The translations under genes and the position numbers were made by a program. The notes beneath the pieces were generated by a model. The model made no database searches and was not told the DNA's origin. It saw only the letters and a program-made list of their open reading frames with translations. A stretch of 64,000 bases of DNA, taken from the NCBI GenBank assembly GCA_020056225.1, contig JAGVIE010000048.1, positions 1 through 64,000 of the forward strand. The letters run 5' to 3'. Of this stretch, positions 1 to 64,000 are shown one piece after another. Within the stretch, counting starts at the first letter, position 1; each line of letters begins with the position of its first letter. The DNA is from Bacteroidota bacterium (GTDB taxonomy: Bacteria; Bacteroidota; Ignavibacteria; UBA10030; SZUA-254).

Positions 1-65
1 GGAGACATTCTGCTATCGGTTATCAATCACCGGTGCAATTTGAATTAAATAATTTTTTGTCTTAA
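1..65 (+). CDS. IS3-family transposase OrfB, C-terminal 20 residues only
   Basis: Reading from base 3 gives RHSAIGYQSPVQFELNNFLS and then TAA. The R-H-S-A-x-G-Y-x-S-P-x-x-F motif is the characteristic C-terminal end of IS3-family DDE integrases, just after the catalytic core. Everything upstream, including the DDE residues and the OrfA frameshift region, lies outside the window. Whether the element is intact cannot be judged. Confidence 0.7.
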   Translation, partial: RHSAIGYQSPVQFELNNFLS

Positions 66-89
66 CTTGTTGTCCAGAAAATCGGGACA
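1..89 (+). mobile_element. Right end of an IS3-family insertion sequence, cut by the window edge
   Basis: The first 65 bases encode the tail of an IS3-type transposase. About 24 bases after its stop the sequence reads TTGTCCAGAAAATCGGGACA, ending near base 89 in the GGGACA form expected of an IS3 right terminal repeat (these elements end in CA-3'). The left end lies outside the window, so the inverted-repeat partner and target duplication cannot be checked. The exact terminal base is inferred. Confidence 0.6.
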
Positions 90-98
90 AGATCACAT

Positions 99-118
99 CT
101 CCCAATTGGGGAGCTTTT
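99..118 (+). terminator. Short hairpin with T-run just outside the IS end
   Basis: CTCCC (99-103) pairs with GGGAG (109-113) and is followed by CTTTT. It lies ten bases beyond the inferred IS right end and would stop transcripts leaving the transposase gene. The stem is only five base pairs, so the call is tentative. A 30-codon open tail crosses the same bases to a stop at 182-184. It could be the 3' end of a gene split by the IS, but I do not recognise it. Confidence 0.3.
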
Positions 119-188
119 CATAGAATGGTAGAAAGGGCGCTTCCGAAAATTGGAGAGACTATACCACTGGCATTAGAGGAATAATGAA

Positions 189-413
189 TTAAAGTCTTTT
201 CATTATTTCTTCATATTTTTTTTTCTCTATTCCAAGAGTTCTAAGGTTTGAGCGTAAATGAGTGGGAGGAATTTCTTTCTCGTGTGCTCTAAAAACGACT
301 GGTCGCAATAAATCGTTTCTATCCCATATTTCGTGTCCTCCCTCAGTTCTATCATATCGACATCCAATCTGGGCAAGAAATTTCCTGAACTTGTTTGTAT
401 TAACTGGCTTCAA
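189..413 (-). CDS. hicA: HicA-family toxin (mRNA interferase-like)
   Basis: This 74-residue protein has the HicA shape: a short double-stranded-RNA-binding-like fold with the active-site histidine in GGHEIW (His27), the conserved phenylalanine-arginine strand before it (KFRKFLAQIGC) and a basic C-terminal helix. HicA proteins cleave mRNA and are neutralised by HicB. The hicB-like gene ends 14 bases upstream on the same strand, so the two are probably cotranscribed in antitoxin-first order (hicB-hicA), the reverse of the classic E. coli order but common elsewhere. The catalytic His is present. Proximity to an IS end fits the mobile habit of such modules. Confidence 0.8.
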   Translation of the reverse strand: MKPVNTNKFRKFLAQIGCRYDRTEGGHEIWDRNDLLRPVVFRAHEKEIPPTHLRSNLRTLGIEKKKYEEIMKRL

Positions 414-427
414 TAAATTGCCCTAAA

Positions 428-784
428 TTAAACGGGGATGGCTACATTTTGAAAATGGACATTTCTGATTGTTCTCACTGACTCAAGAAGATTTTCTTCT
501 CTTATTCTCGGTGGTTCATAACAAATATTCGGGAGTTTTCTTAACGACCACCCAAGATTTAACAGAACTTTTTCGAGAGTTCCTTTTATTTTGGTTTCTT
601 CGAGAAAAATTTTCAAAGCCCCCTCAAAAGCTTTCTTTGCTTCCGAGCCAGTCTTTCCATACGAGGATAAATCAAGAGCAGGACAATAAGCGACAAAACA
701 ACTCCCCTCTTTTCTAAGAAATACCGCTACCCGTATCTCAATTTTATTTGAATGCTCGACGATGGATTGCTTGTGGAAATTCAT
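428..784 (-). CDS. hicB: HicB-family antitoxin
   Basis: The core IRVAVFLRKEGSCFVAYCPA...GKTGSEAKKAFEGALKIFLEE is a HicB partial RNase-H fold, with the usual sheet (F-x-A-x-C-P-x-L-D) followed by the helix of A-x-x-x-L repeats. It should bind and block the toxin encoded just downstream. The C-terminal 55 residues do not show an obvious ribbon-helix-helix or HTH, so DNA-binding autoregulation is not evident. An in-frame ATG exists at 844, but a promoter -10 box abuts it, so a transcript would begin inside that extension. I therefore prefer the ATG at 784, which lies 12 residues before the domain. Confidence 0.75.
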   Translation of the reverse strand: MNFHKQSIVEHSNKIEIRVAVFLRKEGSCFVAYCPALDLSSYGKTGSEAKKAFEGALKIFLEETKIKGTLEKVLLNLGWSLRKLPNICYEPPRIREENLLESVRTIRNVHFQNVAIPV

Positions 785-844
785 TTGTTGAATTTTTGAT
801 GTTTTTATCGCGGTTTTCCTATTGTTCTTTAAGTTGGCATTCAT

Positions 845-872
845 AATGTATCAATATTCTGCAAAAAGTCAA
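845..872 (-). promoter_or_regulatory. Sigma-70-like promoter of hicBA
   Basis: On the minus strand TTGACT (867-872) is followed by a 16-base spacer and TACATT (845-850). The -10 element touches the ATG at 844, so transcription would begin about seven bases inside the longer hicB reading frame. This supports the shorter start. Prediction from sequence only. Confidence 0.45.
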
Positions 873-1243
873 ATTGCATCTATCACATTTAACGTTTTTA
901 ATCTTCTTATAGTTTCAATTATATATCCTTACCTTTATCTGGGACATTCCGATTAATTATACTGATTTATCACTTTCAAACACACCAGCAGTCATATTTT
1001 TTTACATCATACTGAAAAGAACCAACCCCCGGTTGTACAAACTTCATTTTACACCTGAATGACACCCTAATGAGAGTTAATTTGCCGCTATTGCAGTGTT
1101 AACTTCTAGGTTCCTGAATCAAGAAGTTACACCAGAGTTACAAAGCACATATAATATAAAAAACATAACAACAATCTGCATTTGATTGAGAAAGTGTATT
1201 CAATGCAAATCACAAATACCACTGATCAGATAATATAATGAGA
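873..1243. other. Intergenic stretch without a gene; carries one copy of a direct repeat
   Basis: The stretch is AT-rich and has no plausible ORF or RNA gene on either strand. Bases 1005-1067 match sequence near 2226-2431 (see repeat entries). The rest appears to be non-coding sequence between the protease stop and the hicBA promoter. Confidence 0.6.
1005..1067. repeat. Imperfect direct repeat, copy A (left of the protease gene)
   Basis: A 33-base block beginning CATACTGAAAAGAACC at 1008 matches 2229-2261 with three mismatches. Bases 1051-1067 match 2415-2431 with one mismatch. The second block corresponds to the last codons of the acyl-CoA carboxylase gene: read on the minus strand, copy A also encodes Gly-Val-Ile-Gln-Val-stop. 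Order and orientation are the same in both copies, but copy A lacks about 150 bases between the blocks. Confidence 0.65.
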
Positions 1244-2101
1244 CTACTTAAGAGGATGCCATCCTCCCATTATCTTCTGTTCAATATTAAAAGCATGTTC
1301 AATTGCCTCAATAATTCTAATTGAAGGCTCAGCCACAGCGAAACTATTATTAATATTTGTCGCAGAAATTAAACCAATTAACCTTAGCTTATTTGTATAT
1401 GGAGGAAAATACAATATCGGACTTCCACTATTACCAGGTAGTATTGGTGAATCTATTAATAAAACTTGTTCATCACGAAGTAAGTTTACGCCAGGCATAT
1501 ATTCCGTACGAATGAAAGGTTCCTTTGCTGACATTGCAACTATACCTAATCTACCCAATGGATGCTGTTCTTTAAGATTAAAGCCCAAATCGCCGGGAAA
1601 TCCTAACACTATAATTTGTGCTGGAGGTTCAATTTTTTCTTTTGATATTTGATTTTCTTTCTCATTGAATTTGTCATAGCGAATTTCTCTAATATGTCGA
1701 CCTTTTATTCCAGGAACTTTTGTAACGGCTACATCAATTGGGAAGATATCTTCCTTTTTATTCCCAATATTAATCGTGCGTGAACCAATTGGGTGGTAAA
1801 TCCAAATATCTTTTGGTAAACGTAATTCAATGACTTCAGTTTGACCATTATCCGATCTTTGGCTTGATACTCTTGCTCGAAGAACTCGATTTGGTTCTAC
1901 AACATGTCGAGCTGTTACTAAATAATAATGAGCTGAGTCAGACTTATAGCTGACAAAAAAAGCAGTCCCGATCGGATTTCTACTTGAATTATCTTCAAGC
2001 CTTATAATACCTCTCGAGATTTGTTTGTAAAAAGATTCATCATCTTGAGAAAAGGTATAAGTTGGTAGTAAGAAAAGCAGAAAAAGAAATAAGTTTTTCA
2101 T
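1244..2101 (-). CDS. Secreted trypsin-like (S1/DegP-fold) serine protease
   Basis: The start at 2101 is preferred over the ATG at 2110 because AAGAAAGGA lies about nine bases upstream of it. The 285-residue product has a signal peptide (KNLFLFLLFLLPTYTFSQ, about 1-19) and then a chymotrypsin-fold domain. The catalytic triad is visible: His66 in VTARHVV, Asp123 in FPIDVAV and Ser225 in PGNSGSP. No PDZ domain follows, so this is not a full HtrA/DegP. It is probably periplasmic or exported, with unknown substrates. It stands alone, transcribed on the minus strand, between two imperfect copies of a direct repeat, which suggests that it arrived with or was bracketed by a duplication. The gene is more AT-rich than the acyl-CoA genes that follow. 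Confidence 0.8.
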   Translation of the reverse strand: MKNLFLFLLFLLPTYTFSQDDESFYKQISRGIIRLEDNSSRNPIGTAFFVSYKSDSAHYYLVTARHVVEPNRVLRARVSSQRSDNGQTEVIELRLPKDIWIYHPIGSRTINIGNKKEDIFPIDVAVTKVPGIKGRHIREIRYDKFNEKENQISKEKIEPPAQIIVLGFPGDLGFNLKEQHPLGRLGIVAMSAKEPFIRTEYMPGVNLLRDEQVLLIDSPILPGNSGSPILYFPPYTNKLRLIGLISATNINNSFAVAEPSIRIIEAIEHAFNIEQKIMGGWHPLK

Positions 2102-2412
2102 TGCATTCATTCCTTTCTTATTAATTTATTTTACCTAAATATTGATTATATGCATTGTTATTTATCATCTAAAACGTAGATATGCATGCAGTCGTAGCTT
2201 TATGCTGTCATCAAATATTTTAATACACCATACTGAAAAGAATCAACCCCCGGTAGTGCAACTGAAACATCTCCCCGAGTTCAGTATGCTAAAATATACG
2301 AGAAATGCAATGTGAAAGCAAGAGGTTTGACAAAGATAATCAAAGGAAAGATTGAGCGGAACTACGCTGGAATCCGTACACAACAAACAACAACACCAGC
2401 ACGTATTTTATA
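2102..2412. other. Intergenic stretch without a gene; carries repeat copy B
   Basis: No convincing ORF. Bases 2229-2261 are the second copy of the 33-base repeat. CATACTGAA (2229-2237) has an inverted partner TTCAGTATG near 2280-2288. The minus strand holds a TTGCAT...TATATT promoter-like stretch. The sequence from 2290 to 2412 is unique in the window and I do not recognise it. Confidence 0.5.
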
Positions 2413-2431
2413 CTACACCTGAATAACACCC
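2226..2431. repeat. Imperfect direct repeat, copy B (right of the protease gene, overlapping the carboxylase 3' end)
   Basis: This is the partner of 1005-1067. It has a 33-base block at 2229-2261 and a 17-base block at 2415-2431, the latter being the last codons and stop of the acyl-CoA carboxylase gene. About 150 bases separate the blocks here, against about ten in copy A. Copy B, attached to the intact gene, is the likely original. Confidence 0.6.
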
Positions 2432-4068
2432 GGATTGAATTTAGGAATGTTCGGGTTATTAGATGCGATCTCTATGCAGTGTGAAGTTATTTTTCGTGTA
2501 TTTGCCGGATCGACGATTCCATCTATCCATAATCGTGCGGCAGCATACAACGGGTCAAGCTCGCTGTTGTAACGATTGGCAATCTCGCTCAACATTTTAT
2601 CCTGATCTTCTTTGGAGATTTTCATCCCCTTCGCCGACATCTGCTGAACCTTGATACTCAGGAGTGTTTCACTCGCCTGCTTTCCACCCATCACGGCAAT
2701 TTGTGCTGTGGGCCAGGTGAAAATGAAACGCGGGTCATAAGATTTGCCGCACATCGCATAATTGCCGGCGCCGTAACTATTTCCAATTATAAATGTAATC
2801 TTCGGAACAACACTGTTGGCAACTGCATTCACCATCTTTGCGCCGTCTTTGATGATGCCGCCTTGCTCTGCACGTGTTCCCACCATAAAACCAGTAACAT
2901 CCTGCAGAAAAACGAGAGGTATATTTTTTTGATTGCAGTTTAAAATGAAGCGTGTTGCTTTATCGGCGCTGTCGCTGTAAATTACACCACCGACCTGCAT
3001 CTCGCCCTTCTTCGTCTTCGTCACCGCCCTTTGGTTCGCAACAATGCCCACAGCCCAGCCATCAACTCTTGCATAAGCGGTGATGAGTGTTTTACCATAA
3101 CCGGCTTTATACTCATCTATTTCACCGGCATCAACTATTCGGGAAAGAATTTGATGCGTGTCGTAGGGTTTGGTACGATCATCGGGAATCAAGCCATAAA
3201 TTTCTTTCGGATCGAACGCCGGCGCCTTGGATGCGATCCGGTCGAACCCTGCTTTCGGCACTCTACCAAACTTGCCGACGAGACTTCTAATAGTTTCAAG
3301 ACAAACTTCATCGTTTGGCATTTTATAATCTGTAACCCCGCTGACTTCGCAGTGCATGGCTGCGCCGCCAAGCTCTTCGAGATCGGCATCTTCACCAATA
3401 GCAGCTTTGACAAGAAAAGGTCCGGCAAGGAAAACAGATCCGGTTTTATCGACAATCAATGCTTCATCACTCATGATCGGCAAGTACGCACCTCCCGCTA
3501 CACATGGTCCCATGATTGCGGCGATCTGGGGAATCCCCATTGAAGACATGACCGCATTGTTACGAAATATCCTGCCGAAATGTTCTTTATCGGGAAAGAT
3601 TTCACTTTGGAGCGGAAGGAAAACACCTGCCGAATCTACGAGGTAAACGATCGGCAGACGATTCTCCATCGATATCTCCTGTGCGCGGAGATTTTTCTTA
3701 CATGTTATCGGGAACCATGCCCCTGCTTTTACAGTCGCATCGTTTGCTACGATAACTACATCGCGATTATGAATTTTCCCGACGCCGAAGATCGTTCCGG
3801 AAGAAGGCGCGCCTCCGTATTCTTCATACATACCGTATGCACAAAAGAGTCCGACCTCAAGAAAATTACTTCCGGGATCTATAAGCTTTGCAATGCGCTC
3901 GCGTGCATGAAGTTTCCCGCGTGTATGAAGTTTTTCTATCGCCTCTTTGCCGCCTCCTAACTTGACGACATCGGCTTTTGCGTTTAATACTCGCAGGATG
4001 TTTTTCAAACTATCTTCATATCGATTATAGGCGGCTTCTTTTTTTACTTCTATTCCGATATTAGACAT
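2413..4068 (-). CDS. Acyl-CoA carboxylase carboxyltransferase (beta) subunit, methylcrotonyl-CoA carboxylase type
   Basis: This 551-residue carboxyltransferase transfers CO2 from carboxybiotin to an acyl-CoA. It has two crotonase-fold halves. The N half carries DSAGVFLPLQ, FPDKEHFGRIF and GPCVAGGAYLPIMSDE, and the C half carries GNSYGAGNYAMCG and ARLWIDGIVDP. The FPDxxHFGRIF segment and the overall length fit the methylcrotonyl-CoA carboxylase beta (MccB) branch better than propionyl-CoA carboxylase, but the substrate is an inference. No biotin carboxylase or biotin-carrier gene is in the window, so its alpha subunit must be encoded elsewhere. Its ATG overlaps the stop of the upstream fusion gene by one base (TAATG), which indicates translational coupling. 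It ends a long minus-strand run containing acyl-CoA dehydrogenases and meaB. Confidence 0.88.
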   Translation of the reverse strand: MSNIGIEVKKEAAYNRYEDSLKNILRVLNAKADVVKLGGGKEAIEKLHTRGKLHARERIAKLIDPGSNFLEVGLFCAYGMYEEYGGAPSSGTIFGVGKIHNRDVVIVANDATVKAGAWFPITCKKNLRAQEISMENRLPIVYLVDSAGVFLPLQSEIFPDKEHFGRIFRNNAVMSSMGIPQIAAIMGPCVAGGAYLPIMSDEALIVDKTGSVFLAGPFLVKAAIGEDADLEELGGAAMHCEVSGVTDYKMPNDEVCLETIRSLVGKFGRVPKAGFDRIASKAPAFDPKEIYGLIPDDRTKPYDTHQILSRIVDAGEIDEYKAGYGKTLITAYARVDGWAVGIVANQRAVTKTKKGEMQVGGVIYSDSADKATRFILNCNQKNIPLVFLQDVTGFMVGTRAEQGGIIKDGAKMVNAVANSVVPKITFIIGNSYGAGNYAMCGKSYDPRFIFTWPTAQIAVMGGKQASETLLSIKVQQMSAKGMKISKEDQDKMLSEIANRYNSELDPLYAAARLWIDGIVDPANTRKITSHCIEIASNNPNIPKFNPGVIQV

Positions 4069-7000
4069 TATTTAATTCCTATTCTGCTTAATGCGATTCG
4101 ATGAGATAAGATTTGCATTTTTTCATTCGGAAGCCCGAGTTGTTGAGTGCTATCGACATATTTCTGTGCTTCATCGATATATCCTGCGTTGAAATAATTT
4201 TCGGCTATTTCAATTAACAGCAGTATTTCCGATTCGGGATTAGTATTATTCGCGTCTGCTTGACGGAGCCGTAATACACTTTTGTATATCTCTGCCGCCT
4301 CGGCACACTTGCCTGATATCCGGAGCGATCCGCCTAACATAATAATAAATCGTTCTTCCTTGCCTCCGGTCAAAGCTATGCAATGTCTGTAGAGAGCAAT
4401 TACATCCTGCAGGTCGAGGTTGTTAACGACCGAAATGTGCTGAGCATAATGATCGAGCAACGCCTCCGCGTATGCATTTACAACTTCAACATCATCGGGG
4501 AATAATTCAGCGACCCTGCGTAATACATCCAACCGCTCATCTTTCAATCCAAGGTCGCGCGTTATTCTTGCCATCATACCTAACGCGTCCTCACTCCGGG
4601 GATTAAGTTGCAGGCACTTTTTCAGTGTCGAGTACGCAAACCATAAATCCCCGATGTTTGGGTTGTTACGATAACGAGCGATGTTGAGATAATTCATCAG
4701 CGATATTCCGTATTGCTTCTCGTACATGGAAATCCAGAGATTTTTATCCTGCACAATCATTCTTTCATCGAGACTGTCGACTATTTGTACTGCCGAGTGT
4801 GTGAACAATCCTATCGGCGCCATGAATTCGAGAAGTGGTTTCTTCTCCGAATTGATTTCACCGCCCATGAAGGCGAAGATGTTATTTCTGGAAGATACGA
4901 CCTGTGTGGAAAGGAAAGTCGGGATATCATAAATATGAATACGTGCTAAATCATCTTCTATCGCCTTTATTCTTATCTTTTGCTCCATCATCCCAAAATC
5001 CGCCGTTATTGGTTTAACCGACGCCAGGATAATGACATCGGCATCGGAAGCGCGCCAGATAGAAACATACGGGAATGCACGGCATATCGTATTCACGATC
5101 AGTTTAAACGTCCGGTCGTCAAGATCGTAAGTATGGAACCATTGTGTCAGGATACCGCCGGGGCGTAGTCTTTTTTTGCTCAGTTCAAAAAATTCGGACG
5201 AGAAAAGATTTCCTATGCCCGCGATCCAGGGATTCGACGGCTCGCTGATAATAAAATCGTATTGCTTCGGCGTGATTTTTAAATATGTTATTGCATCATC
5301 GAGATGCAGTTTTAATCGGGGATTTTTAATGACATCATTGTTCCATTTTCCAAAATAATTAACCGCCTCAACAACTTCCGATGAAATCTCCACGCAATCC
5401 AGTGAGCGTAGCGGATGCACCAATGCCGATCCGCATGTGACTCCGCTCCCGAGACCAATTACTAAAGCATCACCCGTATCGGGAAGCATCATCAGCGGAA
5501 CTTGCGCGAGCAATATTTGTGTCTGAAGGTCTCCCTCGGTACTCGCGTCAGCTTTCCCGTTTATGATCAGCGTTCTTTGAGTTGAAGTTTCGGTCGGGAT
5601 CTCTATGACCGCAACATTAGCGTTTACACCTTCCTTGTATGACAGGATTGTTCTATTCTCTTCATTATTAGATTTAAATTCCTCGAAAGTAGCCGGAACC
5701 TCCAAGGAAAATCTTCTGAATACACCTGAAATGGACATATGTTTATTCCATTCTGGAAATTGCATCCAGTATCCGACTTCCAATAGTATGAAAATTGCGA
5801 CAAAGATAATTCTCCATCGGACAGAAAATTTTTTATCAAGAAAGAATATCGTTAAGCCAAGCAATCCGTTGAACAGGACTCCGATTTCTATTGTTTGCTT
5901 GACGCCCAATAACGGAATGAGAACCAAACCTGTCAGCAATGCTCCGACAACTGTTCCGATCGTGTTAATGGAAAAAACACTGCCTACTGTTTTCCCCAAA
6001 ATTCTGATATCATTGCTCGCTATGCGGCTGACAACCGGAAGCGACATACCTGAGAAAGTTGTCGGAACGATCATGATGATCAAACAAAAAAGAAATTCAA
6101 TAGCGAGGAAGATCGGAAAATTCCCGGGCTTATTGGAAATGGTTAATGATAATTGTAATAGGTAGTAAGGCAGACGTTCATAAAGCGGGAGAGTGAGAAT
6201 CATCGATACTGCCGTCGCAAACTGACAGAATCCCAAAAACACGAAGAGATTCTTTATTTTAGAAATGATCCGCGATACGATCCAACTGCCGAGTGTTATC
6301 CCGCTGATAAACGCAATCAGCATAACCGAAAATGAATATGTCGAAGAACCGAGAATGTTCGAGAGTAACCGGATCCAGGTAAGTTCATAAAGCATTGCGA
6401 TAAATCCCGAAAAAGCCGCAACGGCAATCGCTACTTTAATAATTCGGTGTGAAAATTTTTGTGTGGTGTCTTGTTTTACATCATCGTTGCGTATTTTTTC
6501 CTGTGCGGGAATCCTCACCCACTTAGCGAGTAATAATGCCGCACCGCCAATTAGCAGGTTCATTGAAGCCGCGCTCCACACCGTACCGTCCAATGATAAA
6601 TATCGTATAAGAAAGAATCCTGCAAGCGCAGTGCCGATAATAGCGCCGAGACTATTGATATAATAAAGTGTAGCAACATCCTTGCCGGCATCGGCAATAT
6701 TCTTTGTCAGATATTTTGTGAGCACGGGCAGTGTTCCGCCCATAAAGAAAGTCGGTAGTATGAGCGTGATAAAGCTCAGCAAAAATTTTAATACAAGAAG
6801 ACTGACCTGACCCGCTGATGCATTCAATGATTCTGCCATACCGATGAAAGTCGTTTCAGCCGCACTTATAAAAAACGGATAGGCAAAACAATATATTCCT
6901 ATAGCGATCTCAAGAATACCGTAGAGCCGGAGCTGGTTCACGGCTTTATCTGCGTATCTACCCCAATAAAACGACCCGAATGCGAGTCCTCCCATAAAGG

Positions 7001-7145
7001 TAGCGAGTACAATCATGTGTGAATAGGCGGTACTGCCGATAAAGAGCGCAAGATATTTTGACCAGGCGACTTCGTAGATCAGCCCGCAGATACCTGAGAG
7101 AATGAACAGTACTACAATAAAAAATTTGAGCACGGATGGTTTCAT
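4068..7145 (-). CDS. Fused MFS-type membrane domain / spermidine-synthase-like domain / TPR protein
   Basis: The product has 1025 residues in three parts. Residues 1-460 form 12-14 hydrophobic helices in two similar halves: GICGLIYEVAWSKYL near 18 and FIAMLYELTWIRLL near 248 are the paired signatures of the membrane part of 'fused MFS/spermidine synthase' proteins. Residues 500-710 are a class I methyltransferase/spermidine-synthase fold with VIGLGSGVTCG (562-572), LDCVEIS (582-588), DDAITYL and ISEPSNPW (633-640). Residues 800-1025 contain TPR-like helices. The catalytic aspartate expected in true aminopropyltransferases is replaced by the EPSNPW context, so polyamine synthesis is doubtful. 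The family is common in Bacteroidota and Chlorobiota but its role is unknown. It sits 21 bases after an acyl-CoA dehydrogenase and couples to the carboxylase. Confidence 0.8.
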   Translation of the reverse strand: MKPSVLKFFIVVLFILSGICGLIYEVAWSKYLALFIGSTAYSHMIVLATFMGGLAFGSFYWGRYADKAVNQLRLYGILEIAIGIYCFAYPFFISAAETTFIGMAESLNASAGQVSLLVLKFLLSFITLILPTFFMGGTLPVLTKYLTKNIADAGKDVATLYYINSLGAIIGTALAGFFLIRYLSLDGTVWSAASMNLLIGGAALLLAKWVRIPAQEKIRNDDVKQDTTQKFSHRIIKVAIAVAAFSGFIAMLYELTWIRLLSNILGSSTYSFSVMLIAFISGITLGSWIVSRIISKIKNLFVFLGFCQFATAVSMILTLPLYERLPYYLLQLSLTISNKPGNFPIFLAIEFLFCLIIMIVPTTFSGMSLPVVSRIASNDIRILGKTVGSVFSINTIGTVVGALLTGLVLIPLLGVKQTIEIGVLFNGLLGLTIFFLDKKFSVRWRIIFVAIFILLEVGYWMQFPEWNKHMSISGVFRRFSLEVPATFEEFKSNNEENRTILSYKEGVNANVAVIEIPTETSTQRTLIINGKADASTEGDLQTQILLAQVPLMMLPDTGDALVIGLGSGVTCGSALVHPLRSLDCVEISSEVVEAVNYFGKWNNDVIKNPRLKLHLDDAITYLKITPKQYDFIISEPSNPWIAGIGNLFSSEFFELSKKRLRPGGILTQWFHTYDLDDRTFKLIVNTICRAFPYVSIWRASDADVIILASVKPITADFGMMEQKIRIKAIEDDLARIHIYDIPTFLSTQVVSSRNNIFAFMGGEINSEKKPLLEFMAPIGLFTHSAVQIVDSLDERMIVQDKNLWISMYEKQYGISLMNYLNIARYRNNPNIGDLWFAYSTLKKCLQLNPRSEDALGMMARITRDLGLKDERLDVLRRVAELFPDDVEVVNAYAEALLDHYAQHISVVNNLDLQDVIALYRHCIALTGGKEERFIIMLGGSLRISGKCAEAAEIYKSVLRLRQADANNTNPESEILLLIEIAENYFNAGYIDEAQKYVDSTQQLGLPNEKMQILSHRIALSRIGIK

Positions 7146-7166
7146 AAAATCTTTCGAATATTTGGG

Positions 7167-8342
7167 TTACGTTCCCAGTATATTACGTGCCAACACTAAC
7201 TTCTGAATTTCAGATGTACCTTCACCAATTGTCACCAATTTTACATCGCGGTAAAATTTTTCTACAGGAAAATCCTTAACGAACCCATAGCCGCCGTGAA
7301 TTTGAACTGCCTCATTGGTTGCCTGGACCGCAACTTCGCTCGCATAATATTTTGCCATTGACGATTCTATAATTACCTCTTTACCCTGGTCTTTCATATA
7401 ACCGGCTCGGTAGGTAAGAAGTCGCGCTCCTTCCATTTTAGTCGCAAGATCGGCTAATTTCCATTGAATCGCTTGAAAATCTCCGATTATTTTACCGAAC
7501 TGTTTTCGCTCCTTAGAATATTTCAAACTTTCATTCAGCGCACCCTGACCTATACCGAGAGCAAGAGCGGCTATACTGATTCTTCCGCCATCGAGAATTG
7601 TCAAAGCCTGATGGAAACCGGTCCCCTCTTCACCCAGCAGATTCTCTTTCGGGATACGGCAATTATCGAACGCAAGCGCTGCAGTATCGGAACTGCGCAT
7701 TCCCATTTTGTTCTCTTTCTTCGTAACGATAAAACCCGGCGTTTTATTATCGACAATAAATGCAGAGATGCCCTTCTTGCCTTTGCTTTTATCTGTAATT
7801 GCTATTACTACCGTTACATCGCCAACACTCCCATGTGTTATAAAATTTTTACTTCCGTTTAAAATATAGTCGTTGCCTTCTCGAACGGCAGTCGAGAGCA
7901 TTCCGCCGGCGTCGCTTCCGGATGTCGGCTCGGTTAGCGCCCAGGCGCCGATTTTTTCCCCGCTTGCGAGATCGGGGATGTATTTCTTTTTTTGTTCGTC
8001 GTTTCCGAAAGAGTAGATATGATTAGTGCAGAGGCTGTTATGGGCGGCGATTGTCAGCCCAACAGATGGATCGATCTTCGATATTTCTTCGATCACGGTG
8101 ATATATTCAAGATAACCGAAACCTGCGCCGCCGAAAGATTCCGGAATGATGACGCCCATGAACCCCAGCTCGCCTAATTTTTTTGCTATCTCATAATGAA
8201 ATTCCTGAGACTCGTCATACTTCATAATGACCGGTTTGATTTCCTTCACTGCGAAGTTATGTGCGACCTCTTGAACCATCTTCATGCTCTCTGTGAACTC
8301 GAACGATGGCAACAACGATTCTGTCATATTCTGTGCTGACAT
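7167..8342 (-). CDS. Acyl-CoA dehydrogenase (short/branched-chain type)
   Basis: This 391-residue flavoprotein oxidises acyl-CoA to trans-2-enoyl-CoA and passes electrons to ETF. It is full length for the family. The FAD/substrate loop [13 protein letters not shown] lies near residue 133, the dimer/FAD motif [12 protein letters not shown] and [19 protein letters not shown] follow, and the catalytic base is Glu374 in [10 protein letters not shown], the position used by butyryl- and medium-chain enzymes. It resembles butyryl-, isovaleryl- or short-branched-chain dehydrogenases; substrate choice cannot be fixed by eye. It lies between meaB (29 bases upstream) and the MFS fusion gene, in the same operon as an MccB-like carboxylase. 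This context favours branched-chain amino-acid breakdown. Confidence 0.9.
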
Positions 8343-8371
8343 GGTATTCCCTAAAATTGTGTGGGTGTAAT

Positions 8372-9349
8372 TTATGAGGATTTAATAAGAATTGCAATGG
8401 ATTGTTGTTTGAAATTCTGTAATAGTTCTTCTACTAAATCATATGGCGTCAATTCGGATTTAATGATCTTAGATAGGCTCTGTGCGAGCATTTGATCACG
8501 TTCTTCATTCCAGAATTCTACATGAAGCCGCTCAACTATAAGTTCGCGGATCCGCCCGGCAATACGGTCTTCTCGTTTTTTTTGCAAGATATTATTGCTT
8601 TCAAGATAATTCCTATTCTTGATGATCATATCTCTGATCTGGTCGATTCCTTTGCCGTCACTCGCTATAGCCTGTATGACATCCGGACGCCATCCGCCCT
8701 GATGCGGCTTAAAGTTTAGCACCATCTTGATCGACATGACCGCCTGTTCAGCGCCTGCACGGTCGGATTTGTTGACGACGAAGAAATCTGCAATCTCCAT
8801 CAATCCGGCTTTCATTGCCTGTATGGAATCGCCGGATTCCGGGACGAGTACAACAATAGTCGTGTCTGCCGCACGGGCAATATCTAATTCAGATTGACCT
8901 ACGCCGACAGTTTCCATCAGAATAATATCACAGCCGGAAGCATCGAGAATATCGGCGGCTTCTTTCGCTTTCTTACTCAAACCGCCTAAGCTTCCACGCG
9001 AAGCCATACTACGGATGAACACACCGCCATCCAATTCGACATCGGTCATCCGAACGCGGTCTCCGAGCAACGCCCCGCCTGTAAACGGACTTGTCGGATC
9101 AACGGCAATTATACCGATCCGTTTATTCTCTGCACGAAATAATTTGGCGAGCTTATTGGTGATGGTGCTTTTACCGGCGCCAGGCGGTCCGGTTATTCCG
9201 ATTCGATATGCTTTACCGGTATGAGGGAATAGTAACCGCAAGAGCGATATCGCTTCGGGATGTTCATTCTCGATTAGGGTGATTGCCCGCGCTACCGCAG
9301 AACGATCGCCGCTAAGCACACGGTCGGTTAATTCATTACCGGTAGCCAT
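8372..9349 (-). CDS. meaB: Methylmalonyl-CoA mutase-associated G-protein chaperone MeaB (ArgK family)
   Basis: A 325-residue SIMIBI-class GTPase. The P-loop is GPPGAGKST (54-62). The switch-region motif DPTSPFTGGALLGDR (84-98) and METVGVGQSE (145-154) are diagnostic of MeaB. The guanine-specificity motif is NKSD (193-196), and a C-terminal dimerisation helix follows. MeaB guards and reloads adenosylcobalamin in methylmalonyl-CoA mutase. No mutase gene is present here, so the partner is elsewhere. Its start lies two bases after the epimerase stop. Together with the carboxylase and dehydrogenases it indicates a propionyl/methylmalonyl-CoA route in this organism. Confidence 0.92.
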   Translation of the reverse strand: MATGNELTDRVLSGDRSAVARAITLIENEHPEAISLLRLLFPHTGKAYRIGITGPPGAGKSTITNKLAKLFRAENKRIGIIAVDPTSPFTGGALLGDRVRMTDVELDGGVFIRSMASRGSLGGLSKKAKEAADILDASGCDIILMETVGVGQSELDIARAADTTIVVLVPESGDSIQAMKAGLMEIADFFVVNKSDRAGAEQAVMSIKMVLNFKPHQGGWRPDVIQAIASDGKGIDQIRDMIIKNRNYLESNNILQKKREDRIAGRIRELIVERLHVEFWNEERDQMLAQSLSKIIKSELTPYDLVEELLQNFKQQSIAILIKSS

Positions 9350-9351
9350 GA

Positions 9352-10278
9352 TTATTTATTCATCTTTTCCTGAAAATATTTCACAGTCATTTCGAGACCT
9401 TCTTTTAAATTCATTTTCGGCTGCCAGCCAAAAACTTTCTTGATATAAGAATTGTCAAGAACGCTTCGCTGTTGCTCGCCTTTTTTTGCAGGTCCGTGAA
9501 TCTCAGAGCATTCTGATTTCGAAGACTGCTTGATCGATGTAAAAAGTTCATTGACATCCGATTCGATGCCTGTTCCAACATTGAAAATATCGGATTCGGG
9601 ATGATTCAATGCAAACATATTTGCACGCACCACATCCCCAACGAATGTATAATCACGGGTTTGTTTGCCGTCGCCATTTATTATCGGCTGTTGACCGGCG
9701 AGCATCTTGCTCGCAAATATAGCTATTACACCGGCTTCACCATGCGGGTTCTGACGGGGTCCATATACGTTCGCATATCTCAGGCAGATATACTGCAAAC
9801 CATACACCGCCTGATAAAAAAATAAATATTTTTCGATTGACAGCTTGGCAATACCATAAGGAGACAGCGGGCGTACAGGATGTGCTTCATCTGCCGGGAA
9901 ATAATCTTGCTCGCCATAGATCGCGCCGCCGGTAGAAGCAAAGATGAATTTTTTCACACCGAACTTGACACAATTCTCAAGCAAGTTGATTGACCCGACT
10001 ATATTCACCGAGGCATCGAATATCGGATCGTCGACAGATTTCCGTACATCCATTTGTGCCGCATGATGGATTACTACATCAATGTTTTCTTGCCGGAATA
10101 CTTCACGAACTTTTTCATCCCGTATATCCATATTAATGAATTTCGATTTGGGATTCACGTTTTCCATTTTCCCGGACGACAGATCATCTATGATGACGAC
10201 TTCATTGCCAGCCCCGATACACGCATCCGCGACGTGCGAGCCGATGAATCCGGCGCCGCCTGTAATTAGTATTTTCAA
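9352..10278 (-). CDS. NAD-dependent nucleotide-sugar epimerase/dehydratase (UDP-glucose 4-epimerase-like)
   Basis: A 308-residue extended short-chain dehydrogenase. I use the TTG at 10278 because AGGGG sits six bases upstream and the product then begins (M)KILITGGAGFIGSH, with the Rossmann GGxGFIG at residues 7-13. An ATG at 10332 would add 18 unlikely residues. The catalytic YxxxK is Tyr141/Lys145 in SPYGIAKLSIEK, with Ser115/Thr116 before it. The YGPRQNPHGEAGVIAIF loop is typical of UDP-glucose/UDP-N-acetylglucosamine 4-epimerases. It probably supplies sugars for surface polysaccharide, which fits the glycosyltransferase two genes upstream. The next gene, meaB, begins two bases downstream. 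Confidence 0.85.
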   Translation of the reverse strand: MKILITGGAGFIGSHVADACIGAGNEVVIIDDLSSGKMENVNPKSKFINMDIRDEKVREVFRQENIDVVIHHAAQMDVRKSVDDPIFDASVNIVGSINLLENCVKFGVKKFIFASTGGAIYGEQDYFPADEAHPVRPLSPYGIAKLSIEKYLFFYQAVYGLQYICLRYANVYGPRQNPHGEAGVIAIFASKMLAGQQPIINGDGKQTRDYTFVGDVVRANMFALNHPESDIFNVGTGIESDVNELFTSIKQSSKSECSEIHGPAKKGEQQRSVLDNSYIKKVFGWQPKMNLKEGLEMTVKYFQEKMNK

Positions 10279-10360
10279 ATTTACCCCTTGTATTTGTTTA
10301 CTGAATAAGCGCGTAGATTGCCGAGGCAACAACTCTGCGTCTCTGCGGCGATATAATATT

Positions 10361-11653
10361 TCATTGTTTTAATCTATCAACACCCTTTTTACCAATATCA
10401 CTTCGATAGTACGCACCATCGAAGGTTATTTTCTCAACTGCCCGATATGCTTTATCAATTGTTCTTTCGAGGTTAAGTTGTTCGCCAATCGCAGTGACAC
10501 CTAACACGCGGCCACCGGATGTAACTATAATATCTTTATTATACTTCGTTCCGGCATGAAAAACAACAACATCTTTTTCTGATGCAGCCGCTTCCAAACC
10601 GAAAATCTGTTTATCCGTTTCATAATTGCCCGGGTATCCTCCGGATGCAATCACGACACAGACAGATGACGTGTCCTTTAATATTGCTTTCGTTGTGCTG
10701 AGTTTACCGCTTGCAGCCTCAAACATTATTCGAACGAGATCCTCATCGAGAAGCGGTAAAACAACCTGAGTCTCCGGATCTCCAAAACGACAATTAAATT
10801 CTATTACTTTCGGACCTGTTTCCGTGATCATCAAACCGACATACAAACAACCTTTATATGGTCGTCCGTCTTTTGCCATTCCAAGAAGCGTTTGCCTGAT
10901 AATATCCCGCTTCACTTTCTGAAGAATTTCTTCAGTAACTATCGGCGCTGGTGCGTATGCACCCATGCCGCCTGTATTTTTTCCCCTGTCGCCGTCGAGA
11001 ATTCTTTTATGGTCTTGTGCTGAAGATAAAACTACAAATTCTTTTCCGTCGGTCAGCGCGAATACCGACGCTTCCTCGCCTGCCAGAAATTCTTCTATTA
11101 CAATGTTTGTTCCGGCATCGCCGAATATTTTCTTTGCAAACATCTGATCGAGAGCTTCGAGAGCCTGCTCTTTAGTATCACAGATTGAAACGCCTTTGCC
11201 TGCAGCCAATCCGTCGGCTTTTATCACAATCGGGACCGGGATTTCATTCACGTATCTTTCCGCATCAAACCGCTCAGCGGCGCTGAAAGATCTGAACTCT
11301 GCCGTAGGAATGTGATGCTTCCGCATGAACTGCTTTGCAAAAACTTTGCTCCCCTCCAATTCGGCGGCAAGTTTTGATGGACCAAAAATCTTTAGACCAT
11401 GTGCTTCAAAGAGATCTACAATCCCATCGGTTAGGGGTTGTTCAGGTCCAACTACTGTAAGATCTATGGATTTCTTCTTAGCAAATTCAAGGATTCCATC
11501 AATATCATTTGCACTGATAGGAACTATTTCAGCCAACGCGGCGATGCCAGCATTGCCGGGAGCGCAATAAATTTCACGAACAATCGGGCTTTGCTTAATC
11601 TTCCACGCCAGTGCGTGTTCACGCCCTCCTGAACCGATGACTAAAATTTTCAT
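10361..11653 (-). CDS. purD: Phosphoribosylamine--glycine ligase (GAR synthetase)
   Basis: This 430-residue ATP-grasp enzyme joins phosphoribosylamine and glycine in step 2 of purine synthesis. The N-terminal domain opens MKILVIGSGGREHALAW and continues with YCAPGNAGIA. The ATP-grasp part has IVIKADGLAAGKGV, KGCLYVGLMIT and IEFNCRFGDPETQVVLPLL, the last with the metal-binding Glu/Asn. The C-terminal domain ends in FDGAYYRSDIGKKGV. Length is normal (about 425-430). Its ATG overlaps the stop of the glycosyltransferase gene by four bases (ATGA). It lies in the same minus-strand run as guaB. Confidence 0.96.
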   Translation of the reverse strand: MKILVIGSGGREHALAWKIKQSPIVREIYCAPGNAGIAALAEIVPISANDIDGILEFAKKKSIDLTVVGPEQPLTDGIVDLFEAHGLKIFGPSKLAAELEGSKVFAKQFMRKHHIPTAEFRSFSAAERFDAERYVNEIPVPIVIKADGLAAGKGVSICDTKEQALEALDQMFAKKIFGDAGTNIVIEEFLAGEEASVFALTDGKEFVVLSSAQDHKRILDGDRGKNTGGMGAYAPAPIVTEEILQKVKRDIIRQTLLGMAKDGRPYKGCLYVGLMITETGPKVIEFNCRFGDPETQVVLPLLDEDLVRIMFEAASGKLSTTKAILKDTSSVCVVIASGGYPGNYETDKQIFGLEAAASEKDVVVFHAGTKYNKDIIVTSGGRVLGVTAIGEQLNLERTIDKAYRAVEKITFDGAYYRSDIGKKGVDRLKQ

Positions 11654-12933
11654 TCGACTACCAAAAATCCGAGTATCTTTGAGAGTTTATTAGTTAATTC
11701 AATGCGGTTATATTTTTGAACAATCTCTTCCTTAGGTATGGGAAGCCGGTTCTTTTTATGTAATTCGTATAGCTGATAAATTGCCGATGTTATTCCTTTC
11801 ACATCCGTTGGATCAACAATGATGTTGCCTTCGGCTTCCTCGAGGGTTTGCTTGATAAATCCTTCCGGCACACAAGCAAGTATCGGTTTGCGAAGACCGA
11901 GATATTCGTACAATTTACCCGGCGATTGTTTGTCGTTATTCAGAGTCATCCACAGTATGTCTGATGATTTCAAATATTCGATGCAATGTTTATGGTCGAG
12001 ATATCCGGTGATAGTGACATTCCCTTCCAATCCGAGCGATTTGATATATTTCTCCTGCTCATCCTGAAGGTTACCGATAAGGACAAGTTCTATCTGATCT
12101 TTCAGATGCGGTTGAGCGACAATGGCATCCTTCAACGCGAGTAAGAAATGTTTTGGTGTGCGATCTCCGTAAAAAACACCTGCATGCGCTATTCGAAGTC
12201 GTTTCGATTTGTCGACATGGATTTTTGGATCGTCTGTAAAATCAGCGGGATCATAACCGTGAGAGAGAATAGTAACATCGTGATACTCGAGAAACTTGAA
12301 TCGTTTCAGGATCAGTTCTTTTGTACGCCGACCCGTTACAAGAATTCTGGAACTCGCTTTGAGAACTTTCTTCTCTAGTTTATAATTCCGAAGCTTGTGC
12401 AGTGGTGTAGGATAATATTTATACGGATAGTCGTGCCAGGGATCTCTGTAATCGATGACAAGCGGTTTATGGAATTTTTTATGCAGTTCCATCCCGATCA
12501 GAAAATCTGTAAAGGGCGGTGCCGTTGCATAAATGACATCGAAATTTTTCTTCTTAAACAATTCTTCTGCCGCCCTGACCGCTTTCCTCTTCCATCCAAT
12601 CTTATTATCGGGTACGAAAAAAGTATCACTTATGAACGTGAATATTTTACGCCATCTCTCCGAAGGCATCTTCACAACGCCCTTTCGTCTGAATAGCCGA
12701 TTCGGATCGAGCGACCCGACGCGCTCGATTTCAACATGATGCGGATGTAGTTCTTCAAGCAGTGTATAATCCTGAGCAAAGTAACCGGTTGGCGTGACCG
12801 TGAGAACGGTAGGCTGCCAGCCGAACTGGGGCAGATACTTCACAAACTTCAGTGTGCGCTGAACGCCGCTGAGTCCCATAGGGGGAAAATAATATGCGAT
12901 GATAAGAACATTTCGGAGCGATGAGGGATTCAT
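11650..12933 (-). CDS. Family 4 glycosyltransferase
   Basis: A 427-residue GT-B enzyme. The N-terminal lobe begins IIAYYFPPMGLSGVQRTLKF, the acceptor-side motif of this GT4 subgroup. DVIYATAPPFTDFLIG and PLVIDYRDPWHDYPY follow. The C-terminal lobe has RIAHAGVFYGDRTPKHF, ITGYLDHKHCIEYLKSSDILW and the donor-binding PGKLYEYLGLRKPIL. It probably adds a sugar to a cell-surface polysaccharide or lipid; the sugar is unknown. It overlaps purD by four bases and follows the M24 peptidase after 23 bases, so it is cotranscribed with unrelated housekeeping genes. Confidence 0.85.
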   Translation of the reverse strand: MNPSSLRNVLIIAYYFPPMGLSGVQRTLKFVKYLPQFGWQPTVLTVTPTGYFAQDYTLLEELHPHHVEIERVGSLDPNRLFRRKGVVKMPSERWRKIFTFISDTFFVPDNKIGWKRKAVRAAEELFKKKNFDVIYATAPPFTDFLIGMELHKKFHKPLVIDYRDPWHDYPYKYYPTPLHKLRNYKLEKKVLKASSRILVTGRRTKELILKRFKFLEYHDVTILSHGYDPADFTDDPKIHVDKSKRLRIAHAGVFYGDRTPKHFLLALKDAIVAQPHLKDQIELVLIGNLQDEQEKYIKSLGLEGNVTITGYLDHKHCIEYLKSSDILWMTLNNDKQSPGKLYEYLGLRKPILACVPEGFIKQTLEEAEGNIIVDPTDVKGITSAIYQLYELHKKNRLPIPKEEIVQKYNRIELTNKLSKILGFLVVE

Positions 12934-12956
12934 GTCAATTCAATTTGTACATCTGA

Positions 12957-14045
12957 TCAGAGAATTAGAAGTTCTTTTGGCGACGTGTTGAGTATCTCGC
13001 AATGACCATCGGTGACGACAATATCATCTTCAATACGTACGCCGCCGAAGTTTGGGATATAAATACCTGGCTCAATGGTAACAACGTTTCCCGTTTCTAA
13101 AGTTGCTTTGCTCAAAACAGATAACCGCGGTTGCTCGTGGATCTGCAAACCTATACCGTGACCCAAAGAATGGCGGAAATATTTTTCGTAACCTTTCTCT
13201 TTTATATAATTGCGGGCGGTAGCGTCGATTTCCTTTGTCTTCATTCCTTCTCTCGCAGCTTCAATCGCATACTGTTGTGCGTTAAGCACTATCTGGTATA
13301 TTTTCTTTGCTTCGGATTTCGGTCGACCGAGAGCAATTGTCCGGGTCATGTCACTATGGTAACCTTGATATACGCATCCCATATCTATTGTAATCAGCTC
13401 GCCATTTTTGAATTTCTTGTCGGAGGGCTTGCCGTGAGGAATAGCACTTCTATCGCCGCTTACAACAATTGCAGAGAATCCATCTCCGGAGGCGCCGTGT
13501 TTCAGATGCCTGTAAGAAATTTCAGCCGCAATATCGATTTCCCGAACACCGGGTTTGAAGAATGAAAGAATTTCAGTGAAGACTTTATCGGTGATTTCAA
13601 CCGCTTTTTTTATCTTTTGGATTTCGGACAAATCTTTAACAGCGGCGATCTTTTCGATGCAATCGACTTTGGGGAGGAATTTGATTATTGGAAAAAGCTC
13701 CTTTAACTGCTGGAATTGTCCAAACATCAGCGAGTTGCCGTCGAACCCAACTCTTCCTACTGAATGCAATAACTGCCGCTTCTTCAATTCTCCAAAAAGT
13801 TCTCCCTGTGTAATAAAAATTTTCCAGCCGTTTGTTTCCTGTCTGACTTGAGTTGCGTACCGACCGTCTGTGATCAGAAATATTTTATCCTGCGTTACGA
13901 TTCCTACACCGGCAGAGCCTGAGAAACCGCTCATATATCTGAGATGCGGCTGAAAAGTAATGAGAAACGCATCTATTCTCATGGCATCGAACTGCAAACG
14001 AAGTTTTTGAAGACGGGATTGAAAAAATACAGATTCAGTATTCAT
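12957..14045 (-). CDS. M24 metallopeptidase (Xaa-Pro aminopeptidase/dipeptidase)
   Basis: A 362-residue pita-bread-fold peptidase that hydrolyses X-Pro peptide bonds in the cytoplasm. The N-terminal creatinase-like domain (1-140) contains RYMSGFSGSAGVG and the DGRYATQ segment. The catalytic domain supplies all five metal ligands: Asp221 and Asp232 (TIDMGCVYQGYHSDMTRT), His296 (HSLGHGIG), Glu325 (TIEPGIY) and Glu339 (VRIEDDI). The length matches bacterial PepQ/YpdF-type enzymes. It lies 37 bases after guaB and 23 before the glycosyltransferase. No signal peptide. Confidence 0.9.
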   Translation of the reverse strand: MNTESVFFQSRLQKLRLQFDAMRIDAFLITFQPHLRYMSGFSGSAGVGIVTQDKIFLITDGRYATQVRQETNGWKIFITQGELFGELKKRQLLHSVGRVGFDGNSLMFGQFQQLKELFPIIKFLPKVDCIEKIAAVKDLSEIQKIKKAVEITDKVFTEILSFFKPGVREIDIAAEISYRHLKHGASGDGFSAIVVSGDRSAIPHGKPSDKKFKNGELITIDMGCVYQGYHSDMTRTIALGRPKSEAKKIYQIVLNAQQYAIEAAREGMKTKEIDATARNYIKEKGYEKYFRHSLGHGIGLQIHEQPRLSVLSKATLETGNVVTIEPGIYIPNFGGVRIEDDIVVTDGHCEILNTSPKELLIL

Positions 14046-14082
14046 AATTATTGACTGTTCGATTTGCTAGTAGATATTAAAA

Positions 14083-15549
14083 CTAAAAATGATAATTCGG
14101 CGCTTCTTTAGTTATAGAAATATCGTGCGGGTGACTCTCGCGCAAACCCGCTTCCGACATTTTGAGAAATTTCGTTTTCGTTTTCATCTCCAGTATGTTG
14201 GAGGCACCGCAGTAACCCATCGCCGAACGCAATCCACCGATCATCTGGAACACTGTGTCGGAGAGTGGTCCTTTATACGGAACACGACCTTCGATACCTT
14301 CCGGTACAAGTTTGGGCAATCCTTCTTCCATATCCTGAAAATAACGGTCACTGCTTCCTTTTTTCATCGCTTCAAGCGATCCCATTCCGCGATACACTTT
14401 GTAGCTTCGTCCTTCATACAAAACTTTTTCACCAGGACTTTCTTCCACACCGGCAAATAATCCGCCGATCATAACCGAGTCTGCGCCGGCGGCAATTGCC
14501 TTAGCGATATCACCCGTTTGTTTGATACCACCGTCAGCGATAAGCGGAATTTTTGAACGCGAGGCGATCTTTGCGCACTCGTAGATGGCAGTCACCTGCG
14601 GCACACCGACACCTGCAATAATTCTCGTTGTGCAAATTGAACCGGGACCAATCCCGATTTTGATACCATCGACACCAGTACGAATCAAGTCTCGCGCGGC
14701 TTCCGCCGTCCCAACATTACCGGCAATTAATTCGCATTCAGGATATTCTCTTTTAACACGTTTGACCATTTCGAGCACACCGCGAGAGTGTCCGTGGGCG
14801 GTATCCACAATTACAACATCGACTCCTGCCTTAACGAGTGCCTCTACTCTATCAAGCGTATCATCGGTAACACCTACTGCGGCGCCCGCACGCAATCTGC
14901 CGTGCTTATCTTTGCTTGCAAACGGATGATGTTTTTTCTTCTGAATATCTTTAAATGTGATAAGTCCACGAAGTTTACCGGTTTTATCTACAACGGGAAG
15001 TTTTTCAATCCTATGTTTCTGCAAGATATGCTCGGCTCTGTCTAAAGTAGTCCCGACTGGAGCGATAACAAGATTTTCGCTCGTCATGATCTTAGATATT
15101 TTCAATTGGCGATTCGGCTCAAATCTCAAATCGCGGTTAGTAACTATTCCGATGAGTTTTCCTGCGTCATCTATAATCGGAATACCCGAAATCTGATACC
15201 GGCTCATCAAATCCAACGCATCGCCAACGGTCTGATTGACTTTCATCGTGACCGGATCGAGAATCATACCGCTTTCCGAACGTTTCACAAGATCAACTTG
15301 TGCAGCTTGGTCGGAAATACTCATATTTTTGTGGAGAATGCCGATTCCTCCTTCGCGAGCAAGTGCAATTGCCATCGTCGCTTCCGTCACTGTATCCATT
15401 GCCGCCGAGACTAATGGAATATTCAATGTGATGTTCCGTGAAAGTTTCGTTGAAACATCTACATCACGAGGTAACACGTTCGATTTTTGAGGAACAAGAA
15501 GGACGTCATCAAAAGTAATTGCTTCACCGATGAATTTATTCTTAGTCAT
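14083..15549 (-). CDS. guaB: IMP dehydrogenase
   Basis: A 488-residue enzyme that oxidises IMP to XMP, the committed step to GMP. The TIM-barrel core is split by two CBS motifs (about 95-205) that bind regulatory nucleotides. The catalytic loop [11 protein letters not shown] places the nucleophile at Cys306. The flap GSSDRYFQD (398-406) carries the Arg-Tyr pair used for hydrolysis, and DTAHGHS (249-255) binds NAD. Length is standard. An 86-base gap separates it from the upstream dehydrogenase, so it may have its own promoter; purD lies three genes downstream. Confidence 0.97.
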
Positions 15550-15635
15550 AAGTCTATGGTTATTTTTTCTTGGTTATTTGAATCTTCATACTATCATACT
15601 CAATACTTAACTACTTAATTACTCAAATACTTTTG

Positions 15636-16805
15636 TCATACGTATGCTGGTATTCCCGTAATATCTTCACCGACAATCAATGTATGCATCTCGTGTGTTC
15701 CTTCGTATGTCTTCACCGATTCGAGATTTGCCATGTGCCGCATGACAGGATATTCATCGAGAATTCCGTTTGCTCCAAGTATTTCTCTTGCAACTCGCGC
15801 AATCTCCAATGCCATATTCACATTATTACGTTTCGCTAATGATACTTGCTGGAATCTCAATTTTTTCTGATCCTTCAATCGTCCAAGCTGTAGACAAAGC
15901 AGTTGTGCTTTTGTTATTTCTGTTACCATGTGCACCAATTTTTCCTGAGTTATCTGGAAAGAAGCAATCGGCTTACCGAATTGAATGCGCGACTTGGCAT
16001 AATTCAATGCAGTATCATAACATGTCATCGCTGAACCAATCGCTCCCCACGCAATTCCGTAACGCGCTTGATTCAAACACATGAGAGGTGATTTTAATCC
16101 GTCTGTCTTTGGAAATATGTTTTCTTTTGGAATTTTACAATCCTGAAAAATCAATTCAGATGTTACCGATGCCCGTAATGAGTGTTTGCCTTTCATCTCC
16201 GGGGCAGTGAATCCTTTCGTTCCTTTCTCGACCAAAAACCCATGAACGACTCCATTCAACTTAGCCCAGACAACCGCAACATCGGCGATGGTTCCGTTAG
16301 TGATCCACATCTTAGCGCCGTTTAAGAGATAGTGATCTCCCTTATCCTCTGCCCGTGTGATCATACCGCCGGGATTGGAACCGTAGTCAGGCTCGGTCAA
16401 ACCGAAGCACCCGATTTTTTCGCCTTTTGCCAATTTGGGAAGCCAAAAATCTTTCTGTTGCTCGGAGCCAAATGTAAAGATTGGATACATCACGAGCGCA
16501 CTTTGTACCGAGGCAAAACTGCGTATGCCGCTGTCACCGCGCTCAAGTTCCTGCATCATCAAACCGTAAGCGACATTATTCATCTCGGCACAGCCATATT
16601 TTGCGGGCAACGTTGAACCGAACATTCCGAGGTCTGCCATTTTCGGAATGAGATCCATCGGAAATGTACCGGCACTGTAATGTTTTTCGATGATAGGAAG
16701 TATATTATCCTCTACAAACTCACGTACTGTATCTCTGACAAGAATTTCTTCTTCGCTAAGCAAACCTGCTACATCGTAATAATCAAGACCTTTAAACTTC
16801 ATCAT
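15636..16805 (-). CDS. Acyl-CoA dehydrogenase, glutaryl-CoA dehydrogenase-like
   Basis: A 389-residue acyl-CoA dehydrogenase. Several segments match the glutaryl-CoA dehydrogenase branch: LERGDSGIRSFASVQSALVM, CFGLTEPDYGSNPGG, RYGIAWGAIGSAM and the C-terminal YEGTHEMHTLIVG. Arg95 sits where the glutarate-binding arginine lies in that branch, and Glu368 is the catalytic base. True glutaryl-CoA dehydrogenases oxidise and decarboxylate glutaryl-CoA to crotonyl-CoA in lysine and tryptophan breakdown. Non-decarboxylating forms also exist, and the two cannot be told apart here. A second, different acyl-CoA dehydrogenase lies in the same run. Confidence 0.85.
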   Translation of the reverse strand: MMKFKGLDYYDVAGLLSEEEILVRDTVREFVEDNILPIIEKHYSAGTFPMDLIPKMADLGMFGSTLPAKYGCAEMNNVAYGLMMQELERGDSGIRSFASVQSALVMYPIFTFGSEQQKDFWLPKLAKGEKIGCFGLTEPDYGSNPGGMITRAEDKGDHYLLNGAKMWITNGTIADVAVVWAKLNGVVHGFLVEKGTKGFTAPEMKGKHSLRASVTSELIFQDCKIPKENIFPKTDGLKSPLMCLNQARYGIAWGAIGSAMTCYDTALNYAKSRIQFGKPIASFQITQEKLVHMVTEITKAQLLCLQLGRLKDQKKLRFQQVSLAKRNNVNMALEIARVAREILGANGILDEYPVMRHMANLESVKTYEGTHEMHTLIVGEDITGIPAYV

Positions 16806-16923
16806 GGGAAGAACTTTCTTTGGTTACAAGAAACGCCTTACCGGGGCGTATTATTCACATATTCTTGGAACAAAATTACGAAAATAATGAAGGAAAATCA
16901 AACCTTGTAGCTGAAATGAAAAT

Positions 16924-18264
16924 CTAATCCGCTTTAATCCCGTACTCTTTTATTTTGAGGTACAAACCTTTTTCGCTGATGCCCAACGCTTCGGAGGTTT
17001 TTTTTCGGTTGCCGTTGAACATCTTTAACACTTTCTCGATGTGCAGTTTCTCAACATCCTGGATTGAAACAGCCTGAGATGTTGATTCCAAAATGCGTTC
17101 AGGTAAATGCAAATCGTCAACTTCGATAGTTTGATTCGGCGAAAGAATCACTGCGCCTTCGATGACGTGTTCAAGCTCGCGCACATTGCCGGGCCAATCA
17201 TACGTCATCAATACTTTTTTAGCTTCATCACTCAGGCGTTTCGGTTCTTTCGATTTGGATTTTTTCCGCAGGAAATGTTCTACAAGAGCCGGAATATCCT
17301 CACGATGATCTTTTAATGCAGGTACTCTGATGGTAATAACATTCAGCCGGTACAATAAATCTTCCCTAAATCTTCCGGCACGGCATTCTTCCTGCAAGTT
17401 CTTGTTTGTTGCGGAAACAACACGAACGTCAACTTTAAGCTCATTTGTTCCGCCAACGCGTCTGAAATCTCCAGTCTCTAAAAATCTTAAAAGCTTCGGC
17501 TGGATTATTGGGCTTATGTCGCCTACCTCATCAAGAAAAAGAGTGCCTCCATTTGCAACTTCAACAAGACCCGGCTTAGCGGTGTATGCATTCGTGAATG
17601 CCCCTTTTTCATGACCGAATAATTCACTCTCCAAAAGCGTATCGGGTATCGATGAGCAATTCATCGGGACGAAAGGTCTTTCGTTCCTCGGGCTTGACCG
17701 GTGAATAAGATTGGCAATCAATTCTTTTCCGGTTCCGCTCGGTCCTGTAATTAGAATTATTGAGTCACTTTGAGCTACGCGTTTGGCGCTATCAACTACT
17801 TGCTTAATGGTCGCGCTCTCTCCGATAATATCGAATGTGCCGGCTTTGCGTGTCAGCTCAGTTTGTAATAATTTATTATCTATGGAAAGTTTTTTCCGCT
17901 CAATCGCACGGCAGATTGTTTGCTCAACCTGATTAATGTCATACGGTTTACCAAGGACTTCGTATGCGCCGAGCTTAGTAGTCTCTACTGCCATTTTAAG
18001 ATCGGCGTGCTGCGATAGAATAATAACCTGAGAAGAAGGTGAGTGCTCGTGAATAAATTTCAGAACTTCAGTACCGTCCACGCGCGGCATTTTCATGTCG
18101 AGCAGAACGACATCGTAGAGAGCTTTTTGTATTAGATTGATTGCTTCAGCACCGTCAAATGCAAGCTCAACTTCATAGCCTCCGGCTTCCTGAAGTTCTT
18201 CTTTGAGCAATGTAGTCAATGCTACTTCGTCATCGACAATAAGGATTTGGTAACGTTGCGGCAT
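16924..18264 (-). CDS. NtrC-family sigma-54-dependent response regulator
   Basis: A 446-residue activator with three domains. The receiver (1-120) has Asp11/Asp12, phospho-acceptor Asp56 (VVLLDMKMP) and the conserved Lys in LGKPYD. The AAA+ domain (about 145-375) has Walker A ITGPSGTGKE, the sigma-54 contact loop HEKGAFTNA and Walker B GGTLFLDEVG. A Fis-type HTH follows (KKTSEALGISEKGLYLKIKE). The GAFTGA loop reads GAFTNA, a variant found in other family members. It lies 30 bases downstream of a lone receiver gene, and no histidine kinase is adjacent, so its input is unknown. Confidence 0.93.
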   Translation of the reverse strand: MPQRYQILIVDDEVALTTLLKEELQEAGGYEVELAFDGAEAINLIQKALYDVVLLDMKMPRVDGTEVLKFIHEHSPSSQVIILSQHADLKMAVETTKLGAYEVLGKPYDINQVEQTICRAIERKKLSIDNKLLQTELTRKAGTFDIIGESATIKQVVDSAKRVAQSDSIILITGPSGTGKELIANLIHRSSPRNERPFVPMNCSSIPDTLLESELFGHEKGAFTNAYTAKPGLVEVANGGTLFLDEVGDISPIIQPKLLRFLETGDFRRVGGTNELKVDVRVVSATNKNLQEECRAGRFREDLLYRLNVITIRVPALKDHREDIPALVEHFLRKKSKSKEPKRLSDEAKKVLMTYDWPGNVRELEHVIEGAVILSPNQTIEVDDLHLPERILESTSQAVSIQDVEKLHIEKVLKMFNGNRKKTSEALGISEKGLYLKIKEYGIKAD

Positions 18265-18294
18265 TACACAATCGTTGGAACAAACCTGTAACAG

Positions 18295-18663
18295 TTATTC
18301 ACTCAGTACACGCTCGATAGTAGTGAGGAGGTCCACAAGGTCGTATGGTTTGCTCACAAAATCCTCGGCTCCATGCTTCTTTGATTCGATAGCATTTTTT
18401 AAATCGGCAAAACCGGTGAGCATGATAACTTTAACTTTGGGCAGATTTTTTTTGATGAATTTTAAAACCTCGAACCCATCAACTTTAGGCATCTTAATGT
18501 CGAGCAGGACGAGATCGAATTTCTTGTTTTGTATTGTTGATATTGCCTCATCTCCATCAGCCGCAGTATCGACCTGATAGCCTGCATTGATCAATTCACC
18601 GCTTAAAACCGTTCGAAGGGCTTCTTCATCATCAACAACAAGGATATTACTTTGATCAGCCAT
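18295..18663 (-). CDS. Single-domain response regulator (CheY-like receiver)
   Basis: A 122-residue receiver with no output domain. Asp11/Asp12 (VVDDEEAL), phospho-acceptor Asp55 (VLLDIKMPKVDG), Thr (VIMLTGF) and Lys (FVSKPYD) are all present, so it should be phosphorylatable. It is the first gene of a two-gene unit with the NtrC-type regulator (30-base gap). The two receivers are similar and could form a phosphorelay or phosphate sink, though this is inference. Confidence 0.9.
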   Translation of the reverse strand: MADQSNILVVDDEEALRTVLSGELINAGYQVDTAADGDEAISTIQNKKFDLVLLDIKMPKVDGFEVLKFIKKNLPKVKVIMLTGFADLKNAIESKKHGAEDFVSKPYDLVDLLTTIERVLSE

Positions 18664-19134
18664 TAGCGAATTCCTTTTTCTAATTGATTTATGAGATTAC
18701 TATTTCGTCCTTTGACGAGAAGCAAGTTAACGAAATAGAATAAAAAAAGCAATTCAATAGAGAAATTTACATAAGAAATGTAACAACCCCAATAAAGCAG
18801 GAATAGAGAGATAATCGTACTATATACGATAGAAGTCGGGATGCCGGGATTTGAACCCGGGACCTCCTGCGCCCAAGGCAGGCGCGCTAGCCGAGCTGCG
18901 CTACATCCCGCTTGATAACTATATAAACCGAAGAATGTCGACAGAATTATGAATCATGTAAAGAAAATTAGAATTTATCTTATCTAATCGACACAAATGA
19001 ATGATCTTCGGCAAATTGAAACATTTCAATATATGAAAGTTAACTCAAATTTGCAATCTTGCTTTTTTCAGGAATTTTGCACTCATTGAGTTTGATCATA
19101 TTAAACTATACTTGAGGGCTTCTTTTATCATAGC
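18664..19134. other. Intergenic region holding tRNA-Pro and the divergent gene starts
   Basis: Apart from the tRNA at 18836-18910 I see no gene. Bases 18911-19134 are AT-rich and separate the minus-strand tRNA from the plus-strand BatA-like gene, so they should hold promoters for both. No clear consensus box could be fixed for either. Confidence 0.55.
18836..18910 (-). tRNA. tRNA-Pro (anticodon TGG)
   Basis: The minus-strand sequence folds as a full cloverleaf. Acceptor arm CGGGATG pairs with CATCCCG with discriminator A. The D arm contains GCAGCTCGGCTAGCGC. Anticodon stem CCTGC/GCAGG encloses loop CTTGGGC, giving TGG at positions 34-36 (reads CCA/CCN proline). The T arm is CCGGG-TTCAAAT-CCCGG. 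CCA is not encoded (the next bases are CTTC). The length is 75 nt. Confidence 0.95.
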
Positions 19135-21312
19135 ATGACATTTCTCAACCCATTAGTACTGCTTGGTTTAATTACTGCGGCAATTCCTGTTATACTCCAT
19201 CTTCTGAATCTTCGCAAACTCCGAACAATTGAATTCAGCACTCTGACATTTTTAAAAGAACTTCAGCAAACAAAAATCCGCCGCCTTAAACTTCGTCAGA
19301 TACTTCTTCTCATTATCAGAACATTACTCGTCATATTCATCGTTCTCGCATTCTCACGGCCCGCGTTGCGTGGAACGATTTTAGGAAGCCTCGGCTCTCA
19401 AGCACACTCTACGATCGTTTTCATTCTCGATGACTCCTTCAGCATGACGGGAAATGATGAGCACGGCGAATATTTTAAACAGGCGAAAGAAACCACCGAC
19501 AAACTTATTAACCTTCTCAAGGAAGGTGATGAAGCGTTTCTTATCAAATTATCCGACGTACCGCAGGCTACTATAGATCCTGCAACTCACGATTTTACCG
19601 CTTTGCGTACTATCGTGCATGAATCTCAGATATCTGCCATCCGCCGCCCCTTGGACGATGCGATCGGTTTGTCGGTAAAATTGCTCCAACGATCTAAGAA
19701 TGCAAACAAAGAAGTTTATATCATCAGCGATTTGCAGCAGACATTATTATCACAACGGTCTGTCAGCATACCGGAAAATAACACGTCGCTATTTGACGAC
19801 CATTCCAATTTTTTCTTTGTTCCAATCGGTGTGAAAGATATTGCAAACGTATCTCTCGATTCGATCGATATTACAACGACAATCTTAGAAAAAGATAAAC
19901 CTATTTCCGTCATCGCCTCAATCGGGAATTTTGGAACTACTCCTCTGAGTAATTACATCATCAGCACATACATCGACGGCATCAAGGTGGCTCAGAAAAA
20001 TCTTACTATTGAGCCATGGGGTTATGCAAAAACTGAATTCAGCATTTCATCTAAACGAACCGGCTTCATCAGGGGTTATCTTGAATTGGAAAATGACGCA
20101 ATCGAATTGGATAACCGCAGATATTTTACATTTTACATCCCGGAGCAAATCAACATCGCGGTAATCGCAAACTCCGAGATGGATAAACGCCTCCTCCTTC
20201 TCGCTCTCCGTTCAGGCGAGACAAAATCGGGGCATTCATTACTCAATATTCAACAATACACCTCGCAGAAATTTCCATTCATCGATCTAAATAAGATAGA
20301 TGTACTGCTATTATCCAATATACCGTCATTTTCTTCAACCGATGCAAACCGAATAAAATATTTCATCGAAGAAGGCGGCGGGCTTGTCCTGTTCCCAGGC
20401 GACAATATCATTATCGAAAATTATAACTCGAACTTACTCCCGGCTCTTAAAATTCCGCCCATCGACTATTCACCGACTGCATCGGTGCAAGCGGATAATC
20501 TCTCTTTCCAAAAAATCGATCTTGACCATCCTCTATTCACAAATGTATTTGGGCAAGATCGCTCAACTCAACAACAAGCAGTAATCGAATCGCCCAACGT
20601 TATTAAAAGCATAAAACGACATGCGGGCAAAGAATCTCGCATTATCATATCGTTAAGCGACGGTACTCCGTTCCTCTCGGAACATAACATCGGGGAAGGA
20701 AAACTTCTTTTCTTCTCTTCTGCACCTTTACTTTCGTGGTCAGATTTCCCGTTAAAGGGGATTTTCGCTCCGCTAATTTACAGATCCATGATCTTCGTTT
20801 CATCAACTGAAGAAAAAAATAATTCATATCTTACCGGTGAATCACCAGCGATTACCCTGCGAAAGAGTTTAGCCGGCAACACGAACAGACAATTTTCGAT
20901 TACCTCGCCGGAAGGAATCAATGAGCTGATTCATCCGGCAAACTCAATCGTAAACAAACGCGCTACTACTAAACCGATGATCTTCACAGCGAGTCGGTTT
21001 GCAAATTCCGGTTTCTATGAAGTCAGGCAGAACAGCAATATAATTTCTCTTTTAGGGGTAAATACCGACCGGCTTGAGTCGGACACACGGAAAATTTCAC
21101 AAATCAATTTGCTGAACGAAATGAAACGGTATGGTATAGCTGCCGGGAAGATTCACTTCAGCAAACCGGGAGACTCATTGCAATCCGAAATATTACAATC
21201 ACGGTTCGGCGTCGAACTCTGGCAATACTGCATTGGTCTCGCACTTATTCTTGCAATAATAGAAATGCTGATCGCACGCGACAGCAGAAAAGCTACTAAG
21301 GACAGTTTATAA
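19135..21312 (+). CDS. BatA-type membrane protein with von Willebrand A domain
   Basis: A 725-residue membrane protein. It opens with the BatA/aerotolerance N-terminal region: TM helix in PLVLLGLITAAIPVILHLLN, then RTIEFSTLTFLKELQQ and a second TM around 54-76. A von Willebrand A domain follows with the metal-site DxSxS at residues 99-103 (FILDDSFSMTG). The long central region probably folds as glutamine-amidotransferase-like and beta-sandwich modules (GGGLVLFPGDN). A C-terminal TM helix lies near 695-713. Proteins of this architecture are frequent in Chlorobiota and Ignavibacteria, usually near MoxR/DUF58 genes. None is here, so it stands alone. The hflX start follows the stop by one base, so the two are likely cotranscribed. 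Role: cell-envelope stress is a family-level guess. Confidence 0.8.
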   Translation: MTFLNPLVLLGLITAAIPVILHLLNLRKLRTIEFSTLTFLKELQQTKIRRLKLRQILLLIIRTLLVIFIVLAFSRPALRGTILGSLGSQAHSTIVFILDDSFSMTGNDEHGEYFKQAKETTDKLINLLKEGDEAFLIKLSDVPQATIDPATHDFTALRTIVHESQISAIRRPLDDAIGLSVKLLQRSKNANKEVYIISDLQQTLLSQRSVSIPENNTSLFDDHSNFFFVPIGVKDIANVSLDSIDITTTILEKDKPISVIASIGNFGTTPLSNYIISTYIDGIKVAQKNLTIEPWGYAKTEFSISSKRTGFIRGYLELENDAIELDNRRYFTFYIPEQINIAVIANSEMDKRLLLLALRSGETKSGHSLLNIQQYTSQKFPFIDLNKIDVLLLSNIPSFSSTDANRIKYFIEEGGGLVLFPGDNIIIENYNSNLLPALKIPPIDYSPTASVQADNLSFQKIDLDHPLFTNVFGQDRSTQQQAVIESPNVIKSIKRHAGKESRIIISLSDGTPFLSEHNIGEGKLLFFSSAPLLSWSDFPLKGIFAPLIYRSMIFVSSTEEKNNSYLTGESPAITLRKSLAGNTNRQFSITSPEGINELIHPANSIVNKRATTKPMIFTASRFANSGFYEVRQNSNIISLLGVNTDRLESDTRKISQINLLNEMKRYGIAAGKIHFSKPGDSLQSEILQSRFGVELWQYCIGLALILAIIEMLIARDSRKATKDSL

Positions 21313-21313
21313 A

Positions 21314-22579
21314 ATGAAAACCATCTCAACAGATCATCGTGAAACCGCAATCGTTGTAGGCATCATCAATAAGCACGCGCAACGTAATCAGGTAGCTGAG
21401 TATCTCAACGAACTCGTCCTCCTTACCGACACTGCGGGAGCTGATGTACTTTATAAAATTACGCAGGAACGTGAACGTATAGATTCAGCGACTTATATAG
21501 GCAGCGGGAAGGTACAAGAAATAGGTGATATTGTTGAGAGAGAAAAAATCGATCTTGTAATTTTCGATGACGATCTCTCTCCGGTTCAAGTACGCAATCT
21601 TGAGAAGATCATCAAGTGTAAAATTCTTGACCGGAGCGGATTGATACTCGATATTTTTGCGTCACGCGCCAAAACGAAAGAAGCGATGACGCAGGTTGAG
21701 CTTGCCCAGCTTCAATATCTTCTCCCGCGGTTAACGCGCCAATGGACGCACTTATCGAAACAATACGGGGGTGTGGGCACAAAAGGTCCGGGCGAGCAAC
21801 AAATTGAATCCGACCGGCGTGCTATTCGTTCACGCATCAGTCATTTGAAGAATAAACTTGAGCGGATCGATAAAGAACGTGAGATCCAGCGAAAGGGACG
21901 AAAAGAACATACACGTGTGGCTATGGTCGGATACACAAACGCGGGAAAATCAACACTCTTAAAATCGCTTTCGGGCGCGGATGTATTAATTGAAGACAGG
22001 CTCTTTGCAACGCTCGATACGACAGTACGTATGGTTCCGCTTTCAGCATCACAAAAGATGCTTCTTTCAGACACAGTTGGATTCATCAGAAAACTTCCGT
22101 CTCATCTGATCGCTTCTTTCAAAAGCACACTTGCAGAAGCAACTGAGGCTGATATTCTACTGCATGTTGTAGATATTAGTCACCCAAAATTCCATGAGCA
22201 GATCGCCGTTGTCAATGATACGCTCGAAGAACTTAATACAACCGGAAAGCCGATGATTTATGTTTTCAATAAAATCGATAAACTCAAAGATAGATCAATA
22301 ATACAAGAACTCACTTCCGAATATCCTGTATCGGTATTTATCTCAGCGGAACGAGGAATAAATATTTCCGGTCTTGAGAACAAATTACTCGAGATGATCG
22401 ATGTTGGAACTCGTGAATACAACTTGACCATCAAACAATCAGATTATCGGACTATTGCTAAGCTACACGAAATTGCCGAAATTATTTCTCAGCAATATGA
22501 AGATAATTCGATCAATATTAAATTTAAGATCAATCAAAAAAATTCAGACCGATTGAAGAAATTATTGGCAACAAGATAG
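21314..22579 (+). CDS. hflX: GTPase HflX
   Basis: A 421-residue ribosome-associated GTPase that splits or rescues stalled 70S ribosomes. The N-terminal HflX domain (1-190) includes ATYIGSGKVQEI, LSPVQVRNLEK and the signature YGGVGTKGPGEQQIESDRR. The G domain has P-loop GYTNAGKST near 211, FATLDTT, DTVGFIRKLP and NKID. Length and motif order are normal. It starts one base after the BatA-like gene. Confidence 0.95.
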   Translation: MKTISTDHRETAIVVGIINKHAQRNQVAEYLNELVLLTDTAGADVLYKITQERERIDSATYIGSGKVQEIGDIVEREKIDLVIFDDDLSPVQVRNLEKIIKCKILDRSGLILDIFASRAKTKEAMTQVELAQLQYLLPRLTRQWTHLSKQYGGVGTKGPGEQQIESDRRAIRSRISHLKNKLERIDKEREIQRKGRKEHTRVAMVGYTNAGKSTLLKSLSGADVLIEDRLFATLDTTVRMVPLSASQKMLLSDTVGFIRKLPSHLIASFKSTLAEATEADILLHVVDISHPKFHEQIAVVNDTLEELNTTGKPMIYVFNKIDKLKDRSIIQELTSEYPVSVFISAERGINISGLENKLLEMIDVGTREYNLTIKQSDYRTIAKLHEIAEIISQQYEDNSINIKFKINQKNSDRLKKLLATR

Positions 22580-22624
22580 ATAAAACAATAACGGAAAATT
22601 ATTCAAAGCAACATCAGATTAATC

Positions 22625-23407
22625 ATGATAAAGACAGCGATAGAAGCGGCGAAGGAAGCAGGAAGGTTTCTTAAACAAAACATCGGCAAAGTAAGAGACA
22701 TTCAAAGGAAGGACGGACAGGAAAAGAATCTTGTCACCGAGATCGACAAGCGCTCCGAGGAAATAATAATCGGCATCATCAAACAGCATTACCCGGCGCA
22801 TGATATTCTTGCCGAAGAGAGCGGGCTGAAAAGCAGTTCTGCTTCCGAATACAGATGGATTATCGATCCGCTTGATGGAACGACGAACTTCACACACGCA
22901 CTGCCTGTATTCTGCGTTTCCATCGGTGTAGAACGTAAGGGAAAGATTATTGCGGGAGTTATTTATGACCCGAATTTCGATGAACTTTTCACTGCGGAAA
23001 AAGGAAACGGCGCGCTTCTTAACGGCAAACGCATGAAGGTATCCCGAACCGAATCACTGAACACAAGCCTGCTTGTTACCGGCTTCCCTTATAACATCAC
23101 CGAAAATCCGGATCATGCTGTAGAACATTTTTATAATTTTCTTATGAGAGCACAGGCAGTCAGGCGGATGGGGTCCGCGGCAATAGATATGGCGTATGTA
23201 GCGGCGGGAAGATATGACGGTTTTTGGGAAGTCGCTCTTAATCCCTGGGATATGGCGGCAGGCACCTTGCTGATAGAAGAAGCCGGCGGCACACTCACAG
23301 ATTTTTCCGGCAACCCTTTAAGTGTGTATCATAAACAGATTGTAGCCAGTAACGGAAAAATTCAGAAAGAAATGCTGGAAGTGCTGCATTCAACGAGAAT
23401 TAAATAG
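22625..23407 (+). CDS. Inositol-1-monophosphatase family phosphatase (SuhB-like)
   Basis: A 260-residue Mg-dependent phosphatase. Metal-binding residues are seen in LAEESGL (Glu), WIIDPLDGTTNF (Asp-Asp) and the C-terminal NPWDMAAGTLLIEEAGG (Asp). The family hydrolyses inositol phosphate and, in bacteria, related phosphates. SuhB also acts in rRNA antitermination, but that role cannot be read here. Normal length, no signal peptide. It lies 45 bases after hflX. Confidence 0.92.
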   Translation: MIKTAIEAAKEAGRFLKQNIGKVRDIQRKDGQEKNLVTEIDKRSEEIIIGIIKQHYPAHDILAEESGLKSSSASEYRWIIDPLDGTTNFTHALPVFCVSIGVERKGKIIAGVIYDPNFDELFTAEKGNGALLNGKRMKVSRTESLNTSLLVTGFPYNITENPDHAVEHFYNFLMRAQAVRRMGSAAIDMAYVAAGRYDGFWEVALNPWDMAAGTLLIEEAGGTLTDFSGNPLSVYHKQIVASNGKIQKEMLEVLHSTRIK

Positions 23408-23435
23408 CAAGAGATCAGTTCACTTTAAGTGCAAA

Positions 23436-23455
23436 GAGGGACTTCCCTGTCCCTC
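23436..23455. terminator. Hairpin between convergent genes
   Basis: GAGGGAC (23436-23442) pairs perfectly with GTCCCTC (23449-23455) around a six-base loop. No long T-run follows on the plus strand. On the minus strand it is followed by TTTGC. It lies between the convergent phosphatase and receiver genes, so a bidirectional terminator is plausible. Confidence 0.45.
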
Positions 23456-23508
23456 TCGCATCTATGGTCCTCCAATTATCTACTTCTAACTTCGCCTCAT
23501 AAAAAATA

Positions 23509-23880
23509 TTATCCGGCTTGCCTCATTTTCAGACAATTCATAGCCTCCGGAATTTTATTGAACTCATATGCTTTATCAAAATGAAAATCTGCCCCTGCAT
23601 CTAAATATCTTCTCCGGTATTGGGGGAACGAGTGATTAGTTAACATAATCAAAAGCGGTATGAAACTAACACGCTTCAAATTTTTTATTAAATCGATTCC
23701 GTTTATACCAAGCAACTCACTATCTAGAATAAGAACGTCAGGGTTGTTTTTCTTGATAGATTCGAATATCATATTTGTATTATTGATAGTATCTACAACC
23801 TGAACATCATCGATGTTGTTGAACATCGCTGCAAGACGCTCACAGATTAAAGCCGACCTATCCGCTATGACAATTTTCAT
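23509..23880 (-). CDS. Single-domain response regulator
   Basis: A 123-residue receiver domain. The acidic pocket is reduced to Asp7 (IVIADRS, with the usual second Asp replaced by Arg). Phospho-acceptor Asp53 (LILDSELLG), Thr81 and Lys103 remain. It has no output domain. Spacing from the NarL-type gene upstream is 226 bases, and two TTTGTnACAAA palindromes lie in that gap, so it probably has its own promoter. It may accept phosphate from the nearby NarX-like kinase, but this is inferred from position only. Confidence 0.8.
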   Translation of the reverse strand: MKIVIADRSALICERLAAMFNNIDDVQVVDTINNTNMIFESIKKNNPDVLILDSELLGINGIDLIKNLKRVSFIPLLIMLTNHSFPQYRRRYLDAGADFHFDKAYEFNKIPEAMNCLKMRQAG

Positions 23881-24025
23881 ATTATTATTTCCGTTTCATT
23901 TATTTTATGGGCTCGGATAGCAGCCCTAATCCACATAAAATGCTACCCAAGCCCTGTGATAATGCTTATGCACCTAAATAATAATGAATGATAATGACTT
24001 TAGGTAGAGCATTTTTTGTGATTTT

Positions 24026-24071
24026 TTTGTAACAAATCCTATATTTTTCTTGTCACAGTTTTTGTTACAAA
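24026..24071. promoter_or_regulatory. Pair of TTTGTnACAAA palindromes (candidate operators)
   Basis: TTTGTAACAAA (24026-24036) and TTTGTTACAAA (24061-24071) are each palindromic around one central base and are exact reverse complements of each other. Their centres are 35 bases apart. They lie in the gap between the NarL-type regulator and the downstream lone receiver gene, about 150-190 bases before the receiver's start. They could be binding sites for a dimeric regulator, or arms of a hairpin with a 24-base loop. Confidence 0.4.
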
Positions 24072-24106
24072 GACAGAAGAGGCTAAATTGATGTAAAAAA
24101 CTCGAT

Positions 24107-24757
24107 TTAGGCTGGCGGATGGGTTGGTTCGACTAGATTGTTCCTTATGGCGTATTGGGTGAGTTCAGCGTTTGACTTCATATTCATCTTCTCCAGAAGA
24201 CGTGTACGATAAGTATGAATGGTGTTCAAACTCAAAGAGAGTGCTTCGGAAATTTCCATAATGGATTTCCCTTGGGCGATCATGTATAAGATTTGGTACT
24301 CACGGTCGGATAATGTTTTATGCGGCGGTTGATTTGAATCGATTAATATTTCATCGGCAATTTTATCTGCGAGAGACTGAGTAATATACTTCCCTCCGTT
24401 AATAATTCTTCGTATCGCATTTACTAATTCCAGCGGTGCGCTTTCTTTGGTCAGATAACCTGAAGCGCCGGCTCTCAATGCACGAACGCCGAATCGATCT
24501 TCCGGATGCATGCTTAAAATGAGCACAGGAAGTTTCGGGCGATGCCTCCTAAGCTCTTTCAGAACCTCAAGCCCGCTAAGCTCGGGCATCGATAAATCCA
24601 TCAGCACGATGCTCAGCTCATTTTCGGCAACGAAGCTCAGAACTTCGCGGCCGTTTTTAGCTTCTCCTACAACCTTAAAATCAATTTCATCTCGCAATGT
24701 TTTCTTTAATCCTTCACGAATCATTGGATGGTCGTCTGCTATAAGAATTTTTATCAT
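24107..24757 (-). CDS. NarL/FixJ-family response regulator
   Basis: A 216-residue regulator. The receiver has Asp8/Asp9, phospho-acceptor Asp54 (VLMDLSMPEL), Ser in ILSMHP and Lys in YLTKES. The C-terminal LuxR-type HTH (about 148-205) contains LSDREYQILYMIAQGKS and SLSLNTIHTYRTRLLEKM. Its ATG overlaps the stop of the histidine kinase by four bases (ATGA), which makes the two a cognate pair. It is the last gene of the CPPxCD/7TM/kinase cluster. Confidence 0.94.
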   Translation of the reverse strand: MIKILIADDHPMIREGLKKTLRDEIDFKVVGEAKNGREVLSFVAENELSIVLMDLSMPELSGLEVLKELRRHRPKLPVLILSMHPEDRFGVRALRAGASGYLTKESAPLELVNAIRRIINGGKYITQSLADKIADEILIDSNQPPHKTLSDREYQILYMIAQGKSIMEISEALSLSLNTIHTYRTRLLEKMNMKSNAELTQYAIRNNLVEPTHPPA

Positions 24758-25662
24758 TCCGATATCTGCCTATTAAGATCCCACTGGATATTGCTGTCAG
24801 TGTGCGGGGTTACTGTTGATGAGGAAATTAGCGGTACTTTAACTGTTACTGTTGTACCTTTTCCGTTTTCACCATTGATTGTGAATTCTCCTCCGATCAA
24901 TAATACGCGTTCACGCATACCCAGGATTCCAAACGATCTCTCTTGTGAAGATTTTTGATCTGTTATACCCTTGCCATTGTCGGCTACTTGTAACATCAAT
25001 TTATGGTTTTTCTGCTCGAACGTTACGTCAACTGCCGCCGCGCCCGAATGGCGGGCAACGTTGGTTAATGTTTCCTGAAGTATGCGAAATAATGCTGTCG
25101 AACTATCCTTGTCAAGATCGAGATCCTCAACGTTTGTATTGAATGTGCATTTTATTCCCAACCGGTTCTGAAACCTCTGGATTTCCCATTCAATTGCATC
25201 CCGCAAACCAAGCTCATCTAGTATTTCAGGGCGTAATTCGGTTGCGATAGTTCTAACCGTTTTGATTGTCGTATCTATAACATCAGACATTGACTGGATA
25301 TCCTGAATTGCCTCTTTGTAAGTATTCTGAAAAGAAAATTGCTCGACCTTCTTCTGGAATAACGCAAGGTCCATTTTCAATACAGTTAGCAATTGACCCA
25401 ATTCGTCGTGGATTTCACGGGCGATGCTAGTGCGCTCTTCTTCGCGCACGGATTGGATATGTGCGGCAAGCTGGCGGATTTTATCATAAGATTCCTTTAG
25501 CTGACGCTCGCCTTCTTCAAGTATCCTTACTTTTTCGCGCTGCGAGTATATAAACCGCCGCTGGCTATATAATATACTGCCAAATAAAATACTACCTAAT
25601 ACTACAATAGCCGTAGTACCTACGATTAACGCTAACCAGATTTCTGAGCTTGATGCCGGCAC
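24754..25662 (-). CDS. NarX-like sensor histidine kinase with one N-terminal TM helix
   Basis: A 302-residue kinase starting at GTG, supported by AAGGA five bases upstream. One TM helix (about 9-31) leads into a coiled coil (41-75). The dimerisation domain of the HisKA_3 type carries His85 in IAREIHDELGQ. The ATPase domain shows ILQETLTNVARHSGA (N box), VADNGKGI (G1) and SFGILGMRERV (F/G2). There is no periplasmic or PAS sensor domain, so sensing must come from the membrane or from a partner. Its first codons overlap the upstream seven-TM gene by 31 bases, and its stop overlaps the regulator by four. This is strong evidence that the 7TM protein, kinase and regulator work together. Confidence 0.9.
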   Translation of the reverse strand: MPASSSEIWLALIVGTTAIVVLGSILFGSILYSQRRFIYSQREKVRILEEGERQLKESYDKIRQLAAHIQSVREEERTSIAREIHDELGQLLTVLKMDLALFQKKVEQFSFQNTYKEAIQDIQSMSDVIDTTIKTVRTIATELRPEILDELGLRDAIEWEIQRFQNRLGIKCTFNTNVEDLDLDKDSSTALFRILQETLTNVARHSGAAAVDVTFEQKNHKLMLQVADNGKGITDQKSSQERSFGILGMRERVLLIGGEFTINGENGKGTTVTVKVPLISSSTVTPHTDSNIQWDLNRQISE

Positions 25663-26276
25663 AAAAATCCTTCCGCATAGATTAGATATGTAACAATATT
25701 AAGAATGGTATTAATGATAAATACAGCTTTGGCGAATTGAAAATCTTGAAAGAGGAGCATATTAAGAAGAGAGAATATTATTAAAGTAGTGACATTGTAG
25801 AATAAAACACCCGTCGCTACCCAAAATCGATATTCTCTCGTCAAGGGATAAACACCCTCTTTACTCAATTCCAATAATGCAAACGCCGAAATTCCGATCA
25901 GAAATATTTTGAATACTGACATCCCATAAGTGTTCGCCTGAGTGATTGGCTGAAAGAAAAGAATATTCACTATCATAAAAGCTGTTATGAAGAGAATACT
26001 CCATAGATAAATTTTCTTTAAACGAATATTTTTCTGCCACCGTGAAAATATCACTACCAAAAACAGGTATTCAATTATCGGGAAAACGTGCGTTATCCAT
26101 AATGTGTTCCTTGAAATACGCAGTAATATTAAAAAGTTCACTATCATCTCGAAAACAAACGATGATACGAGATACCAGACAAGTATCTTCATTTCACCGG
26201 ATAATTTTCTGTAATTAAAGAATCCGAAAAATAAGGGAATCCCGACTGATAGGGTACTAACAAAATACAATAACAT
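25632..26276 (-). CDS. Seven-TM membrane protein, likely sensor partner of the adjacent kinase
   Basis: A 214-residue integral membrane protein I cannot assign to a named family. Hydrophobic helices lie at roughly 2-20, 31-54, 59-79, 89-108, 118-137, 148-172 and 179-202, giving seven TM segments with short loops. It has no extra domain. The gene overlaps the histidine kinase by 31 bases, and the CPPxCD small-protein gene ends 11 bases upstream. The kinase has no sensor domain of its own. I infer that this protein is the sensing or signal-relay unit, by analogy with other 7TM-kinase pairs. Direct evidence is positional only. Confidence 0.65.
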   Translation of the reverse strand: MLLYFVSTLSVGIPLFFGFFNYRKLSGEMKILVWYLVSSFVFEMIVNFLILLRISRNTLWITHVFPIIEYLFLVVIFSRWQKNIRLKKIYLWSILFITAFMIVNILFFQPITQANTYGMSVFKIFLIGISAFALLELSKEGVYPLTREYRFWVATGVLFYNVTTLIIFSLLNMLLFQDFQFAKAVFIINTILNIVTYLIYAEGFLCRHQAQKSG

Positions 26277-26287
26277 TTAGATTCAAT

Positions 26288-26602
26288 CTAACTATTCAAA
26301 GCATTTGGAGCATCACAAATCGGAGGACAAAATGGACTAAACTCAAGCATAACACCACCAGTAATATCCTTGCCACCCATATCCACACCAACCAAAACAA
26401 TCGCTGGGTTTCCTTTATCGTCCTGTGCGTGGTAATATCTCATTGCAACACAACCCGGTTGATCAAGAAGTTTCTGGACGTAATCTTTCCAGAATAGCCC
26501 GCCTTTGATTGCATCTTTTGCAGCTTGAACTCTGTATTTATTTGTTAACCTGCTCGCTTCATCAAGCGATATTATCTGGTTGTTTTTTTGTGGTAATGGC
26601 AT
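26288..26602 (-). CDS. Small CPPxCD-motif protein, copy A (cytoplasmic form)
   Basis: A 104-residue protein of unknown function with SD GGAGAA before its ATG. It has no signal peptide or TM. About two thirds of the residues are identical to the protein encoded at 26708-27136. Shared blocks are DAIKGGLFWK, YVQKLLDQPxC, IVLVGVD, DITxG and the C-terminal SPxCPPxCD. Three cysteines are common to both. The paired CPPxC looks like a metal or redox site, but this is inference. Similar short proteins are, from memory, widespread as uncharacterised proteins in Bacteroidota. It is 11 bases from the 7TM gene and probably heads the 7TM-kinase-regulator transcript. Confidence 0.7.
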   Translation of the reverse strand: MPLPQKNNQIISLDEASRLTNKYRVQAAKDAIKGGLFWKDYVQKLLDQPGCVAMRYYHAQDDKGNPAIVLVGVDMGGKDITGGVMLEFSPFCPPICDAPNALNS

Positions 26603-26653
26603 AGATTCTCCATAATTAATATTTTTGATTGTGATATATTGATAATTAATTAA

Positions 26654-26689
26654 GCGGGATACAAATTGCAGAACTCGTATGTATCCCGC
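26654..26689 (-). terminator. Hairpin between the two CPPxCD genes
   Basis: GCGGGATAC (26654-26662) and GTATCCCGC (26681-26689) form a perfect nine-base stem with an 18-base loop. On the minus strand it is followed by TTAATTAATT. It lies 19 bases after the stop of copy B, so it may end that transcript or reduce read-through into copy A. Confidence 0.5.
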
Positions 26690-26707
26690 AAGAACTTTTA
26701 ATAGTTG

Positions 26708-27136
26708 CTAATTACCAATAGCAACTTCTACATCGGATGTTAAAGAATTTGTGTTATCACAAAATGGTGGACACCACGGACTCAATTCAAGTATAATACC
26801 ATCTGTAATATCACTTCCATTTGAATCCACTCCAACAAGTACTATTGTTGGCTTGCCGGCATCACCAATAGCATAGTAATACCTCATCGCGGCACAATCC
26901 GGTTGATCAAGAAGTTTCTGGACGTACTCTTTCCAGAACAATCCTCCTTTTATTGCATCTGGTCCTGCCTGCGCTCGATAGGCATGAGTCATTTTACTTG
27001 CTTCTATAAGTCCAATCAAATGATTGCTCTTTGGTGGTAGAGAAGAATTTTCTTTTGCACTGATTAATTGTAGTAACCCAACAACAACTACAATTACTAC
27101 TATCACAAGAAGTGCAACTTTATGAATGCGTTTCAT
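26708..27136 (-). CDS. Small CPPxCD-motif protein, copy B (membrane-anchored or secreted form)
   Basis: A 142-residue paralogue of the 104-residue protein downstream, with a perfect AAGGAG ribosome site. It differs by an N-terminal extension: KRIHK followed by a hydrophobic stretch (about 6-24), which would anchor it or be a signal sequence, and a C-terminal tail after CPPFCDN. The shared core places the CPPxCD end outside the cytoplasm in this copy but inside in the other. This arrangement is suggestive of a ligand and sensor or donor and acceptor pair. Function unknown. A hairpin separates it from copy A. Confidence 0.65.
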   Translation of the reverse strand: MKRIHKVALLVIVVIVVVVGLLQLISAKENSSLPPKSNHLIGLIEASKMTHAYRAQAGPDAIKGGLFWKEYVQKLLDQPDCAAMRYYYAIGDAGKPTIVLVGVDSNGSDITDGIILELSPWCPPFCDNTNSLTSDVEVAIGN

Positions 27137-27284
27137 AAGATAACTCCTTAAGTATATATTAATAGATTAGTGAATTAGTAATGCCCCCTAATGATATTAT
27201 CTCTTTTGTGATTCGAAATTAAGAAAAACAATTCTTTTCATCCTTTAGCAATATAGATGAATCTAATGAAAATAAATCTACAAT

Positions 27285-28622
27285 TCAAACACACCCATGC
27301 CAGGGGAAAACACCTTTTTCATTTATCATTGCGCGAATAAGCGGGGATGGAGCGCATGGCTCAGTTGCCACGCAAATCGCCTTTTCCAAACGATTAGCGG
27401 CGGTTTCAAGGATTTCTTTCTTGTCCGTCTGTATGATTGCCAAAGTATCGTCCGCTTTCACGCTGTCACCCACCTTCTTCATCAATCTTATTCCCGCTTT
27501 AGGGTCGATGATGTCGTCTACTTTCATCCTGCCCGCTCCAAGCATGATACCGATGAAACCAACTTCCAGCGCATCGATATTATGGATATAACCCTTAGAA
27601 GTACTCTTCACTCCAATAGTATATTTACTCTTTGGATATTTTTCCGGATTTGTAATGAATGAAATATCGCCCCCCTGCCTGCGCACCAACTCGTTGAATT
27701 TATCCATCGCCTTCCCGGCTTGAAGAATATCCTTGCACTTGGATATTCCTTCTTCAATGGTTCCGGCTTTACCGCCTAACATCACCATCGCTCCGCCCAG
27801 CACGTAGGTTACTTCCATGAGGTCGGGGACATTTTTCCCCTGCATACATTCAATGCACTCGACAACCTCAAGCCAATTTCCAACCGCGTAGCCGAGCGGC
27901 TGGCTCATATCGGTGAGAAAGCCGATTGTCTTTTTACCAAATTTATTCCCGACCGCGATAAGTGTTTTTGCCAGCTCAATAGCATCCGCTTCCGATTGCA
28001 TGAAAGCACCACGCCCCGTTTTTACATCGAGCACAAGAGCATCGATTCCTTCAGCAAGTTTCTTGCTCATTATGCTTCCTGAAATAAGCGGAATACTCTC
28101 CACCGTTCCGGTAACATCGCGAAGAGCGTACATTTTTTTATCTGCAGGCGCGATCTCGGCGGTTTGTCCGATCATCACTATACCAATTTCAGCAATAACT
28201 TTTTTGTATTCATCGAGTGAAAGATCGGTTCTAAAACCGGGTATCGATTCCAGTTTATCGAGCGTTCCGCCCGTATGACCGAGTCCCCTGCCCGATATCA
28301 TCGGTACAGGCACTCCGCACGCTGCAACCATCGGCGCAAGTATTAATGAGACTTTATCGCCAACACCGCCTGTTGAATGTTTATCCACTTTGATTCCGGG
28401 AATTTCTGATAAATCGACGACTACCCCTGAATTGAGCATGATATCAGTGAAGGTTGTAGTTTCTTCAAAGTCCATTTTTTGAAAATAGACAGCCATTAAA
28501 AAAGCCGACATCTGGTAATCGGCTACTTTATCGTTTATATAACCTTGGATAAAAAATTCAATCTCTGTGCGATTCAGTTTATCGCCGCTTCGTTTTTTTC
28601 GTATGATTTCAGTAGGGTTCAT
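27285..28622 (-). CDS. Pyrimidine-nucleoside (thymidine) phosphorylase
   Basis: A 445-residue enzyme that splits thymidine, uridine or deoxyuridine with phosphate, in nucleoside salvage. Signatures are VDKHSTGGVGDKVSLILAP (phosphate site), the family pattern SGRGLGHTGGTLDKLE, and DVKTGRGAFM. The C-terminal alpha/beta domain (350-445) ends normally. Distinguishing DeoA from the broader-specificity Pdp form is not possible by eye. It follows the nudix gene by 56 bases. Confidence 0.92.
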   Translation of the reverse strand: MNPTEIIRKKRSGDKLNRTEIEFFIQGYINDKVADYQMSAFLMAVYFQKMDFEETTTFTDIMLNSGVVVDLSEIPGIKVDKHSTGGVGDKVSLILAPMVAACGVPVPMISGRGLGHTGGTLDKLESIPGFRTDLSLDEYKKVIAEIGIVMIGQTAEIAPADKKMYALRDVTGTVESIPLISGSIMSKKLAEGIDALVLDVKTGRGAFMQSEADAIELAKTLIAVGNKFGKKTIGFLTDMSQPLGYAVGNWLEVVECIECMQGKNVPDLMEVTYVLGGAMVMLGGKAGTIEEGISKCKDILQAGKAMDKFNELVRRQGGDISFITNPEKYPKSKYTIGVKSTSKGYIHNIDALEVGFIGIMLGAGRMKVDDIIDPKAGIRLMKKVGDSVKADDTLAIIQTDKKEILETAANRLEKAICVATEPCAPSPLIRAMINEKGVFPWHGCV

Positions 28623-28678
28623 AAATTGATATTATAACCGGAATATGTGAGAGGAATAGATTCATTAATATAATTTAT

Positions 28679-29224
28679 TTAAAATTCTTTCTTCAAGATT
28701 CTTGAGCCGAGCATTATGCCGCAAATTGTTTTAGCATCTATTATCTCCCGGCGTTCGATCATTCGGATGGTTTTGGCTAACGGAATAATTTTCACCGTCA
28801 TCGTTTCCTCACCTTCTTCAAGCTGTCTGCCATTGGGTGCTTCATACAAATTTTCCGCCATGAATATGTGGAGGACTTCACTGCAAAATCCCGGCGATGT
28901 GTAGATTGATGTCAGTTTCTTCCAATGCTTTGCACGGTAGCCGGTCTCTTCCTCTAACTCTCTTCGGGCACATGCCAACGGCAGTTCTCCATCTTCCAAT
29001 TTACCTGCCGGTAATTCCCAAATAAATTTATCGAACGGATAACGATGCTGGTTAATCAGTATAATTCTTTCATCGGGAAAAACGGCAAGCACTACGGCGC
29101 CGCCCGGATGTTCGGCAACTTCCCTAATCGTGCGGTTACCGGATAGATATTCCACTTCATCGACGATTGTAGTGAATACTCTCCCCTTATATACTTTATT
29201 TCTTTTTATCAGTTTAAGCTTCAT
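28679..29224 (-). CDS. Nudix hydrolase, ADP-ribose pyrophosphatase-like
   Basis: I start at the ATG at 29224 (MKLKLIKRNKVYKGRVF). The longer frame from 29338 would add 38 atypical residues inside mscS. The 181-residue protein has the complete nudix box GX5EX7REUXEEXGU at residues 74-96 (GKLEDGE...ARRELEEETGY), preceded by WELPAGK. The layout (VYKGRVF, EVAEHPGGAVVLAV, LINQHRYPF) is that of ADP-ribose/ADP-sugar pyrophosphatases. It overlaps the mscS stop by 11 bases. Confidence 0.9.
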   Translation of the reverse strand: MKLKLIKRNKVYKGRVFTTIVDEVEYLSGNRTIREVAEHPGGAVVLAVFPDERIILINQHRYPFDKFIWELPAGKLEDGELPLACARRELEEETGYRAKHWKKLTSIYTSPGFCSEVLHIFMAENLYEAPNGRQLEEGEETMTVKIIPLAKTIRMIERREIIDAKTICGIMLGSRILKKEF

Positions 29225-30284
29225 TTTTATTTTGCGATGAGATAACGCGTTGGGGCAGAGGTATTTCAATTTGTGATGCGTTAAAAGCTTGATAGACGTG
29301 TTCGCGCAGTGCAGTTTCGATATCGAACTTTTTGTCAAAGTGCGAAGTCCGTGCAGATAATCTCAGTTGAATTCCCGATTCTCCAAAATCCATAAAAAAA
29401 ACAGACGGTTCCGGAGCTTTAAGAATATCAGAATGATTTTCCGCCAATTTCAAAAGGATGCTTCGGGCTTTTTCAATATCGGTTCCGTACGCAACCCTAA
29501 CCTCGACCAATACACGGATATCGTTGCCGGGAAAGGAATAATTTACCAATCTATTTTTAACAAGTTCGCTGTTCGGTATAACGACAAGGTTATTATCGAA
29601 ATTTAATATCCGGGTTGATCTCAAGCCGATTTTATAAACGTCGCCTTCCTCACCCGATGGCAATTTTATCCGGTCACCTACACGAAATGGCTGGTCAATG
29701 AGAATGACGAATCCTGCTATCATGTTCGCCACTGTTTCCTGCGCGGCAAGCGCAACAGCAAGAGAACCTACACCGAGTGAGACGAGTAAACTCCCGATAT
29801 TGATTCCAAAATGGTCCAGGACGATCATGCCCGCGATTAGAAATAATAATATATCTATGATTTTTTTCGTCAGAGGTGCAACGGTCGCTGTTATATTACT
29901 CTGCGTCTTTGCAGATACTTCGTCCATGTACCACTCGAACATCGTTTCGATTACCCGGCTGATCAGCCGTGTAAGCACAATCGCGAGAATGATATACAAT
30001 GCAATCGAAAGATAATCGAGTACGTTCTGATAAAGAATATCTTCCACACTCAAACTTTGACGGATAACTTTTATACCGATAAAGAAACCCGCAATTACGC
30101 TAAGCGTGACAACTTTCGATCTAACGACTGATAGAATTTTGTCATCCAGGGTGGTTTTCGTGTATGCAAACAATCTTTTAAAGATTGTATTCAAAAGATA
30201 CTTTAACATTTCGCCGGTGAGCGCCGATGCGATTATGATAATTACCGCAATGATGATTGTTTTGATAATATTGCTGTCGAACAT
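29214..30284 (-). CDS. MscS-family mechanosensitive channel
   Basis: A 356-residue inner-membrane channel. Four to five TM helices precede the pore helix region GSLLVSLGVGSLAVALAAQE, the Gly/Ala-rich TM3 of MscS. The beta domain (IDQPFRVGDRIKLPSGEEG, RILNFDNNLVVIPNSELV) and the C-terminal alpha/beta domain follow. It should open under membrane tension to release solutes on osmotic downshift. It is longer than E. coli MscS (286) because of extra N-terminal helices, as in YbdG/YnaI-type channels. Confidence 0.92.
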   Translation of the reverse strand: MFDSNIIKTIIIAVIIIIASALTGEMLKYLLNTIFKRLFAYTKTTLDDKILSVVRSKVVTLSVIAGFFIGIKVIRQSLSVEDILYQNVLDYLSIALYIILAIVLTRLISRVIETMFEWYMDEVSAKTQSNITATVAPLTKKIIDILLFLIAGMIVLDHFGINIGSLLVSLGVGSLAVALAAQETVANMIAGFVILIDQPFRVGDRIKLPSGEEGDVYKIGLRSTRILNFDNNLVVIPNSELVKNRLVNYSFPGNDIRVLVEVRVAYGTDIEKARSILLKLAENHSDILKAPEPSVFFMDFGESGIQLRLSARTSHFDKKFDIETALREHVYQAFNASQIEIPLPQRVISSQNKNEA

Positions 30285-30319
30285 CTAACTACCTTAGTAT
30301 AAATAATCTTTAAGTAATT

Positions 30320-30892
30320 CTATTTATTACTCCGGCTTCCCGGTTTATCTATAGGAATACCTTGTTTGCACAACGGACAATCTTCAGGTTTGTATGTTAA
30401 CACATCCATAGCGATTGTGGCGAAGAATTTCGGAAATCGTGCCCTGTCACCGCTCCGGTCTACAATCGTTCCTACGCCAACAACTATACCGCCGTTATCC
30501 CTCACAATGTCGATCACCTCTTGAGCCGAGCCGCCTGTAGTAGTGACATCTTCACAAACGAGCACTTTTTCATCCCGGTTAATTTCGAATCCGCGGCGGA
30601 GCTGGAGCTTGCCTTCCTTCCTTTCTGCAAACAGTGTGCGAAGGTTGAGCTGTCTGCCAACTTCCTGCCCGACTGCGACTCCTCCGAGAGCGGGCGATAT
30701 GACAACATCGGGTTTATCGATACGGAAATGATCTGCAATCATACCGCATAAAAGTTCGGCGTGTTCGGGATATTGCAATACTTTCGCACACTGAAAGTAC
30801 TGCGGGCTATGCAAACCGGAAGTCAGCTGGAAATGTCCGTTCAGCAACGCTTTTGTTCGTTTGAATATCTCGAGGATTTTTTCTTTTGTCAT
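30320..30892 (-). CDS. pyrE: Orotate phosphoribosyltransferase
   Basis: A 190-residue enzyme making OMP from orotate and PRPP in pyrimidine synthesis. The PRPP-binding motif VLVCEDVTTTGGSAQEV is intact, with the hood segment GLHSPQYFQCAKVLQYPE and DVVISPALGGVAVGQEVGR before it. The C-terminal CPLCKQGIPIDKPGS is found in the thermophile-like subgroup of this family. It starts 21 bases after a short peptide-deformylase-like fossil. Confidence 0.94.
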   Translation of the reverse strand: MTKEKILEIFKRTKALLNGHFQLTSGLHSPQYFQCAKVLQYPEHAELLCGMIADHFRIDKPDVVISPALGGVAVGQEVGRQLNLRTLFAERKEGKLQLRRGFEINRDEKVLVCEDVTTTGGSAQEVIDIVRDNGGIVVGVGTIVDRSGDRARFPKFFATIAMDVLTYKPEDCPLCKQGIPIDKPGSRSNK

Positions 30893-30913
30893 CGGTGAAA
30901 ATCCTTTACGAAG

Positions 30914-31051
30914 TTAAAATGTATTCCTGGGAGTATGAACGAATTTTTCCCATTCGCTCTTTAAAATTATATGTTCAGTAATTTGTTCGACTTTCCCGCA
31001 CTTCGCGCGGAGAATTGGATTCCCGATAAGCAATATTTCTCTCATAGCCAT
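30914..31051 (-). pseudogene. N-terminal fragment resembling peptide deformylase
   Basis: A 45-codon ORF lies between murI and pyrE. It begins MAMREILLIGNPILRAKCGK, matching the start of peptide deformylases of the REIL-x-GNPILR type, including VEQI after it. After about 27 residues the similarity is lost and the frame ends at 30914. None of the three deformylase catalytic motifs is present, so it cannot be an active enzyme. I read it as the remnant of a truncated def-like gene, or less probably a chance or short functional peptide. Confidence 0.5.
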
Positions 31052-31076
31052 ATTTTACCCGCAATTGAATCCAATA

Positions 31077-31895
31077 TTAAAAAAATCCTTCCGCCCTCCT
31101 GACCCTTCCTAACTTCTGTCCGAGGAACCGTTCACCGATTTCTGTAAATCTATAGGGAATATCGCTCACAAAAAATTGGATGTTGGCTTTGAGCGTGCTG
31201 GGATTGCGCAAGTCGTTCGCGATCAGGACGTGCTCGACTTCTTCTGCTGTTGCTTCACCGGAATCGATTAATATAATACCGCTCTCGAAAACCGAGCGGA
31301 TTGTTTTTTCCAGAATAGGATAATGAGTACAGCCAAGAACGAGCGTATCTATTTTTTTTAATTTCAACGGAAAGAGATATTCACGCGCTATTATCTCGGT
31401 TGCTTTATGATCGATCAGTCCTTCTTCGGCGAGCGGAACAAACAACGGGCATGATTGACTTATCACTGTGGCGGTTTCATCGAACTGACGAATCGCATTC
31501 GTATAAGCGTTACTGTTTATCGTGCCGACCGTTCCGATGACACCGATCCTTTTCTTCTTCGTTGATTCTACCGCCGCTTTAGCCCCCGGGACAATCACTC
31601 CAATAACTGGAACCTTCGCGTGCTTCTGCACAACTTCGAGCGCCACCGCAGAAACGGTATTGCACGCAACTACAATCATCTTAACATTGTGTTTCATTAG
31701 AAAATCTGTATCCTGCGCCGCATACTCCCTAATAACCTGCGGCGATTTCGGTCCATATGGAACACGCGCCGTATCGCCAAAGTAAACTATATTCTCATGT
31801 GGAAGCCGTTTCATCAGCGCGCGCACTACGGTCAATCCTCCTATACCGGAATCGAATATGCCTATCGGCTTGGCTTGTAAATTCTTTATATTCAT
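31077..31895 (-). CDS. murI: Glutamate racemase
   Basis: A 272-residue enzyme supplying D-glutamate for peptidoglycan. I start at the ATG at 31895 (MNIKNLQAKPIGIFDSGIGG), since the longer frame from 31979 adds 28 residues unlike the family. The two catalytic cysteines are in VVACNTVSA and VLGCTHYPIL. GIFDSGIGGLTV and YFGDTARVPYG are classic. It lies upstream of the deformylase fossil and pyrE on the same strand. Confidence 0.95.
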   Translation of the reverse strand: MNIKNLQAKPIGIFDSGIGGLTVVRALMKRLPHENIVYFGDTARVPYGPKSPQVIREYAAQDTDFLMKHNVKMIVVACNTVSAVALEVVQKHAKVPVIGVIVPGAKAAVESTKKKRIGVIGTVGTINSNAYTNAIRQFDETATVISQSCPLFVPLAEEGLIDHKATEIIAREYLFPLKLKKIDTLVLGCTHYPILEKTIRSVFESGIILIDSGEATAEEVEHVLIANDLRNPSTLKANIQFFVSDIPYRFTEIGERFLGQKLGRVRRAEGFF

Positions 31896-31997
31896 AACCT
31901 TGGAAATATAGGAAAAGGGGGTGCCATTATCAAACAGATTATAGAGATATCGATCATAATCGAAAATAATACATTCCAAATTTTGATGATTGGTTTG

Positions 31998-32026
31998 TTG
32001 AGACTCTCAGAAACTTTTTGTATCTT
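31998..32026 (+). promoter_or_regulatory. Sigma-70-like promoter for the lipoprotein/UPF0145/Rossmann operon
   Basis: TTGAGA (31998-32003), a 17-base spacer and TATCTT (32021-32026). The leader to the ATG at 32120 would be about 85 bases and contains a GC-rich foldable stretch (32041-32069, CCCCGGGTT... GCGGGGGAACCC). The ACTTTTTGTAT string just before the -10 box recurs upstream of the TatT gene at 59732. Confidence 0.5.
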
Positions 32027-32119
32027 AATTCCCATAAAGAACCCCGGGTTGAAAAGCGGGGGAACCCTGAAAAGAACCTAAAATGTTTAAATTTTCAATT
32101 TTAATACGGAGTTAATCTT

Positions 32120-33112
32120 ATGAAATCCTTTCTTAGCATCAGCATCGCAGTTCTATTCCTCTTTATCGGCTGTTCGAAAAAGATCGAGCCGGTTATAGTC
32201 GGAGAAATGAACGAATACAAAGATCCTGCTTACGGTTTTAAAATAAAATATCCAAAAGACTGGAAGAACCTCGGACAAGCAGGTAAAGCGGTACTCACAT
32301 TATCGCAGGAAGTCATCAATAAATTTATGGATCCGAAGAGCGGCACCGAAGGTGCACTCGTAACCGTAGAGGTAATTCGGTATTCCGGCAGGACTGCGGA
32401 AGAAATCATTCAAATGACCAAAGACGAGTTGAAACAAATGAACGCAGATGTAAGTCCGGACGCGCAGGGTACATTAGCAGGAAAACCGATGACGCAAATT
32501 CCATATCGCATACAGGCAACAACGAAGACGAGTATCTTCGGTCATATCGATTTTGTTGCCGGCGATACTGTGATGTATAAATTGGATTTTGAAGGATATG
32601 GCGATCAGTATGCCGCGCATGTACCGGTTTTCGATGCAATGGTAAAATCGTTTGAAATACCGGTGGTGGTTGCAAAGAAATCCGATCAATGGGCGGCTTC
32701 GGCAAATATGGAAACATATAATTCGAACTTCTTCACAATGCTCTATCCTGATAATCTTGAATTCGTAAGCGTGAAGAAAGCGGCTAAGGATGATCTTGCT
32801 ATGGAAATGAGAGCAGACAGACTCGACTGCAGCATTCACATTGACGTCTTCGGCGCTCAGAAGCTTCCGGTTGAAAAAGTATGGGCACAGAATAAAGGAA
32901 GATACAATGCAAAATCATCGGGTCAATCGACCATTGACGGGCAGGCTGCCTTCTGGGCTGATTATTCTCCGCGGAAAGACATTGGAAGCCGAGTGTACTT
33001 CGTAGTAAAGAACGATAAAGTCGTCCGCGTAACAATCAATTATTTTGCAGGACAAAAAGATATTTATTTCCCGGTATTTGAAAACATGGTAAAGACAATC
33101 AAAATCAAATAA
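32120..33112 (+). CDS. Lipoprotein with two PsbP-like domains
   Basis: A 330-residue lipoprotein. The signal ends in a lipobox (LFLFIGC), with Cys19 followed by SKKIEP. The mature protein has two similar halves of about 140 residues. The first begins with YKDPAYGFKIKYPKDWKN and ends in VFDAMVKSFEI. The second begins with YNSNFFTMLYPDNLEF and ends in VFENMVKTIKI. The YGFKIxYPxxW start is typical of PsbP-like or DUF-type domains. The internal duplication is visible by eye. Function unknown; probably anchored in the outer or inner membrane facing the periplasm. Ten bases separate it from the UPF0145 gene. Confidence 0.75.
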   Translation: MKSFLSISIAVLFLFIGCSKKIEPVIVGEMNEYKDPAYGFKIKYPKDWKNLGQAGKAVLTLSQEVINKFMDPKSGTEGALVTVEVIRYSGRTAEEIIQMTKDELKQMNADVSPDAQGTLAGKPMTQIPYRIQATTKTSIFGHIDFVAGDTVMYKLDFEGYGDQYAAHVPVFDAMVKSFEIPVVVAKKSDQWAASANMETYNSNFFTMLYPDNLEFVSVKKAAKDDLAMEMRADRLDCSIHIDVFGAQKLPVEKVWAQNKGRYNAKSSGQSTIDGQAAFWADYSPRKDIGSRVYFVVKNDKVVRVTINYFAGQKDIYFPVFENMVKTIKIK

Positions 33113-33122
33113 GGAAAATATC

Positions 33123-33452
33123 ATGAACCAATCATTGATCACTACCGCATTTAATCTCGATGGATACAAAGTAGTGAAGCAGTTAGGAATTGTTCGCGGC
33201 ATTACTGTCAGATCGCGCTCGCTCATCGGAAATATCGGCGCGGGAATTCAAACGCTTTTCGGCGGCAATATTTCTTTGTACCAGGAACTTTGCGAGAAAG
33301 CCCGTCAGGAGGCATACGAGATCATGATAATGCATGCAGAACAGATCGGCGCGAATGCAATCATAGGCATGAGGTATGATGCCAATGATGTTGCCGCCGG
33401 AGTAACGGAAGTTCTGGCATATGGAACCGCTCTTGTCGTAGAAAAAGCTTAA
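33123..33452 (+). CDS. UPF0145 (YbjQ-like) family protein
   Basis: A 109-residue protein of the YbjQ/DUF74 family, recognisable by VVKQLGIVRGITVRSRS, IGAGIQTLFGGNISLYQELC and the EQIGANAIIGMRYD strand-turn. Family members form pentameric beta-sandwiches and were once called heavy-metal-binding; the function is not established. Ribosome site AAGGAAAATATC precedes it. It sits between the lipoprotein and the large Rossmann gene and is probably cotranscribed. Confidence 0.88.
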   Translation: MNQSLITTAFNLDGYKVVKQLGIVRGITVRSRSLIGNIGAGIQTLFGGNISLYQELCEKARQEAYEIMIMHAEQIGANAIIGMRYDANDVAAGVTEVLAYGTALVVEKA

Positions 33453-33488
33453 CGAATAAATCAATTTAATTAATTAAGAGAAAACTCA

Positions 33489-35192
33489 ATGGATATTAAA
33501 AATCGAAAAGTATTGGTACTTGGGGGCGGCGGATTGGTCGGGATGGCTATTTGCCGGAAACTTGTCGAAGAAAAACCCACACAAATTATCGTTACATCAC
33601 TGCTCCGCACCGAAGCTGAGGAAGCAGTGAAAACACTTCAGATTGAATTTCCTAAAGCAGGAAAGAAATTCTTTGTACCCTGGTGGGGAAATATCTTTGT
33701 CCGCAACACGTTCAAAGATTTGAAGAGAGAAAGTATAATCGATGATGAGAAGATGCGCGGGCAACTCATCGATGATATCTTAGGCAAACTTACGGAAGAA
33801 GCAATCCGGCACTCGGCAATTTTTCAGGTAGTAAATAAATTTAAACCCGATATACTCATCGATTGCATCAACTCGGCTACGGCAATTGCCTATCAGGATA
33901 TTTTCAATAGCGCACGTATAGTTCGTCAGAATATTAAAAAGTCTCAAAAATATAACGATGCATTGATAGAATCGACTGAACGACTCCTTTGCGCGCTTTA
34001 CATCCCCCAACTAATCCGGCATGTTCAACTGCTTTACCGGTCGATGCATAAATCCGGGACGGGCCTCTATTTAAAAATCGGAACCAGCGGAACAGGCGGT
34101 ATGGGTTTGAACATTCCTTACACGCACAGCGAGGAGCGCCCATCCAGCGTTCTGTTGAGTAAATCTTCTGTAGCTGGCGCGCACACCATGTTGTTATTCC
34201 TGATGGGACGAACACCCGACGCTCCAATTACGAAAGAGATAAAACCCACCGCCGCAATTGCCTGGAAAAGAGTTGCGTACGGAGAAATTAAAAAACGGGG
34301 CAAGGCGATTGAATTGTTCGACTGTCCGCCATCGCAGGGTATTAAATTGAACAACACTTTAGAAATCAAGATGCCCGATTTCGCGAAATCTACCAACAAG
34401 ACTTTGAAATCTGTATTCATTGATACCGGTGAGAACGGACTTTTCTCGCGGGGTGAGTTCGAAGCTATCACAACACCCGGACAGATGGAATTCGTTACAC
34501 CTGAAGAAATTGCCGATGGAACTATTTACGAAATCAAAGGCGGAAATACGGGGCACGATATCATCAACGCGCTTGACAACGCGACATTCGGACCGACATA
34601 TCGCGCGGGATATCTTTTCCACAACGCGAAGAATCGAATCGCGGAACTTGAAAAGAAATATAAAACCGACAGCGTGGCATTCGAGATGCTTGGACCACCG
34701 CGCCTCTCCAAGTTACTCTACGAAGGCTACCTTTTGAAGCTCTGCTGTAAAGATATGAACGATGTTATGAAAACCAGTCCGGAAGTTCTTTCGCGGAAGC
34801 TCAGTAAAAAAATCGCCTCCGACGGTGACCTCCGTTCTAAAATTATTTCAATCGGTATCCCGATTCTAATGCCCGACGGAAAAACACTTCTCCGGGGTAA
34901 TGACATCAAGATTCCTGCATATCAAGGCGAGAATGAAATCCCGATCACGCAAAAGAACATAAATTTGTGGGCACACGACGGCTGGGTCGATCTCCGTGTT
35001 TCAAACATGAAGCTCTGGAAATCGCGCCTCCGGCAAATCTTTAAAATGGCGGAAGATATTCCCGTTAGCGATACAAGCTCGCGCTTCTTGAACAACAGCA
35101 AGTATTGGAGTGATTTCAAAGAAATCGTTCCCGGAAAACTTGCCGGCTGGATTTTCAGCTACGAGGAAAAAGGAATGAGGATGAAAGCGTAG
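33489..35192 (+). CDS. Large Rossmann-fold protein of unknown function (short-chain-dehydrogenase-like N-terminus)
   Basis: A 567-residue protein. Residues 5-20 (RKVLVLGGGGLVGMAI) form a dinucleotide-binding GxGGxxG turn, followed by a basic loop that may favour NADP. DILIDCINSATAIAYQD resembles the middle strand of SDR or saccharopine-reductase-type folds. GTSGTGGMGLNIPYTHSEE near 200 looks like a second substrate or nucleotide site. No YxxxK in the usual place was found. The remaining 300 residues match nothing I know. No signal peptide, so cytoplasmic. It is the last gene of its operon, closed by a strong terminator. I would not assign a substrate. Confidence 0.6.
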   Translation: MDIKNRKVLVLGGGGLVGMAICRKLVEEKPTQIIVTSLLRTEAEEAVKTLQIEFPKAGKKFFVPWWGNIFVRNTFKDLKRESIIDDEKMRGQLIDDILGKLTEEAIRHSAIFQVVNKFKPDILIDCINSATAIAYQDIFNSARIVRQNIKKSQKYNDALIESTERLLCALYIPQLIRHVQLLYRSMHKSGTGLYLKIGTSGTGGMGLNIPYTHSEERPSSVLLSKSSVAGAHTMLLFLMGRTPDAPITKEIKPTAAIAWKRVAYGEIKKRGKAIELFDCPPSQGIKLNNTLEIKMPDFAKSTNKTLKSVFIDTGENGLFSRGEFEAITTPGQMEFVTPEEIADGTIYEIKGGNTGHDIINALDNATFGPTYRAGYLFHNAKNRIAELEKKYKTDSVAFEMLGPPRLSKLLYEGYLLKLCCKDMNDVMKTSPEVLSRKLSKKIASDGDLRSKIISIGIPILMPDGKTLLRGNDIKIPAYQGENEIPITQKNINLWAHDGWVDLRVSNMKLWKSRLRQIFKMAEDIPVSDTSSRFLNNSKYWSDFKEIVPGKLAGWIFSYEEKGMRMKA

Positions 35193-35217
35193 ATTGGCAG
35201 ATAATTGGATTAAACAG

Positions 35218-35248
35218 AAAGCCCCGAGTGAAGTCGGGGCTTTTTTTT
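35218..35248 (+). terminator. Strong intrinsic terminator, bidirectional
   Basis: GCCCCGA (35221-35227) pairs with TCGGGGC (35234-35240) with a six-base loop. It is flanked by AAA and followed by eight Ts. It ends the plus-strand Rossmann gene and, read in reverse, also has TTTCTG after the stem for the convergent T9SS gene. Confidence 0.9.
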
Positions 35249-35285
35249 GTGCAAAATTATTAGCTCTCATTTGAAGAAATTAGGA

Positions 35286-37823
35286 TCACCTCGCCAATAT
35301 CATCTTTTTCACAGAATTAAATTTCCCGGCTTGGAGACGATAGAAAAATATACCGCTGGGCAAATCACCTGCATCGAATATAAACGACTTGTATCCGGCA
35401 TTTTGGTATTCATCAACAAGCAGTTTTATTTCTTGTCCTAATATGTTCGTCATAGTGAGTATCACCCGATTGTCTTCCGCAATTGCATAATATATCGTGG
35501 TCTGTGGATTAAACGGATTGGGATAATTTCCTTTTAATTCAGTGACTGTCGGTATAGCAACAACATTTTCATCGTTTTCATTATCATGTGCCTTCCATTG
35601 AAAATCCAGATCGGTACTATAAATCACCTTATTGGATATATTTGACTGGCCGAAATAATTAGATGCAGTTACGTAGTATCGTTCACGATTTGGTGAGTAT
35701 TTGTTGCCGACTGTAACACTATAATCAATACATGTTGTGTCAGTCCCTTCATAAACGACACTTATTTGACCTTCGCCTAAACAGTCGAGCGTTCCTTCAC
35801 AAAGGTATGTATACAGTTTGTAAGACGTTGCGGTTGCGCTCCTTGTCCACCTCAGCTTCGGGTATTTAGTTCCGCCCTGAAGAATCGTCGTGCCGTATAG
35901 TGTTGGGGGTGAAGGCGGAGAAGGTGGAGAAGGTGGAGCTCCATTGGTGGATGGAAAATAACTCTGAGTAGGTGCATTAATATCCATTACCAGATCACCT
36001 GCTTGACTTGCATATACCCAATAAGTTTTACCAGGTTCAATTATTGTAGAAGCAACGTATGGTGATTCACCTGTCCAAGTGAAATATCCCTTACTAACGA
36101 TTCCCGATGGTATTGAATATATTTTATTAGTTAAAAGGGACGTTGAGATAGAACCTATCATATTCCATCCTTGAGATACATGTATGCGAATTGAATCTAA
36201 AGGTGCACCGACGTATGTAATCTCCGATGGCTCCTCGCCTATTTGTACCCAATATCCGGATTTCGTTTCAAGTGGATCTCTTGAGTCATAAACACTCCCA
36301 TTAAAACCAAAAACATCATTTATTTTTTCTGGGTACAAAGAGAACGCGGATGAATCATGAACTGCAACCGGTAGGCTTACCATATTCCAATCGTTACTTA
36401 GTTGTCCGATTTTTTTTAGACTCCCAAATGGAACGACTCGATAATTATAATCAACTAATGTATCAGCGGGCGCCATCCAACAGGGATAAGAATAATCTTT
36501 TGTTGAAGCGATTCCAATATAATCACCCATATAACCACTAGTATAAATTGGAAATGGATAAAATGACGATTCAGATACTTTAAAATCTTTAAAACTTAAT
36601 CCTCCGTCAATTGATTGAGCAACCCACACCTCGGTGAGTTTATTGTACGGATCGTTTCTACTATCGTAAAATACGATATTAATAACGCCATCAGGGTTAA
36701 CTGTTATCGTTGGAAACCACTGATCAAAATTCCACAAATCTTGCGTATCTTGATTAACGCGTACAGGAATCCCACCCTGATCCATCCTGATATTATTTTC
36801 TCCCACCCAGGTCGATCCAAAATCTGTTGACTTTGCTAAAAGAATATCTGATCGATCATTTCTTCTGTCTGCCCAAACAATATATATATTTCCGTTGTAT
36901 AATCCATTACTTCTGTCAACAGCCATAGACGGAAAACTATTTATTCTTATCTTCTCACCATAAGGATTCTTATCATCCCATCCATATATACCATTTCGTA
37001 TTCCATAAATATTAAAAATAGTTTTTGCCGTCTGCAGCCAACTTACACCGTGATCAGTTGAAACATTAAAACCAAGAGCATTTTCACATCCAATTGAATC
37101 CAATTTATTATATATTGCCCAAACGGCATAAACATTGCCCTCCGGTCCTACAGCTAAATTCACTCCTTGCCCGGCAGCGGAATCATTATTAGGAATAGTC
37201 GGATAACTTATTTGCACGTAATTGCTAAAGGAGTTGCCACTGTCGTTTGAGTAAGATAATTTGATTGGATATGGACCATAACCTGATGTAAAATCAGTCC
37301 ACGCGATATAAACATTATTTCCGTCAACAGCCATATGATTTTTATCTGCTAGTCCATAATCCGTTATATCCAATGGTGGATTCCAATTTATACCTCCATC
37401 AGTTGATTTAGTCAGACGAACTTTCCAATATGGAATGATAGCATCGTAATACTGTAGATAATTGTAATAAGCAGTACCATTAGAGCCGAATGCTACTACC
37501 GGATCGCTCCCCCAGTTAACATCAGGCAATTGACCACCGCAAGACCATGATTTGCCAGCATCGTTTGAATAATGATACGTTACACCAAAATGACTATTGT
37601 TGCACCCTATTAGCATGTTTTTTTCATTAGCCGGATTTATACAAATAGACATTTCAGTATTCCAACCTGAGCATTTTTCCTCAAATGGATTCATATTCAT
37701 CAATTGAATGGAACTCGAATCAGAAGGAGGTGGAACTATAGTAAGAAATTGATTTTGGGCTTCAATTAAGCCAACATAGAGTGAGATAAGTAACAATAAC
37801 GTGATCCAATTATACGATTTCAT
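35286..37823 (-). CDS. T9SS cargo protein with sialidase/BNR-type propeller
   Basis: An 845-residue secreted protein. A signal peptide (about 1-22, ending GLIEAQ) is followed by a propeller with repeated Asp-box-like motifs (SNDAGKSWSC, STDGGINWN, SNDSGNSF, STDHGVSW, STDFGSTW, SIDGGLSF), one per blade. Residues 460-620 form a further beta domain (ESGYWVQIGEE, GKTYWVYAS). A Pro-Ser linker near 635 (PPSPPSPPSPP) leads to a fibronectin-like domain. The C-terminal 75 residues are a type A sorting domain (GNYPNPFNPQTTI ... FFYRLQAGKFNSVKKMIL). It should cross the outer membrane through the type IX system and be attached or released. No sialidase catalytic residues were confirmed. Confidence 0.85.
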   Translation of the reverse strand: MKSYNWITLLLLISLYVGLIEAQNQFLTIVPPPSDSSSIQLMNMNPFEEKCSGWNTEMSICINPANEKNMLIGCNNSHFGVTYHYSNDAGKSWSCGGQLPDVNWGSDPVVAFGSNGTAYYNYLQYYDAIIPYWKVRLTKSTDGGINWNPPLDITDYGLADKNHMAVDGNNVYIAWTDFTSGYGPYPIKLSYSNDSGNSFSNYVQISYPTIPNNDSAAGQGVNLAVGPEGNVYAVWAIYNKLDSIGCENALGFNVSTDHGVSWLQTAKTIFNIYGIRNGIYGWDDKNPYGEKIRINSFPSMAVDRSNGLYNGNIYIVWADRRNDRSDILLAKSTDFGSTWVGENNIRMDQGGIPVRVNQDTQDLWNFDQWFPTITVNPDGVINIVFYDSRNDPYNKLTEVWVAQSIDGGLSFKDFKVSESSFYPFPIYTSGYMGDYIGIASTKDYSYPCWMAPADTLVDYNYRVVPFGSLKKIGQLSNDWNMVSLPVAVHDSSAFSLYPEKINDVFGFNGSVYDSRDPLETKSGYWVQIGEEPSEITYVGAPLDSIRIHVSQGWNMIGSISTSLLTNKIYSIPSGIVSKGYFTWTGESPYVASTIIEPGKTYWVYASQAGDLVMDINAPTQSYFPSTNGAPPSPPSPPSPPTLYGTTILQGGTKYPKLRWTRSATATSYKLYTYLCEGTLDCLGEGQISVVYEGTDTTCIDYSVTVGNKYSPNRERYYVTASNYFGQSNISNKVIYSTDLDFQWKAHDNENDENVVAIPTVTELKGNYPNPFNPQTTIYYAIAEDNRVILTMTNILGQEIKLLVDEYQNAGYKSFIFDAGDLPSGIFFYRLQAGKFNSVKKMILAR

Positions 37824-38000
37824 TTTTGTACCTCTCTTTTTTAGAAATTTGATTTTGTCACTTAAAAAATCGTAAATTTATATAAGAAGCCCTCAGAGGA
37901 TATTAATCCTTTAGTATCATTCTCTGCAGTAGACTATATTATTGGAGCCCTCGAGGGTTTTGTATTTTTAGTAATAAGAAATATCGATGTTTTTTAACTA

Positions 38001-39320
38001 CTATTTTATAAAGATTGCTTTTCTTGTCTGGCTGAATCCACCGACTTTCAGATTATAAAAATATATGCCGCTGGAGTACTTCGATGCATTCCATGTTGCA
38101 TCATGATAACCCTCACCCTGTTCCCTGTCAACTAATGTTTCTATTGTACGTCCAAAGAGGTCGAAAACCTTTAACGAGACAAACGATGCTTTCGGAATTT
38201 GGTATTTTATTATCGTTGTTGGATTGAATGGGTTAGGGTAATTCTGTTCTAAAGTGTATGCCGTTGGTACTCCTACTGGATTCTCAGCTACGCTCGTAGA
38301 AAAATCATATATATATATCCCATGTCCATTCACCGATGATACAGTTATGTATGTTTTATCATAGACCGTATCAACGACCATGCTTCTGATATAACCAGGA
38401 CTTGGCAATCCATCGCTGAATTCAATCCAGCTATCTCCTCCATCAGTTGTTCTGTAAATTAACTTATTCTCAATTTTACCGCTTTCTAAACCGATGTATA
38501 TCTCGTCTGGTCTTTCCGGATTTATTACAAAGTTTATTATCCCCTTATAATTCAAACCGTTATTTTTTTCAATCCAGGTAGATCCCCTATCGGTCGATTT
38601 ATACATACCGATACCCGATACTCCGGCATAAACAATGTCTGGATTTTTCGGATGAGCGCGGACCACCGATGGATAGGATAGAACCGGTAACTCTTCCCAG
38701 GACGAACCAAGATCAGTGCTTCGCAATACTACATTTCCTGCAAGATATATTATGCTATCATTCACTGGTGAAACAGAAAGTGATTTTGGGTAGTCATACG
38801 CAAGACTATCGTAACTCCATGTCTCGCCCCCATCTGTTGAGCGGCTCAATCTTCCAAATCCTGTTATTACATAAACGATTTGTGTGTTAATTGGATCAAT
38901 CTCGATAACGGGTACACGAAAACAGCAGCCATAAACTAATGTTGTCCAATGCTCTCCGCTATCATAAGTCTTATTAACATAGCTGTAGAGATTACTAAAA
39001 GGATGTTCAACTGAGATATACATTGATTGTGATTTTTTTGGGTCAATCGCAATGGAATAAATCCCGGAAGACCATTGTGCAATACTGTCCCAACTCTCAC
39101 CATGATTAGTGCTTCGCAAAAACATTCCCGGGTACATCCCGGTATCTACACGATCACCAAAAGCATAAAGTGTATCAGGACTTGAACGGCATATGTCCAT
39201 TGCATTGATAGCAATGTTTTCCGTCCCTTGTGCAATATGCCATTGCGGTGTTTGTGAGATCGCGAGGCAGCTAATCCAAAAAAATAAGAATATGTTGATA
39301 AGTATTTTCATCATGTTCAT
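38001..39320 (-). CDS. T9SS cargo protein with BNR/YCF48-like propeller
   Basis: A 439-residue secreted protein. The signal peptide is about 1-22 (ILINIFLFFWISCLAIS). A seven-bladed-type propeller follows with Asp boxes STNHGESWD, TYDSGEHW, STDGGETWS, STDLGSSWE, STDRGSTW and TTDGGDSW. The C-terminus is a type A sorting domain (NYPNPFNPTTIIKYQIP ... GIYFYNLKVGGFSQTRK). It resembles the larger neighbour in plan but not closely in sequence. The surface function is unknown; such proteins often bind carbohydrate or other surfaces. Confidence 0.85.
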   Translation of the reverse strand: MNMMKILINIFLFFWISCLAISQTPQWHIAQGTENIAINAMDICRSSPDTLYAFGDRVDTGMYPGMFLRSTNHGESWDSIAQWSSGIYSIAIDPKKSQSMYISVEHPFSNLYSYVNKTYDSGEHWTTLVYGCCFRVPVIEIDPINTQIVYVITGFGRLSRSTDGGETWSYDSLAYDYPKSLSVSPVNDSIIYLAGNVVLRSTDLGSSWEELPVLSYPSVVRAHPKNPDIVYAGVSGIGMYKSTDRGSTWIEKNNGLNYKGIINFVINPERPDEIYIGLESGKIENKLIYRTTDGGDSWIEFSDGLPSPGYIRSMVVDTVYDKTYITVSSVNGHGIYIYDFSTSVAENPVGVPTAYTLEQNYPNPFNPTTIIKYQIPKASFVSLKVFDLFGRTIETLVDREQGEGYHDATWNASKYSSGIYFYNLKVGGFSQTRKAIFIK

Positions 39321-39661
39321 TATTACCTTTCAGCTTTGCCTGGTAAATTAAGTTATCCTGACAAAAAAAAAAAACAATAAACATTTTCCTCCTAAGTTGC
39401 ATGCTTAAAAATTATTATCCTTTTAAAACAGATCGAGTAAGTTTATTAACAATTATTATACTGATTGGAAGCCTTTGATCATGGTATCCCGGTGAAGTTT
39501 CCAACAAGAGAATCAATTTATATTTCCCAAAGTGTCAATAGATATCTCCATATCGTTGCCGATAAAATACACAAATATTAATCTAATGTCAATAATTTTT
39601 TGCGTACTCTACCCGATTTCCCACAAAAACATCCAATTCGGATCGAATAAGCAAAGATTTT
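39321..39661. other. Intergenic stretch without a gene
   Basis: AT-rich sequence with a run of twelve As (39363-39374). No ORF, RNA or strong hairpin seen. On the minus strand AGGAGG lies before an ATG at 39384, but the frame runs out of phase into the downstream gene and is not credible. It should contain the promoter of the T9SS gene. Confidence 0.5.
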
Positions 39662-40615
39662 TTAATGCTTAACGGATAGTTTATTTTTCTCTGCAATCGC
39701 TTCAATGTGTCTTCCATCCGTCCCACAACAGCCGCCTAAAATTTTCATCCCGAATTTTTTATTCAAACCAATCATCAGCTTGCCAAAAACCTCCGGGTCT
39801 TCGGTGTCGAGTGCGGCGCTACCATCCAATTCTTCGGGTCGTTTCTTGGAAGTGTTTGCCTGCAAACCAAGTATGCGGTCTCTAACAAGCTCGGAAGAAT
39901 TTTCTTCGCTGGAGATTGCTTGCTGAAAAACAGAAGGATGAACACAATTCACCATGAACCCTAACGGCTTGGAAGAGATGGAAGAATCTATTTTCAAGAT
40001 TGCTTCATGAAGTGGAGAGTCGTCGAGAAGTGTTCCTTCGGCTCGCACTACGAAACTGATAATATATGGAATACCGGTCTTTGACATCGCCTTAGACATA
40101 CCGAGCGCTTCCGAGAATGCTGGAAGCGTTGCCGCAAAAAGAAAATCAACTCCCGCTTGTGCAAGCGTACGGCTTTGTGTTTGATGAAAGATAGCCGCTT
40201 CATCACTGCTCAATGCCTCGCCCGGCTTGTATGCATCCCCCTTACAACCCATAAGTCCGCCTATATATATCCGGCGCGCATACGGTCCATATTCTTTCCT
40301 GATCTCATCGAGGAAACGATAACAATCGCCGTTCACATCTTTCTTATCGAGTCCGGCTAATTTTAAACGCTCCGGGTTAGCACGCCATGTCGGCGTGAAG
40401 ATAATCATCGGCAGATTTTTTTTCCGACCGATCTCGATATATTCAGTATAGATTTTTTTTAGAGCAGTTTTTTGCTCCGGCTTGTAAATGAAGCCGGCGT
40501 TTACAATGTGCGGATCGAGAGGGAATAAACTATCCCTCCTTAACCGTTCAACAACCGAACCTTCGGTAATAACAATGGGGGATTCTTTGAGACACTGAGG
40601 AAAATTCATAATCAT
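39662..40615 (-). CDS. Homocysteine S-methyltransferase-family protein
   Basis: A 317-residue (beta/alpha)8 barrel of the homocysteine methyltransferase family. The zinc site is visible as Cys224 (VNCVHP) and Cys296/Cys297 (LGGCCGTD). The opening IVITEGSVVERLRRD matches the family's N-terminal strand, though the usual D-G-x-x-G is changed. It may methylate homocysteine or a related thiol; the methyl donor (S-methylmethionine or other) is not apparent. There is no cobalamin or folate domain. It overlaps the GNAT gene by four bases and ends the minus-strand housekeeping operon. Confidence 0.82.
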   Translation of the reverse strand: MIMNFPQCLKESPIVITEGSVVERLRRDSLFPLDPHIVNAGFIYKPEQKTALKKIYTEYIEIGRKKNLPMIIFTPTWRANPERLKLAGLDKKDVNGDCYRFLDEIRKEYGPYARRIYIGGLMGCKGDAYKPGEALSSDEAAIFHQTQSRTLAQAGVDFLFAATLPAFSEALGMSKAMSKTGIPYIISFVVRAEGTLLDDSPLHEAILKIDSSISSKPLGFMVNCVHPSVFQQAISSEENSSELVRDRILGLQANTSKKRPEELDGSAALDTEDPEVFGKLMIGLNKKFGMKILGGCCGTDGRHIEAIAEKNKLSVKH

Positions 40616-41112
40616 TTTGGGATGTACTTTAAATCCAATTCCATAAAAATCGCACCCTCAACCGGATTTGAACGATATGGTTTTATCTCCTTGAAACCTA
40701 ACAACCGATATAACTGAATTGCCTCTTTCATCGAAGGCACCGTATCTAAGCGCATTGATGAATACCCAAGTTTGCGAGCTTCATCTATTAAAGCAACAGC
40801 GAGTCGTTTGCCTAAACCCATACCGCGGAATTCCGGTCTTACATATAACCGCTTCATCTCGCAGATCGTATCTTCAACCTTACGAAGAGCAACACACCCA
40901 GCGGCTTTACCCTCAGAAATTGATAGAAGTAACAAACCCGACGGCGGCGCATACCCGCCCGGCAACTCCGCAAGCTCCCGTTCGAAATCTTGAAAGCATA
41001 AATGAAAATCGAGCGATTGTGCATACTCTAGAAATAATTCCTTTACAAGTTTTAAATCCTTTATGGATACAGCTTTAAGTATGTTTAGATTATTAATTCC
41101 GTTCATAGTCAT
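40612..41112 (-). CDS. GNAT-family N-acetyltransferase
   Basis: A 166-residue GNAT protein. Motif A is complete: CEMKRLYVRPEFRGMGLGKRLAVALI, with the R/Q-x-x-G-x-G/A acetyl-CoA loop (RGMGLGKR). SSMRLDTVPSMKEAIQLYRLLGFKEI (motif B) and a last strand follow. Substrate unknown. It lies 18 bases after the SRPBCC gene and couples to the methyltransferase gene through a four-base overlap. Confidence 0.88.
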   Translation of the reverse strand: MTMNGINNLNILKAVSIKDLKLVKELFLEYAQSLDFHLCFQDFERELAELPGGYAPPSGLLLLSISEGKAAGCVALRKVEDTICEMKRLYVRPEFRGMGLGKRLAVALIDEARKLGYSSMRLDTVPSMKEAIQLYRLLGFKEIKPYRSNPVEGAIFMELDLKYIPK

Positions 41113-41130
41113 CTGCGGATGATTTCTCGA

Positions 41131-41748
41131 TTACAGTCTGCCGGCTCTCAACGCTTTCAACATCAATCCTTCTAATCCCGAATCGAATTTAGCCTGCCAC
41201 CTGCCGATGAAGAGTGGCTTGATGAACCAGCTAACCGATCCCTGAAGAATACCGACATGAATGACCCTGGTTTTACCTCCGGGTACATCTTCGAACAGCC
41301 AAACCTGACCTTCGTTATTACTTTCCGTTTTACTTTGCCACCCAATCGCTAAACCCTGCAACACAGTAGTCACTGTTTCCACCGATTCAGTTTGCCCGAT
41401 CGGAAAACCTAAATCGGTAACTAACCGGAACTGCGCATCTCTTTTCCACCCCGGTGATCCAATCCATTCTGCCGATTTAATCAATTGCGGAGACCACCTT
41501 TGCCAGTCTTCTAACCGTGACCATGCTTCCCATACAGTCTGACGCGGCAGATTTATTTCGCGCGAAGAACAAACAATGATAGTCTGCCAGTTGGGAATAT
41601 CAACGCCGATATTATGAAGCGCCACGCCAATCGCCCTGTTTTCGTCGGAATTTTTTCCTTCAATCGGTGGCTGCATGAAAGAATACAGACATAATCCGCC
41701 GAAGAAAAGAAATACAATCAGCACAATTGAGAACAAGAATTTTTTCAT
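41131..41748 (-). CDS. SRPBCC-fold (polyketide cyclase-like) protein with N-terminal membrane helix
   Basis: A 205-residue protein. A hydrophobic helix (about 5-25) anchors it. The rest resembles a START/SRPBCC lipid-binding fold: SSREINLPRQTVWEAWSRLEDWQRWSP at the start, PGWKRDAQFRL in the middle and LKALRAGRL at the end of the C-terminal helix. Such folds bind hydrophobic ligands; none can be named. It follows rluD by 29 bases and precedes the GNAT gene by 18. Confidence 0.75.
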   Translation of the reverse strand: MKKFLFSIVLIVFLFFGGLCLYSFMQPPIEGKNSDENRAIGVALHNIGVDIPNWQTIIVCSSREINLPRQTVWEAWSRLEDWQRWSPQLIKSAEWIGSPGWKRDAQFRLVTDLGFPIGQTESVETVTTVLQGLAIGWQSKTESNNEGQVWLFEDVPGGKTRVIHVGILQGSVSWFIKPLFIGRWQAKFDSGLEGLMLKALRAGRL

Positions 41749-41777
41749 TCGTTAATCCCCTTCAATAATTTGATCAC

Positions 41778-42779
41778 TTATGAGACCATATTGATAATTG
41801 AACCTTTGAGCAATTTTCGCATCGACATCATATCCTGCGGCAGATCGGAATCAAACCTCATAAATTCCTTAGTCACCGGATGCATGAACCCGATTGTTTT
41901 AGCGTGCAGTGCTTGTCGTGTTATAATTTTTAAGAAATTCTGGACTTCTTCTTTTTTCTTTTTCTCAGTACCGCCCCATGCAATTCGCCTGCCGCCGTAT
42001 GTAGGATCGCCAAATACCGGATGACCTATATGATGAAGATGGACGCGAATCTGATGAGTACGTCCTGTCCGCAGTTTTAATCTTACAAGAGAAAGATACT
42101 CGAATTCTTCAAGAACTTTATACTCGGTGATCGCCGCCTTGCCGATTGCGCTGACAGCGAATTTCTTTCTGTCGGATTTACTTCTGCCGAGCGTTGCTTC
42201 TATGATTCCCTCTCTGTCTTTCTTTTCGAATCGTCCCCACACAAAAGCCCAATATTCACGCTCGGTCGTTCTGCGTGAAAATTGTTTTGCCAGATGAGCA
42301 TGTGTTGTATCATCCTTTGCGACAACCATTAAGCCCGATGTATCTTTATCGAGCCTGTGAACAATTCCGGGTCTGGTTAAATCGTTGACGGTTGACAGCC
42401 GATCGTTGCAATGGTAGAGCAGTGCGTTAACCAGCGTGCCCGAATAATTCCCGTACGCAGGATGTGTAACCATCCCCGCAGGTTTATTTACTACAAGCAG
42501 ATAATTATCTTCGAATAAAATTTCCAGCGGAATATTTTCCGGAACAACATCGGGGGAAGGCGGCTTTGGAATAGTGACGGATATTACTTCACCGGGAGAA
42601 ATCTTATGGCTCGGTTTAACAATTTTTCCATCGACTGTAACGAATCCTTCGTTGATAGCATGCTGAACTTTAGAGCGGGTCGCGTTTTCCACATGATGAG
42701 TTAGAAAGACATCCAATCTTTCACGGATTTTGCCGGCAGGGACTAAGATTGTAAATTCACGAGACGACATAGTCGTCAC
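41778..42779 (-). CDS. Ribosomal large-subunit pseudouridine synthase (RluD/RluC family)
   Basis: A 333-residue enzyme. An S4 RNA-binding domain (about 18-75: ERLDVFLTHHVENATRSKVQ) precedes the catalytic domain. The catalytic Asp144 lies in HRLDKDTSGLMVVAKDD. LRTGRTHQIRVHLHHIGHPVFGDPTYGG is the RNA-binding motif III. Length fits RluD, which modifies the helix 69 loop of 23S rRNA. The start is GTG at 42779, overlapping the lspA stop as GTGA. The ATG four codons later is an alternative. Confidence 0.92.
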   Translation of the reverse strand: MTTMSSREFTILVPAGKIRERLDVFLTHHVENATRSKVQHAINEGFVTVDGKIVKPSHKISPGEVISVTIPKPPSPDVVPENIPLEILFEDNYLLVVNKPAGMVTHPAYGNYSGTLVNALLYHCNDRLSTVNDLTRPGIVHRLDKDTSGLMVVAKDDTTHAHLAKQFSRRTTEREYWAFVWGRFEKKDREGIIEATLGRSKSDRKKFAVSAIGKAAITEYKVLEEFEYLSLVRLKLRTGRTHQIRVHLHHIGHPVFGDPTYGGRRIAWGGTEKKKKEEVQNFLKIITRQALHAKTIGFMHPVTKEFMRFDSDLPQDMMSMRKLLKGSIINMVS

Positions 42780-43423
42780 GATTTAGATTGTTCACTTTGG
42801 ATAGATGGATTATTTGCCTCTGGAGTAATTTCCGGCATATTAATAACGCTCGCATCCGCGCTTCCAGTCGGCGGGAGCGCCGGTTCTTCCTTTTTGTGCG
42901 CATTGTGAGTAAACATCAACAAAATAACTCCGCATGTAACAGAAGCATCGGCAATATTAAAAACGGGCCAGCGGTTAAGGTGATACCCGAAGAGATTAAT
43001 ATTGAAAAAATCGGCATCGATAAAATCCACGACCTTACCGTAAAACAACGGACCTTCATTGAACAGGACTCCGTAAAACACACGATCGATTAAGTTACCA
43101 ACCGCACCGCCAAGGATTAATGCCAGCGAAATTCTAAAAGCAACACTCTCATTGCGCGCTTTGTATAAGTACAGTAAAATACCTATACTTGCCAGGATAG
43201 AGAAAATTGAAAAGAATAATTTCCCGCCCAGATCGATACCGAAAGCCATTCCCGGGTTTTCGATGTATGTGAGCCGAAGAGCATCGCCCATGATAGAGAA
43301 ACTGCTTCCAAGCTGGAATCCGGGGACATTGATACCTAATGCGGGTATCGCAAACCCTTTGACGAATAGTTTTGTAAGCTGATCGGATATTACAACAGCA
43401 AGACTGAGATTTAAAATACGCAC
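42776..43423 (-). CDS. lspA: Lipoprotein signal peptidase II
   Basis: A 215-residue integral membrane aspartic protease that removes lipoprotein signal peptides. The catalytic pair is Asp113 (GNLIDRVF) and Asp159 (FNIADASV). The conserved Asp14 (SDQLTK), NPG (57-59) and four TM helices are present. A C-terminal tail of about 40 polar residues rich in Pro, Glu and Ser extends beyond the usual end. It is useful here, since many lipoproteins are encoded nearby. Confidence 0.94.
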   Translation of the reverse strand: MRILNLSLAVVISDQLTKLFVKGFAIPALGINVPGFQLGSSFSIMGDALRLTYIENPGMAFGIDLGGKLFFSIFSILASIGILLYLYKARNESVAFRISLALILGGAVGNLIDRVFYGVLFNEGPLFYGKVVDFIDADFFNINLFGYHLNRWPVFNIADASVTCGVILLMFTHNAHKKEEPALPPTGSADASVINMPEITPEANNPSIQSEQSKS

Positions 43424-43445
43424 GACTGATTATACCGTTTAATCT

Positions 43446-43982
43446 TTATTTATGAGAATGTAATTTACACTGCAGACATTGTTGGGCATGCGGTACAGCT
43501 TCGAGCCGTTCTTTTTCGATTAACTTGCCGCATATCGAACATTTTCCGTAATCGCCTTTCTCAATCCGTGCGAGAGCATCTTCAAGATGATTTAAGAATT
43601 TCCCTTCACGCGATGCAAATAAAAATGTCTTCTCTCGCTCCATAGCATCCGTTCCCTGTTCCATGTGCGTAGAATACGTAGAGTTCTCCGTCGCATACTC
43701 TCCGGTCGTCGAGTCCATCATTGTATCTCGCAGTGTTTCCAGTTCCTCGAGGATTTCTTTTTTCTTCTCGAGGATGATTGTTTTAAAATAAGCTAATTCC
43801 TCTTTGGCATAACGGAGTTTTCCAGTCGGAACTTTCACAATTTCGGGCTTAACCGGTTTAGCTATTTTCAGTTTAACCGGCAGTTTCTTTTTCTTTGGCG
43901 CGAGTTTCCGCCCTTTCGCTTTTTCTTTAAGAAGATTGATTGTTTTATCTGCTATTGCCGAATTCTTCTTTAATTTTGCCAT
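43446..43982 (-). CDS. DksA/TraR-type zinc-finger protein
   Basis: The ATG at 43982, nine bases after AAAGGG, gives a 178-residue protein (MAKLKKNSAIA). The N-terminal third is Lys/Pro-rich and probably disordered. A coiled coil follows (FKTIILEKKKEILEELETL). The C-terminal C4 zinc finger is CSICGKLI...QQCLQC. Such proteins bind in the RNA polymerase secondary channel with ppGpp. The acidic DxxDxA tip of E. coli DksA is not obvious (EQGTDAMERE is nearest), so a DksA-like role is probable, not certain. It is 26 bases after ileS. Confidence 0.85.
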   Translation of the reverse strand: MAKLKKNSAIADKTINLLKEKAKGRKLAPKKKKLPVKLKIAKPVKPEIVKVPTGKLRYAKEELAYFKTIILEKKKEILEELETLRDTMMDSTTGEYATENSTYSTHMEQGTDAMEREKTFLFASREGKFLNHLEDALARIEKGDYGKCSICGKLIEKERLEAVPHAQQCLQCKLHSHK

Positions 43983-44008
43983 AGTGCTATTCCCTTTCGT
44001 TGATAAAT

Positions 44009-47000
44009 TTATTTCGTTATACGCTCGATACTGATCGAACATTGTTCGCCGTTAATGTCCCATTCGGCAGTGTATCCTCCTTCGACAAGAATTTCGATCA
44101 TGCCAGTTGCAAGCGTTTCGTTCTTCACATATTCCCCAAGTGAACTTAATGCTCTCGATAATTTTTCCTTTGCATCATATGAGATACGAATTCTATCGGT
44201 AACATCAAAACCTGCATCCTTCCTCATATTCTGAATGCGGCTTATAAATTCACGCGCGAATCCTTCGTCAATCAATTCCTGTGACAGTTCTGTATCGAGT
44301 GCGACTGTAACCGTGTTATCCGATTCGACTACCCATCCTTTTAACTCTTCATGCAGTATTTCAACATCCTCGCGAAGGATGACAGTTCCTGAGCCGTTCA
44401 ACTGGATGGTAAGACTTCCTCTTGTCTCGATCTCTTTGATTTCCTTTGATGTAAAATTTCTGATCGCGGCGGCAACAGGCTGAACCGACTTTCCATATTT
44501 TGGACCGAGCGATTTAAAATTAGGTTTTACCGTTTTATGAACGATGCCAGAATCATCATCTACATATTCAAGCTTTTTCACGTTTATTTCATCGAGGATA
44601 ACATCTTCCATCCGCGCAATCTCTTCACGGTCGCGTTCATTGAAAACCGGAACTATGATGCGCTTCAACGGCTGGCGTACTTTAAGGTTAGATTTGTTCC
44701 TTATCGCGCGAACGAGTGATACAATTCTCTGCGCTTTCTCCATTCTCGATTCAAGCGCATGATCGATTGCTTTTTCATCGGCTTCAGGTATCATTGCCAG
44801 ATGTACGGATTCGTCGGCTTCCCGCTTCGCGACTGAATTGAGATTCGAATAAATCGATTCAGCAAGAAACGGCGCGAATGGCGCCATCAATTTTGATATG
44901 ACGATTACGCACTCGTACAATGTTTGATAGGCGGCAATCTTATCGGCGCCTTTTTCATTTTTCCAGAACCGGCGTCTGTTTCTTCTTACGTACCAATTCG
45001 ATAACTGGTCGATAGTAAAATTGCTGATTGCACGCGCGGCTTCGGTTACATTATAATTATCCATCGCTGATTCATAGGTCTTGATCAAAGAATTTAATAC
45101 CGAAATAATCCAGCGATCTATCTCGGGCCGTTTGTCAACCGGTACATGTGTTTCACTAAAAACAAATTTATCGATATTCGCATATAAGCTGAAGAAGGCA
45201 TAAGTGTTCAACAGCGTTCCGAGGAATTTCCTTTGAACTTCAACAAGACCTTCTTCATCGAAAAGCGTAGGCCGCCACGGCGGACTCGTTGCCACTAAAT
45301 ACCATCTGGATGTATCCGCGCCGTACTTCTCGATGATACCGAATGGGTCAACGGTGTTTCCCTTCGACTTCGACATTTTCTGTCCGTCCTTATCGAGGAT
45401 AAGATCGTTGACAAGGATATTCTTGTATGCCGGTTTATCGAACAAAAACGTGCTGATAGAATGCAACGAATAAAACCATCCCCGTGTTTGATCGACACCT
45501 TCACAAATGAAATCCGCCGGATGCTGTTCGCCGGAATCAATCAACTCTTTATTCTCGAACGGATAATGCCATTGCGCAAACGGCATCGCGCCCGAATCGA
45601 ACCACACATCGATGAGTTCGGGTGTGCGTTTCATCTCGCCGCCGCATGAGCAATCGAATGTTACAGCATCAACATGCGGTTTGTGAAGATCGAGCGGCTC
45701 CTGAATTCCTTTCCCTTGTTTATACTCTGCAACACTTCCGACACATTTTAGCTTGCCGCATTTTTCACAAACCCAGATCGGGAGCGGCGTGCCCCAGAAA
45801 CGGTCGCGAGAGAGCGACCAATCTTTATTATCTTCCAGCCAATTTCCAAAACGACCCTCACCGACTTCGGGCGGAAACCAATTGATTGTTTTGTTCAGCT
45901 CAACCATCCGGGCGGCGTACTTCGTTGTAGCGATATACCACGACTCACGCGCATAGTACAACAACGGCATCTTGCACCGCCAGCAATGTGGGTAACTGTG
46001 CGTGATCATTTCCTTTTTGTAAAGGATATGACGTTCCTTTAGATTTCGGATGATATCCGGATCGGCATCTTTTACAAACTTACCGTAAAACTCGGTAACT
46101 TCGGGACCGAATTCTCCGCTTTTGTTTACCGGATGGATTGTCGGGAGACCATACTTCTTCGAAACTTGATAATCGTCTTCACCGTATGCCGGTGCGATGT
46201 GAACAATTCCGGAGCCATCTACAGTTGTAACAAAATCTCCTTCAATTACATACCACGCCCGTTCTTTTGCAGGATGATAACTGTAAAGACGCTCGTATTC
46301 TTTACCGGTCAACGCCTTACCTTTAAATTTCTCAATCACCGCATATTCACCATCAAGCACACCAAGTCGCGCCTCGGCAAGAATTAATTTTTCACCTTTG
46401 TGTTCAACCTTCACATAATCGACATCGGGATGAATTGCAAGAGCAACATTCGATATCAACGTCCATGGCGTTGTAGTCCAGACGAGGAAATAGGTATTCT
46501 CCTCTCCTTTTGCTTTCATCTTGATGTAAATACTCGGGTCTTTCACATCTTCGTAACCGAGGGAAACTTCGTGCGATGACAATGGAGTTTCACATCTGGG
46601 ACAATACGGTTGAATCTTGTATCCTTTATAAATCAAACCCTTATCGAAGTACTGCTTCAACGCCCACCAGATTGATTCGATATATTCATTCGTGAATGTA
46701 ATATACGGATCATCGAGATTGACCCAATAACCCATCCGCTCTGTCATTCTTTCCCAATCGGCCTTGTATTTCCAAACTGACTTCCTGCATTCGTCATTGA
46801 ACTTCGAAACACCGTAACGAACGATATCTTCTTTGTGCTTGAAGCCGAGCATTTTTTCGACTTCAATCTCGACCGGCAAGCCGTGTGTATCCCATCCCGC
46901 CTTACGATGTACCTGAAATCCTCTCATCGTTTTATACCGGCAGACTAAATCTTTCAACGTGCGGCTCATAACGTGATGGATCCCCGGACGTCCGTTTGCG

Positions 47001-47161
47001 GTCGGCGGACCTTCGTAGAATGTAAAGCCCGGTTTACCGGCGCGGAGGGAAATACTTTTCTCGAAAATTTTGTTCTCTTTCCAGAACTTTAGAATTTCCA
47101 GCTCGAGCTGAGAGTAATTTATTTTATCTGTGAGTTCTTTGAACACTATATTATTATTCAC
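44009..47161 (-). CDS. ileS: Isoleucyl-tRNA synthetase (long, eukaryote-like type)
   Basis: A 1050-residue class Ia synthetase that charges tRNA-Ile and edits valine. It starts at GTG, overlapping the DUF2905 stop as GTGA. The HIGH-type motif is TANGRPGIHH (54-63) and the KMSKS loop is KMSKSKGN. Cysteine pairs CPRC, CWRC and CEKC occur through the insert. The editing domain contains WTTTPWTL and DGSGIVHIAPAYGEDDY. Length and the GIHH and PYCPRC contexts place it with the type 2 (eukaryote/archaea-like, often mupirocin-insensitive) branch. Resistance itself is not shown. Confidence 0.96.
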   Translation of the reverse strand: MNNNIVFKELTDKINYSQLELEILKFWKENKIFEKSISLRAGKPGFTFYEGPPTANGRPGIHHVMSRTLKDLVCRYKTMRGFQVHRKAGWDTHGLPVEIEVEKMLGFKHKEDIVRYGVSKFNDECRKSVWKYKADWERMTERMGYWVNLDDPYITFTNEYIESIWWALKQYFDKGLIYKGYKIQPYCPRCETPLSSHEVSLGYEDVKDPSIYIKMKAKGEENTYFLVWTTTPWTLISNVALAIHPDVDYVKVEHKGEKLILAEARLGVLDGEYAVIEKFKGKALTGKEYERLYSYHPAKERAWYVIEGDFVTTVDGSGIVHIAPAYGEDDYQVSKKYGLPTIHPVNKSGEFGPEVTEFYGKFVKDADPDIIRNLKERHILYKKEMITHSYPHCWRCKMPLLYYARESWYIATTKYAARMVELNKTINWFPPEVGEGRFGNWLEDNKDWSLSRDRFWGTPLPIWVCEKCGKLKCVGSVAEYKQGKGIQEPLDLHKPHVDAVTFDCSCGGEMKRTPELIDVWFDSGAMPFAQWHYPFENKELIDSGEQHPADFICEGVDQTRGWFYSLHSISTFLFDKPAYKNILVNDLILDKDGQKMSKSKGNTVDPFGIIEKYGADTSRWYLVATSPPWRPTLFDEEGLVEVQRKFLGTLLNTYAFFSLYANIDKFVFSETHVPVDKRPEIDRWIISVLNSLIKTYESAMDNYNVTEAARAISNFTIDQLSNWYVRRNRRRFWKNEKGADKIAAYQTLYECVIVISKLMAPFAPFLAESIYSNLNSVAKREADESVHLAMIPEADEKAIDHALESRMEKAQRIVSLVRAIRNKSNLKVRQPLKRIIVPVFNERDREEIARMEDVILDEINVKKLEYVDDDSGIVHKTVKPNFKSLGPKYGKSVQPVAAAIRNFTSKEIKEIETRGSLTIQLNGSGTVILREDVEILHEELKGWVVESDNTVTVALDTELSQELIDEGFAREFISRIQNMRKDAGFDVTDRIRISYDAKEKLSRALSSLGEYVKNETLATGMIEILVEGGYTAEWDINGEQCSISIERITK

Positions 47162-47382
47162 TTTCTAGTAAGAAACGATATCAACCAAAATACTATGCTT
47201 AGCAGAAAACTTAGAATTAAGCTCGATGTAATTGGAAAATAAAACTGAAAATTATCTTTCTTTATGTTTATATCCCCCGGCAGTTTGCCAAGCAGAGGAA
47301 TTTTATCAAAAAACATCAGCACAATACCAACACCGGTTAGAACTAAACCGAACACAATCAACAATTTTCCGATGGTCTGCAT
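47158..47382 (-). CDS. DUF2905 small membrane protein
   Basis: A 74-residue protein with two TM helices (about 5-24 and 51-71) linked by the signature IPLLGKLPGDINIKKDNF. DUF2905 is widely conserved but uncharacterised. Its stop overlaps the ileS GTG by four bases. Confidence 0.85.
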   Translation of the reverse strand: MQTIGKLLIVFGLVLTGVGIVLMFFDKIPLLGKLPGDINIKKDNFQFYFPITSSLILSFLLSIVFWLISFLTRK

Positions 47383-47427
47383 AATCGAACAGGTATCATT
47401 AATTTTAATTATGGGTTTTAGTTCGGT

Positions 47428-48258
47428 TTATAGTTGCTTTACTATCTCTTTCATTATTTTCGTCAGTTTAGGCTCGGCTTTGTTCGCAACTGAGATTATT
47501 TCATCGACCGAAACCGGTTTAAGAGTATCCGGGAAGCATTCATCTGTAATGATTGAGATGCCAAGAACATTCATTCCCATATGCACCGCAACTATGTTTT
47601 CCGGAACTGTAGACATACCTACCGCGTCTGCCCCTATATTGTGCAGGAAGCGGTACTCGGCACGGGTTTCCAAATTTGGACCCTGAACAGCAACAAATAC
47701 ACCGCGCTGTACTTTGATCTTCGCTTCGGCGGCTATCTTTTCCGCCAGCTTAATTAATTTTTTGCTATACGGCTCAGACATATCAGGAAAACGAGGACCA
47801 AAGTCATCATCGTTCGGACCGATAAGCGGATTAGTGCCCTGAAGATTGATATGATCGGTTATCAACATGAGATCACCGCGATGAAATTGCGGATTCATCC
47901 CGCCAGCCGCGTTTGATATGAGCAGTGTCTTCACGCCAAGGCCAAATCTTCGGGACATCACACGTACAGGAAACGTCACCTGCTGTAATGAATATCCTTC
48001 ATAATAATGGAAGCGTCCCTGCATCGCAACGACCTTCTTTCCGGCAAGCGTTCCGAAAATCAATTTGCCGTGGTGCGATTCAACAGTCGATATGGGGAAA
48101 TGAGGAATTTCATCATAATCTAATACTATCTCCTTCCTGATTTCTTTCACCAAGCCGCCGAGACCCGTTCCTAGAATGATACCTATTTCGGGCATCATCT
48201 TTGTATGCTTACGGATGTACTTAAGCGATTCATCAATCTGTTCACGAAGCGATATCAT
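47428..48258 (-). CDS. punA: Purine-nucleoside phosphorylase
   Basis: A 276-residue trimeric-type phosphorylase that splits inosine or guanosine with phosphate. Motifs are [11 protein letters not shown] (phosphate), [40 protein letters not shown] and [17 protein letters not shown], ending in [14 protein letters not shown]. Typical length. It lies four bases after the divIVA-like gene and 45 before DUF2905. Confidence 0.95.
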
Positions 48259-48262
48259 AAGA

Positions 48263-48802
48263 TCATTCTAAATTTTTTATTATTTCTTCGATCTCTGTTT
48301 TTTCTTTGGATGTCTCTCTGCTAAGTTCGTCCTCATTCTGAGAGGGAAATGCTTCATCAAATTCAAGTGTCTTTATTAAGTCGAGTTCCGAATTCAACAG
48401 CATCTTCAACCTGACAACGATAGAGTCTTTTCTCGCTTTAAGAATTGTAATCTGTTCTTTTATCGCAGTTAAATTTGTTCGAGATTTATCAAGTATCTGT
48501 GTTGCCTTCAATTCAGCTTCATGGATAATTAGCTGCGCTTCCTTCCGGGCGTTCTCAACCGCCTTCCCGCCGGTCTCTTGAGCCTGCATGAAAGTTTGCT
48601 GTATCGCTTTTTCCATAGACGTATAGTCTTGAAGTTTTGTTTCAAGTTCGACAACCCGCTCTCTTAACTGAGAATTCAATTTGTTTATTTCCTCAAACTC
48701 AGCCGCCATACTTTCGAGGTAAGAAGTGACTTCAGCCGGATCGAAGCCGCGCATTTTTGTTGCAAATTTTTTATTCTTCATATCGAGCGTTGTTAGTTTC
48801 AT
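48263..48802 (-). CDS. DivIVA-domain protein
   Basis: The ATG at 48802 has GAAGGTG seven bases upstream and gives a 179-residue protein. Residues 3-35 ([11 protein letters not shown] ... [15 protein letters not shown]) match the DivIVA lipid-binding N-terminus with the conserved F-x-x-x-x-R-G-x-D-x-x-E-V. The rest is coiled coil (40-140) with an acidic tail. DivIVA proteins mark curved or polar membrane and organise division or wall growth. It starts four bases after the yggS stop, in the usual yggS-divIVA order. Confidence 0.85.
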
Positions 48803-48806
48803 AATT

Positions 48807-49493
48807 TCACCTTCGAGTAACCCGGCTGCCGAATATTGCCGTTCCGATCCGAACCATCGTAGCACCCTCTTCTATGGCAACTTCAAAATCATGCGACATT
48901 CCCATCGATAGCACCGGCATTTTTAATCCTTCATCTTCTAAAGACTTTTTCAACCGAGCCAGCGCTCTGTACGCAGGCCGGGAATCTTCAGGGTTCGAAA
49001 GAAACGGTCCGATTGTCATCAATCCCTTCAGATTGATATTCGGGAGCTTACTTAAATCCTTCACAAACTTTTCCGTATCTACAAGTGAAACTCCGAATTT
49101 ACTCTCTTCGTCACCGGTATTCACTTCCACCAGAACATCGATCTTGCGCCCTGTCTTACCAGACCATTTCGATAACTGCTCACCAAGGGATAACGAATCA
49201 ACCGCATGAATCATGTGAATCCAATCTCCGATGTACTTTATCTTATTCGACTGAAGATGCCCGATAAAATGCCATCTAACTCTCTCATCGGGAACTTCAC
49301 CGCGCTTTTGCCGAAGCTCCTGTACATAATTTTCCCCAATGTCATAAAGACCAGCTTCGACAACCTTTTTGATGTCACCGGCGCCGAAAGTTTTCGAAAC
49401 TGCAATCAGAGTAATCTCTTCCGGATTTCGGTGAACTCGGCGGCAAGCGTTTATTATTCGCTGGCGTATATTTTTAACATTTTCAGCGATCAT
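48807..49493 (-). CDS. YggS/PLPBP-family pyridoxal-phosphate homeostasis protein
   Basis: A 228-residue PLP-binding barrel. I start at the ATG at 49493 (MIAENVKNIRQRI) as the family does; the frame could extend to 49529. PLP-lysine lies in TLIAVSKTFGAG. YVQELRQKR, WHFIGHLQSNKIKYI, EVNTGDEESKFG, GLMTIGPF and LSMGMSHDFEVAIEEGATMVRIGTAIFG are all standard. It has no enzymatic reaction and buffers PLP and amino-acid pools. It heads the minus-strand housekeeping run. Confidence 0.93.
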   Translation of the reverse strand: MIAENVKNIRQRIINACRRVHRNPEEITLIAVSKTFGAGDIKKVVEAGLYDIGENYVQELRQKRGEVPDERVRWHFIGHLQSNKIKYIGDWIHMIHAVDSLSLGEQLSKWSGKTGRKIDVLVEVNTGDEESKFGVSLVDTEKFVKDLSKLPNINLKGLMTIGPFLSNPEDSRPAYRALARLKKSLEDEGLKMPVLSMGMSHDFEVAIEEGATMVRIGTAIFGSRVTRR

Positions 49494-49562
49494 CGGGTCT
49501 TGTAGACAGTAAATATACCTGATTTTCATGTAAAAAACAATGTGCGGGAATCATTCACATAC

Positions 49563-49592
49563 TTGACTTCCGATAAATTTTTTCTTTATATT
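49563..49592 (+). promoter_or_regulatory. Sigma-70-like promoter of the TPR gene
   Basis: TTGACT (49563-49568), an 18-base spacer, then TATATT (49587-49592). It lies 28 bases before the ATG at 49621, giving a leader of about 20 bases. The facing minus-strand gene starts at 49493, so the gap is a divergent promoter region. Confidence 0.5.
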
Positions 49593-49620
49593 TCATTAAC
49601 ACTAATTTTGAGAAGTTGGA

Positions 49621-51045
49621 ATGGATAGTTTTTATTTTGATAATATGGATGATGAGCAGGAAGAACCGACCGGTAACGGCGAGCATATCGAAGACGAGAT
49701 AAAGAAAATATCGGAACGAATTCGTGAAGGCTCCCACGGTTCAATCAGCTCTGAAACACTTGAGGAAATTGTAAGCTATTTTTTTGAAAACCAAAAATTC
49801 GCCGATGCCCTACCGTTCATTAATCTGCTGATTGAGCAAAGTCCTTACAGTTCAGATGCCTGGCTTAAAAAGGGAATGATTTACAACCACCTTCAGCGAT
49901 ATCAGGATGCCCTCGAATACTTTGAGGAAGCATTGAAATTAAATCCTGTCGATGCGGAATTGCTTACCGGTTACGGCTTTTCACTGGATAATCTCGCGCG
50001 TTACGAAGAAGCCCTCCGAAGTTTTGATAAAGCGTTGGAGATCGATCCCGGAAATGAAGATTCGCTCTTTGCAAAAGCGATCTCTCTTGAAAAAATGAAC
50101 CGGTACGAGGAATCGGTGCGAATTTTCAAATTTATCCTCAATGTGAAACCGGATCATAAAGAAGCTTTATATGAATTAGGATTTTGCTACGATTGCCTCG
50201 ATAAATTCAAAGATGCCCTTGAATGCTACGATAAACATTTATCTCTTGATCCGTATAATTACAACGCCTGGTATAACAGGGGAATTCTTTTCAACAGGAT
50301 GTCTGAATACAGCCGCGCCATCGAGAGTTACGATATTGCTATTGCCATAAAGGAAGATTTCATTATTGCATGGTATAACAAAGGAAATGCGTACGCGAAC
50401 ATGGGCAGGTTATTCGATGCGATTGAGTGTTATAAAGAATCAATTAGGGTCGACGTAAAAGATGTCCCATCCTGGCACAATCTCGGTAATGCGTATGAAG
50501 AATTGTGTAACTTCCGGGACGGGATAAAATGCTTTACTCAAGCCATCAAGCTGGATCCAAAACATTACGAATCATACTACGGGCGCGGTTGCTGTTACGA
50601 TTCTCTCGAACAATACTCGAAAGCGTACGACGATTATAATTCTGCAATCGCCCTGTGCAGAAATTATCCTGAACTTTGGCATGCAAAGGGAGACGCCGCA
50701 TATAACCTCGGGAAATGGCGCGAGGCATTGTTCAGTTATAAGATGACTGTCAGAATGGATCCGCTCAATCTTGAAGCATGGTTAGACCTCGGTGAGACGC
50801 TTCTTGAATATGGCTACTTCAAAGAAGCGCTTAAAGCATTCAACAAGTGCATCGAGTTACAGCCGAAATGGGCTGAGCCATATTACAGCAGAGCTAAAGT
50901 TTTACTGCTCATGCGGAAAACATTCGATGCTATCGAATCGTTGAAAACATCTTTCCGGCTCGATCCGGAAAAGAAAAAAGCTTTTGAAAAAGAATTCCCC
51001 GGCGTCCGGACAATCAAAGAATTTACAAATCTGTTAGAGCAATAA
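49621..51045 (+). CDS. TPR-repeat protein
   Basis: A 474-residue cytoplasmic protein. An acidic N-terminus (DNMDDEQEE) is followed by about eleven consecutive 34-residue tetratricopeptide repeats. Examples are ALEYFEEALKLNP, ALRSFDKALEIDPGN, ALECYDKHLSLDPYN, AIESYDIAIAI and ALKAFNKCIELQPKW. There is no enzymatic domain or TM. It is a protein-interaction scaffold whose partners are unknown. It has its own likely promoter. A hairpin (CCCGAT/ATCGGG, 51071-51087) lies between its stop and larE. Confidence 0.88.
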   Translation: MDSFYFDNMDDEQEEPTGNGEHIEDEIKKISERIREGSHGSISSETLEEIVSYFFENQKFADALPFINLLIEQSPYSSDAWLKKGMIYNHLQRYQDALEYFEEALKLNPVDAELLTGYGFSLDNLARYEEALRSFDKALEIDPGNEDSLFAKAISLEKMNRYEESVRIFKFILNVKPDHKEALYELGFCYDCLDKFKDALECYDKHLSLDPYNYNAWYNRGILFNRMSEYSRAIESYDIAIAIKEDFIIAWYNKGNAYANMGRLFDAIECYKESIRVDVKDVPSWHNLGNAYEELCNFRDGIKCFTQAIKLDPKHYESYYGRGCCYDSLEQYSKAYDDYNSAIALCRNYPELWHAKGDAAYNLGKWREALFSYKMTVRMDPLNLEAWLDLGETLLEYGYFKEALKAFNKCIELQPKWAEPYYSRAKVLLLMRKTFDAIESLKTSFRLDPEKKKAFEKEFPGVRTIKEFTNLLEQ

Positions 51046-51070
51046 TCAACCAGATGTATGAATTAATATA

Positions 51071-51087
51071 CCCGATCAGCTATCGGG
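51071..51087 (+). terminator. Small hairpin between the TPR gene and larE
   Basis: CCCGAT (51071-51076) and ATCGGG (51082-51087) form a six-base stem with a five-base loop, followed by CTTCTTGACATTTT. It is 17 bases before the larE ATG, so it could attenuate read-through or shield the ribosome site. Weak T-tract. Confidence 0.35.
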
Positions 51088-51103
51088 CTTCTTGACATTT
51101 TCT

Positions 51104-51925
51104 ATGACCCCTGAACTTGAATCCAAATATATCCGGCTGCAATCTATTCTCCGCGAGATGGGGAATTTAGTCATCGGATACTCCGGCGGCGTGGACAGCA
51201 CTCTTCTTCTTAAAGTAGCTGTGGACGTACTGGATAATAATGCACTTGCTGTGATTGGAAAATCGGAGACCTATCCTCTTCACGAATACGAGGAGGCAAT
51301 CCGAATTGCCAAATCTCTTGGAGCGCGATGGGAAGAAATCCGGACAGAAGAAACAGATAATTTAAAATTCAAAGAAAATCCGATCGACAGATGCTACCAT
51401 TGTAAAACCGAATTATTTTCCAAGTTGCATCTAATCGCAAAAGAGAAGGGATTCAACTGGATTGCCGATGGCGCAATTACCGACGACCTTGCTGATTTCC
51501 GCCCCGGCATGAAAGCCGAGAAGGAACAAAACGTCCGCTCTCCTCTGCTTGAAGCAGGTTTTACTAAGGTTGATGTAAGAGAGCTATCAAAACATTTGGG
51601 ATTACCTACCTGGGATAAGGGTTCATTCGCTTGTCTCTCATCCCGCTTTCCTTACGGCACCTCGATTACCAAGGAAGCTCTTCAAAAAATCGACGCGGCT
51701 GAAAATACATTACGGGAATCTGGCTTCAAGTATTATAGAGTGCGTTATCATGACGAAAAAACCGCTCGAATTGAAGTAGGGACTGAAGAAATAGGGCGCC
51801 TGCTCGATAACGAACTTCGAGCTAAAATCGTTGACAGATTCAAGCAACTGGGTTTTATTTACATTACACTCGACCTGCAGGGTTATCGCACCGGTTCGAT
51901 GAATGAGACATTACCGAACAAATAG
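51104..51925 (+). CDS. larE: ATP-dependent sacrificial sulfur transferase LarE
   Basis: A 273-residue PP-loop protein. I use the ATG at 51104; a TTG at 51092 is possible. The PP-loop SGGVDSTLLLK (27-37) activates the carboxylate of the nickel-pincer precursor with ATP. Cys177 in SFACLSSRFPYG sits at the sacrificial-cysteine position, whose sulfur is given up to make the cofactor of lactate racemase. RCYHCK (96-101) is the second Cys pair. Only one Cys lies in the C-terminal part, so a sulfur-donating rather than Fe-S type is likely. No larA, larB or larC is in the window. The 3' half is duplicated at 53736-54190. Confidence 0.92.
   Translation: MTPELESKYIRLQSILREMGNLVIGYSGGVDSTLLLKVAVDVLDNNALAVIGKSETYPLHEYEEAIRIAKSLGARWEEIRTEETDNLKFKENPIDRCYHCKTELFSKLHLIAKEKGFNWIADGAITDDLADFRPGMKAEKEQNVRSPLLEAGFTKVDVRELSKHLGLPTWDKGSFACLSSRFPYGTSITKEALQKIDAAENTLRESGFKYYRVRYHDEKTARIEVGTEEIGRLLDNELRAKIVDRFKQLGFIYITLDLQGYRTGSMNETLPNK
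51455..51909. repeat. Duplicated segment of larE, original copy
   Basis: This 455-base segment, covering larE codons from Asn119 nearly to the stop, matches 53736-54190 at an offset of 2281 bases. By eye there are about 25 differences (near 94-95% identity). Of 24 changed codons, 21 are synonymous. Similarity stops sharply on both sides. Confidence 0.9.
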
Positions 51926-52278
51926 ATGTAATATCATCTAAAAAACTCAAAAAACACAAAAAAAAGGGAAATGGGCAACCTGATATTTACGTATAAGGTT
52001 GAGTTGCTTTAAAGAAAAATAGGATTTATATCGCTACTGTTCATTCCCCCATACTAATACCAGAAATGAGGATAGTAAAAGTAAGATAGAAATCTAATTG
52101 ATAGTTCTCAGCAATTTGTTGAGAAGAAAAATAAAAATAATTTATTGCACAAAGAGGTGTCATATAATGACAGAGGAACGTGTAAAGATAAGAGAATTTA
52201 ACATAACCCACTTGCATTCTAATAGAATTAGAATGATGTGGGTTTTGTGCCGAACATTTCAAAAAGAATAATAGAAGA
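51926..52278. other. AT-rich gap after larE; no gene
   Basis: No credible ORF. Composition is clearly more AT-rich than larE. The only structure is a long hairpin at 52205-52244, close to the next gene. The region, with the lipoprotein that follows, lies between the two copies of the larE tail and may be inserted DNA. Confidence 0.5.
52205..52247 (+). terminator. Long hairpin followed by TTT
   Basis: AACCCAC (52205-52211) pairs with GTGGGTT (52238-52244) and CATTCTAAT (52215-52223) with ATTAGAATG (52227-52235), with a small internal mismatch and a three-base loop. TTTTG follows. It could terminate larE or be a cruciform associated with inserted DNA. Sixteen paired bases is unusually long for this window. 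Confidence 0.5.
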
Positions 52279-53436
52279 ATGAATATGAAAATGTATATTA
52301 CCATAATTCTGACATTACTTCTTTTTGCGAGTTGTAAACAAGAGGGACCAGTGGATAGCATTAATAATGGGTTGCCAGAAACTATACCTGCATTGTTTGC
52401 TTCTGTCGATGGAAATTGGAATGGGATTTGGGTGTTCGATACTGATTCTCTCAAAATTATCGATAGTATGTATACTGGTCCGGTGGGAGTTCCATTCTTT
52501 TTAGAATTTTCACCTAATTACACTGTATGGTACTCAATATGGGAATCATCACTACATAATTATGAACTTTTTGCAGTTGACGCAGGAACAAAAACAATTC
52601 TACGTAGGGTGAAAACCGAAGAAAGATCTATGACATTTCTGAAAACAAGAGGCCTGTTAGTAACATACGATCGAAAAATTCAATTTTTTAACGATGAAAC
52701 ATTTTCATTAGTTCACAAAGATTCGATTGGTATTCTTTGGCGATTAGTTCGCGCGCCCGGTGAAAGAAAACTTTGCGCAATGTATTGCAATTATAATGGA
52801 GGAGGATTTGCCGGTATTATAGTTTATAATCTCGAGACGTTAAGTATTGATCGGAAATTAAGGGTGGCCGATAGCTTAAGGCAAAGGGGAATGGCACCAG
52901 CCGACCTTAAAATCTCGCCCGATGGAAGATATCTTTTCCTTACGGTTTTTAATTGGATCGGTGGTGGCGGATTCGGTTCATTCCATGCAATAGATTTGAC
53001 TACTGACAGCGTAGTCGCAGAGTACCCGTGCGGAAAATATTCACAGATGGGCGTTAGTCCAGATAGTCGGTATGTTTATATAAGTGATCCTGCAGGTTAT
53101 CTATATGAAATGAATCCTACAGGTCATCTTTTACGCTATGATGTCCATGCTCGCACGATGGAACTCTTTATTGATTGGGTACCATACAATTTGACCGGTG
53201 GTGCGCATGGAAGCCGTTTGATAACAGATCAAATAGTATTAATGCCGGATAATAAAACAATGTTTCTAACAACCCTCAATGGTGAAACACCCGAAGGTAA
53301 GAACATAGCAATAATGAAAGTTGATTTAAATACAAAACAGGTGCTAGGTGTGTACTCCATCCCACTTGATCATCGTGGGTATATTACTGAACAAATTCGG
53401 AGATTAAAACTTGGTATGTACGTCATGAAAAAATAA
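52279..53436 (+). CDS. Lipoprotein with a beta-propeller fold
   Basis: A 385-residue lipoprotein with lipobox LFASC near residue 19 (CKQEG after it). The remainder looks like a seven-bladed YVTN/WD40-type propeller: LKISPDGRYLFLTV, MGVSPDSRYVYISD and VLMPDNKTMFLTTL are blade signatures. No enzymatic motif. It is probably exposed at the outer membrane. Base composition and codon use are more AT-rich than larE or the protease-barrel gene, and it lies between the duplicated larE segments, so it may have entered with the rearrangement. Confidence 0.75.
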   Translation: MNMKMYITIILTLLLFASCKQEGPVDSINNGLPETIPALFASVDGNWNGIWVFDTDSLKIIDSMYTGPVGVPFFLEFSPNYTVWYSIWESSLHNYELFAVDAGTKTILRRVKTEERSMTFLKTRGLLVTYDRKIQFFNDETFSLVHKDSIGILWRLVRAPGERKLCAMYCNYNGGGFAGIIVYNLETLSIDRKLRVADSLRQRGMAPADLKISPDGRYLFLTVFNWIGGGGFGSFHAIDLTTDSVVAEYPCGKYSQMGVSPDSRYVYISDPAGYLYEMNPTGHLLRYDVHARTMELFIDWVPYNLTGGAHGSRLITDQIVLMPDNKTMFLTTLNGETPEGKNIAIMKVDLNTKQVLGVYSIPLDHRGYITEQIRRLKLGMYVMKK

Positions 53437-53461
53437 ATATTAGCAATAAGAGGTGATAATT

Positions 53462-53521
53462 ATGAAATTGTATAGCAAGGCTCCTTCGAAAAGATACCAT
53501 AGCTATATTGATCTGGCGTGA
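53462..53521 (+). CDS. Possible 19-residue ORF
   Basis: ATG at 53462 is preceded by AAGAGGTGATAATT, a good ribosome site, and runs 19 codons (MKLYSKAPSKRYHSYIDLA) to TGA. No similarity recognised. It could be a leader peptide or a decayed gene start. It lies between the lipoprotein and the chimeric ORF and ends at the foot of a hairpin. Confidence 0.2.
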   Translation: MKLYSKAPSKRYHSYIDLA

Positions 53522-53571
53522 TCGTTTGATGGCAGGGACAATCTCTGTCAAACGAAACCATTTCTTTTTTA
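53522..53571 (+). terminator. Hairpin with T-rich tract
   Basis: TCGTTTGA (53522-53529) pairs with TCAAACGA (53548-53555). CAG/CTG extends the stem inside. TTTCTTTTTT follows about five bases later. It lies between the lipoprotein and the chimeric ORF and would separate their transcription. Confidence 0.45.
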
Positions 53572-53627
53572 AGTTGTTATAAATTAAACAATTTGTTCAA
53601 TAATTTCAAGAAAGGAGTTTTTATAAA

Positions 53628-54221
53628 GTGAAACTCATTCTTATTATCCTCAACAGCCTCCTGATTACACTAACGATGTATGCACAGGATTATTACTATT
53701 CGGACGATCGTAAGATATACATCACGAAATCGGATAACTGGATTGCCGATGGCGCAATTACCGATGACCTTGCTGATTTCCGCCCCGGCATGAAAGCCGA
53801 AAAGGAACAAAACGTCCGCTCACCTTTGCTTGAAGCAGGTTTTACTAAGGTCGATGTAAGAGAGCTTTCAAAACATTTGGGATTGCCTACCTGGGATAAG
53901 GGTTCATTCGCTTGTCTCTCATCCCGATTTCCTTACGGTACACCGATTACAAAGGAAGCTCTTCAAAAAATCGACGCGGCTGAAAATACATTGCGGGAAT
54001 CAGGCTTCAAGTATTATAGAGTGCGTTATCATGACGAAAAAACCGCTCGAATAGAAGTAGGAACCGAAGAAATCGAACGCCTGTTCGATAACGAACTTCG
54101 AGCTAAAATCGTTGACAGATTCAAGCAATTGGGTTTTATTTACATTACACTCGACCTGCAGGGTTATCGCACCGGCTCAATGAACGAGATCTTCCCGCAG
54201 CACGAAAAACTTGCGAAGTAA
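53628..54221 (+). CDS. Chimeric ORF: secretion signal fused to the C-terminal half of LarE
   Basis: A 197-residue ORF starting at GTG with an excellent AAGAAAGGAG ribosome site. Residues 1-20 are a signal peptide (LILIILNSLLITLTMYAQ), followed by YYYSDDRKIYITKSD, which resembles the mature start of secreted Bacteroidota proteins such as S8-type T9SS peptidases. From Asn37 on it matches LarE to near its end, with only three amino-acid changes (Ser to Pro, Gly to Glu, Leu to Phe) in about 150 residues. The tail differs (FPQHEKLAK). The sacrificial Cys (Cys96 here) is kept, but the PP-loop is absent, so it cannot be an intact LarE. It is either a rearrangement product whose secreted-protein start captured the larE tail, or a maintained exported protein. 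Confidence 0.75.
   Translation: MKLILIILNSLLITLTMYAQDYYYSDDRKIYITKSDNWIADGAITDDLADFRPGMKAEKEQNVRSPLLEAGFTKVDVRELSKHLGLPTWDKGSFACLSSRFPYGTPITKEALQKIDAAENTLRESGFKYYRVRYHDEKTARIEVGTEEIERLFDNELRAKIVDRFKQLGFIYITLDLQGYRTGSMNEIFPQHEKLAK
53736..54190. repeat. Duplicated segment of larE, second copy
   Basis: Partner of 51455-51909. It is in the same orientation and the same reading phase, joined to unrelated upstream coding sequence at AACTGG. The last shared bases are GAGA, after which the two copies diverge (CATTACC in larE, TCTTCCC here). Confidence 0.9.
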
Positions 54222-54289
54222 CCTCATGAACATTGCATTTGCTCTCGTTGTTTCGTAATTTTAAGTACAGAAACGGAGAAGACAGTCCA

Positions 54290-57200
54290 ATGAAAGTATT
54301 CAAAATATTCTTTGCTGTTATCATATTTCAATTCACAATTGGGATTTCTTCTCTTCATGCGCAGGATATTCAATTCGGAAAGAATAAAGTCCAATACAAA
54401 AACTTCGACTGGTACTACATCCAGACGACACACTTCGATGTTTACTTTACTCTGGGTGGAGAAGCAGTTGCCAACTTCGCCGCAGACGTTGCCGAATCGT
54501 CTTACTACTCAATCAGCAAATCGTTCCGGTATCAAACCATAAACCGTATTCCGATAATCGTTTACAACTCACACAACGAATTCCAGCAGACGAATGTAGT
54601 AAGCGATTATCTTGAAGAAGGTATCGGCGGCGTAACAGAGCTGTTCAAAAATCGCGTCGTCGTGCCTTTCGAAGGCGATTATAAAAAATTCCGGCATGTC
54701 ATCCACCATGAACTGGTGCACGGCGTCATCAACGATATGTTTTACGGCGGTTCAATCCAATCGATTATTACTAACAACATCACGCTACAACTTCCGCTCT
54801 GGTTTAACGAAGGATTAGCTGAATATGAAGCGCTAAAATGGGATACCGATTCCGATATGTTTCTGCGTGATGCTACTATCCATGAATATCTTCCGAAGAT
54901 CGACCAGCTTTACGGTTACTTCGCGTATCGCGGTGGTCAATCGGTTTGGAATTATATCGCGACAAAATATGGCGACCAGAAAATCGCCGAGATACTCAGC
55001 AGGATTAAAGGAACACGCAGTGTTGATCAGGGACTACGCAGTGCGATTGGTTTATCGTCCGAAGAACTTTCGGAACGCTGGCAGAAAGAGCAAAAAATCC
55101 TTTACTGGCCCGATATTGCTAAACGAAGCGAGCCGGGCGACTATGCAAAGAAGCTGACCGATCACACCAAGGATGGAAGTTTCTATAATACAAGCCCTTC
55201 AATCTCGCCGCAGGGTGATCGGATCGCGTTCATATCGAACCGTGATGATTATTTCGATGTCTTTATCATGGATGCTATTGACGGAACAATTATAGATAAA
55301 TTAGTGAAGGGACAGCGCACTGCCGATTTTGAAGAGCTTCACTTGCTTACCCCCGGAATGTCATGGTCACCGGATGGTAAATTTTTGGCTCTTGCCGCAA
55401 AAAGCGGGGATCAGGATGCTATTATTATCATCGAGGTTAATTCGGGTAAGGACCAGAAATTAGAATTCGGGTTGGATGGAATTTTTTCGGTACAATGGTC
55501 ATTTCTTGATTCCTCGCATCAACGCGGAAGATTAGCGTTTGTCGGAATCAAGGGAAATGAATCCGACATATACATCTACGATTTGGATTCGAAAACACTC
55601 GAGAATCTTACGAACGATATTTTCACGGACGCGGATCCTGCATGGTCTTCAGATGGTAAGGCAATTTATTTTTCATCCGACCGGAAGAATTTTACCGACC
55701 AGGCAACCATTCCCGCGGATTTTAAAATTCAACGATTCGATTATAAACAGCGCGACCTTTATTCGGTAAATGTCGGTTCAAGAATAATCGAGCGTATTAC
55801 AGATCTGCCGAACAGCGATGAAACATCACCTACTGCCGCGCCAGACGGAAAACATTTATATTTTATCTCCGACATGAACGGAATCAATAACATCTTTATC
55901 AAGAACCTCGATAGCGATTCCGTGTACGCGAGAACAAACTCATTGAGCGGGGTTTATCAGCTATCAATTTCCGGCGATGGCAACAAGATGGTATTCAGCT
56001 CTCTGAATAATGCAGGATTCGATATGTTCTTGATGAGAAACCCTATGGATCGTGATAAAAAAATTACCGCACTGGAGCTTACCGAATTCTTCAAACGATT
56101 AACAGCTCCTCCCACTCATGTAGACACGGGCGAAGTTAAAAGCGAAGAGATCGCAATCAGTCATGACGTCGTCATCAAACTTGAGAATAAAGATTCGATA
56201 AATGTTTCAATCGATGATGGGCGGGTTGACCTGAAAAACTTCATCTTTAGTGACGAATTCAAGCAAAAACCGGCATCGAAATCCGATTCTTCCGCTTCTA
56301 TCGCAATCGCCAACAACATCGATGAACACGGCAATTATAAGGTGAATAAATATAAATTAAATTTCTCGCCCGATATCATCTATGGAAATGCAGGTTATAA
56401 TACTCTGTACGGTATTCAAGGCTCGACTATAATGGCATTCAGCGATATGCTGGGCGATCATCAGATATTTTTGCTTCTGGATTTGATCTTCGATCTGAAG
56501 AACAGCGATTATGCCCTTGCCTATTTTTATTTACCAAAACGAATCGACTATGGCATCCAGGGATTTCACAGCGTCCGTTTCATCAGTATGTTCGACAAGA
56601 ATGATCTAGACTCTGTCGACTACAGATTCAGAAACTACGGACTTAGTTTAATGGCATCATATCCAATAAATAAATTCAATCGATTGGATTTCAACCTTGC
56701 CTGGATAAATCTTTCCCGCGATAATCTGACGTATGTTGACGAGCCACCGCAGAGACGCAACCTGATCACGCCATCATTGAGTTATGTACACGACACAAGT
56801 TTGTGGGGGTTAATCGCACCGGCAAACGGCGAAAGATATAGTATTAATATTTTAGGAAGTCCGAAATTTAACGATCAATCACTCGGGTTCACGACAATCA
56901 CTTTCGATTACCGACGGTATTTTAGATTATGGAAAAATTATACTCTCGCTTTACGTTTTGCGGGTGGTGGAAGTTATGGAAAGAATCCGCAAAGGTTCGT
57001 TATCGGAGGAATGGATAACTGGATCAATCGCCGTTTTGAAAACAACCGCATACCGGTAGAGAACGCGGAAGACTTCGTTTTTTTAACTTCGGGATTACCG
57101 CTGCGGGGGTATAACTACGGCGCACGTATGGGAACCAAGTATGGTTTGTTCAATACCGAATTCCGGTTTCCTTTGCTTGGCTACTTTGCCGCAGGACCGC

Positions 57201-57457
57201 TTCCTATTTTCCTGCAAAGTTTTAACGGTGTTTTATTTCTGGATATGGGCGGCGCCTGGTATTGGAGAAAAGATTTCAGAGCGTTTGCAAAGGACGAGAA
57301 CAACACAACTTACATGCGAGACTTGCTGACAGGAACCGGATACGGAGTCAGAATGATTTTTCTAGGCTTTTTGCTGAAGATGGATATAGCATGGGCTTAC
57401 GATCTGAGAAGTTTTTCTACGCCGAAATATTATTTCTCACTCGGCGCGGATATCTGA
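54290..57457 (+). CDS. Zinc metalloprotease / TolB-like propeller / outer-membrane barrel fusion
   Basis: A 1055-residue envelope protein; the ATG at 54290 follows GGAGAA and gives a signal peptide (KVFKIFFAVIIFQFTIG...HAQ). Residues about 25-300 are a peptidase_MA-like gluzincin: HELVH at 140-144 and WFNEGLAEYEA with the third ligand Glu. Residues 300-600 form a WD40/PD40 propeller (SISPQGDRIAFISNRDD, GMSWSPDGKFLALA, DPAWSSDGKAIYFSSDR, TAAPDGKHLYFISD). A 100-residue linker precedes a C-terminal Omp85/BamA-like barrel (680-1055) that contains RYFRLWKNYTLALR, GGMDNWINRR and LPLRGYNY, and ends in an amphipathic strand. The three-part fusion is known in this phylum but uncharacterised; it could be an outer-membrane anchored protease. 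Confidence 0.8.
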   Translation: MKVFKIFFAVIIFQFTIGISSLHAQDIQFGKNKVQYKNFDWYYIQTTHFDVYFTLGGEAVANFAADVAESSYYSISKSFRYQTINRIPIIVYNSHNEFQQTNVVSDYLEEGIGGVTELFKNRVVVPFEGDYKKFRHVIHHELVHGVINDMFYGGSIQSIITNNITLQLPLWFNEGLAEYEALKWDTDSDMFLRDATIHEYLPKIDQLYGYFAYRGGQSVWNYIATKYGDQKIAEILSRIKGTRSVDQGLRSAIGLSSEELSERWQKEQKILYWPDIAKRSEPGDYAKKLTDHTKDGSFYNTSPSISPQGDRIAFISNRDDYFDVFIMDAIDGTIIDKLVKGQRTADFEELHLLTPGMSWSPDGKFLALAAKSGDQDAIIIIEVNSGKDQKLEFGLDGIFSVQWSFLDSSHQRGRLAFVGIKGNESDIYIYDLDSKTLENLTNDIFTDADPAWSSDGKAIYFSSDRKNFTDQATIPADFKIQRFDYKQRDLYSVNVGSRIIERITDLPNSDETSPTAAPDGKHLYFISDMNGINNIFIKNLDSDSVYARTNSLSGVYQLSISGDGNKMVFSSLNNAGFDMFLMRNPMDRDKKITALELTEFFKRLTAPPTHVDTGEVKSEEIAISHDVVIKLENKDSINVSIDDGRVDLKNFIFSDEFKQKPASKSDSSASIAIANNIDEHGNYKVNKYKLNFSPDIIYGNAGYNTLYGIQGSTIMAFSDMLGDHQIFLLLDLIFDLKNSDYALAYFYLPKRIDYGIQGFHSVRFISMFDKNDLDSVDYRFRNYGLSLMASYPINKFNRLDFNLAWINLSRDNLTYVDEPPQRRNLITPSLSYVHDTSLWGLIAPANGERYSINILGSPKFNDQSLGFTTITFDYRRYFRLWKNYTLALRFAGGGSYGKNPQRFVIGGMDNWINRRFENNRIPVENAEDFVFLTSGLPLRGYNYGARMGTKYGLFNTEFRFPLLGYFAAGPLPIFLQSFNGVLFLDMGGAWYWRKDFRAFAKDENNTTYMRDLLTGTGYGVRMIFLGFLLKMDIAWAYDLRSFSTPKYYFSLGADI

Positions 57458-57473
57458 TTTATTTCAATAAAAT

Positions 57474-58955
57474 TTATATGGGAAGATAAACGGTGAACAC
57501 ACTTCCCTTCCCCAACTCGCTTTCGACTTCAATTTTGCCCTGATGCTGTTCGGCAATCAATTTCGCTATCGACAATCCGAGACCGCTTCCGCCCTGCTCA
57601 CGCGCGCGCGCTTTATCAACACGATAGAACCTGTCGAATATTTTCCTCTGCTCATCTTTTGAAATTCCTATACCGGTATCCTTAACCATTATTTTCGCGT
57701 AACCATTATCCCGTTCTAAAGAAAGGGAAACGCTCCCACGCTCCGGTGTGTACTTAATAGCATTGTCGGCAAGATTAAGAAGAAGCCGGCGTAACTTCAA
57801 TCTATCGCCGCAAACGACGAGATTCTCTTTCCTCAGGAGATTTATTACAATTTGTTTTTTCTCGGCTATGATAACCATATCCTCAAATAACTCATCGATC
57901 AGATTCGCAAGATCAACTTCGTCTGAATAAACCGCTTCATGCTGGATGCCGTCCGATTTTGATAAAATTAAAAGATTATCGATAATGGCTGACAACCGGA
58001 GGATTTCTTCAAGATTGCTCACGAGTACCCGCCGATATTCTTCGCTTTCTTTAGGATTGCGTAATGCAAGTTCGACCTCACCGCGCATAATGGTTAATGG
58101 TGTCCGAAGTTCGTGCGATGCATCTATTGAAAATTGTTTAACCTGTTCGAATGAATGCTGAAGACGCGAGATCATATTGTTGAACGTAGATATCAATCTG
58201 CCGATCTCATCATTTACGCCGCGGCTCGGTATTTGCCGATCTAAATTATGCGCGGTTATTTGCTGCGCCGTTTTGGTAATCTCATCGACAGGCTGCAACG
58301 ATTTGTTCGCAAGGAACCATCCGCCTACGACCGATAATGCCAAAGCTATAGGTACGAGAATTATGAAAATGGAAAAAAGATTATCAAGCACATCGCGGAG
58401 TTCTGCCAGCGGATATGCGACGTAGATATGAATGTTTTTCGTGGAGGTAGACGCGACACGCATATCTTCCCCGCGTTCGTTCTTGACGGTACTCATCATA
58501 ATAGTATCGAGCGGCGCATGCCCGATCATCAAACTTTCTTCACCTACGGTGAATGAACGAAAAACAATCGCGCCTTTTTTATCGGTAACCTCTATCATTG
58601 TTTTTTTAGGATTGACTAAGGCGTGCTCATAAATCTGATTCCATATTTCGTCGTCGGCTTCACTCATCCCGGAGCTGTCGGGGGCGGGCGGCATCGCCTC
58701 GAAGATAATCTGCTGCTTTTTTTTCTTTGAGGCGAACTTTTTGCTCGGTTTTACCTTTGCCGCTTTCGGCTCGATGAAATTCTTAACCCACTTTACCTCG
58801 TTCGTGAGCGATAGATCGAGATTATCTGCAAGCTGTCGAGTGGAATATGTGTAAGCGATCAATCCGAACGCGATAAGAGTTATCAGAAGAACGAAGGAAT
58901 ACCAAAGTGTGAGTTTCGCCCGAATAGATTTTAATGCCATTAACATCTTATTCAT
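57474..58955 (-). CDS. Membrane sensor histidine kinase (EnvZ/CpxA-like)
   Basis: A 493-residue kinase. TM1 (about 15-36) and TM2 (about 194-216) flank a periplasmic domain of about 155 residues with a basic Lys/Pro stretch near 65-82. A HAMP domain follows (LQPVDEITKTAQQI). The phospho-histidine is His281 (DASHELRTPLTIM). The ATPase has NLADNAIKYTPERG (N), VKDTGIGIS (G1), FDRFYRVD (F) and GGSGLGLSI (G2). It is complete. Its start overlaps the regulator by eight bases. The signal is unknown. Confidence 0.94.
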   Translation of the reverse strand: MNKMLMALKSIRAKLTLWYSFVLLITLIAFGLIAYTYSTRQLADNLDLSLTNEVKWVKNFIEPKAAKVKPSKKFASKKKKQQIIFEAMPPAPDSSGMSEADDEIWNQIYEHALVNPKKTMIEVTDKKGAIVFRSFTVGEESLMIGHAPLDTIMMSTVKNERGEDMRVASTSTKNIHIYVAYPLAELRDVLDNLFSIFIILVPIALALSVVGGWFLANKSLQPVDEITKTAQQITAHNLDRQIPSRGVNDEIGRLISTFNNMISRLQHSFEQVKQFSIDASHELRTPLTIMRGEVELALRNPKESEEYRRVLVSNLEEILRLSAIIDNLLILSKSDGIQHEAVYSDEVDLANLIDELFEDMVIIAEKKQIVINLLRKENLVVCGDRLKLRRLLLNLADNAIKYTPERGSVSLSLERDNGYAKIMVKDTGIGISKDEQRKIFDRFYRVDKARAREQGGSGLGLSIAKLIAEQHQGKIEVESELGKGSVFTVYLPI

Positions 58956-59619
58956 CCTTCAAAACATAACCGATACCGCGAACAGTATGCAGTAGTTTTT
59001 TTTCAAAACCGTCATCTATTTTACTTCGCAGATGGTTGATATAAACATCGATTACATTGGTGCCGGTATCGAAGTTATAATTCCATATCTGTTCCGAGAT
59101 CAACGCGCGGGTTAAGACGCGGTTTACATTTCGCATGAAATATTCAAGGAGCGCGTATTCTTTCCCGGTCAATTCAATAATTTTTTCGCCGCGCTTGGCT
59201 TTGTGCGCGACCGTATCGAGGTGCAAATCTACAACCTTCATCGTCGTCGACTTTTCCACTGTCCCCCGTCTTAACAGCGAGCGAACACGTGCCAGCAGTT
59301 CCGCAAAGGAGAATGGTTTTGTTAAATAGTCATCCGCCCCTGCGTCTAAACCTTCTACCTTATCATCGATTGAACTTTTGGCGGTCAACATTAGTACCGG
59401 CGTATTTATTTTCTTCGACCTGATTTCTTTCAGCACGGTTATTCCATCTTTCTTAGGAAGAAGAATGTCGAGGATAATTAGGTCGAATGTTTCCGATAGA
59501 ATTAGCTGAGATCCGGATTCTCCATCGTATGCAACATCTACAGTGTACCGCTCTTCCTCCAATCCTTGCTGGAGTAATTTAGCGACTTTCTTCTCATCTT
59601 CAATAATCAATATTCTCAT
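58948..59619 (-). CDS. OmpR-family response regulator
   Basis: A 223-residue regulator. The receiver has Glu7/Asp8, phospho-acceptor Asp51 (LIILDILLPKKDG), Thr (LMLTAKS) and Lys (YLTKPFSF). The winged-helix C-terminus shows ELTGKEYALLEYFMRNVNRVLTRALI and TNVIDVYINHLRSKID. It forms an operon with the kinase downstream, with an eight-base overlap. Divergent to the TRAP operon, so a regulatory link to it is possible but not shown. Confidence 0.94.
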   Translation of the reverse strand: MRILIIEDEKKVAKLLQQGLEEERYTVDVAYDGESGSQLILSETFDLIILDILLPKKDGITVLKEIRSKKINTPVLMLTAKSSIDDKVEGLDAGADDYLTKPFSFAELLARVRSLLRRGTVEKSTTMKVVDLHLDTVAHKAKRGEKIIELTGKEYALLEYFMRNVNRVLTRALISEQIWNYNFDTGTNVIDVYINHLRSKIDDGFEKKLLHTVRGIGYVLKDE

Positions 59620-59716
59620 CTGTCGATTTCCTTTATGCTAAATTAGTTGGAAAACCCGATTCGGTCAAGCTAACAACAAATTAAAACAATTTAAGCCAAC
59701 ATTCAATATTAGCGCT

Positions 59717-59744
59717 TTCACTTCTGAACAACTTTTTGTATATT
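59717..59744 (+). promoter_or_regulatory. Sigma-70-like promoter of the TRAP operon
   Basis: TTCACT (59717-59722), a 16-base spacer and TATATT (59739-59744), ending 16 bases before the ATG at 59761. The leader would be about ten bases or less with no Shine-Dalgarno, so the first gene may be translated from a near-leaderless transcript. Prediction only. Confidence 0.4.
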
Positions 59745-59760
59745 TACAGCATAATCGACT

Positions 59761-60621
59761 ATGAAAATATTTAACATATTGATTCTTTTTTCTCTCGTTG
59801 TTTTCTCGGGCTGCTTCCAAACAATTGCCGTTAAATCACTTGGAGGCATAATGGATAACGGCTTCGAGGTGCTGAACGAGGAACAAGACCTCGGCATCGC
59901 CGAAATCAGTGTCGCTTCAAATCTAAAACTTCTGGAAACAATTATTAAAAGCGATCCCGATAATCAGCATTATCTTTTGCTCGCATCGCTGGGATACGCG
60001 AGCTACGCGCTTGGTTTCGTGGAAGATGATAGTATAGAGCGCGCAGGCTTTTTCTACCATCGGGGCAAAGAGTACGGCATGAAAATCCTCAACAGTAACA
60101 GAGAATTTGCCGATGCACAGGAGAAGGGAATAGAAGAATTCAACCGGGCGCTCAATTCTTTTTCAGAAGACGATGTCCCTGCTGTTTTCTGGGCTGCAAC
60201 AGGCTGGGGGAGTTACATCAGTTTAAATCTAACAGACCCTTCGGCAATTGCCGATCTTCCGAAAGTGGAAGCGATGATGAAATGGGTAATCCGGAAAGAT
60301 CCACTTTACTTTTATGGCGGGGCTTATTTCTTTTTAGGAACGTTATACGGAAGCAGACCGACGTTGCTTGGCGGAAATCCCGATTCATCCAAAGAGTATT
60401 TTGAAACATGCCTTAAAATCAATTCACGTAAATTCCTTCTCACATATGTTTATTACGCCCGCTCGTATGCCGTTCAAACACAAAACCGGGAGTTGTTTGA
60501 AGAATGTTTAAATAGAGTCGATACAACATCAATCGATATATTACCCAAAGCCCGTCTCTCAAATGCAATAGCTAAAAAAAAATCTAAATTGCTGCGAGAC
60601 AAAATAGATGAGTTGTTCTAA
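59761..60621 (+). CDS. TRAP transporter-associated TatT-like lipoprotein
   Basis: A 286-residue lipoprotein. The signal ends in VFSGC (Cys18). The helical body contains LKLLETIIKSDPDNQHYLLLASLGY and RAGFFYHRGKEYGMKIL, the TPR-like pattern of TatT (TRAP-associated extracytoplasmic trimer protein). TatT forms trimers that dock to the substrate-binding protein and may channel ligand to it. Its position 18 bases before dctP is the expected context. There is no SD, and the promoter lies very close. Confidence 0.85.
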   Translation: MKIFNILILFSLVVFSGCFQTIAVKSLGGIMDNGFEVLNEEQDLGIAEISVASNLKLLETIIKSDPDNQHYLLLASLGYASYALGFVEDDSIERAGFFYHRGKEYGMKILNSNREFADAQEKGIEEFNRALNSFSEDDVPAVFWAATGWGSYISLNLTDPSAIADLPKVEAMMKWVIRKDPLYFYGGAYFFLGTLYGSRPTLLGGNPDSSKEYFETCLKINSRKFLLTYVYYARSYAVQTQNRELFEECLNRVDTTSIDILPKARLSNAIAKKKSKLLRDKIDELF

Positions 60622-60639
60622 ATTACTACGGAGTCCAAA

Positions 60640-61659
60640 TTGAAACTGTACGCTTTATTGTTCGTTATAATTATTATACTTTGCCCGCCATCCTCATTAC
60701 TCTCCCAGCAGTACATCATCAAATTTGCCACCGTGGCACCCAATGGTAGTACATGGATGAATGTTATGAAAGAATTCGATCAGACAATCAGGAAAGAAAG
60801 CGGCGGAAGGCTCGGCTTTAAAATATACGGCGGAATGGTTCAGGGTGACGAAAAAGATGTTTTAAGGAAAATAAAACTGGGCCAACTGCACAGCGCCGGA
60901 ATCACCGGTGTCGGAATGACGAACATTGCATCAAAAGTCAGAATACTCGATTCGCCCTTTCTCTTCAGAAACTACGACGAAGTAGACCTTATCTACAAGA
61001 CATTCGGCGATGAATTCAATAAAGCGATTGAGGACGGCGGGTTTGTTAATCTGGGCTGGGCTGAAGTTGGGTTCGTCTATGTTTTCACGAATACTCAGGT
61101 CAAGACACCCGACGATCTGAAAAAAGTTAAAATGTGGATGTGGGAAGGCGACCCGATTGCCGAAGCGGCATTCACTGCCATGAATATCAAACCGATCCCG
61201 CTCACAATAAACGATGTGTTGACATCACTTCAAACCGGACTGATAGACGGAGTTTATTCTCCGCCGCTCGCTTCAATAGCGCTGCAATGGTTTTCCCGGG
61301 TCAAGTATATGCTGAAGACATCGCTTGCGAACTCTATGGGCGCTGTTATCATTTCGAAGAAAAAATACGACGAACTCCCCTCCGATCTTCAGGAAATTCT
61401 TAAACGCAACGGGAAAAAATACATGGAGAAGCTAACAACTCTTAGCCGCCAGGATAACGAAAAATCTATTGAGACCTTAAAGAAGAACGGCGTTACAATC
61501 GTGGAACCTCCATCGGATAAAGTCAATGCTTCGTATGAGGAAATAGGGAAGAAAGCCCGCCGGCTTCTTGCCGGAAAATTGTTCCCGGAAGATCTTTTAA
61601 ACAGGATTGAAAAAACATTGGATGATTACCGAGCCAGCCATCGCGCAGGGTCTAAATGA
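60640..61659 (+). CDS. dctP: TRAP transporter solute-binding protein DctP
   Basis: A 339-residue periplasmic binding protein starting at TTG (60640) with ACGGAG upstream. The signal peptide is about 1-22. The DctP family pattern is clear: IKFATVAPNGSTWMNVMKEF, DEKDVLRKIKLGQLHSAGITG, LDSPFLFRNYDEVDLIY and LTSLQTGLIDGVYSPPLAS. The Arg that clamps carboxylates in many DctP proteins is replaced by a less clear context, so the substrate cannot be given. It overlaps dctQ by four bases. Confidence 0.92.
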   Translation: MKLYALLFVIIIILCPPSSLLSQQYIIKFATVAPNGSTWMNVMKEFDQTIRKESGGRLGFKIYGGMVQGDEKDVLRKIKLGQLHSAGITGVGMTNIASKVRILDSPFLFRNYDEVDLIYKTFGDEFNKAIEDGGFVNLGWAEVGFVYVFTNTQVKTPDDLKKVKMWMWEGDPIAEAAFTAMNIKPIPLTINDVLTSLQTGLIDGVYSPPLASIALQWFSRVKYMLKTSLANSMGAVIISKKKYDELPSDLQEILKRNGKKYMEKLTTLSRQDNEKSIETLKKNGVTIVEPPSDKVNASYEEIGKKARRLLAGKLFPEDLLNRIEKTLDDYRASHRAGSK

Positions 61660-62201
61660 AGTTTCTCAATTCAATAAGCGATGCGCTTTCATTCATCGAG
61701 CGCGTGATTGTAGTAAGTTTGCTCGGAGGGATGGTTGTATTGGCATTCACACAGGTAATCCTGAGAAATTTTTTTTCTTCCGGCTTCCTCTGGGCTGATC
61801 CGTTTCTAAGACATATTGTTTTATGGATCGGTTTTCTTGGCGGATCGCTCGCTACCCAGCAGGAGAAACATATCAATCTCGATATCGTTACCCGTTTTGT
61901 AAGCTCGCGGCACAAACATTTAATTCGCATTGCAACAAATTTATTTGCGGCAACCGTTACGTTTATGCTTGCCAAAGCAGGAGTAACTTTCCTGCTGAAT
62001 GAATTGGAAACGGCTGAGACCTTGATTACAATCGGCTCGGTGAATTTTCCAGCATGGTGGTTTCAAATTATCATTCCGGTTGGTTTCGGATTGATGACAT
62101 TCCGATTTATTATTCGATCAATCGAACACACTCTCAAAGCGGTCCATCCGACATTAGAGGCTGATCATCCGACAAATATTCCAACAATAGAACGACCATG
62201 A
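61656..62201 (+). CDS. dctQ: TRAP transporter small permease DctQ
   Basis: A 181-residue inner-membrane protein with four TM helices (about 13-35, 52-68, 87-112, 131-152). DPFLRHIVLWIGFLGG and QQEKHINLDIVTRFV match the DctQ signature. ATGA overlaps occur at both ends (with dctP and dctM), so all three are translationally coupled. The 30-residue C-terminal tail is polar. Confidence 0.92.
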   Translation: MKFLNSISDALSFIERVIVVSLLGGMVVLAFTQVILRNFFSSGFLWADPFLRHIVLWIGFLGGSLATQQEKHINLDIVTRFVSSRHKHLIRIATNLFAATVTFMLAKAGVTFLLNELETAETLITIGSVNFPAWWFQIIIPVGFGLMTFRFIIRSIEHTLKAVHPTLEADHPTNIPTIERP

Positions 62202-63511
62202 GTACTATACTTTTCGGATTACTTCTTATCGTTCTGGCATTTCTCGGTTCACCGCTATTTTCAATCATCGGCGCGATTGCTTTACTTGCTTTTACTGCCG
62301 TAGATATAGATACATCCGCCATCATCGTGGAAATGTATCGACTTGCAAGCCAACCGACGCTCATTGCTATTCCTCTATTCACATTTGCCGGATATATCCT
62401 CGCCGAAAGCAACACGCCGAAACGACTTGTAGCATTATCGCAGGCATTTTTCGGCTGGATTCAAGGAGGTCTTGCGATAGTGGCTCTTGTCTCTTGTGCA
62501 ATCTTTACTGCGTTCACAGGCGCATCAGGGGTTACGATTATTGCATTGGGCGGATTACTTTACCCCATCCTTCTCAAGGAAGGATATAATGAAAAATTCA
62601 GTTTGGGATTGTTAACTACTTCCGGAAGTCTCGGACTTTTATTTCCACCGAGTCTGCCGCTGATTTTATATTCGATGGTAGCATCTAACTCACGAACGAT
62701 TGGCGGGATGACCCCCGACGTCACTATCGACAAATTGTTTGTTGCCGGAATCGTACCGGGCATCTTGCTTGTGACAATTCTCTCGATCTACAGCATCAGA
62801 CAGGGAAAAAGAGCGAAGGTGCAAACAATTCCATTCAATTGGCAAAGGGTAAAGAGCGCAGTAAAAGATGCCGCATGGGAAATACCGCTTCCCTTCCTGA
62901 TTATCGGCGGGATTTATGGCGGGTTTTTCACCGCAACCGAAGCCGCCGCAGTGACTGCTTTCTACGTGCTTATAGTCGAGGTATTCATATACAAAGATCT
63001 TAAACTTTTTTCAGATATACCGCGCATCATGCAGGAGAGTATGGTTTTGGTCGGGGCAATCCTCGTCATCCTTGGCTGTGCGATGGGCTTGACAAATTAT
63101 CTCATCGACGAAGAAGTGCCAATGAAATTATTTGCCTTGATCCAGCAATTCATTTCGAGCCGGGTAGTATTCCTCATCCTGCTGAATATTTTTCTACTTA
63201 TTGTCGGAATGATGATGGATATCTTTTCAGCTATAATAGTTGTAGTACCGTTAATCATTCCGATTGCAACAGCGTATGAAATTAATCCGGTTCATCTTGG
63301 TATTATTTTTTTAACAAACCTCGAAATCGGCTACCTGACTCCGCCCGTGGGCTTGAATTTGTTTATTTCCAGCTTCAGATTTGAGAAACCTGTCTCACAG
63401 GTCGTACGTTCCGTGCTGCCTTACATTGGTGTGCTGTTGATAGCCCTGATATTAATCACCTACATTCCCGAGCTTAGTCTGTTTATGGTAGATTTCTTCG
63501 GAGTTAAATGA
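62198..63511 (+). CDS. dctM: TRAP transporter large permease DctM
   Basis: A 437-residue membrane protein with about 12 TM segments. IPLFTFAGYILAES, GASGVTIIALGGLLYPIL, SGSLGLLFPPSLPLILYSM and LEIGYLTPPVGLNLFISS are canonical DctM segments. It forms the transport channel with DctQ, driven by sodium or proton gradients. Length is typical (about 425-440). Confidence 0.94.
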   Translation: MSTILFGLLLIVLAFLGSPLFSIIGAIALLAFTAVDIDTSAIIVEMYRLASQPTLIAIPLFTFAGYILAESNTPKRLVALSQAFFGWIQGGLAIVALVSCAIFTAFTGASGVTIIALGGLLYPILLKEGYNEKFSLGLLTTSGSLGLLFPPSLPLILYSMVASNSRTIGGMTPDVTIDKLFVAGIVPGILLVTILSIYSIRQGKRAKVQTIPFNWQRVKSAVKDAAWEIPLPFLIIGGIYGGFFTATEAAAVTAFYVLIVEVFIYKDLKLFSDIPRIMQESMVLVGAILVILGCAMGLTNYLIDEEVPMKLFALIQQFISSRVVFLILLNIFLLIVGMMMDIFSAIIVVVPLIIPIATAYEINPVHLGIIFLTNLEIGYLTPPVGLNLFISSFRFEKPVSQVVRSVLPYIGVLLIALILITYIPELSLFMVDFFGVK

Positions 63512-63545
63512 TCAATATTCCGTATGATATATTAAAGGAACCCAG

Positions 63546-64000
63546 ATGAAAAAGATTTTCATACTCGTCATCATCATTACATCAAATCTTTTCGCGCAAG
63601 AGGGCCGCCTGATCCCGAATCCGATAAGAAATATTCCGCGATGGGTGCGAACGGAATTCGCGGCACGGCATCTCGATAATAATTACACCGTGAACTATCA
63701 GCTATATCCGTACTATCTTCGTGCCGATTTTAACGGCGACAACCGCCGCGATGTCGCTATTCAAATAGTGGAAACGAACAGCGGTAAAACAGGTTATGCA
63801 ATCTTCCATGCTAAAAAAACGCAGGCGCTGACAATTCCGATTTCAATTATCGGCGCGGGCACTTCACTTACAGGTATCGGTGACGATTTTAAGTGGGTGA
63901 ATTTCTGGAATGTCATCAAACGGAAGCAGGCATTCGATGATAAATCGCTCCCTCTATTTGACGGGGATGCAATCTCCATAGGAAAACGGGATTCGACCAA
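63546..64000 (+). CDS. Secreted protein of unknown function, 3' end outside the window
   Basis: An ORF open to the right edge, starting at ATG 63546 and encoding at least 151 residues. A signal peptide (about 1-18: KKIFILVIIITSNLFAQ) precedes a region with LYPYYLRADFNGDNRRDVAIQI, which resembles an FG-GAP/EF-hand-like calcium loop (DFNGDNRRD). No complete domain can be named. It starts 34 bases after dctM and is probably cotranscribed with the TRAP genes. Confidence 0.7.
   Translation, partial: MKKIFILVIIITSNLFAQEGRLIPNPIRNIPRWVRTEFAARHLDNNYTVNYQLYPYYLRADFNGDNRRDVAIQIVETNSGKTGYAIFHAKKTQALTIPISIIGAGTSLTGIGDDFKWVNFWNVIKRKQAFDDKSLPLFDGDAISIGKRDST

Follow-up and report, generated by a model that had tools for sequence, protein, structure and literature searches.

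Do the small cysteine-containing proteins encoded directly upstream of a seven-helix membrane protein (7TM), a histidine kinase and a response regulator belong to the same sensory system as these three? The question is raised by a locus in the window, i.e. the whole stretch of 64,000 nucleotides that was analysed. We find that these genes form a real sensory gene set of the Bacteroidota that had not been named before; no description of it was found in an open-access library of papers.

Gene layout

The features of the locus are collected in Table 1. The preliminary description located every gene correctly: copy A lies 11 bases from the 7TM gene, which overlaps the kinase gene by 31 bases, and the latter overlaps the regulator gene by four bases. 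Copies A and B are indeed paralogs, with 64% identity and three common cysteines (in QPxC and CPPxC), and only B has the hydrophobic N-terminal segment, starting at residue 7, that is expected of a membrane or export sequence. The CPPxCD terminus ascribed to them holds as far as CPPxC, which is common to A and B, but the aspartate is not conserved across the family.

Table 1. Features of the sensory locus in the window.
Feature	Position	Strand	Remarks
Copy B, tail-protein family, 142 aa	26708..27136	(-)	Hydrophobic N-terminus; exported or membrane-anchored
Copy B tail CPPFC	coding positions 26759-26773	(-)	
Hairpin between B and A, 36 bases	26654..26689	(-)	10-bp stem, 16-base loop; likewise overlooked in the preliminary description
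Copy A, tail-protein family, 104 aa	26288..26602	(-)	Leaderless
Copy A C-terminal tail CPPICDAPNALNS	coding positions 26291-26329	(-)	
7TM receptor-like protein, 214 aa	25632..26276	(-)	GPCR/rhodopsin-like bundle, N-out/C-in (model)
Histidine kinase, 302 aa	24754..25662	(-)	GTG start, one TM, HisKA_3 + HATPase_c
NarL-type response regulator, 216 aa	24107..24757	(-)	Response_reg + GerE
Receiver-only response regulator, 123 aa	23509..23880	(-)	Overlooked in the preliminary description

Distribution across the Bacteroidota

Across the Bacteroidota the genes are repeatedly found in the order small protein, 7TM, kinase, regulator, which supports the candidate sensory system put forward in the preliminary description. 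A regulator is usually, though not always, part of the set. The co-occurrence survey proposed there found both families in 27 of 60 relatives, the 7TM family alone in one, the small protein alone in none and neither in 32; a match in G036 was discounted because the protein is unrelated. Among the first 69 loci, 69 of the 75 family ORFs are followed on their own strand by a 7TM gene at a distance of up to 444 bases. Another four lie downstream of a 7TM gene and two have none at the threshold used, one being located at a contig end and the other having a weaker 7TM match. For later loci both family profiles were rebuilt twice with matches from those loci, and here 35 of 37 have the small protein followed by the 7TM gene on one strand.

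A same-strand ORF precedes the 7TM gene in 143 of 148 runs of 7TM genes, and the small-protein gene is mostly located directly upstream with a median gap of 10 bases (129 loci); the loci are mutually related, so these and the other counts are not independent. Left out of the 148 runs were L064 (the G036 match, an unrelated protein), L152 (a weak G041 match) and L247 (a doubtful 303-residue match in G192), while the 143 exclude five 7TM runs that no ORF precedes; two of these five are within 160 bases of the end of their contig. L003 and L065 are inferred to be the same place and only L065 was counted. Among the exceptions, L149 has a 7TM protein and regulator without the small protein, and L279 and L271 have no small protein at the thresholds used. 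The small protein is rarely found away from the 7TM protein and kinase, rather than usually far from kinases.

The small protein and its tail

A tail of the form PP or CPxxxC ends 126 of the 143 proteins encoded upstream of the 7TM gene. Among the remaining genes of these loci, which served as a control, the pattern occurs in no more than 45 of 905, and among internal 30-mers, a second control, in 28 of 550. It also ends 25 of 37 upstream neighbours that do not match the family profile and is present in 45 of 57 clusters of upstream proteins at 40% identity and in 19 of 29 at 30%. Cys92, Pro93 and Cys96 are invariant in 65 aligned copies of A3. Of the 17 upstream ORFs without the pattern, four end in a related form, whereas those of L216, L224 and L140 do belong to the family; L125 and L137 are probably wrong picks, as the upstream ORF was chosen by family match first and then by length, which leads to some errors. 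According to a crude hydropathy rule, 87 of the 143 proteins look leaderless and 56 exported, the latter with signal-peptide, TM or lipoprotein-like starts. Some members bear tandem tail-protein domains.

The model of copy A is confident (pLDDT 90.8) and has no significant match among solved folds (Foldseek best E 0.24, VIA best Z 2.5), which by itself is no proof of a new fold. No Pfam, NCBIfam or PDB sequence family was matched by the tail protein. A phage, plasmid, defence or RNA-family origin was rejected: searches of phages and of plasmids, each with one small protein as the query, found no match, PADLOC and PHROGs gave none either, and an Rfam scan of positions 22000-29000 returned no RNA family.

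The seven-helix protein

The 7TM protein models as a GPCR/rhodopsin-like bundle of seven helices (pLDDT 93.7). All 50 VIA matches listed are GPCR- or rhodopsin-type folds, with Z from 13.8 to 11.8 over about 200 residues (for the microbial rhodopsin 8rso_A, Z 12.8, r.m.s.d. 3.7 and 197 aligned residues), although Z values below about 13 may reflect merely a common helical arrangement and are not proof of kinship. Foldseek matches to GPCRs are weak (E 0.06 at best). The positive-inside rule predicts an N-out/C-in topology. The conserved columns Asn58, His63, Glu69, Trp101, Glu109, Asn172, Trp186 and Asn189 are located in the outer half or the outer loops, and a cysteine at the inner end is conserved in 56 of 72 aligned proteins. 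The retinal-binding lysine of microbial rhodopsins is absent: the conserved TM7 columns 186, 189, 190, 197, 200, 203 and 204, together with 206 after TM7, contain no lysine.

A profile of 72 members found nothing among PDB sequences at E up to 10, and Pfam and NCBIfam gave only weak single-member matches, none of them above the curated cut-off. This includes transporter and membrane-enzyme families, so the known unrelated transport function that might have accounted for the 7TM protein was not encountered. One of the 72 members matches the 7TMR-DISM_7TM profile (E 0.034). Membership of 7TMR-DISM (PF07695) was nevertheless rejected, with a profile-profile probability of 0.7% when 14 of the 28 fetched DISM stretches were used, against 99.8% between two halves of the 7TM family. 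Tandem 7TM genes occur in some loci, and none of the fetched loci has a 7TM protein fused to the tail protein in one ORF.

Kinase and regulator

As had been described, the kinase lacks a sensor domain: HisKA_3 (E 8.9e-14) and HATPase_c (E 9e-14) are all that follows the TM segment. Its best NCBIfam models, MctS and UhpB, are both far below cut-off. The regulator is of the NarL type (Response_reg, E 3.7e-30; GerE, E 9.7e-17). Among the relatives, HATPase_c is present in 49 of 60 proteins encoded downstream of the 7TM gene. A one-TM kinase or a PAS protein follows in 129 of the 148 7TM runs, with overlapping genes in 94, and 18 runs have no directly adjoining kinase.

Proposed mechanism and alternatives

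We lean slightly towards a model of a split histidine kinase in which the 7TM protein serves as the receptor subunit, with the tail protein as its cognate co-sensor. The analysis shows that the genes are encoded together across the phylum, that the tail is common to the upstream proteins, which folds and topology are predicted, and which domains make up the kinase and the regulator; we infer the contacts of the 7TM protein with kinase and tail and the direction of signalling. The receptor would be an inner-membrane protein whose conserved polar residues are mostly found in the outer half, and it would hand on its state to the one helix of the kinase encoded alongside, as a sensory rhodopsin does to its transducer. 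The kinase would then phosphorylate the NarL-type regulator. The small protein would act as a dedicated co-sensor, with a compact domain that ends in the conserved proline tail (CPPxC in the clade of the window). This tail may dock onto the 7TM protein, and what it reports would be a stimulus, a binding partner or how abundant the small protein itself is. The proteins that look leaderless and those that look exported (87 and 56 of the 143) cannot all be accounted for by one docking face.

Alternatively, the 7TM-kinase pair might sense an ordinary small ligand alone. The small protein, for instance a buffering or envelope protein, would then be made by the operon as an output or for feedback and would touch neither of the two. 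Targets are encoded in many two-component operons, and the loci without a recognized small protein (L149, and at the thresholds used L279 and L271) fit this explanation, which we regard as possible but unlikely. Against it stand the upstream ORF in 143 of 148 runs, 126 with the tail, its close spacing to the 7TM gene and the persistence of the tail in proteins that have otherwise diverged. The output role suggested in the preliminary description is weakened by the co-encoding of the gene and by the fact that a protein with the same kind of tail is found in its position even where the sequence is beyond recognition. A redox or metal sensor signalling through the 7TM protein, also suggested there, would agree with the invariant Cys92, Pro93 and Cys96 and with the cysteine at the inner end of the 7TM protein. 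However, several Bacteroidia tails read CPPYGD, SPPF or VPPYGD or have no cysteine, many Bacteroidia copies retain the prolines but have lost one or both tail cysteines, and in many Flavobacterium-like copies the cysteines are gone and the prolines kept. The tail cysteine pair and the 7TM end cysteine do not co-occur either, be it in the window's order (46/6/1/0, Fisher p 1.0) or in other Bacteroidota (9/25/18/24, Fisher p 0.16). Such a sensor is therefore improbable here, and a general redox or metal role finds no support in the relatives; the Flavobacterium-like copies that have only the prolines left make an obligatory one unlikely.

An exported, peptide-like autoinducer with the 7TM protein as its receptor would suit the 56 exported-looking members and the tandem 7TM genes and tail-protein domains. 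We give this little credence: the other 87 members carry no export signal, and the main family conserves a folded domain that a bare signal would not need. The 7TM protein could also be an enzyme or transporter that sorts, modifies or exports the tail protein, with the kinase reporting its load. A C-terminal motif common to otherwise unlike proteins does resemble a sorting tag, and tandem 7TM genes are compatible with such a role. PEP-CTERM proteins have a hydrophobic segment after the motif, whereas none follows the tail motif here; together with the GPCR-like fold of the model and the lack of likeness to known enzymes or transporters in Pfam, NCBIfam and PDB sequences, this makes the proposal very improbable.

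Returning to the receptor and co-sensor model, a more specific version, which is speculative and rather unlikely to hold in full, has a folded protein inserting its C-terminal proline tail into the GPCR-fold 7TM protein and thereby switching the one-helix kinase. The pathway would resemble a GPCR system with a protein agonist: the tail would be presented on a carrier domain that evolution has repeatedly exchanged, and pairs of a leaderless and an exported carrier would enable a single receptor to sense on either side of the membrane.

Comparison with known systems

To our knowledge, few bacterial kinases have separate polytopic sensors. NarX/UhpB-type (HisKA_3) systems with NarL-type regulators have the same kinase and regulator domains as the cassette, but its kinase lacks a sensor domain and the sensing parts would be two separate proteins of undescribed families. 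In sensory rhodopsin-transducer pairs a separate seven-helix receptor is encoded with a membrane transducer. The cassette likewise has a separate seven-helix receptor of similar predicted fold (8rso_A), yet without the conserved TM7 lysine or detectable sequence likeness; this putative receptor is paired with a kinase and almost always accompanied by a tail protein. In RcsF-IgaA-Rcs the signal of a small exported protein reaches a kinase through a polytopic membrane protein, a layout that is similar by analogy, although many cassette partners are leaderless. Seven helices are tied to bacterial signalling output in 7TMR-DISM as well, where they are fused to the output, whereas the cassette 7TM protein is split from its kinase. 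Two papers on the LytS-type proteins BtsS and YpdA report seven helices with the N-terminus outside, binding residues on the periplasmic side and a membrane domain with an S-component fold, BtsS feeding a histidine kinase (PMC10653868, PMC11109136). Helix number, N-terminal location, the side on which the key residues lie and, for BtsS, the histidine kinase output agree with what is predicted for the cassette; fusion to the kinase and the reported S-component fold set these receptors apart.

An unannotated receptor family and a partner family of unmatched fold are spread over the phylum Bacteroidota, and a short tail outlives the rest of the partner protein. If correct, the model would assign a function to numerous proteins unnamed in Pfam or NCBIfam and provide a bacterial case of a seven-helix receptor coupled to kinase output.

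Additional features of the locus

The receiver-only protein is also encoded within the cassettes of close relatives (L003/L065, L033 and L034). Seven stretches upstream of small-protein genes have no clear common motif except for the hairpin between B and A. This hairpin occurs once in the genome and is found with identical sequence and at the same position in another genus (locus L032).

Organization of the cassette

The cassette is encoded on the minus strand in the order B, A, 7TM, kinase, regulator and receiver-only protein. The two paralogous small proteins A and B show 64% identity, with three cysteines in common. Only 11 bases separate A from the gene of the seven-helix membrane protein (7TM), which overlaps the kinase gene by 31 bases, and the kinase and regulator genes overlap by 4 bases. 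This is in agreement with the preliminary description as regards the order from B to the regulator, the 11-base spacing and both overlaps, as well as the shared cysteines and the membrane or export sequence in one of the two copies only. The receiver-only protein is found in close relatives only; it may serve as a phosphate sink or provide another output.

Features of the cassette and their coordinates in the window
Feature	Position	Strand	Remarks
B	27136-26708	minus	small tail protein, one hydrophobic N-terminal segment
Hairpin, 36 bases	26654-26689		between B and A; perfect 10-bp stem
A	26602-26288	minus	small tail protein, leaderless
7TM gene	26276-25632	minus	
Kinase	25662-24754	minus	HisKA_3, one TM
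NarL-type regulator	24757-24107	minus	
Receiver-only protein	23880-23509	minus	3' of regulator; absent from the gene list of the preliminary description

The stretch between B and A has a folding z of -2.98. Its hairpin occurs at a single place in the genome and is identical, loop included, at the corresponding place of another genus (locus L032); no long U-run lies immediately 3' of it. It might set the A-to-B ratio or bind the regulator.

Neither A, B nor 7TM matched any family in Pfam or NCBIfam, and 65 small-protein and 72 7TM relatives gave just weak matches, of one or two members each. An open-access literature search likewise returned no description of this gene set.

Conservation of the gene set

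Among named records, the nearest is from a Bacteroidota MAG (JASEHD010000004.1, locus L003) and has the identical gene order, receiver protein included. Among 60 relatives' genomes, A matched 28, one of them (G036) through an unrelated protein, and the 7TM profile also matched 28. The lists coincide in 27 genomes, with 7TM alone in G033. For 69 of the 75 small-protein family ORFs (69 loci), a 7TM gene in the same orientation lies no more than 444 bases to the 3' side; four others sit 3' of a 7TM gene and two have no 7TM at the threshold. The association of the two families proposed from the window is upheld.

The small protein is present in 43 of 98 genomes of the window's order and, phylum-wide, in 13 of 198 with the first profile and 45 of 395 with a broader one; with the 7TM profile as the query, 39 of the 198 matched. 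The 7TM gene lies directly 3' of the small protein in 35 of 37 further loci, from which matches were also used to rebuild the profiles, the exceptions being one contig edge and one doubtful match. The adjoining 7TM matches have E <= 8e-25.

Some cassettes contain two or three tandem 7TM genes (L047, L060, L132, L134, L147, L241 and L296), suggesting hetero-oligomers or several inputs. Tandem small-protein domains within one ORF of 244-296 amino acids are seen in L048, L051, L120, L131 and L238.

The proline tail

The strongest new result is that the tail persists longer than the remainder of the protein. Many 7TM genes found by profile have an upstream gene with a weak match or none to the small-protein profile, and the products of these genes also tend to end in short proline tails (for example CPPGT, NPSPPRATN, LCPPLC, GRPPSLIY and YVPPVPGN). 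The tail pattern, either PP or a CPxxxC motif with one to three intervening residues, is present within the last 30 residues of 126 of 143 upstream proteins and of 25 of the 37 unmatched by the profile. After clustering it remains in 45 of 57 clusters at 40% identity and 19 of 29 at 30%. Of the upstream proteins that lack the pattern, four have related ends (YDLGNLRP, YDLGGLKP, FDIGNLWP and NHGQIYP). As controls, 905 other genes of the same loci gave PP in 38 and CPP/CPxxC in 7, and of 550 segments of 30 residues taken from within the upstream proteins, 28 contained the pattern. The tail is lost in a few family copies (L216, L224 and L140).

All 65 copies of the family alignment (A3) share C92, P93 and C96. 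Copies from genus g84, which is probably Flavobacterium-like, have lost one or both tail cysteines with PP kept, as in CPPYGDPNSPLQN, SPPF and VPPYGDPDSPLNP, and no co-occurrence of the tail cysteines with the end cysteine of 7TM was found. The redox or metal sensing put forward in the preliminary description is therefore unlikely as a general role of the cysteines; one local to the window's clade is conceivable.

A crude hydropathy rule classes 87 of the 143 upstream proteins as leaderless and the other 56 as exported, of which 42 have a signal/TM start, 12 are lipoprotein-like and 2 are weak. Some likely signal peptides escape the rule (L043), which makes 87 an upper bound. Several proteins of 104 residues are truly leaderless, since their open frames span just 107-110 codons and are too short for a leader. 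One leaderless and one exported copy accompany a single 7TM gene in the window as well as in L032 and L041 and, on inspection of the sequences, apparently also in the Flavobacterium-like L238 and L239. In the latter two loci a leaderless copy with the tail SPPF lies 5' of the 7TM gene and a two-domain copy with a CPP tail lies 3', with a lipoprotein-like start in L238; this pair mirrors A and B.

Predicted structures

The small-protein model (pLDDT 90.8) consists of two helices, two long strands and the extended tail, and has no significant match in the PDB. For the 7TM model (pLDDT 93.7, pTM 0.89), GPCRs dominate the Foldseek list with weak E values (0.06 at best). Each of the 50 VIA-align entries shown has a fold of the GPCR or rhodopsin type, with Z from 13.8 to 11.8 over about 200 of 214 residues; they comprise designed GPCR-like proteins, GPCRs from several classes, microbial rhodopsins and LYCHOS. 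Because Z below about 13 may reflect the common helical arrangement alone, the model points to likeness of fold and we do not claim descent. A retinal protein is ruled out, as the family alignment contains no conserved lysine in TM7, and 7TMR-DISM was rejected by profile-profile comparison (0.7%, versus 99.8% for two halves of the 7TM family).

Loop charges indicate an N-out/C-in topology. The conserved polar or aromatic alignment columns 58, 63, 69, 101, 109, 172, 186 and 189 then fall in the outer half or the outer loops, with C206 at the inner end.

Proposed coupling to the kinase and relation to known systems

A protein matching the downstream-kinase profile follows within 300 bases in 129 of 148 single or tandem 7TM genes, with overlapping genes in 94 of these; 18 have no such neighbour and one is at an edge. 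Among the 18, a second small protein intervenes in L041, L128, L238 and L239, and some others have different neighbours. In 60 downstream proteins, HATPase_c was found in 49, HisKA_3 in 35 and HisKA in 14. In L040, L042, L043, L054 and L122 the kinase slot is occupied by one TM helix and a PAS-like domain (164-184 residues) without a catalytic domain, which suggests that 7TM acts on whatever comes after the TM helix of its partner.

Beyond the established elements, namely the conserved gene set, the kinase and regulator domains, the predicted receptor fold and topology and the conserved tail, 7TM would be a receptor that signals to the kinase helix, and the tail protein would be its dedicated partner. 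Sensory rhodopsin-transducer pairs are among the systems closest in working to the cassette. So are kinases fused to their 7TM part, for example BtsS (PMC10653868). We class the cassette as a variant within the two-component systems and not in any known 7TM receptor family.

Elsewhere in the window, three ORFs (4068-7145, 44009-47161 and 54233-57457) of 1025-1074 amino acids have the size of RND efflux pumps, going by the ORF list only.

Follow-up and report, generated by a model that had tools for sequence, protein, structure and literature searches.

The window, by which we mean the whole 64,000-nucleotide stretch of DNA that was analysed, contains an open reading frame that begins like a secreted protein and ends like LarE. 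The question is whether this fusion is a new exported sulfur-donor domain or the scar of a rearrangement, the two possibilities left by a preliminary description. The features along the locus are as follows.

51104–51925, plus strand: complete larE (left copy) with the PP-loop SGGVDST and Cys97, Cys100 and Cys177, assigned from TIGR00268, identity to the relative G001 and alignment.
51455–51907, plus strand: the larE stretch, from Asn118 on, that occurs twice (repeat comparison).
51908–51992, plus strand: 3′ end and flank of the left larE; 51881–51992, spanning this end and running beyond the stop, aligns with the larE flank of G001, the nearest relative (82% over about 113 nt).
52000–52253, plus strand: leader-like repeat with a strong hairpin, the likely start of an inserted unit; two further copies in the genome.
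52279–53436, plus strand: gene of the insert for a 385-aa lipoprotein-like protein (N-terminus LLLFASC), with no Pfam or NCBIfam match and one clear relative (36%, G030:C65) among 40 genomes.
53592–53627, plus strand: leader of the signal ORF with its ribosome site; a 30-nt part (53592–53621) matches at 87% the leader directly 3′ of larE in G001.
53628–53735, plus strand: 36-codon signal-peptide-like start of a putative secreted-protein gene, cut at the junction (from the sequence and a modelled helix at 2–21).
53736–54221, plus strand: second larE, 5′-truncated (codons 118 on) and fused in frame, with its own tail (repeat comparison, TIGR00268).
54222–54289, plus strand: short stretch 5′ of the Omp85-type gene; AACATTGC...GTAATTTTAAG is similar to the corresponding upstream stretches of G001, G013 and G009.
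54290–57457, plus strand: Peptidase_MA/PD40/Omp85-like gene, the probable ancestral downstream neighbour of larE; the listed ORF starts at TTG 54233, and the C-terminal part is Omp85-like by our reading of the sequence rather than by a tool match.

The stretches 51455–51907 and 53736–54188 form a direct repeat with 94.5% identity over 453 nt, without indels and at a spacing of 2281, which is far beyond chance. The identity drops abruptly at both edges, with 20–22 and 17 differences per 30 nt outside them and 0–4 inside. This duplication had been described with ends at 51909 and 54190, but the similarity stops at about 51907/54188, past which the C-terminal tails diverge to ETLPNK (left) and EIFPQHEKLAK (right). 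The first residue common to both copies, numbered from the ATG at 51104, is Asn118 and not Asn119 as first given. The left frame is open from this ATG to a stop ending at 51925 (273 aa). The frame of the fusion is open from GTG 53628 to a stop ending at 54221 (197 aa), and a ribosome site graded good, AAAGGAG, is located at 53611–53617; the 36-residue secreted-type start with its own GTG and ribosome site was correctly recognised. The duplication and the in-frame joining of the signal part to larE are confirmed in the assembled sequence, and joining in frame by itself has a prior chance of one in three. A third copy of the repeat, long inverted repeats and a transposase at the junction were looked for, and none was found. 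When the fusion was compared with its own genome (3.5 Mb), no match apart from larE itself was obtained.

The same structure could be obtained from an assembly artefact, in which two metagenome strains were joined in one contig. The copies diverge to the extent of strains, the relatives having the locus are Ignavibacteria/Bacteroidota metagenome assemblies, the genome of the window is split into 62 contigs, and the assembly may have taken a wrong path inside the repeat, where exact runs reach 50 nt. However, the bases left of the junction share no 21-mer with the remainder of the window and have no close duplicate elsewhere in the genome, and a switch of the graph assembly exactly at the junction is unlikely because no recurring word lies to its left. 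The junction contains no N, and the completeness and contamination of the genome are 100 and 0.79, respectively. We therefore regard an artefact as unlikely.

The left copy is a LarE by its PP-loop, its three cysteines and its full-length profile match (NCBIfam TIGR00268, 328.5 bits, profile positions 2–259 of 259). It is 77% identical to the LarE of G001, and Cys97, Cys100 and Cys177 are invariant among the aligned relatives. These cysteines are of the CXXC-C type found in most LarE homologues (PMC9283937). In the Thermotoga maritima LarE, the corresponding Cys92, Cys95 and Cys172 are the ligands of a [4Fe-4S] cluster required for sulfur transfer, the side-chain sulfur is not lost, and no cysteine is sacrificed (PMC9283937). 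The left larE resembles this [4Fe-4S]-dependent enzyme in having the PP-loop and all three cysteines, whereas the fusion has the third cysteine only and no PP-loop. The sacrificial LarE of Lactobacillus plantarum has a nearly equivalent cysteine, Cys176, shifted by one residue (PMC9283937), but it is a single cysteine that is consumed, unlike the three-cysteine set found here. Because the LarE of the window has the CXXC-C cysteines as in T. maritima, calling Cys177 sacrificial had borrowed the L. plantarum mechanism for a LarE of another type.

The fusion gave 197.8 bits against TIGR00268, above the curated cut-off of 150 bits, though the catalytic N-terminal part is absent. Its match covers only positions 104–259 of 259, in accordance with the earlier remark that the copy has no PP-loop (SGGxDS). 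Of the cluster ligands only the equivalent of Cys177 is left, and Cys97 and Cys100 are gone. The statement that the copy keeps the donor cysteine is correct as to the residue, and not supported as to the role, since the T. maritima LarE sacrifices none. The fusion has lost essential parts, as gene remnants do. Caution is needed in annotation, because the fusion, with neither PP-loop nor cluster site, scores above the LarE cut-off and would receive the name sacrificial sulfur transferase LarE, next to a complete LarE that is itself of the non-sacrificial cysteine type.

In the family, a TPR gene is followed by larE and then by the Omp85-type gene (Peptidase_MA, PD40). Between the point where the LarE similarity ends and the start of the Omp85-type gene there are 36–261 bp in eight of the 12 family genomes whose locus could be read (G002, G005, G006, G007, G008, G009, G010 and G012), against 5275 bp in G001, 1609 bp in G013, 3135 bp in G004 and 2368 bp in the window. 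The inserts carry different genes: G001 has secreted proteins, G013 a secreted gene on the minus strand, and G004 a VapBC-like pair among others. Although G007 and G013 are members of the same genus, an insert is present in G013 only. On contig C214 of G004, two short larE 3′ stubs were found at 9386–9490 and 10211–10279, one frame of which has a stop. Partial larE remnants are therefore seen at this locus in two genera. The larE–Omp85 interval is insertion-prone in the family, and it is a useful example of such a locus that leaves gene stubs. The stubs of G004 (L056:9374–10300) lie on either side of a VapBC-like antitoxin/PIN-toxin pair, which precedes the Omp85-type gene. A complete larE and the neighbouring TPR gene were sought in the G004 genome, and neither was found.

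In the window, the similarity to G001 stops at 51992 and the repeated leader element starts at 52000, and therefore the unit of leader and lipoprotein gene was probably placed there. The match to G001 resumes at 53592. A distance of 102 bp separates the right larE copy, which has its own tail, from the Omp85 start, and the upstream bases of the Omp85-type gene resemble those of the relatives. From this arrangement, the right copy appears to occupy the place of the uninterrupted larE, as in relatives without an insert.

An order of complete copy, foreign unit and truncated copy also fits the geometry of a site-specific or Campbell-type integration, in which a small circular DNA with the 3′ part of larE integrated at larE, restored a complete gene and left a 5′-truncated copy; the recurrence of larE stubs in G004 agrees with it. 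No recognisable integrase or transposase was found within the 2.3-kb unit, however, and among the inserts of the other genomes, larE repeats flank only that of G004, with none around those of G001 and G013. The stubs of G004 are unequal in length, which argues against a fixed attachment site. Such an integration is quite improbable.

The two copies were compared by pairwise counts, and an outgroup was used at the observed sites. Twenty-five codons differ between them, 21 of these synonymously (dS 0.237, dN 0.009, dN/dS 0.037); the dN/dS is 0.029 for the orthologue pair of G007 and G013 and 0.052 for the left copy and G001. Only three differences are nonsynonymous; had the right copy been unconstrained since the split, a simple equal-rate model would give so few with a probability of about 2.5e-7. 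When the synonymous differences were polarised by G001, 11 fell to the right copy and five to the left, while no nonsynonymous one could be assigned to a side. Nearly all residues that differ between the copies occur in other LarEs. There is no excess of nonsynonymous change in the right copy, which fits either a very recent event or constraint. Because the differences are almost only synonymous, like those between LarE orthologues, the right copy probably diverged inside a complete larE and was then cut recently. The low dN/dS would also follow from a maintained fusion. A recent cut is preferred over selection because the constraint matches that of the complete LarE, the differing residues mostly occur in other LarEs, parts that the enzyme needs are gone and the fusion is absent from the relatives searched.

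This last point was obtained by searching related lineages, as had been suggested. The fusion was present in none of the 39 relatives searched, and a scan of genomes from 84,980 species gave only LarE-type matches, all without the signal part. For the parent gene of the 36-residue signal ORF, the search gave weak matches only, and those inspected were not homologues. The start of the fusion looks like a signal peptide, with K2, a hydrophobic core and YAQ-D, and its export is a prediction. AlphaFold2 models, which were made from shallow alignments of similar depth (8–9 sequences) and serve as supporting evidence, gave a mean pLDDT of 83 for the complete LarE and 59 for the fusion. In the complete LarE, strand 119–122 lies inside the PP-loop domain, and the junction falls at this strand. 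The block means for LarE 118–180 were 62–95 in the complete protein and about 31–56 in the fusion (about 34–56 over fusion residues 37–100, LarE 118–181), while most of the C-terminal domain (LarE 190–250) was at ~78–93 in the fusion. The position of this strand and the low values in the fusion suggest that the cut runs through the nucleotide-binding domain.

A functional exported domain derived from LarE and kept by selection, for example as a periplasmic sulfur donor or as a nucleotide or metal binder, would agree with the open frame, the ribosome site, the plausible signal peptide, the few nonsynonymous differences and the good model confidence of the C-terminal domain (LarE 190–265). We consider it very improbable, because the PP-loop and two of the three cluster cysteines are lost, the nucleotide-binding domain is halved and modelled with low confidence, and the fusion occurs in no relative searched. 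The constraint pattern is that of the complete cytoplasmic LarE, whereas a changed role should alter it, and promoter-like sites in the region are no commoner than in shuffles. On these grounds, the proposal of a new exported sulfur-donor domain is not supported. That the joined gene is young, expressed, exported and selected for a new extracytoplasmic role of the C-terminal domain of LarE is extremely improbable.

The other alternative of the preliminary description, a rearrangement scar, is supported by the locus order, the synonymous divergence, the stubs of G004 and the absence of the fusion elsewhere. We consider it likely that the fusion is a recent scar of illegitimate recombination at an insertion-prone locus, and that it is probably non-functional. 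A second larE allele, either the native copy or one acquired from a closely related strain, would have stood directly upstream of the Omp85-type gene and been complete until recently under normal LarE constraint. An illegitimate recombination or deletion would then have joined larE codon 118 to codon 36 of a secreted-protein gene of the insert; codons 1–117 of the second larE and everything past codon 36 of the secreted gene would have been lost. A single join accounts for the cut ends of both genes and for the position on the Omp85 side. The enzyme would still be provided by the complete larE at 51104–51925. The 197-aa ORF would be a by-product; its protein, if made, would be targeted to the membrane with its domain incomplete and would probably be degraded.

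Homology-facilitated illegitimate recombination is a known route to such joins (PMC3240628). Its likeness to the present case is one nonhomologous junction beside a stretch common with the recipient gene; the difference is that here the event is deduced from one sequence, and neither donor nor event was seen. Several points stand against a recent dead scar formed in this way. The fully open frame and the good ribosome site count against it, as does the low dN/dS, which a maintained fusion would also show. One simple event between two strains of almost the same sequence would not account for the abrupt end of the similarity at 51907/54188. The genus is represented by one strain only.

In the near-complete genomes G002, G003 and G008, the LarC1 model had no match despite the presence of larE, and larE may thus persist there with no recognisable LarC1. 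An Rfam search over 50.5–54.5 kb gave no match. The leader element at 52000–52253 of the window occurs also at G000:C10:27164–27443 and G000:C19:1597–1847, and in L083, L084, L094, L120 and L124–L127. It is conserved, about 100–250 nt long, and carries a short ORF (MTEERVxIxxxxTTHLHS). There are also a stem (ACCCACTTGCATTC/GAATGxxGTGGGT) with a loop that varies in length, and a short run of T; the fold z is −4.5. Among 40 genomes, it was found in three genera of the family only, in three, up to five and up to three copies. It has no Rfam match, stands 5′ of differing secreted or lipoprotein genes and is a candidate for a cis-regulatory RNA or a mobile promoter unit.
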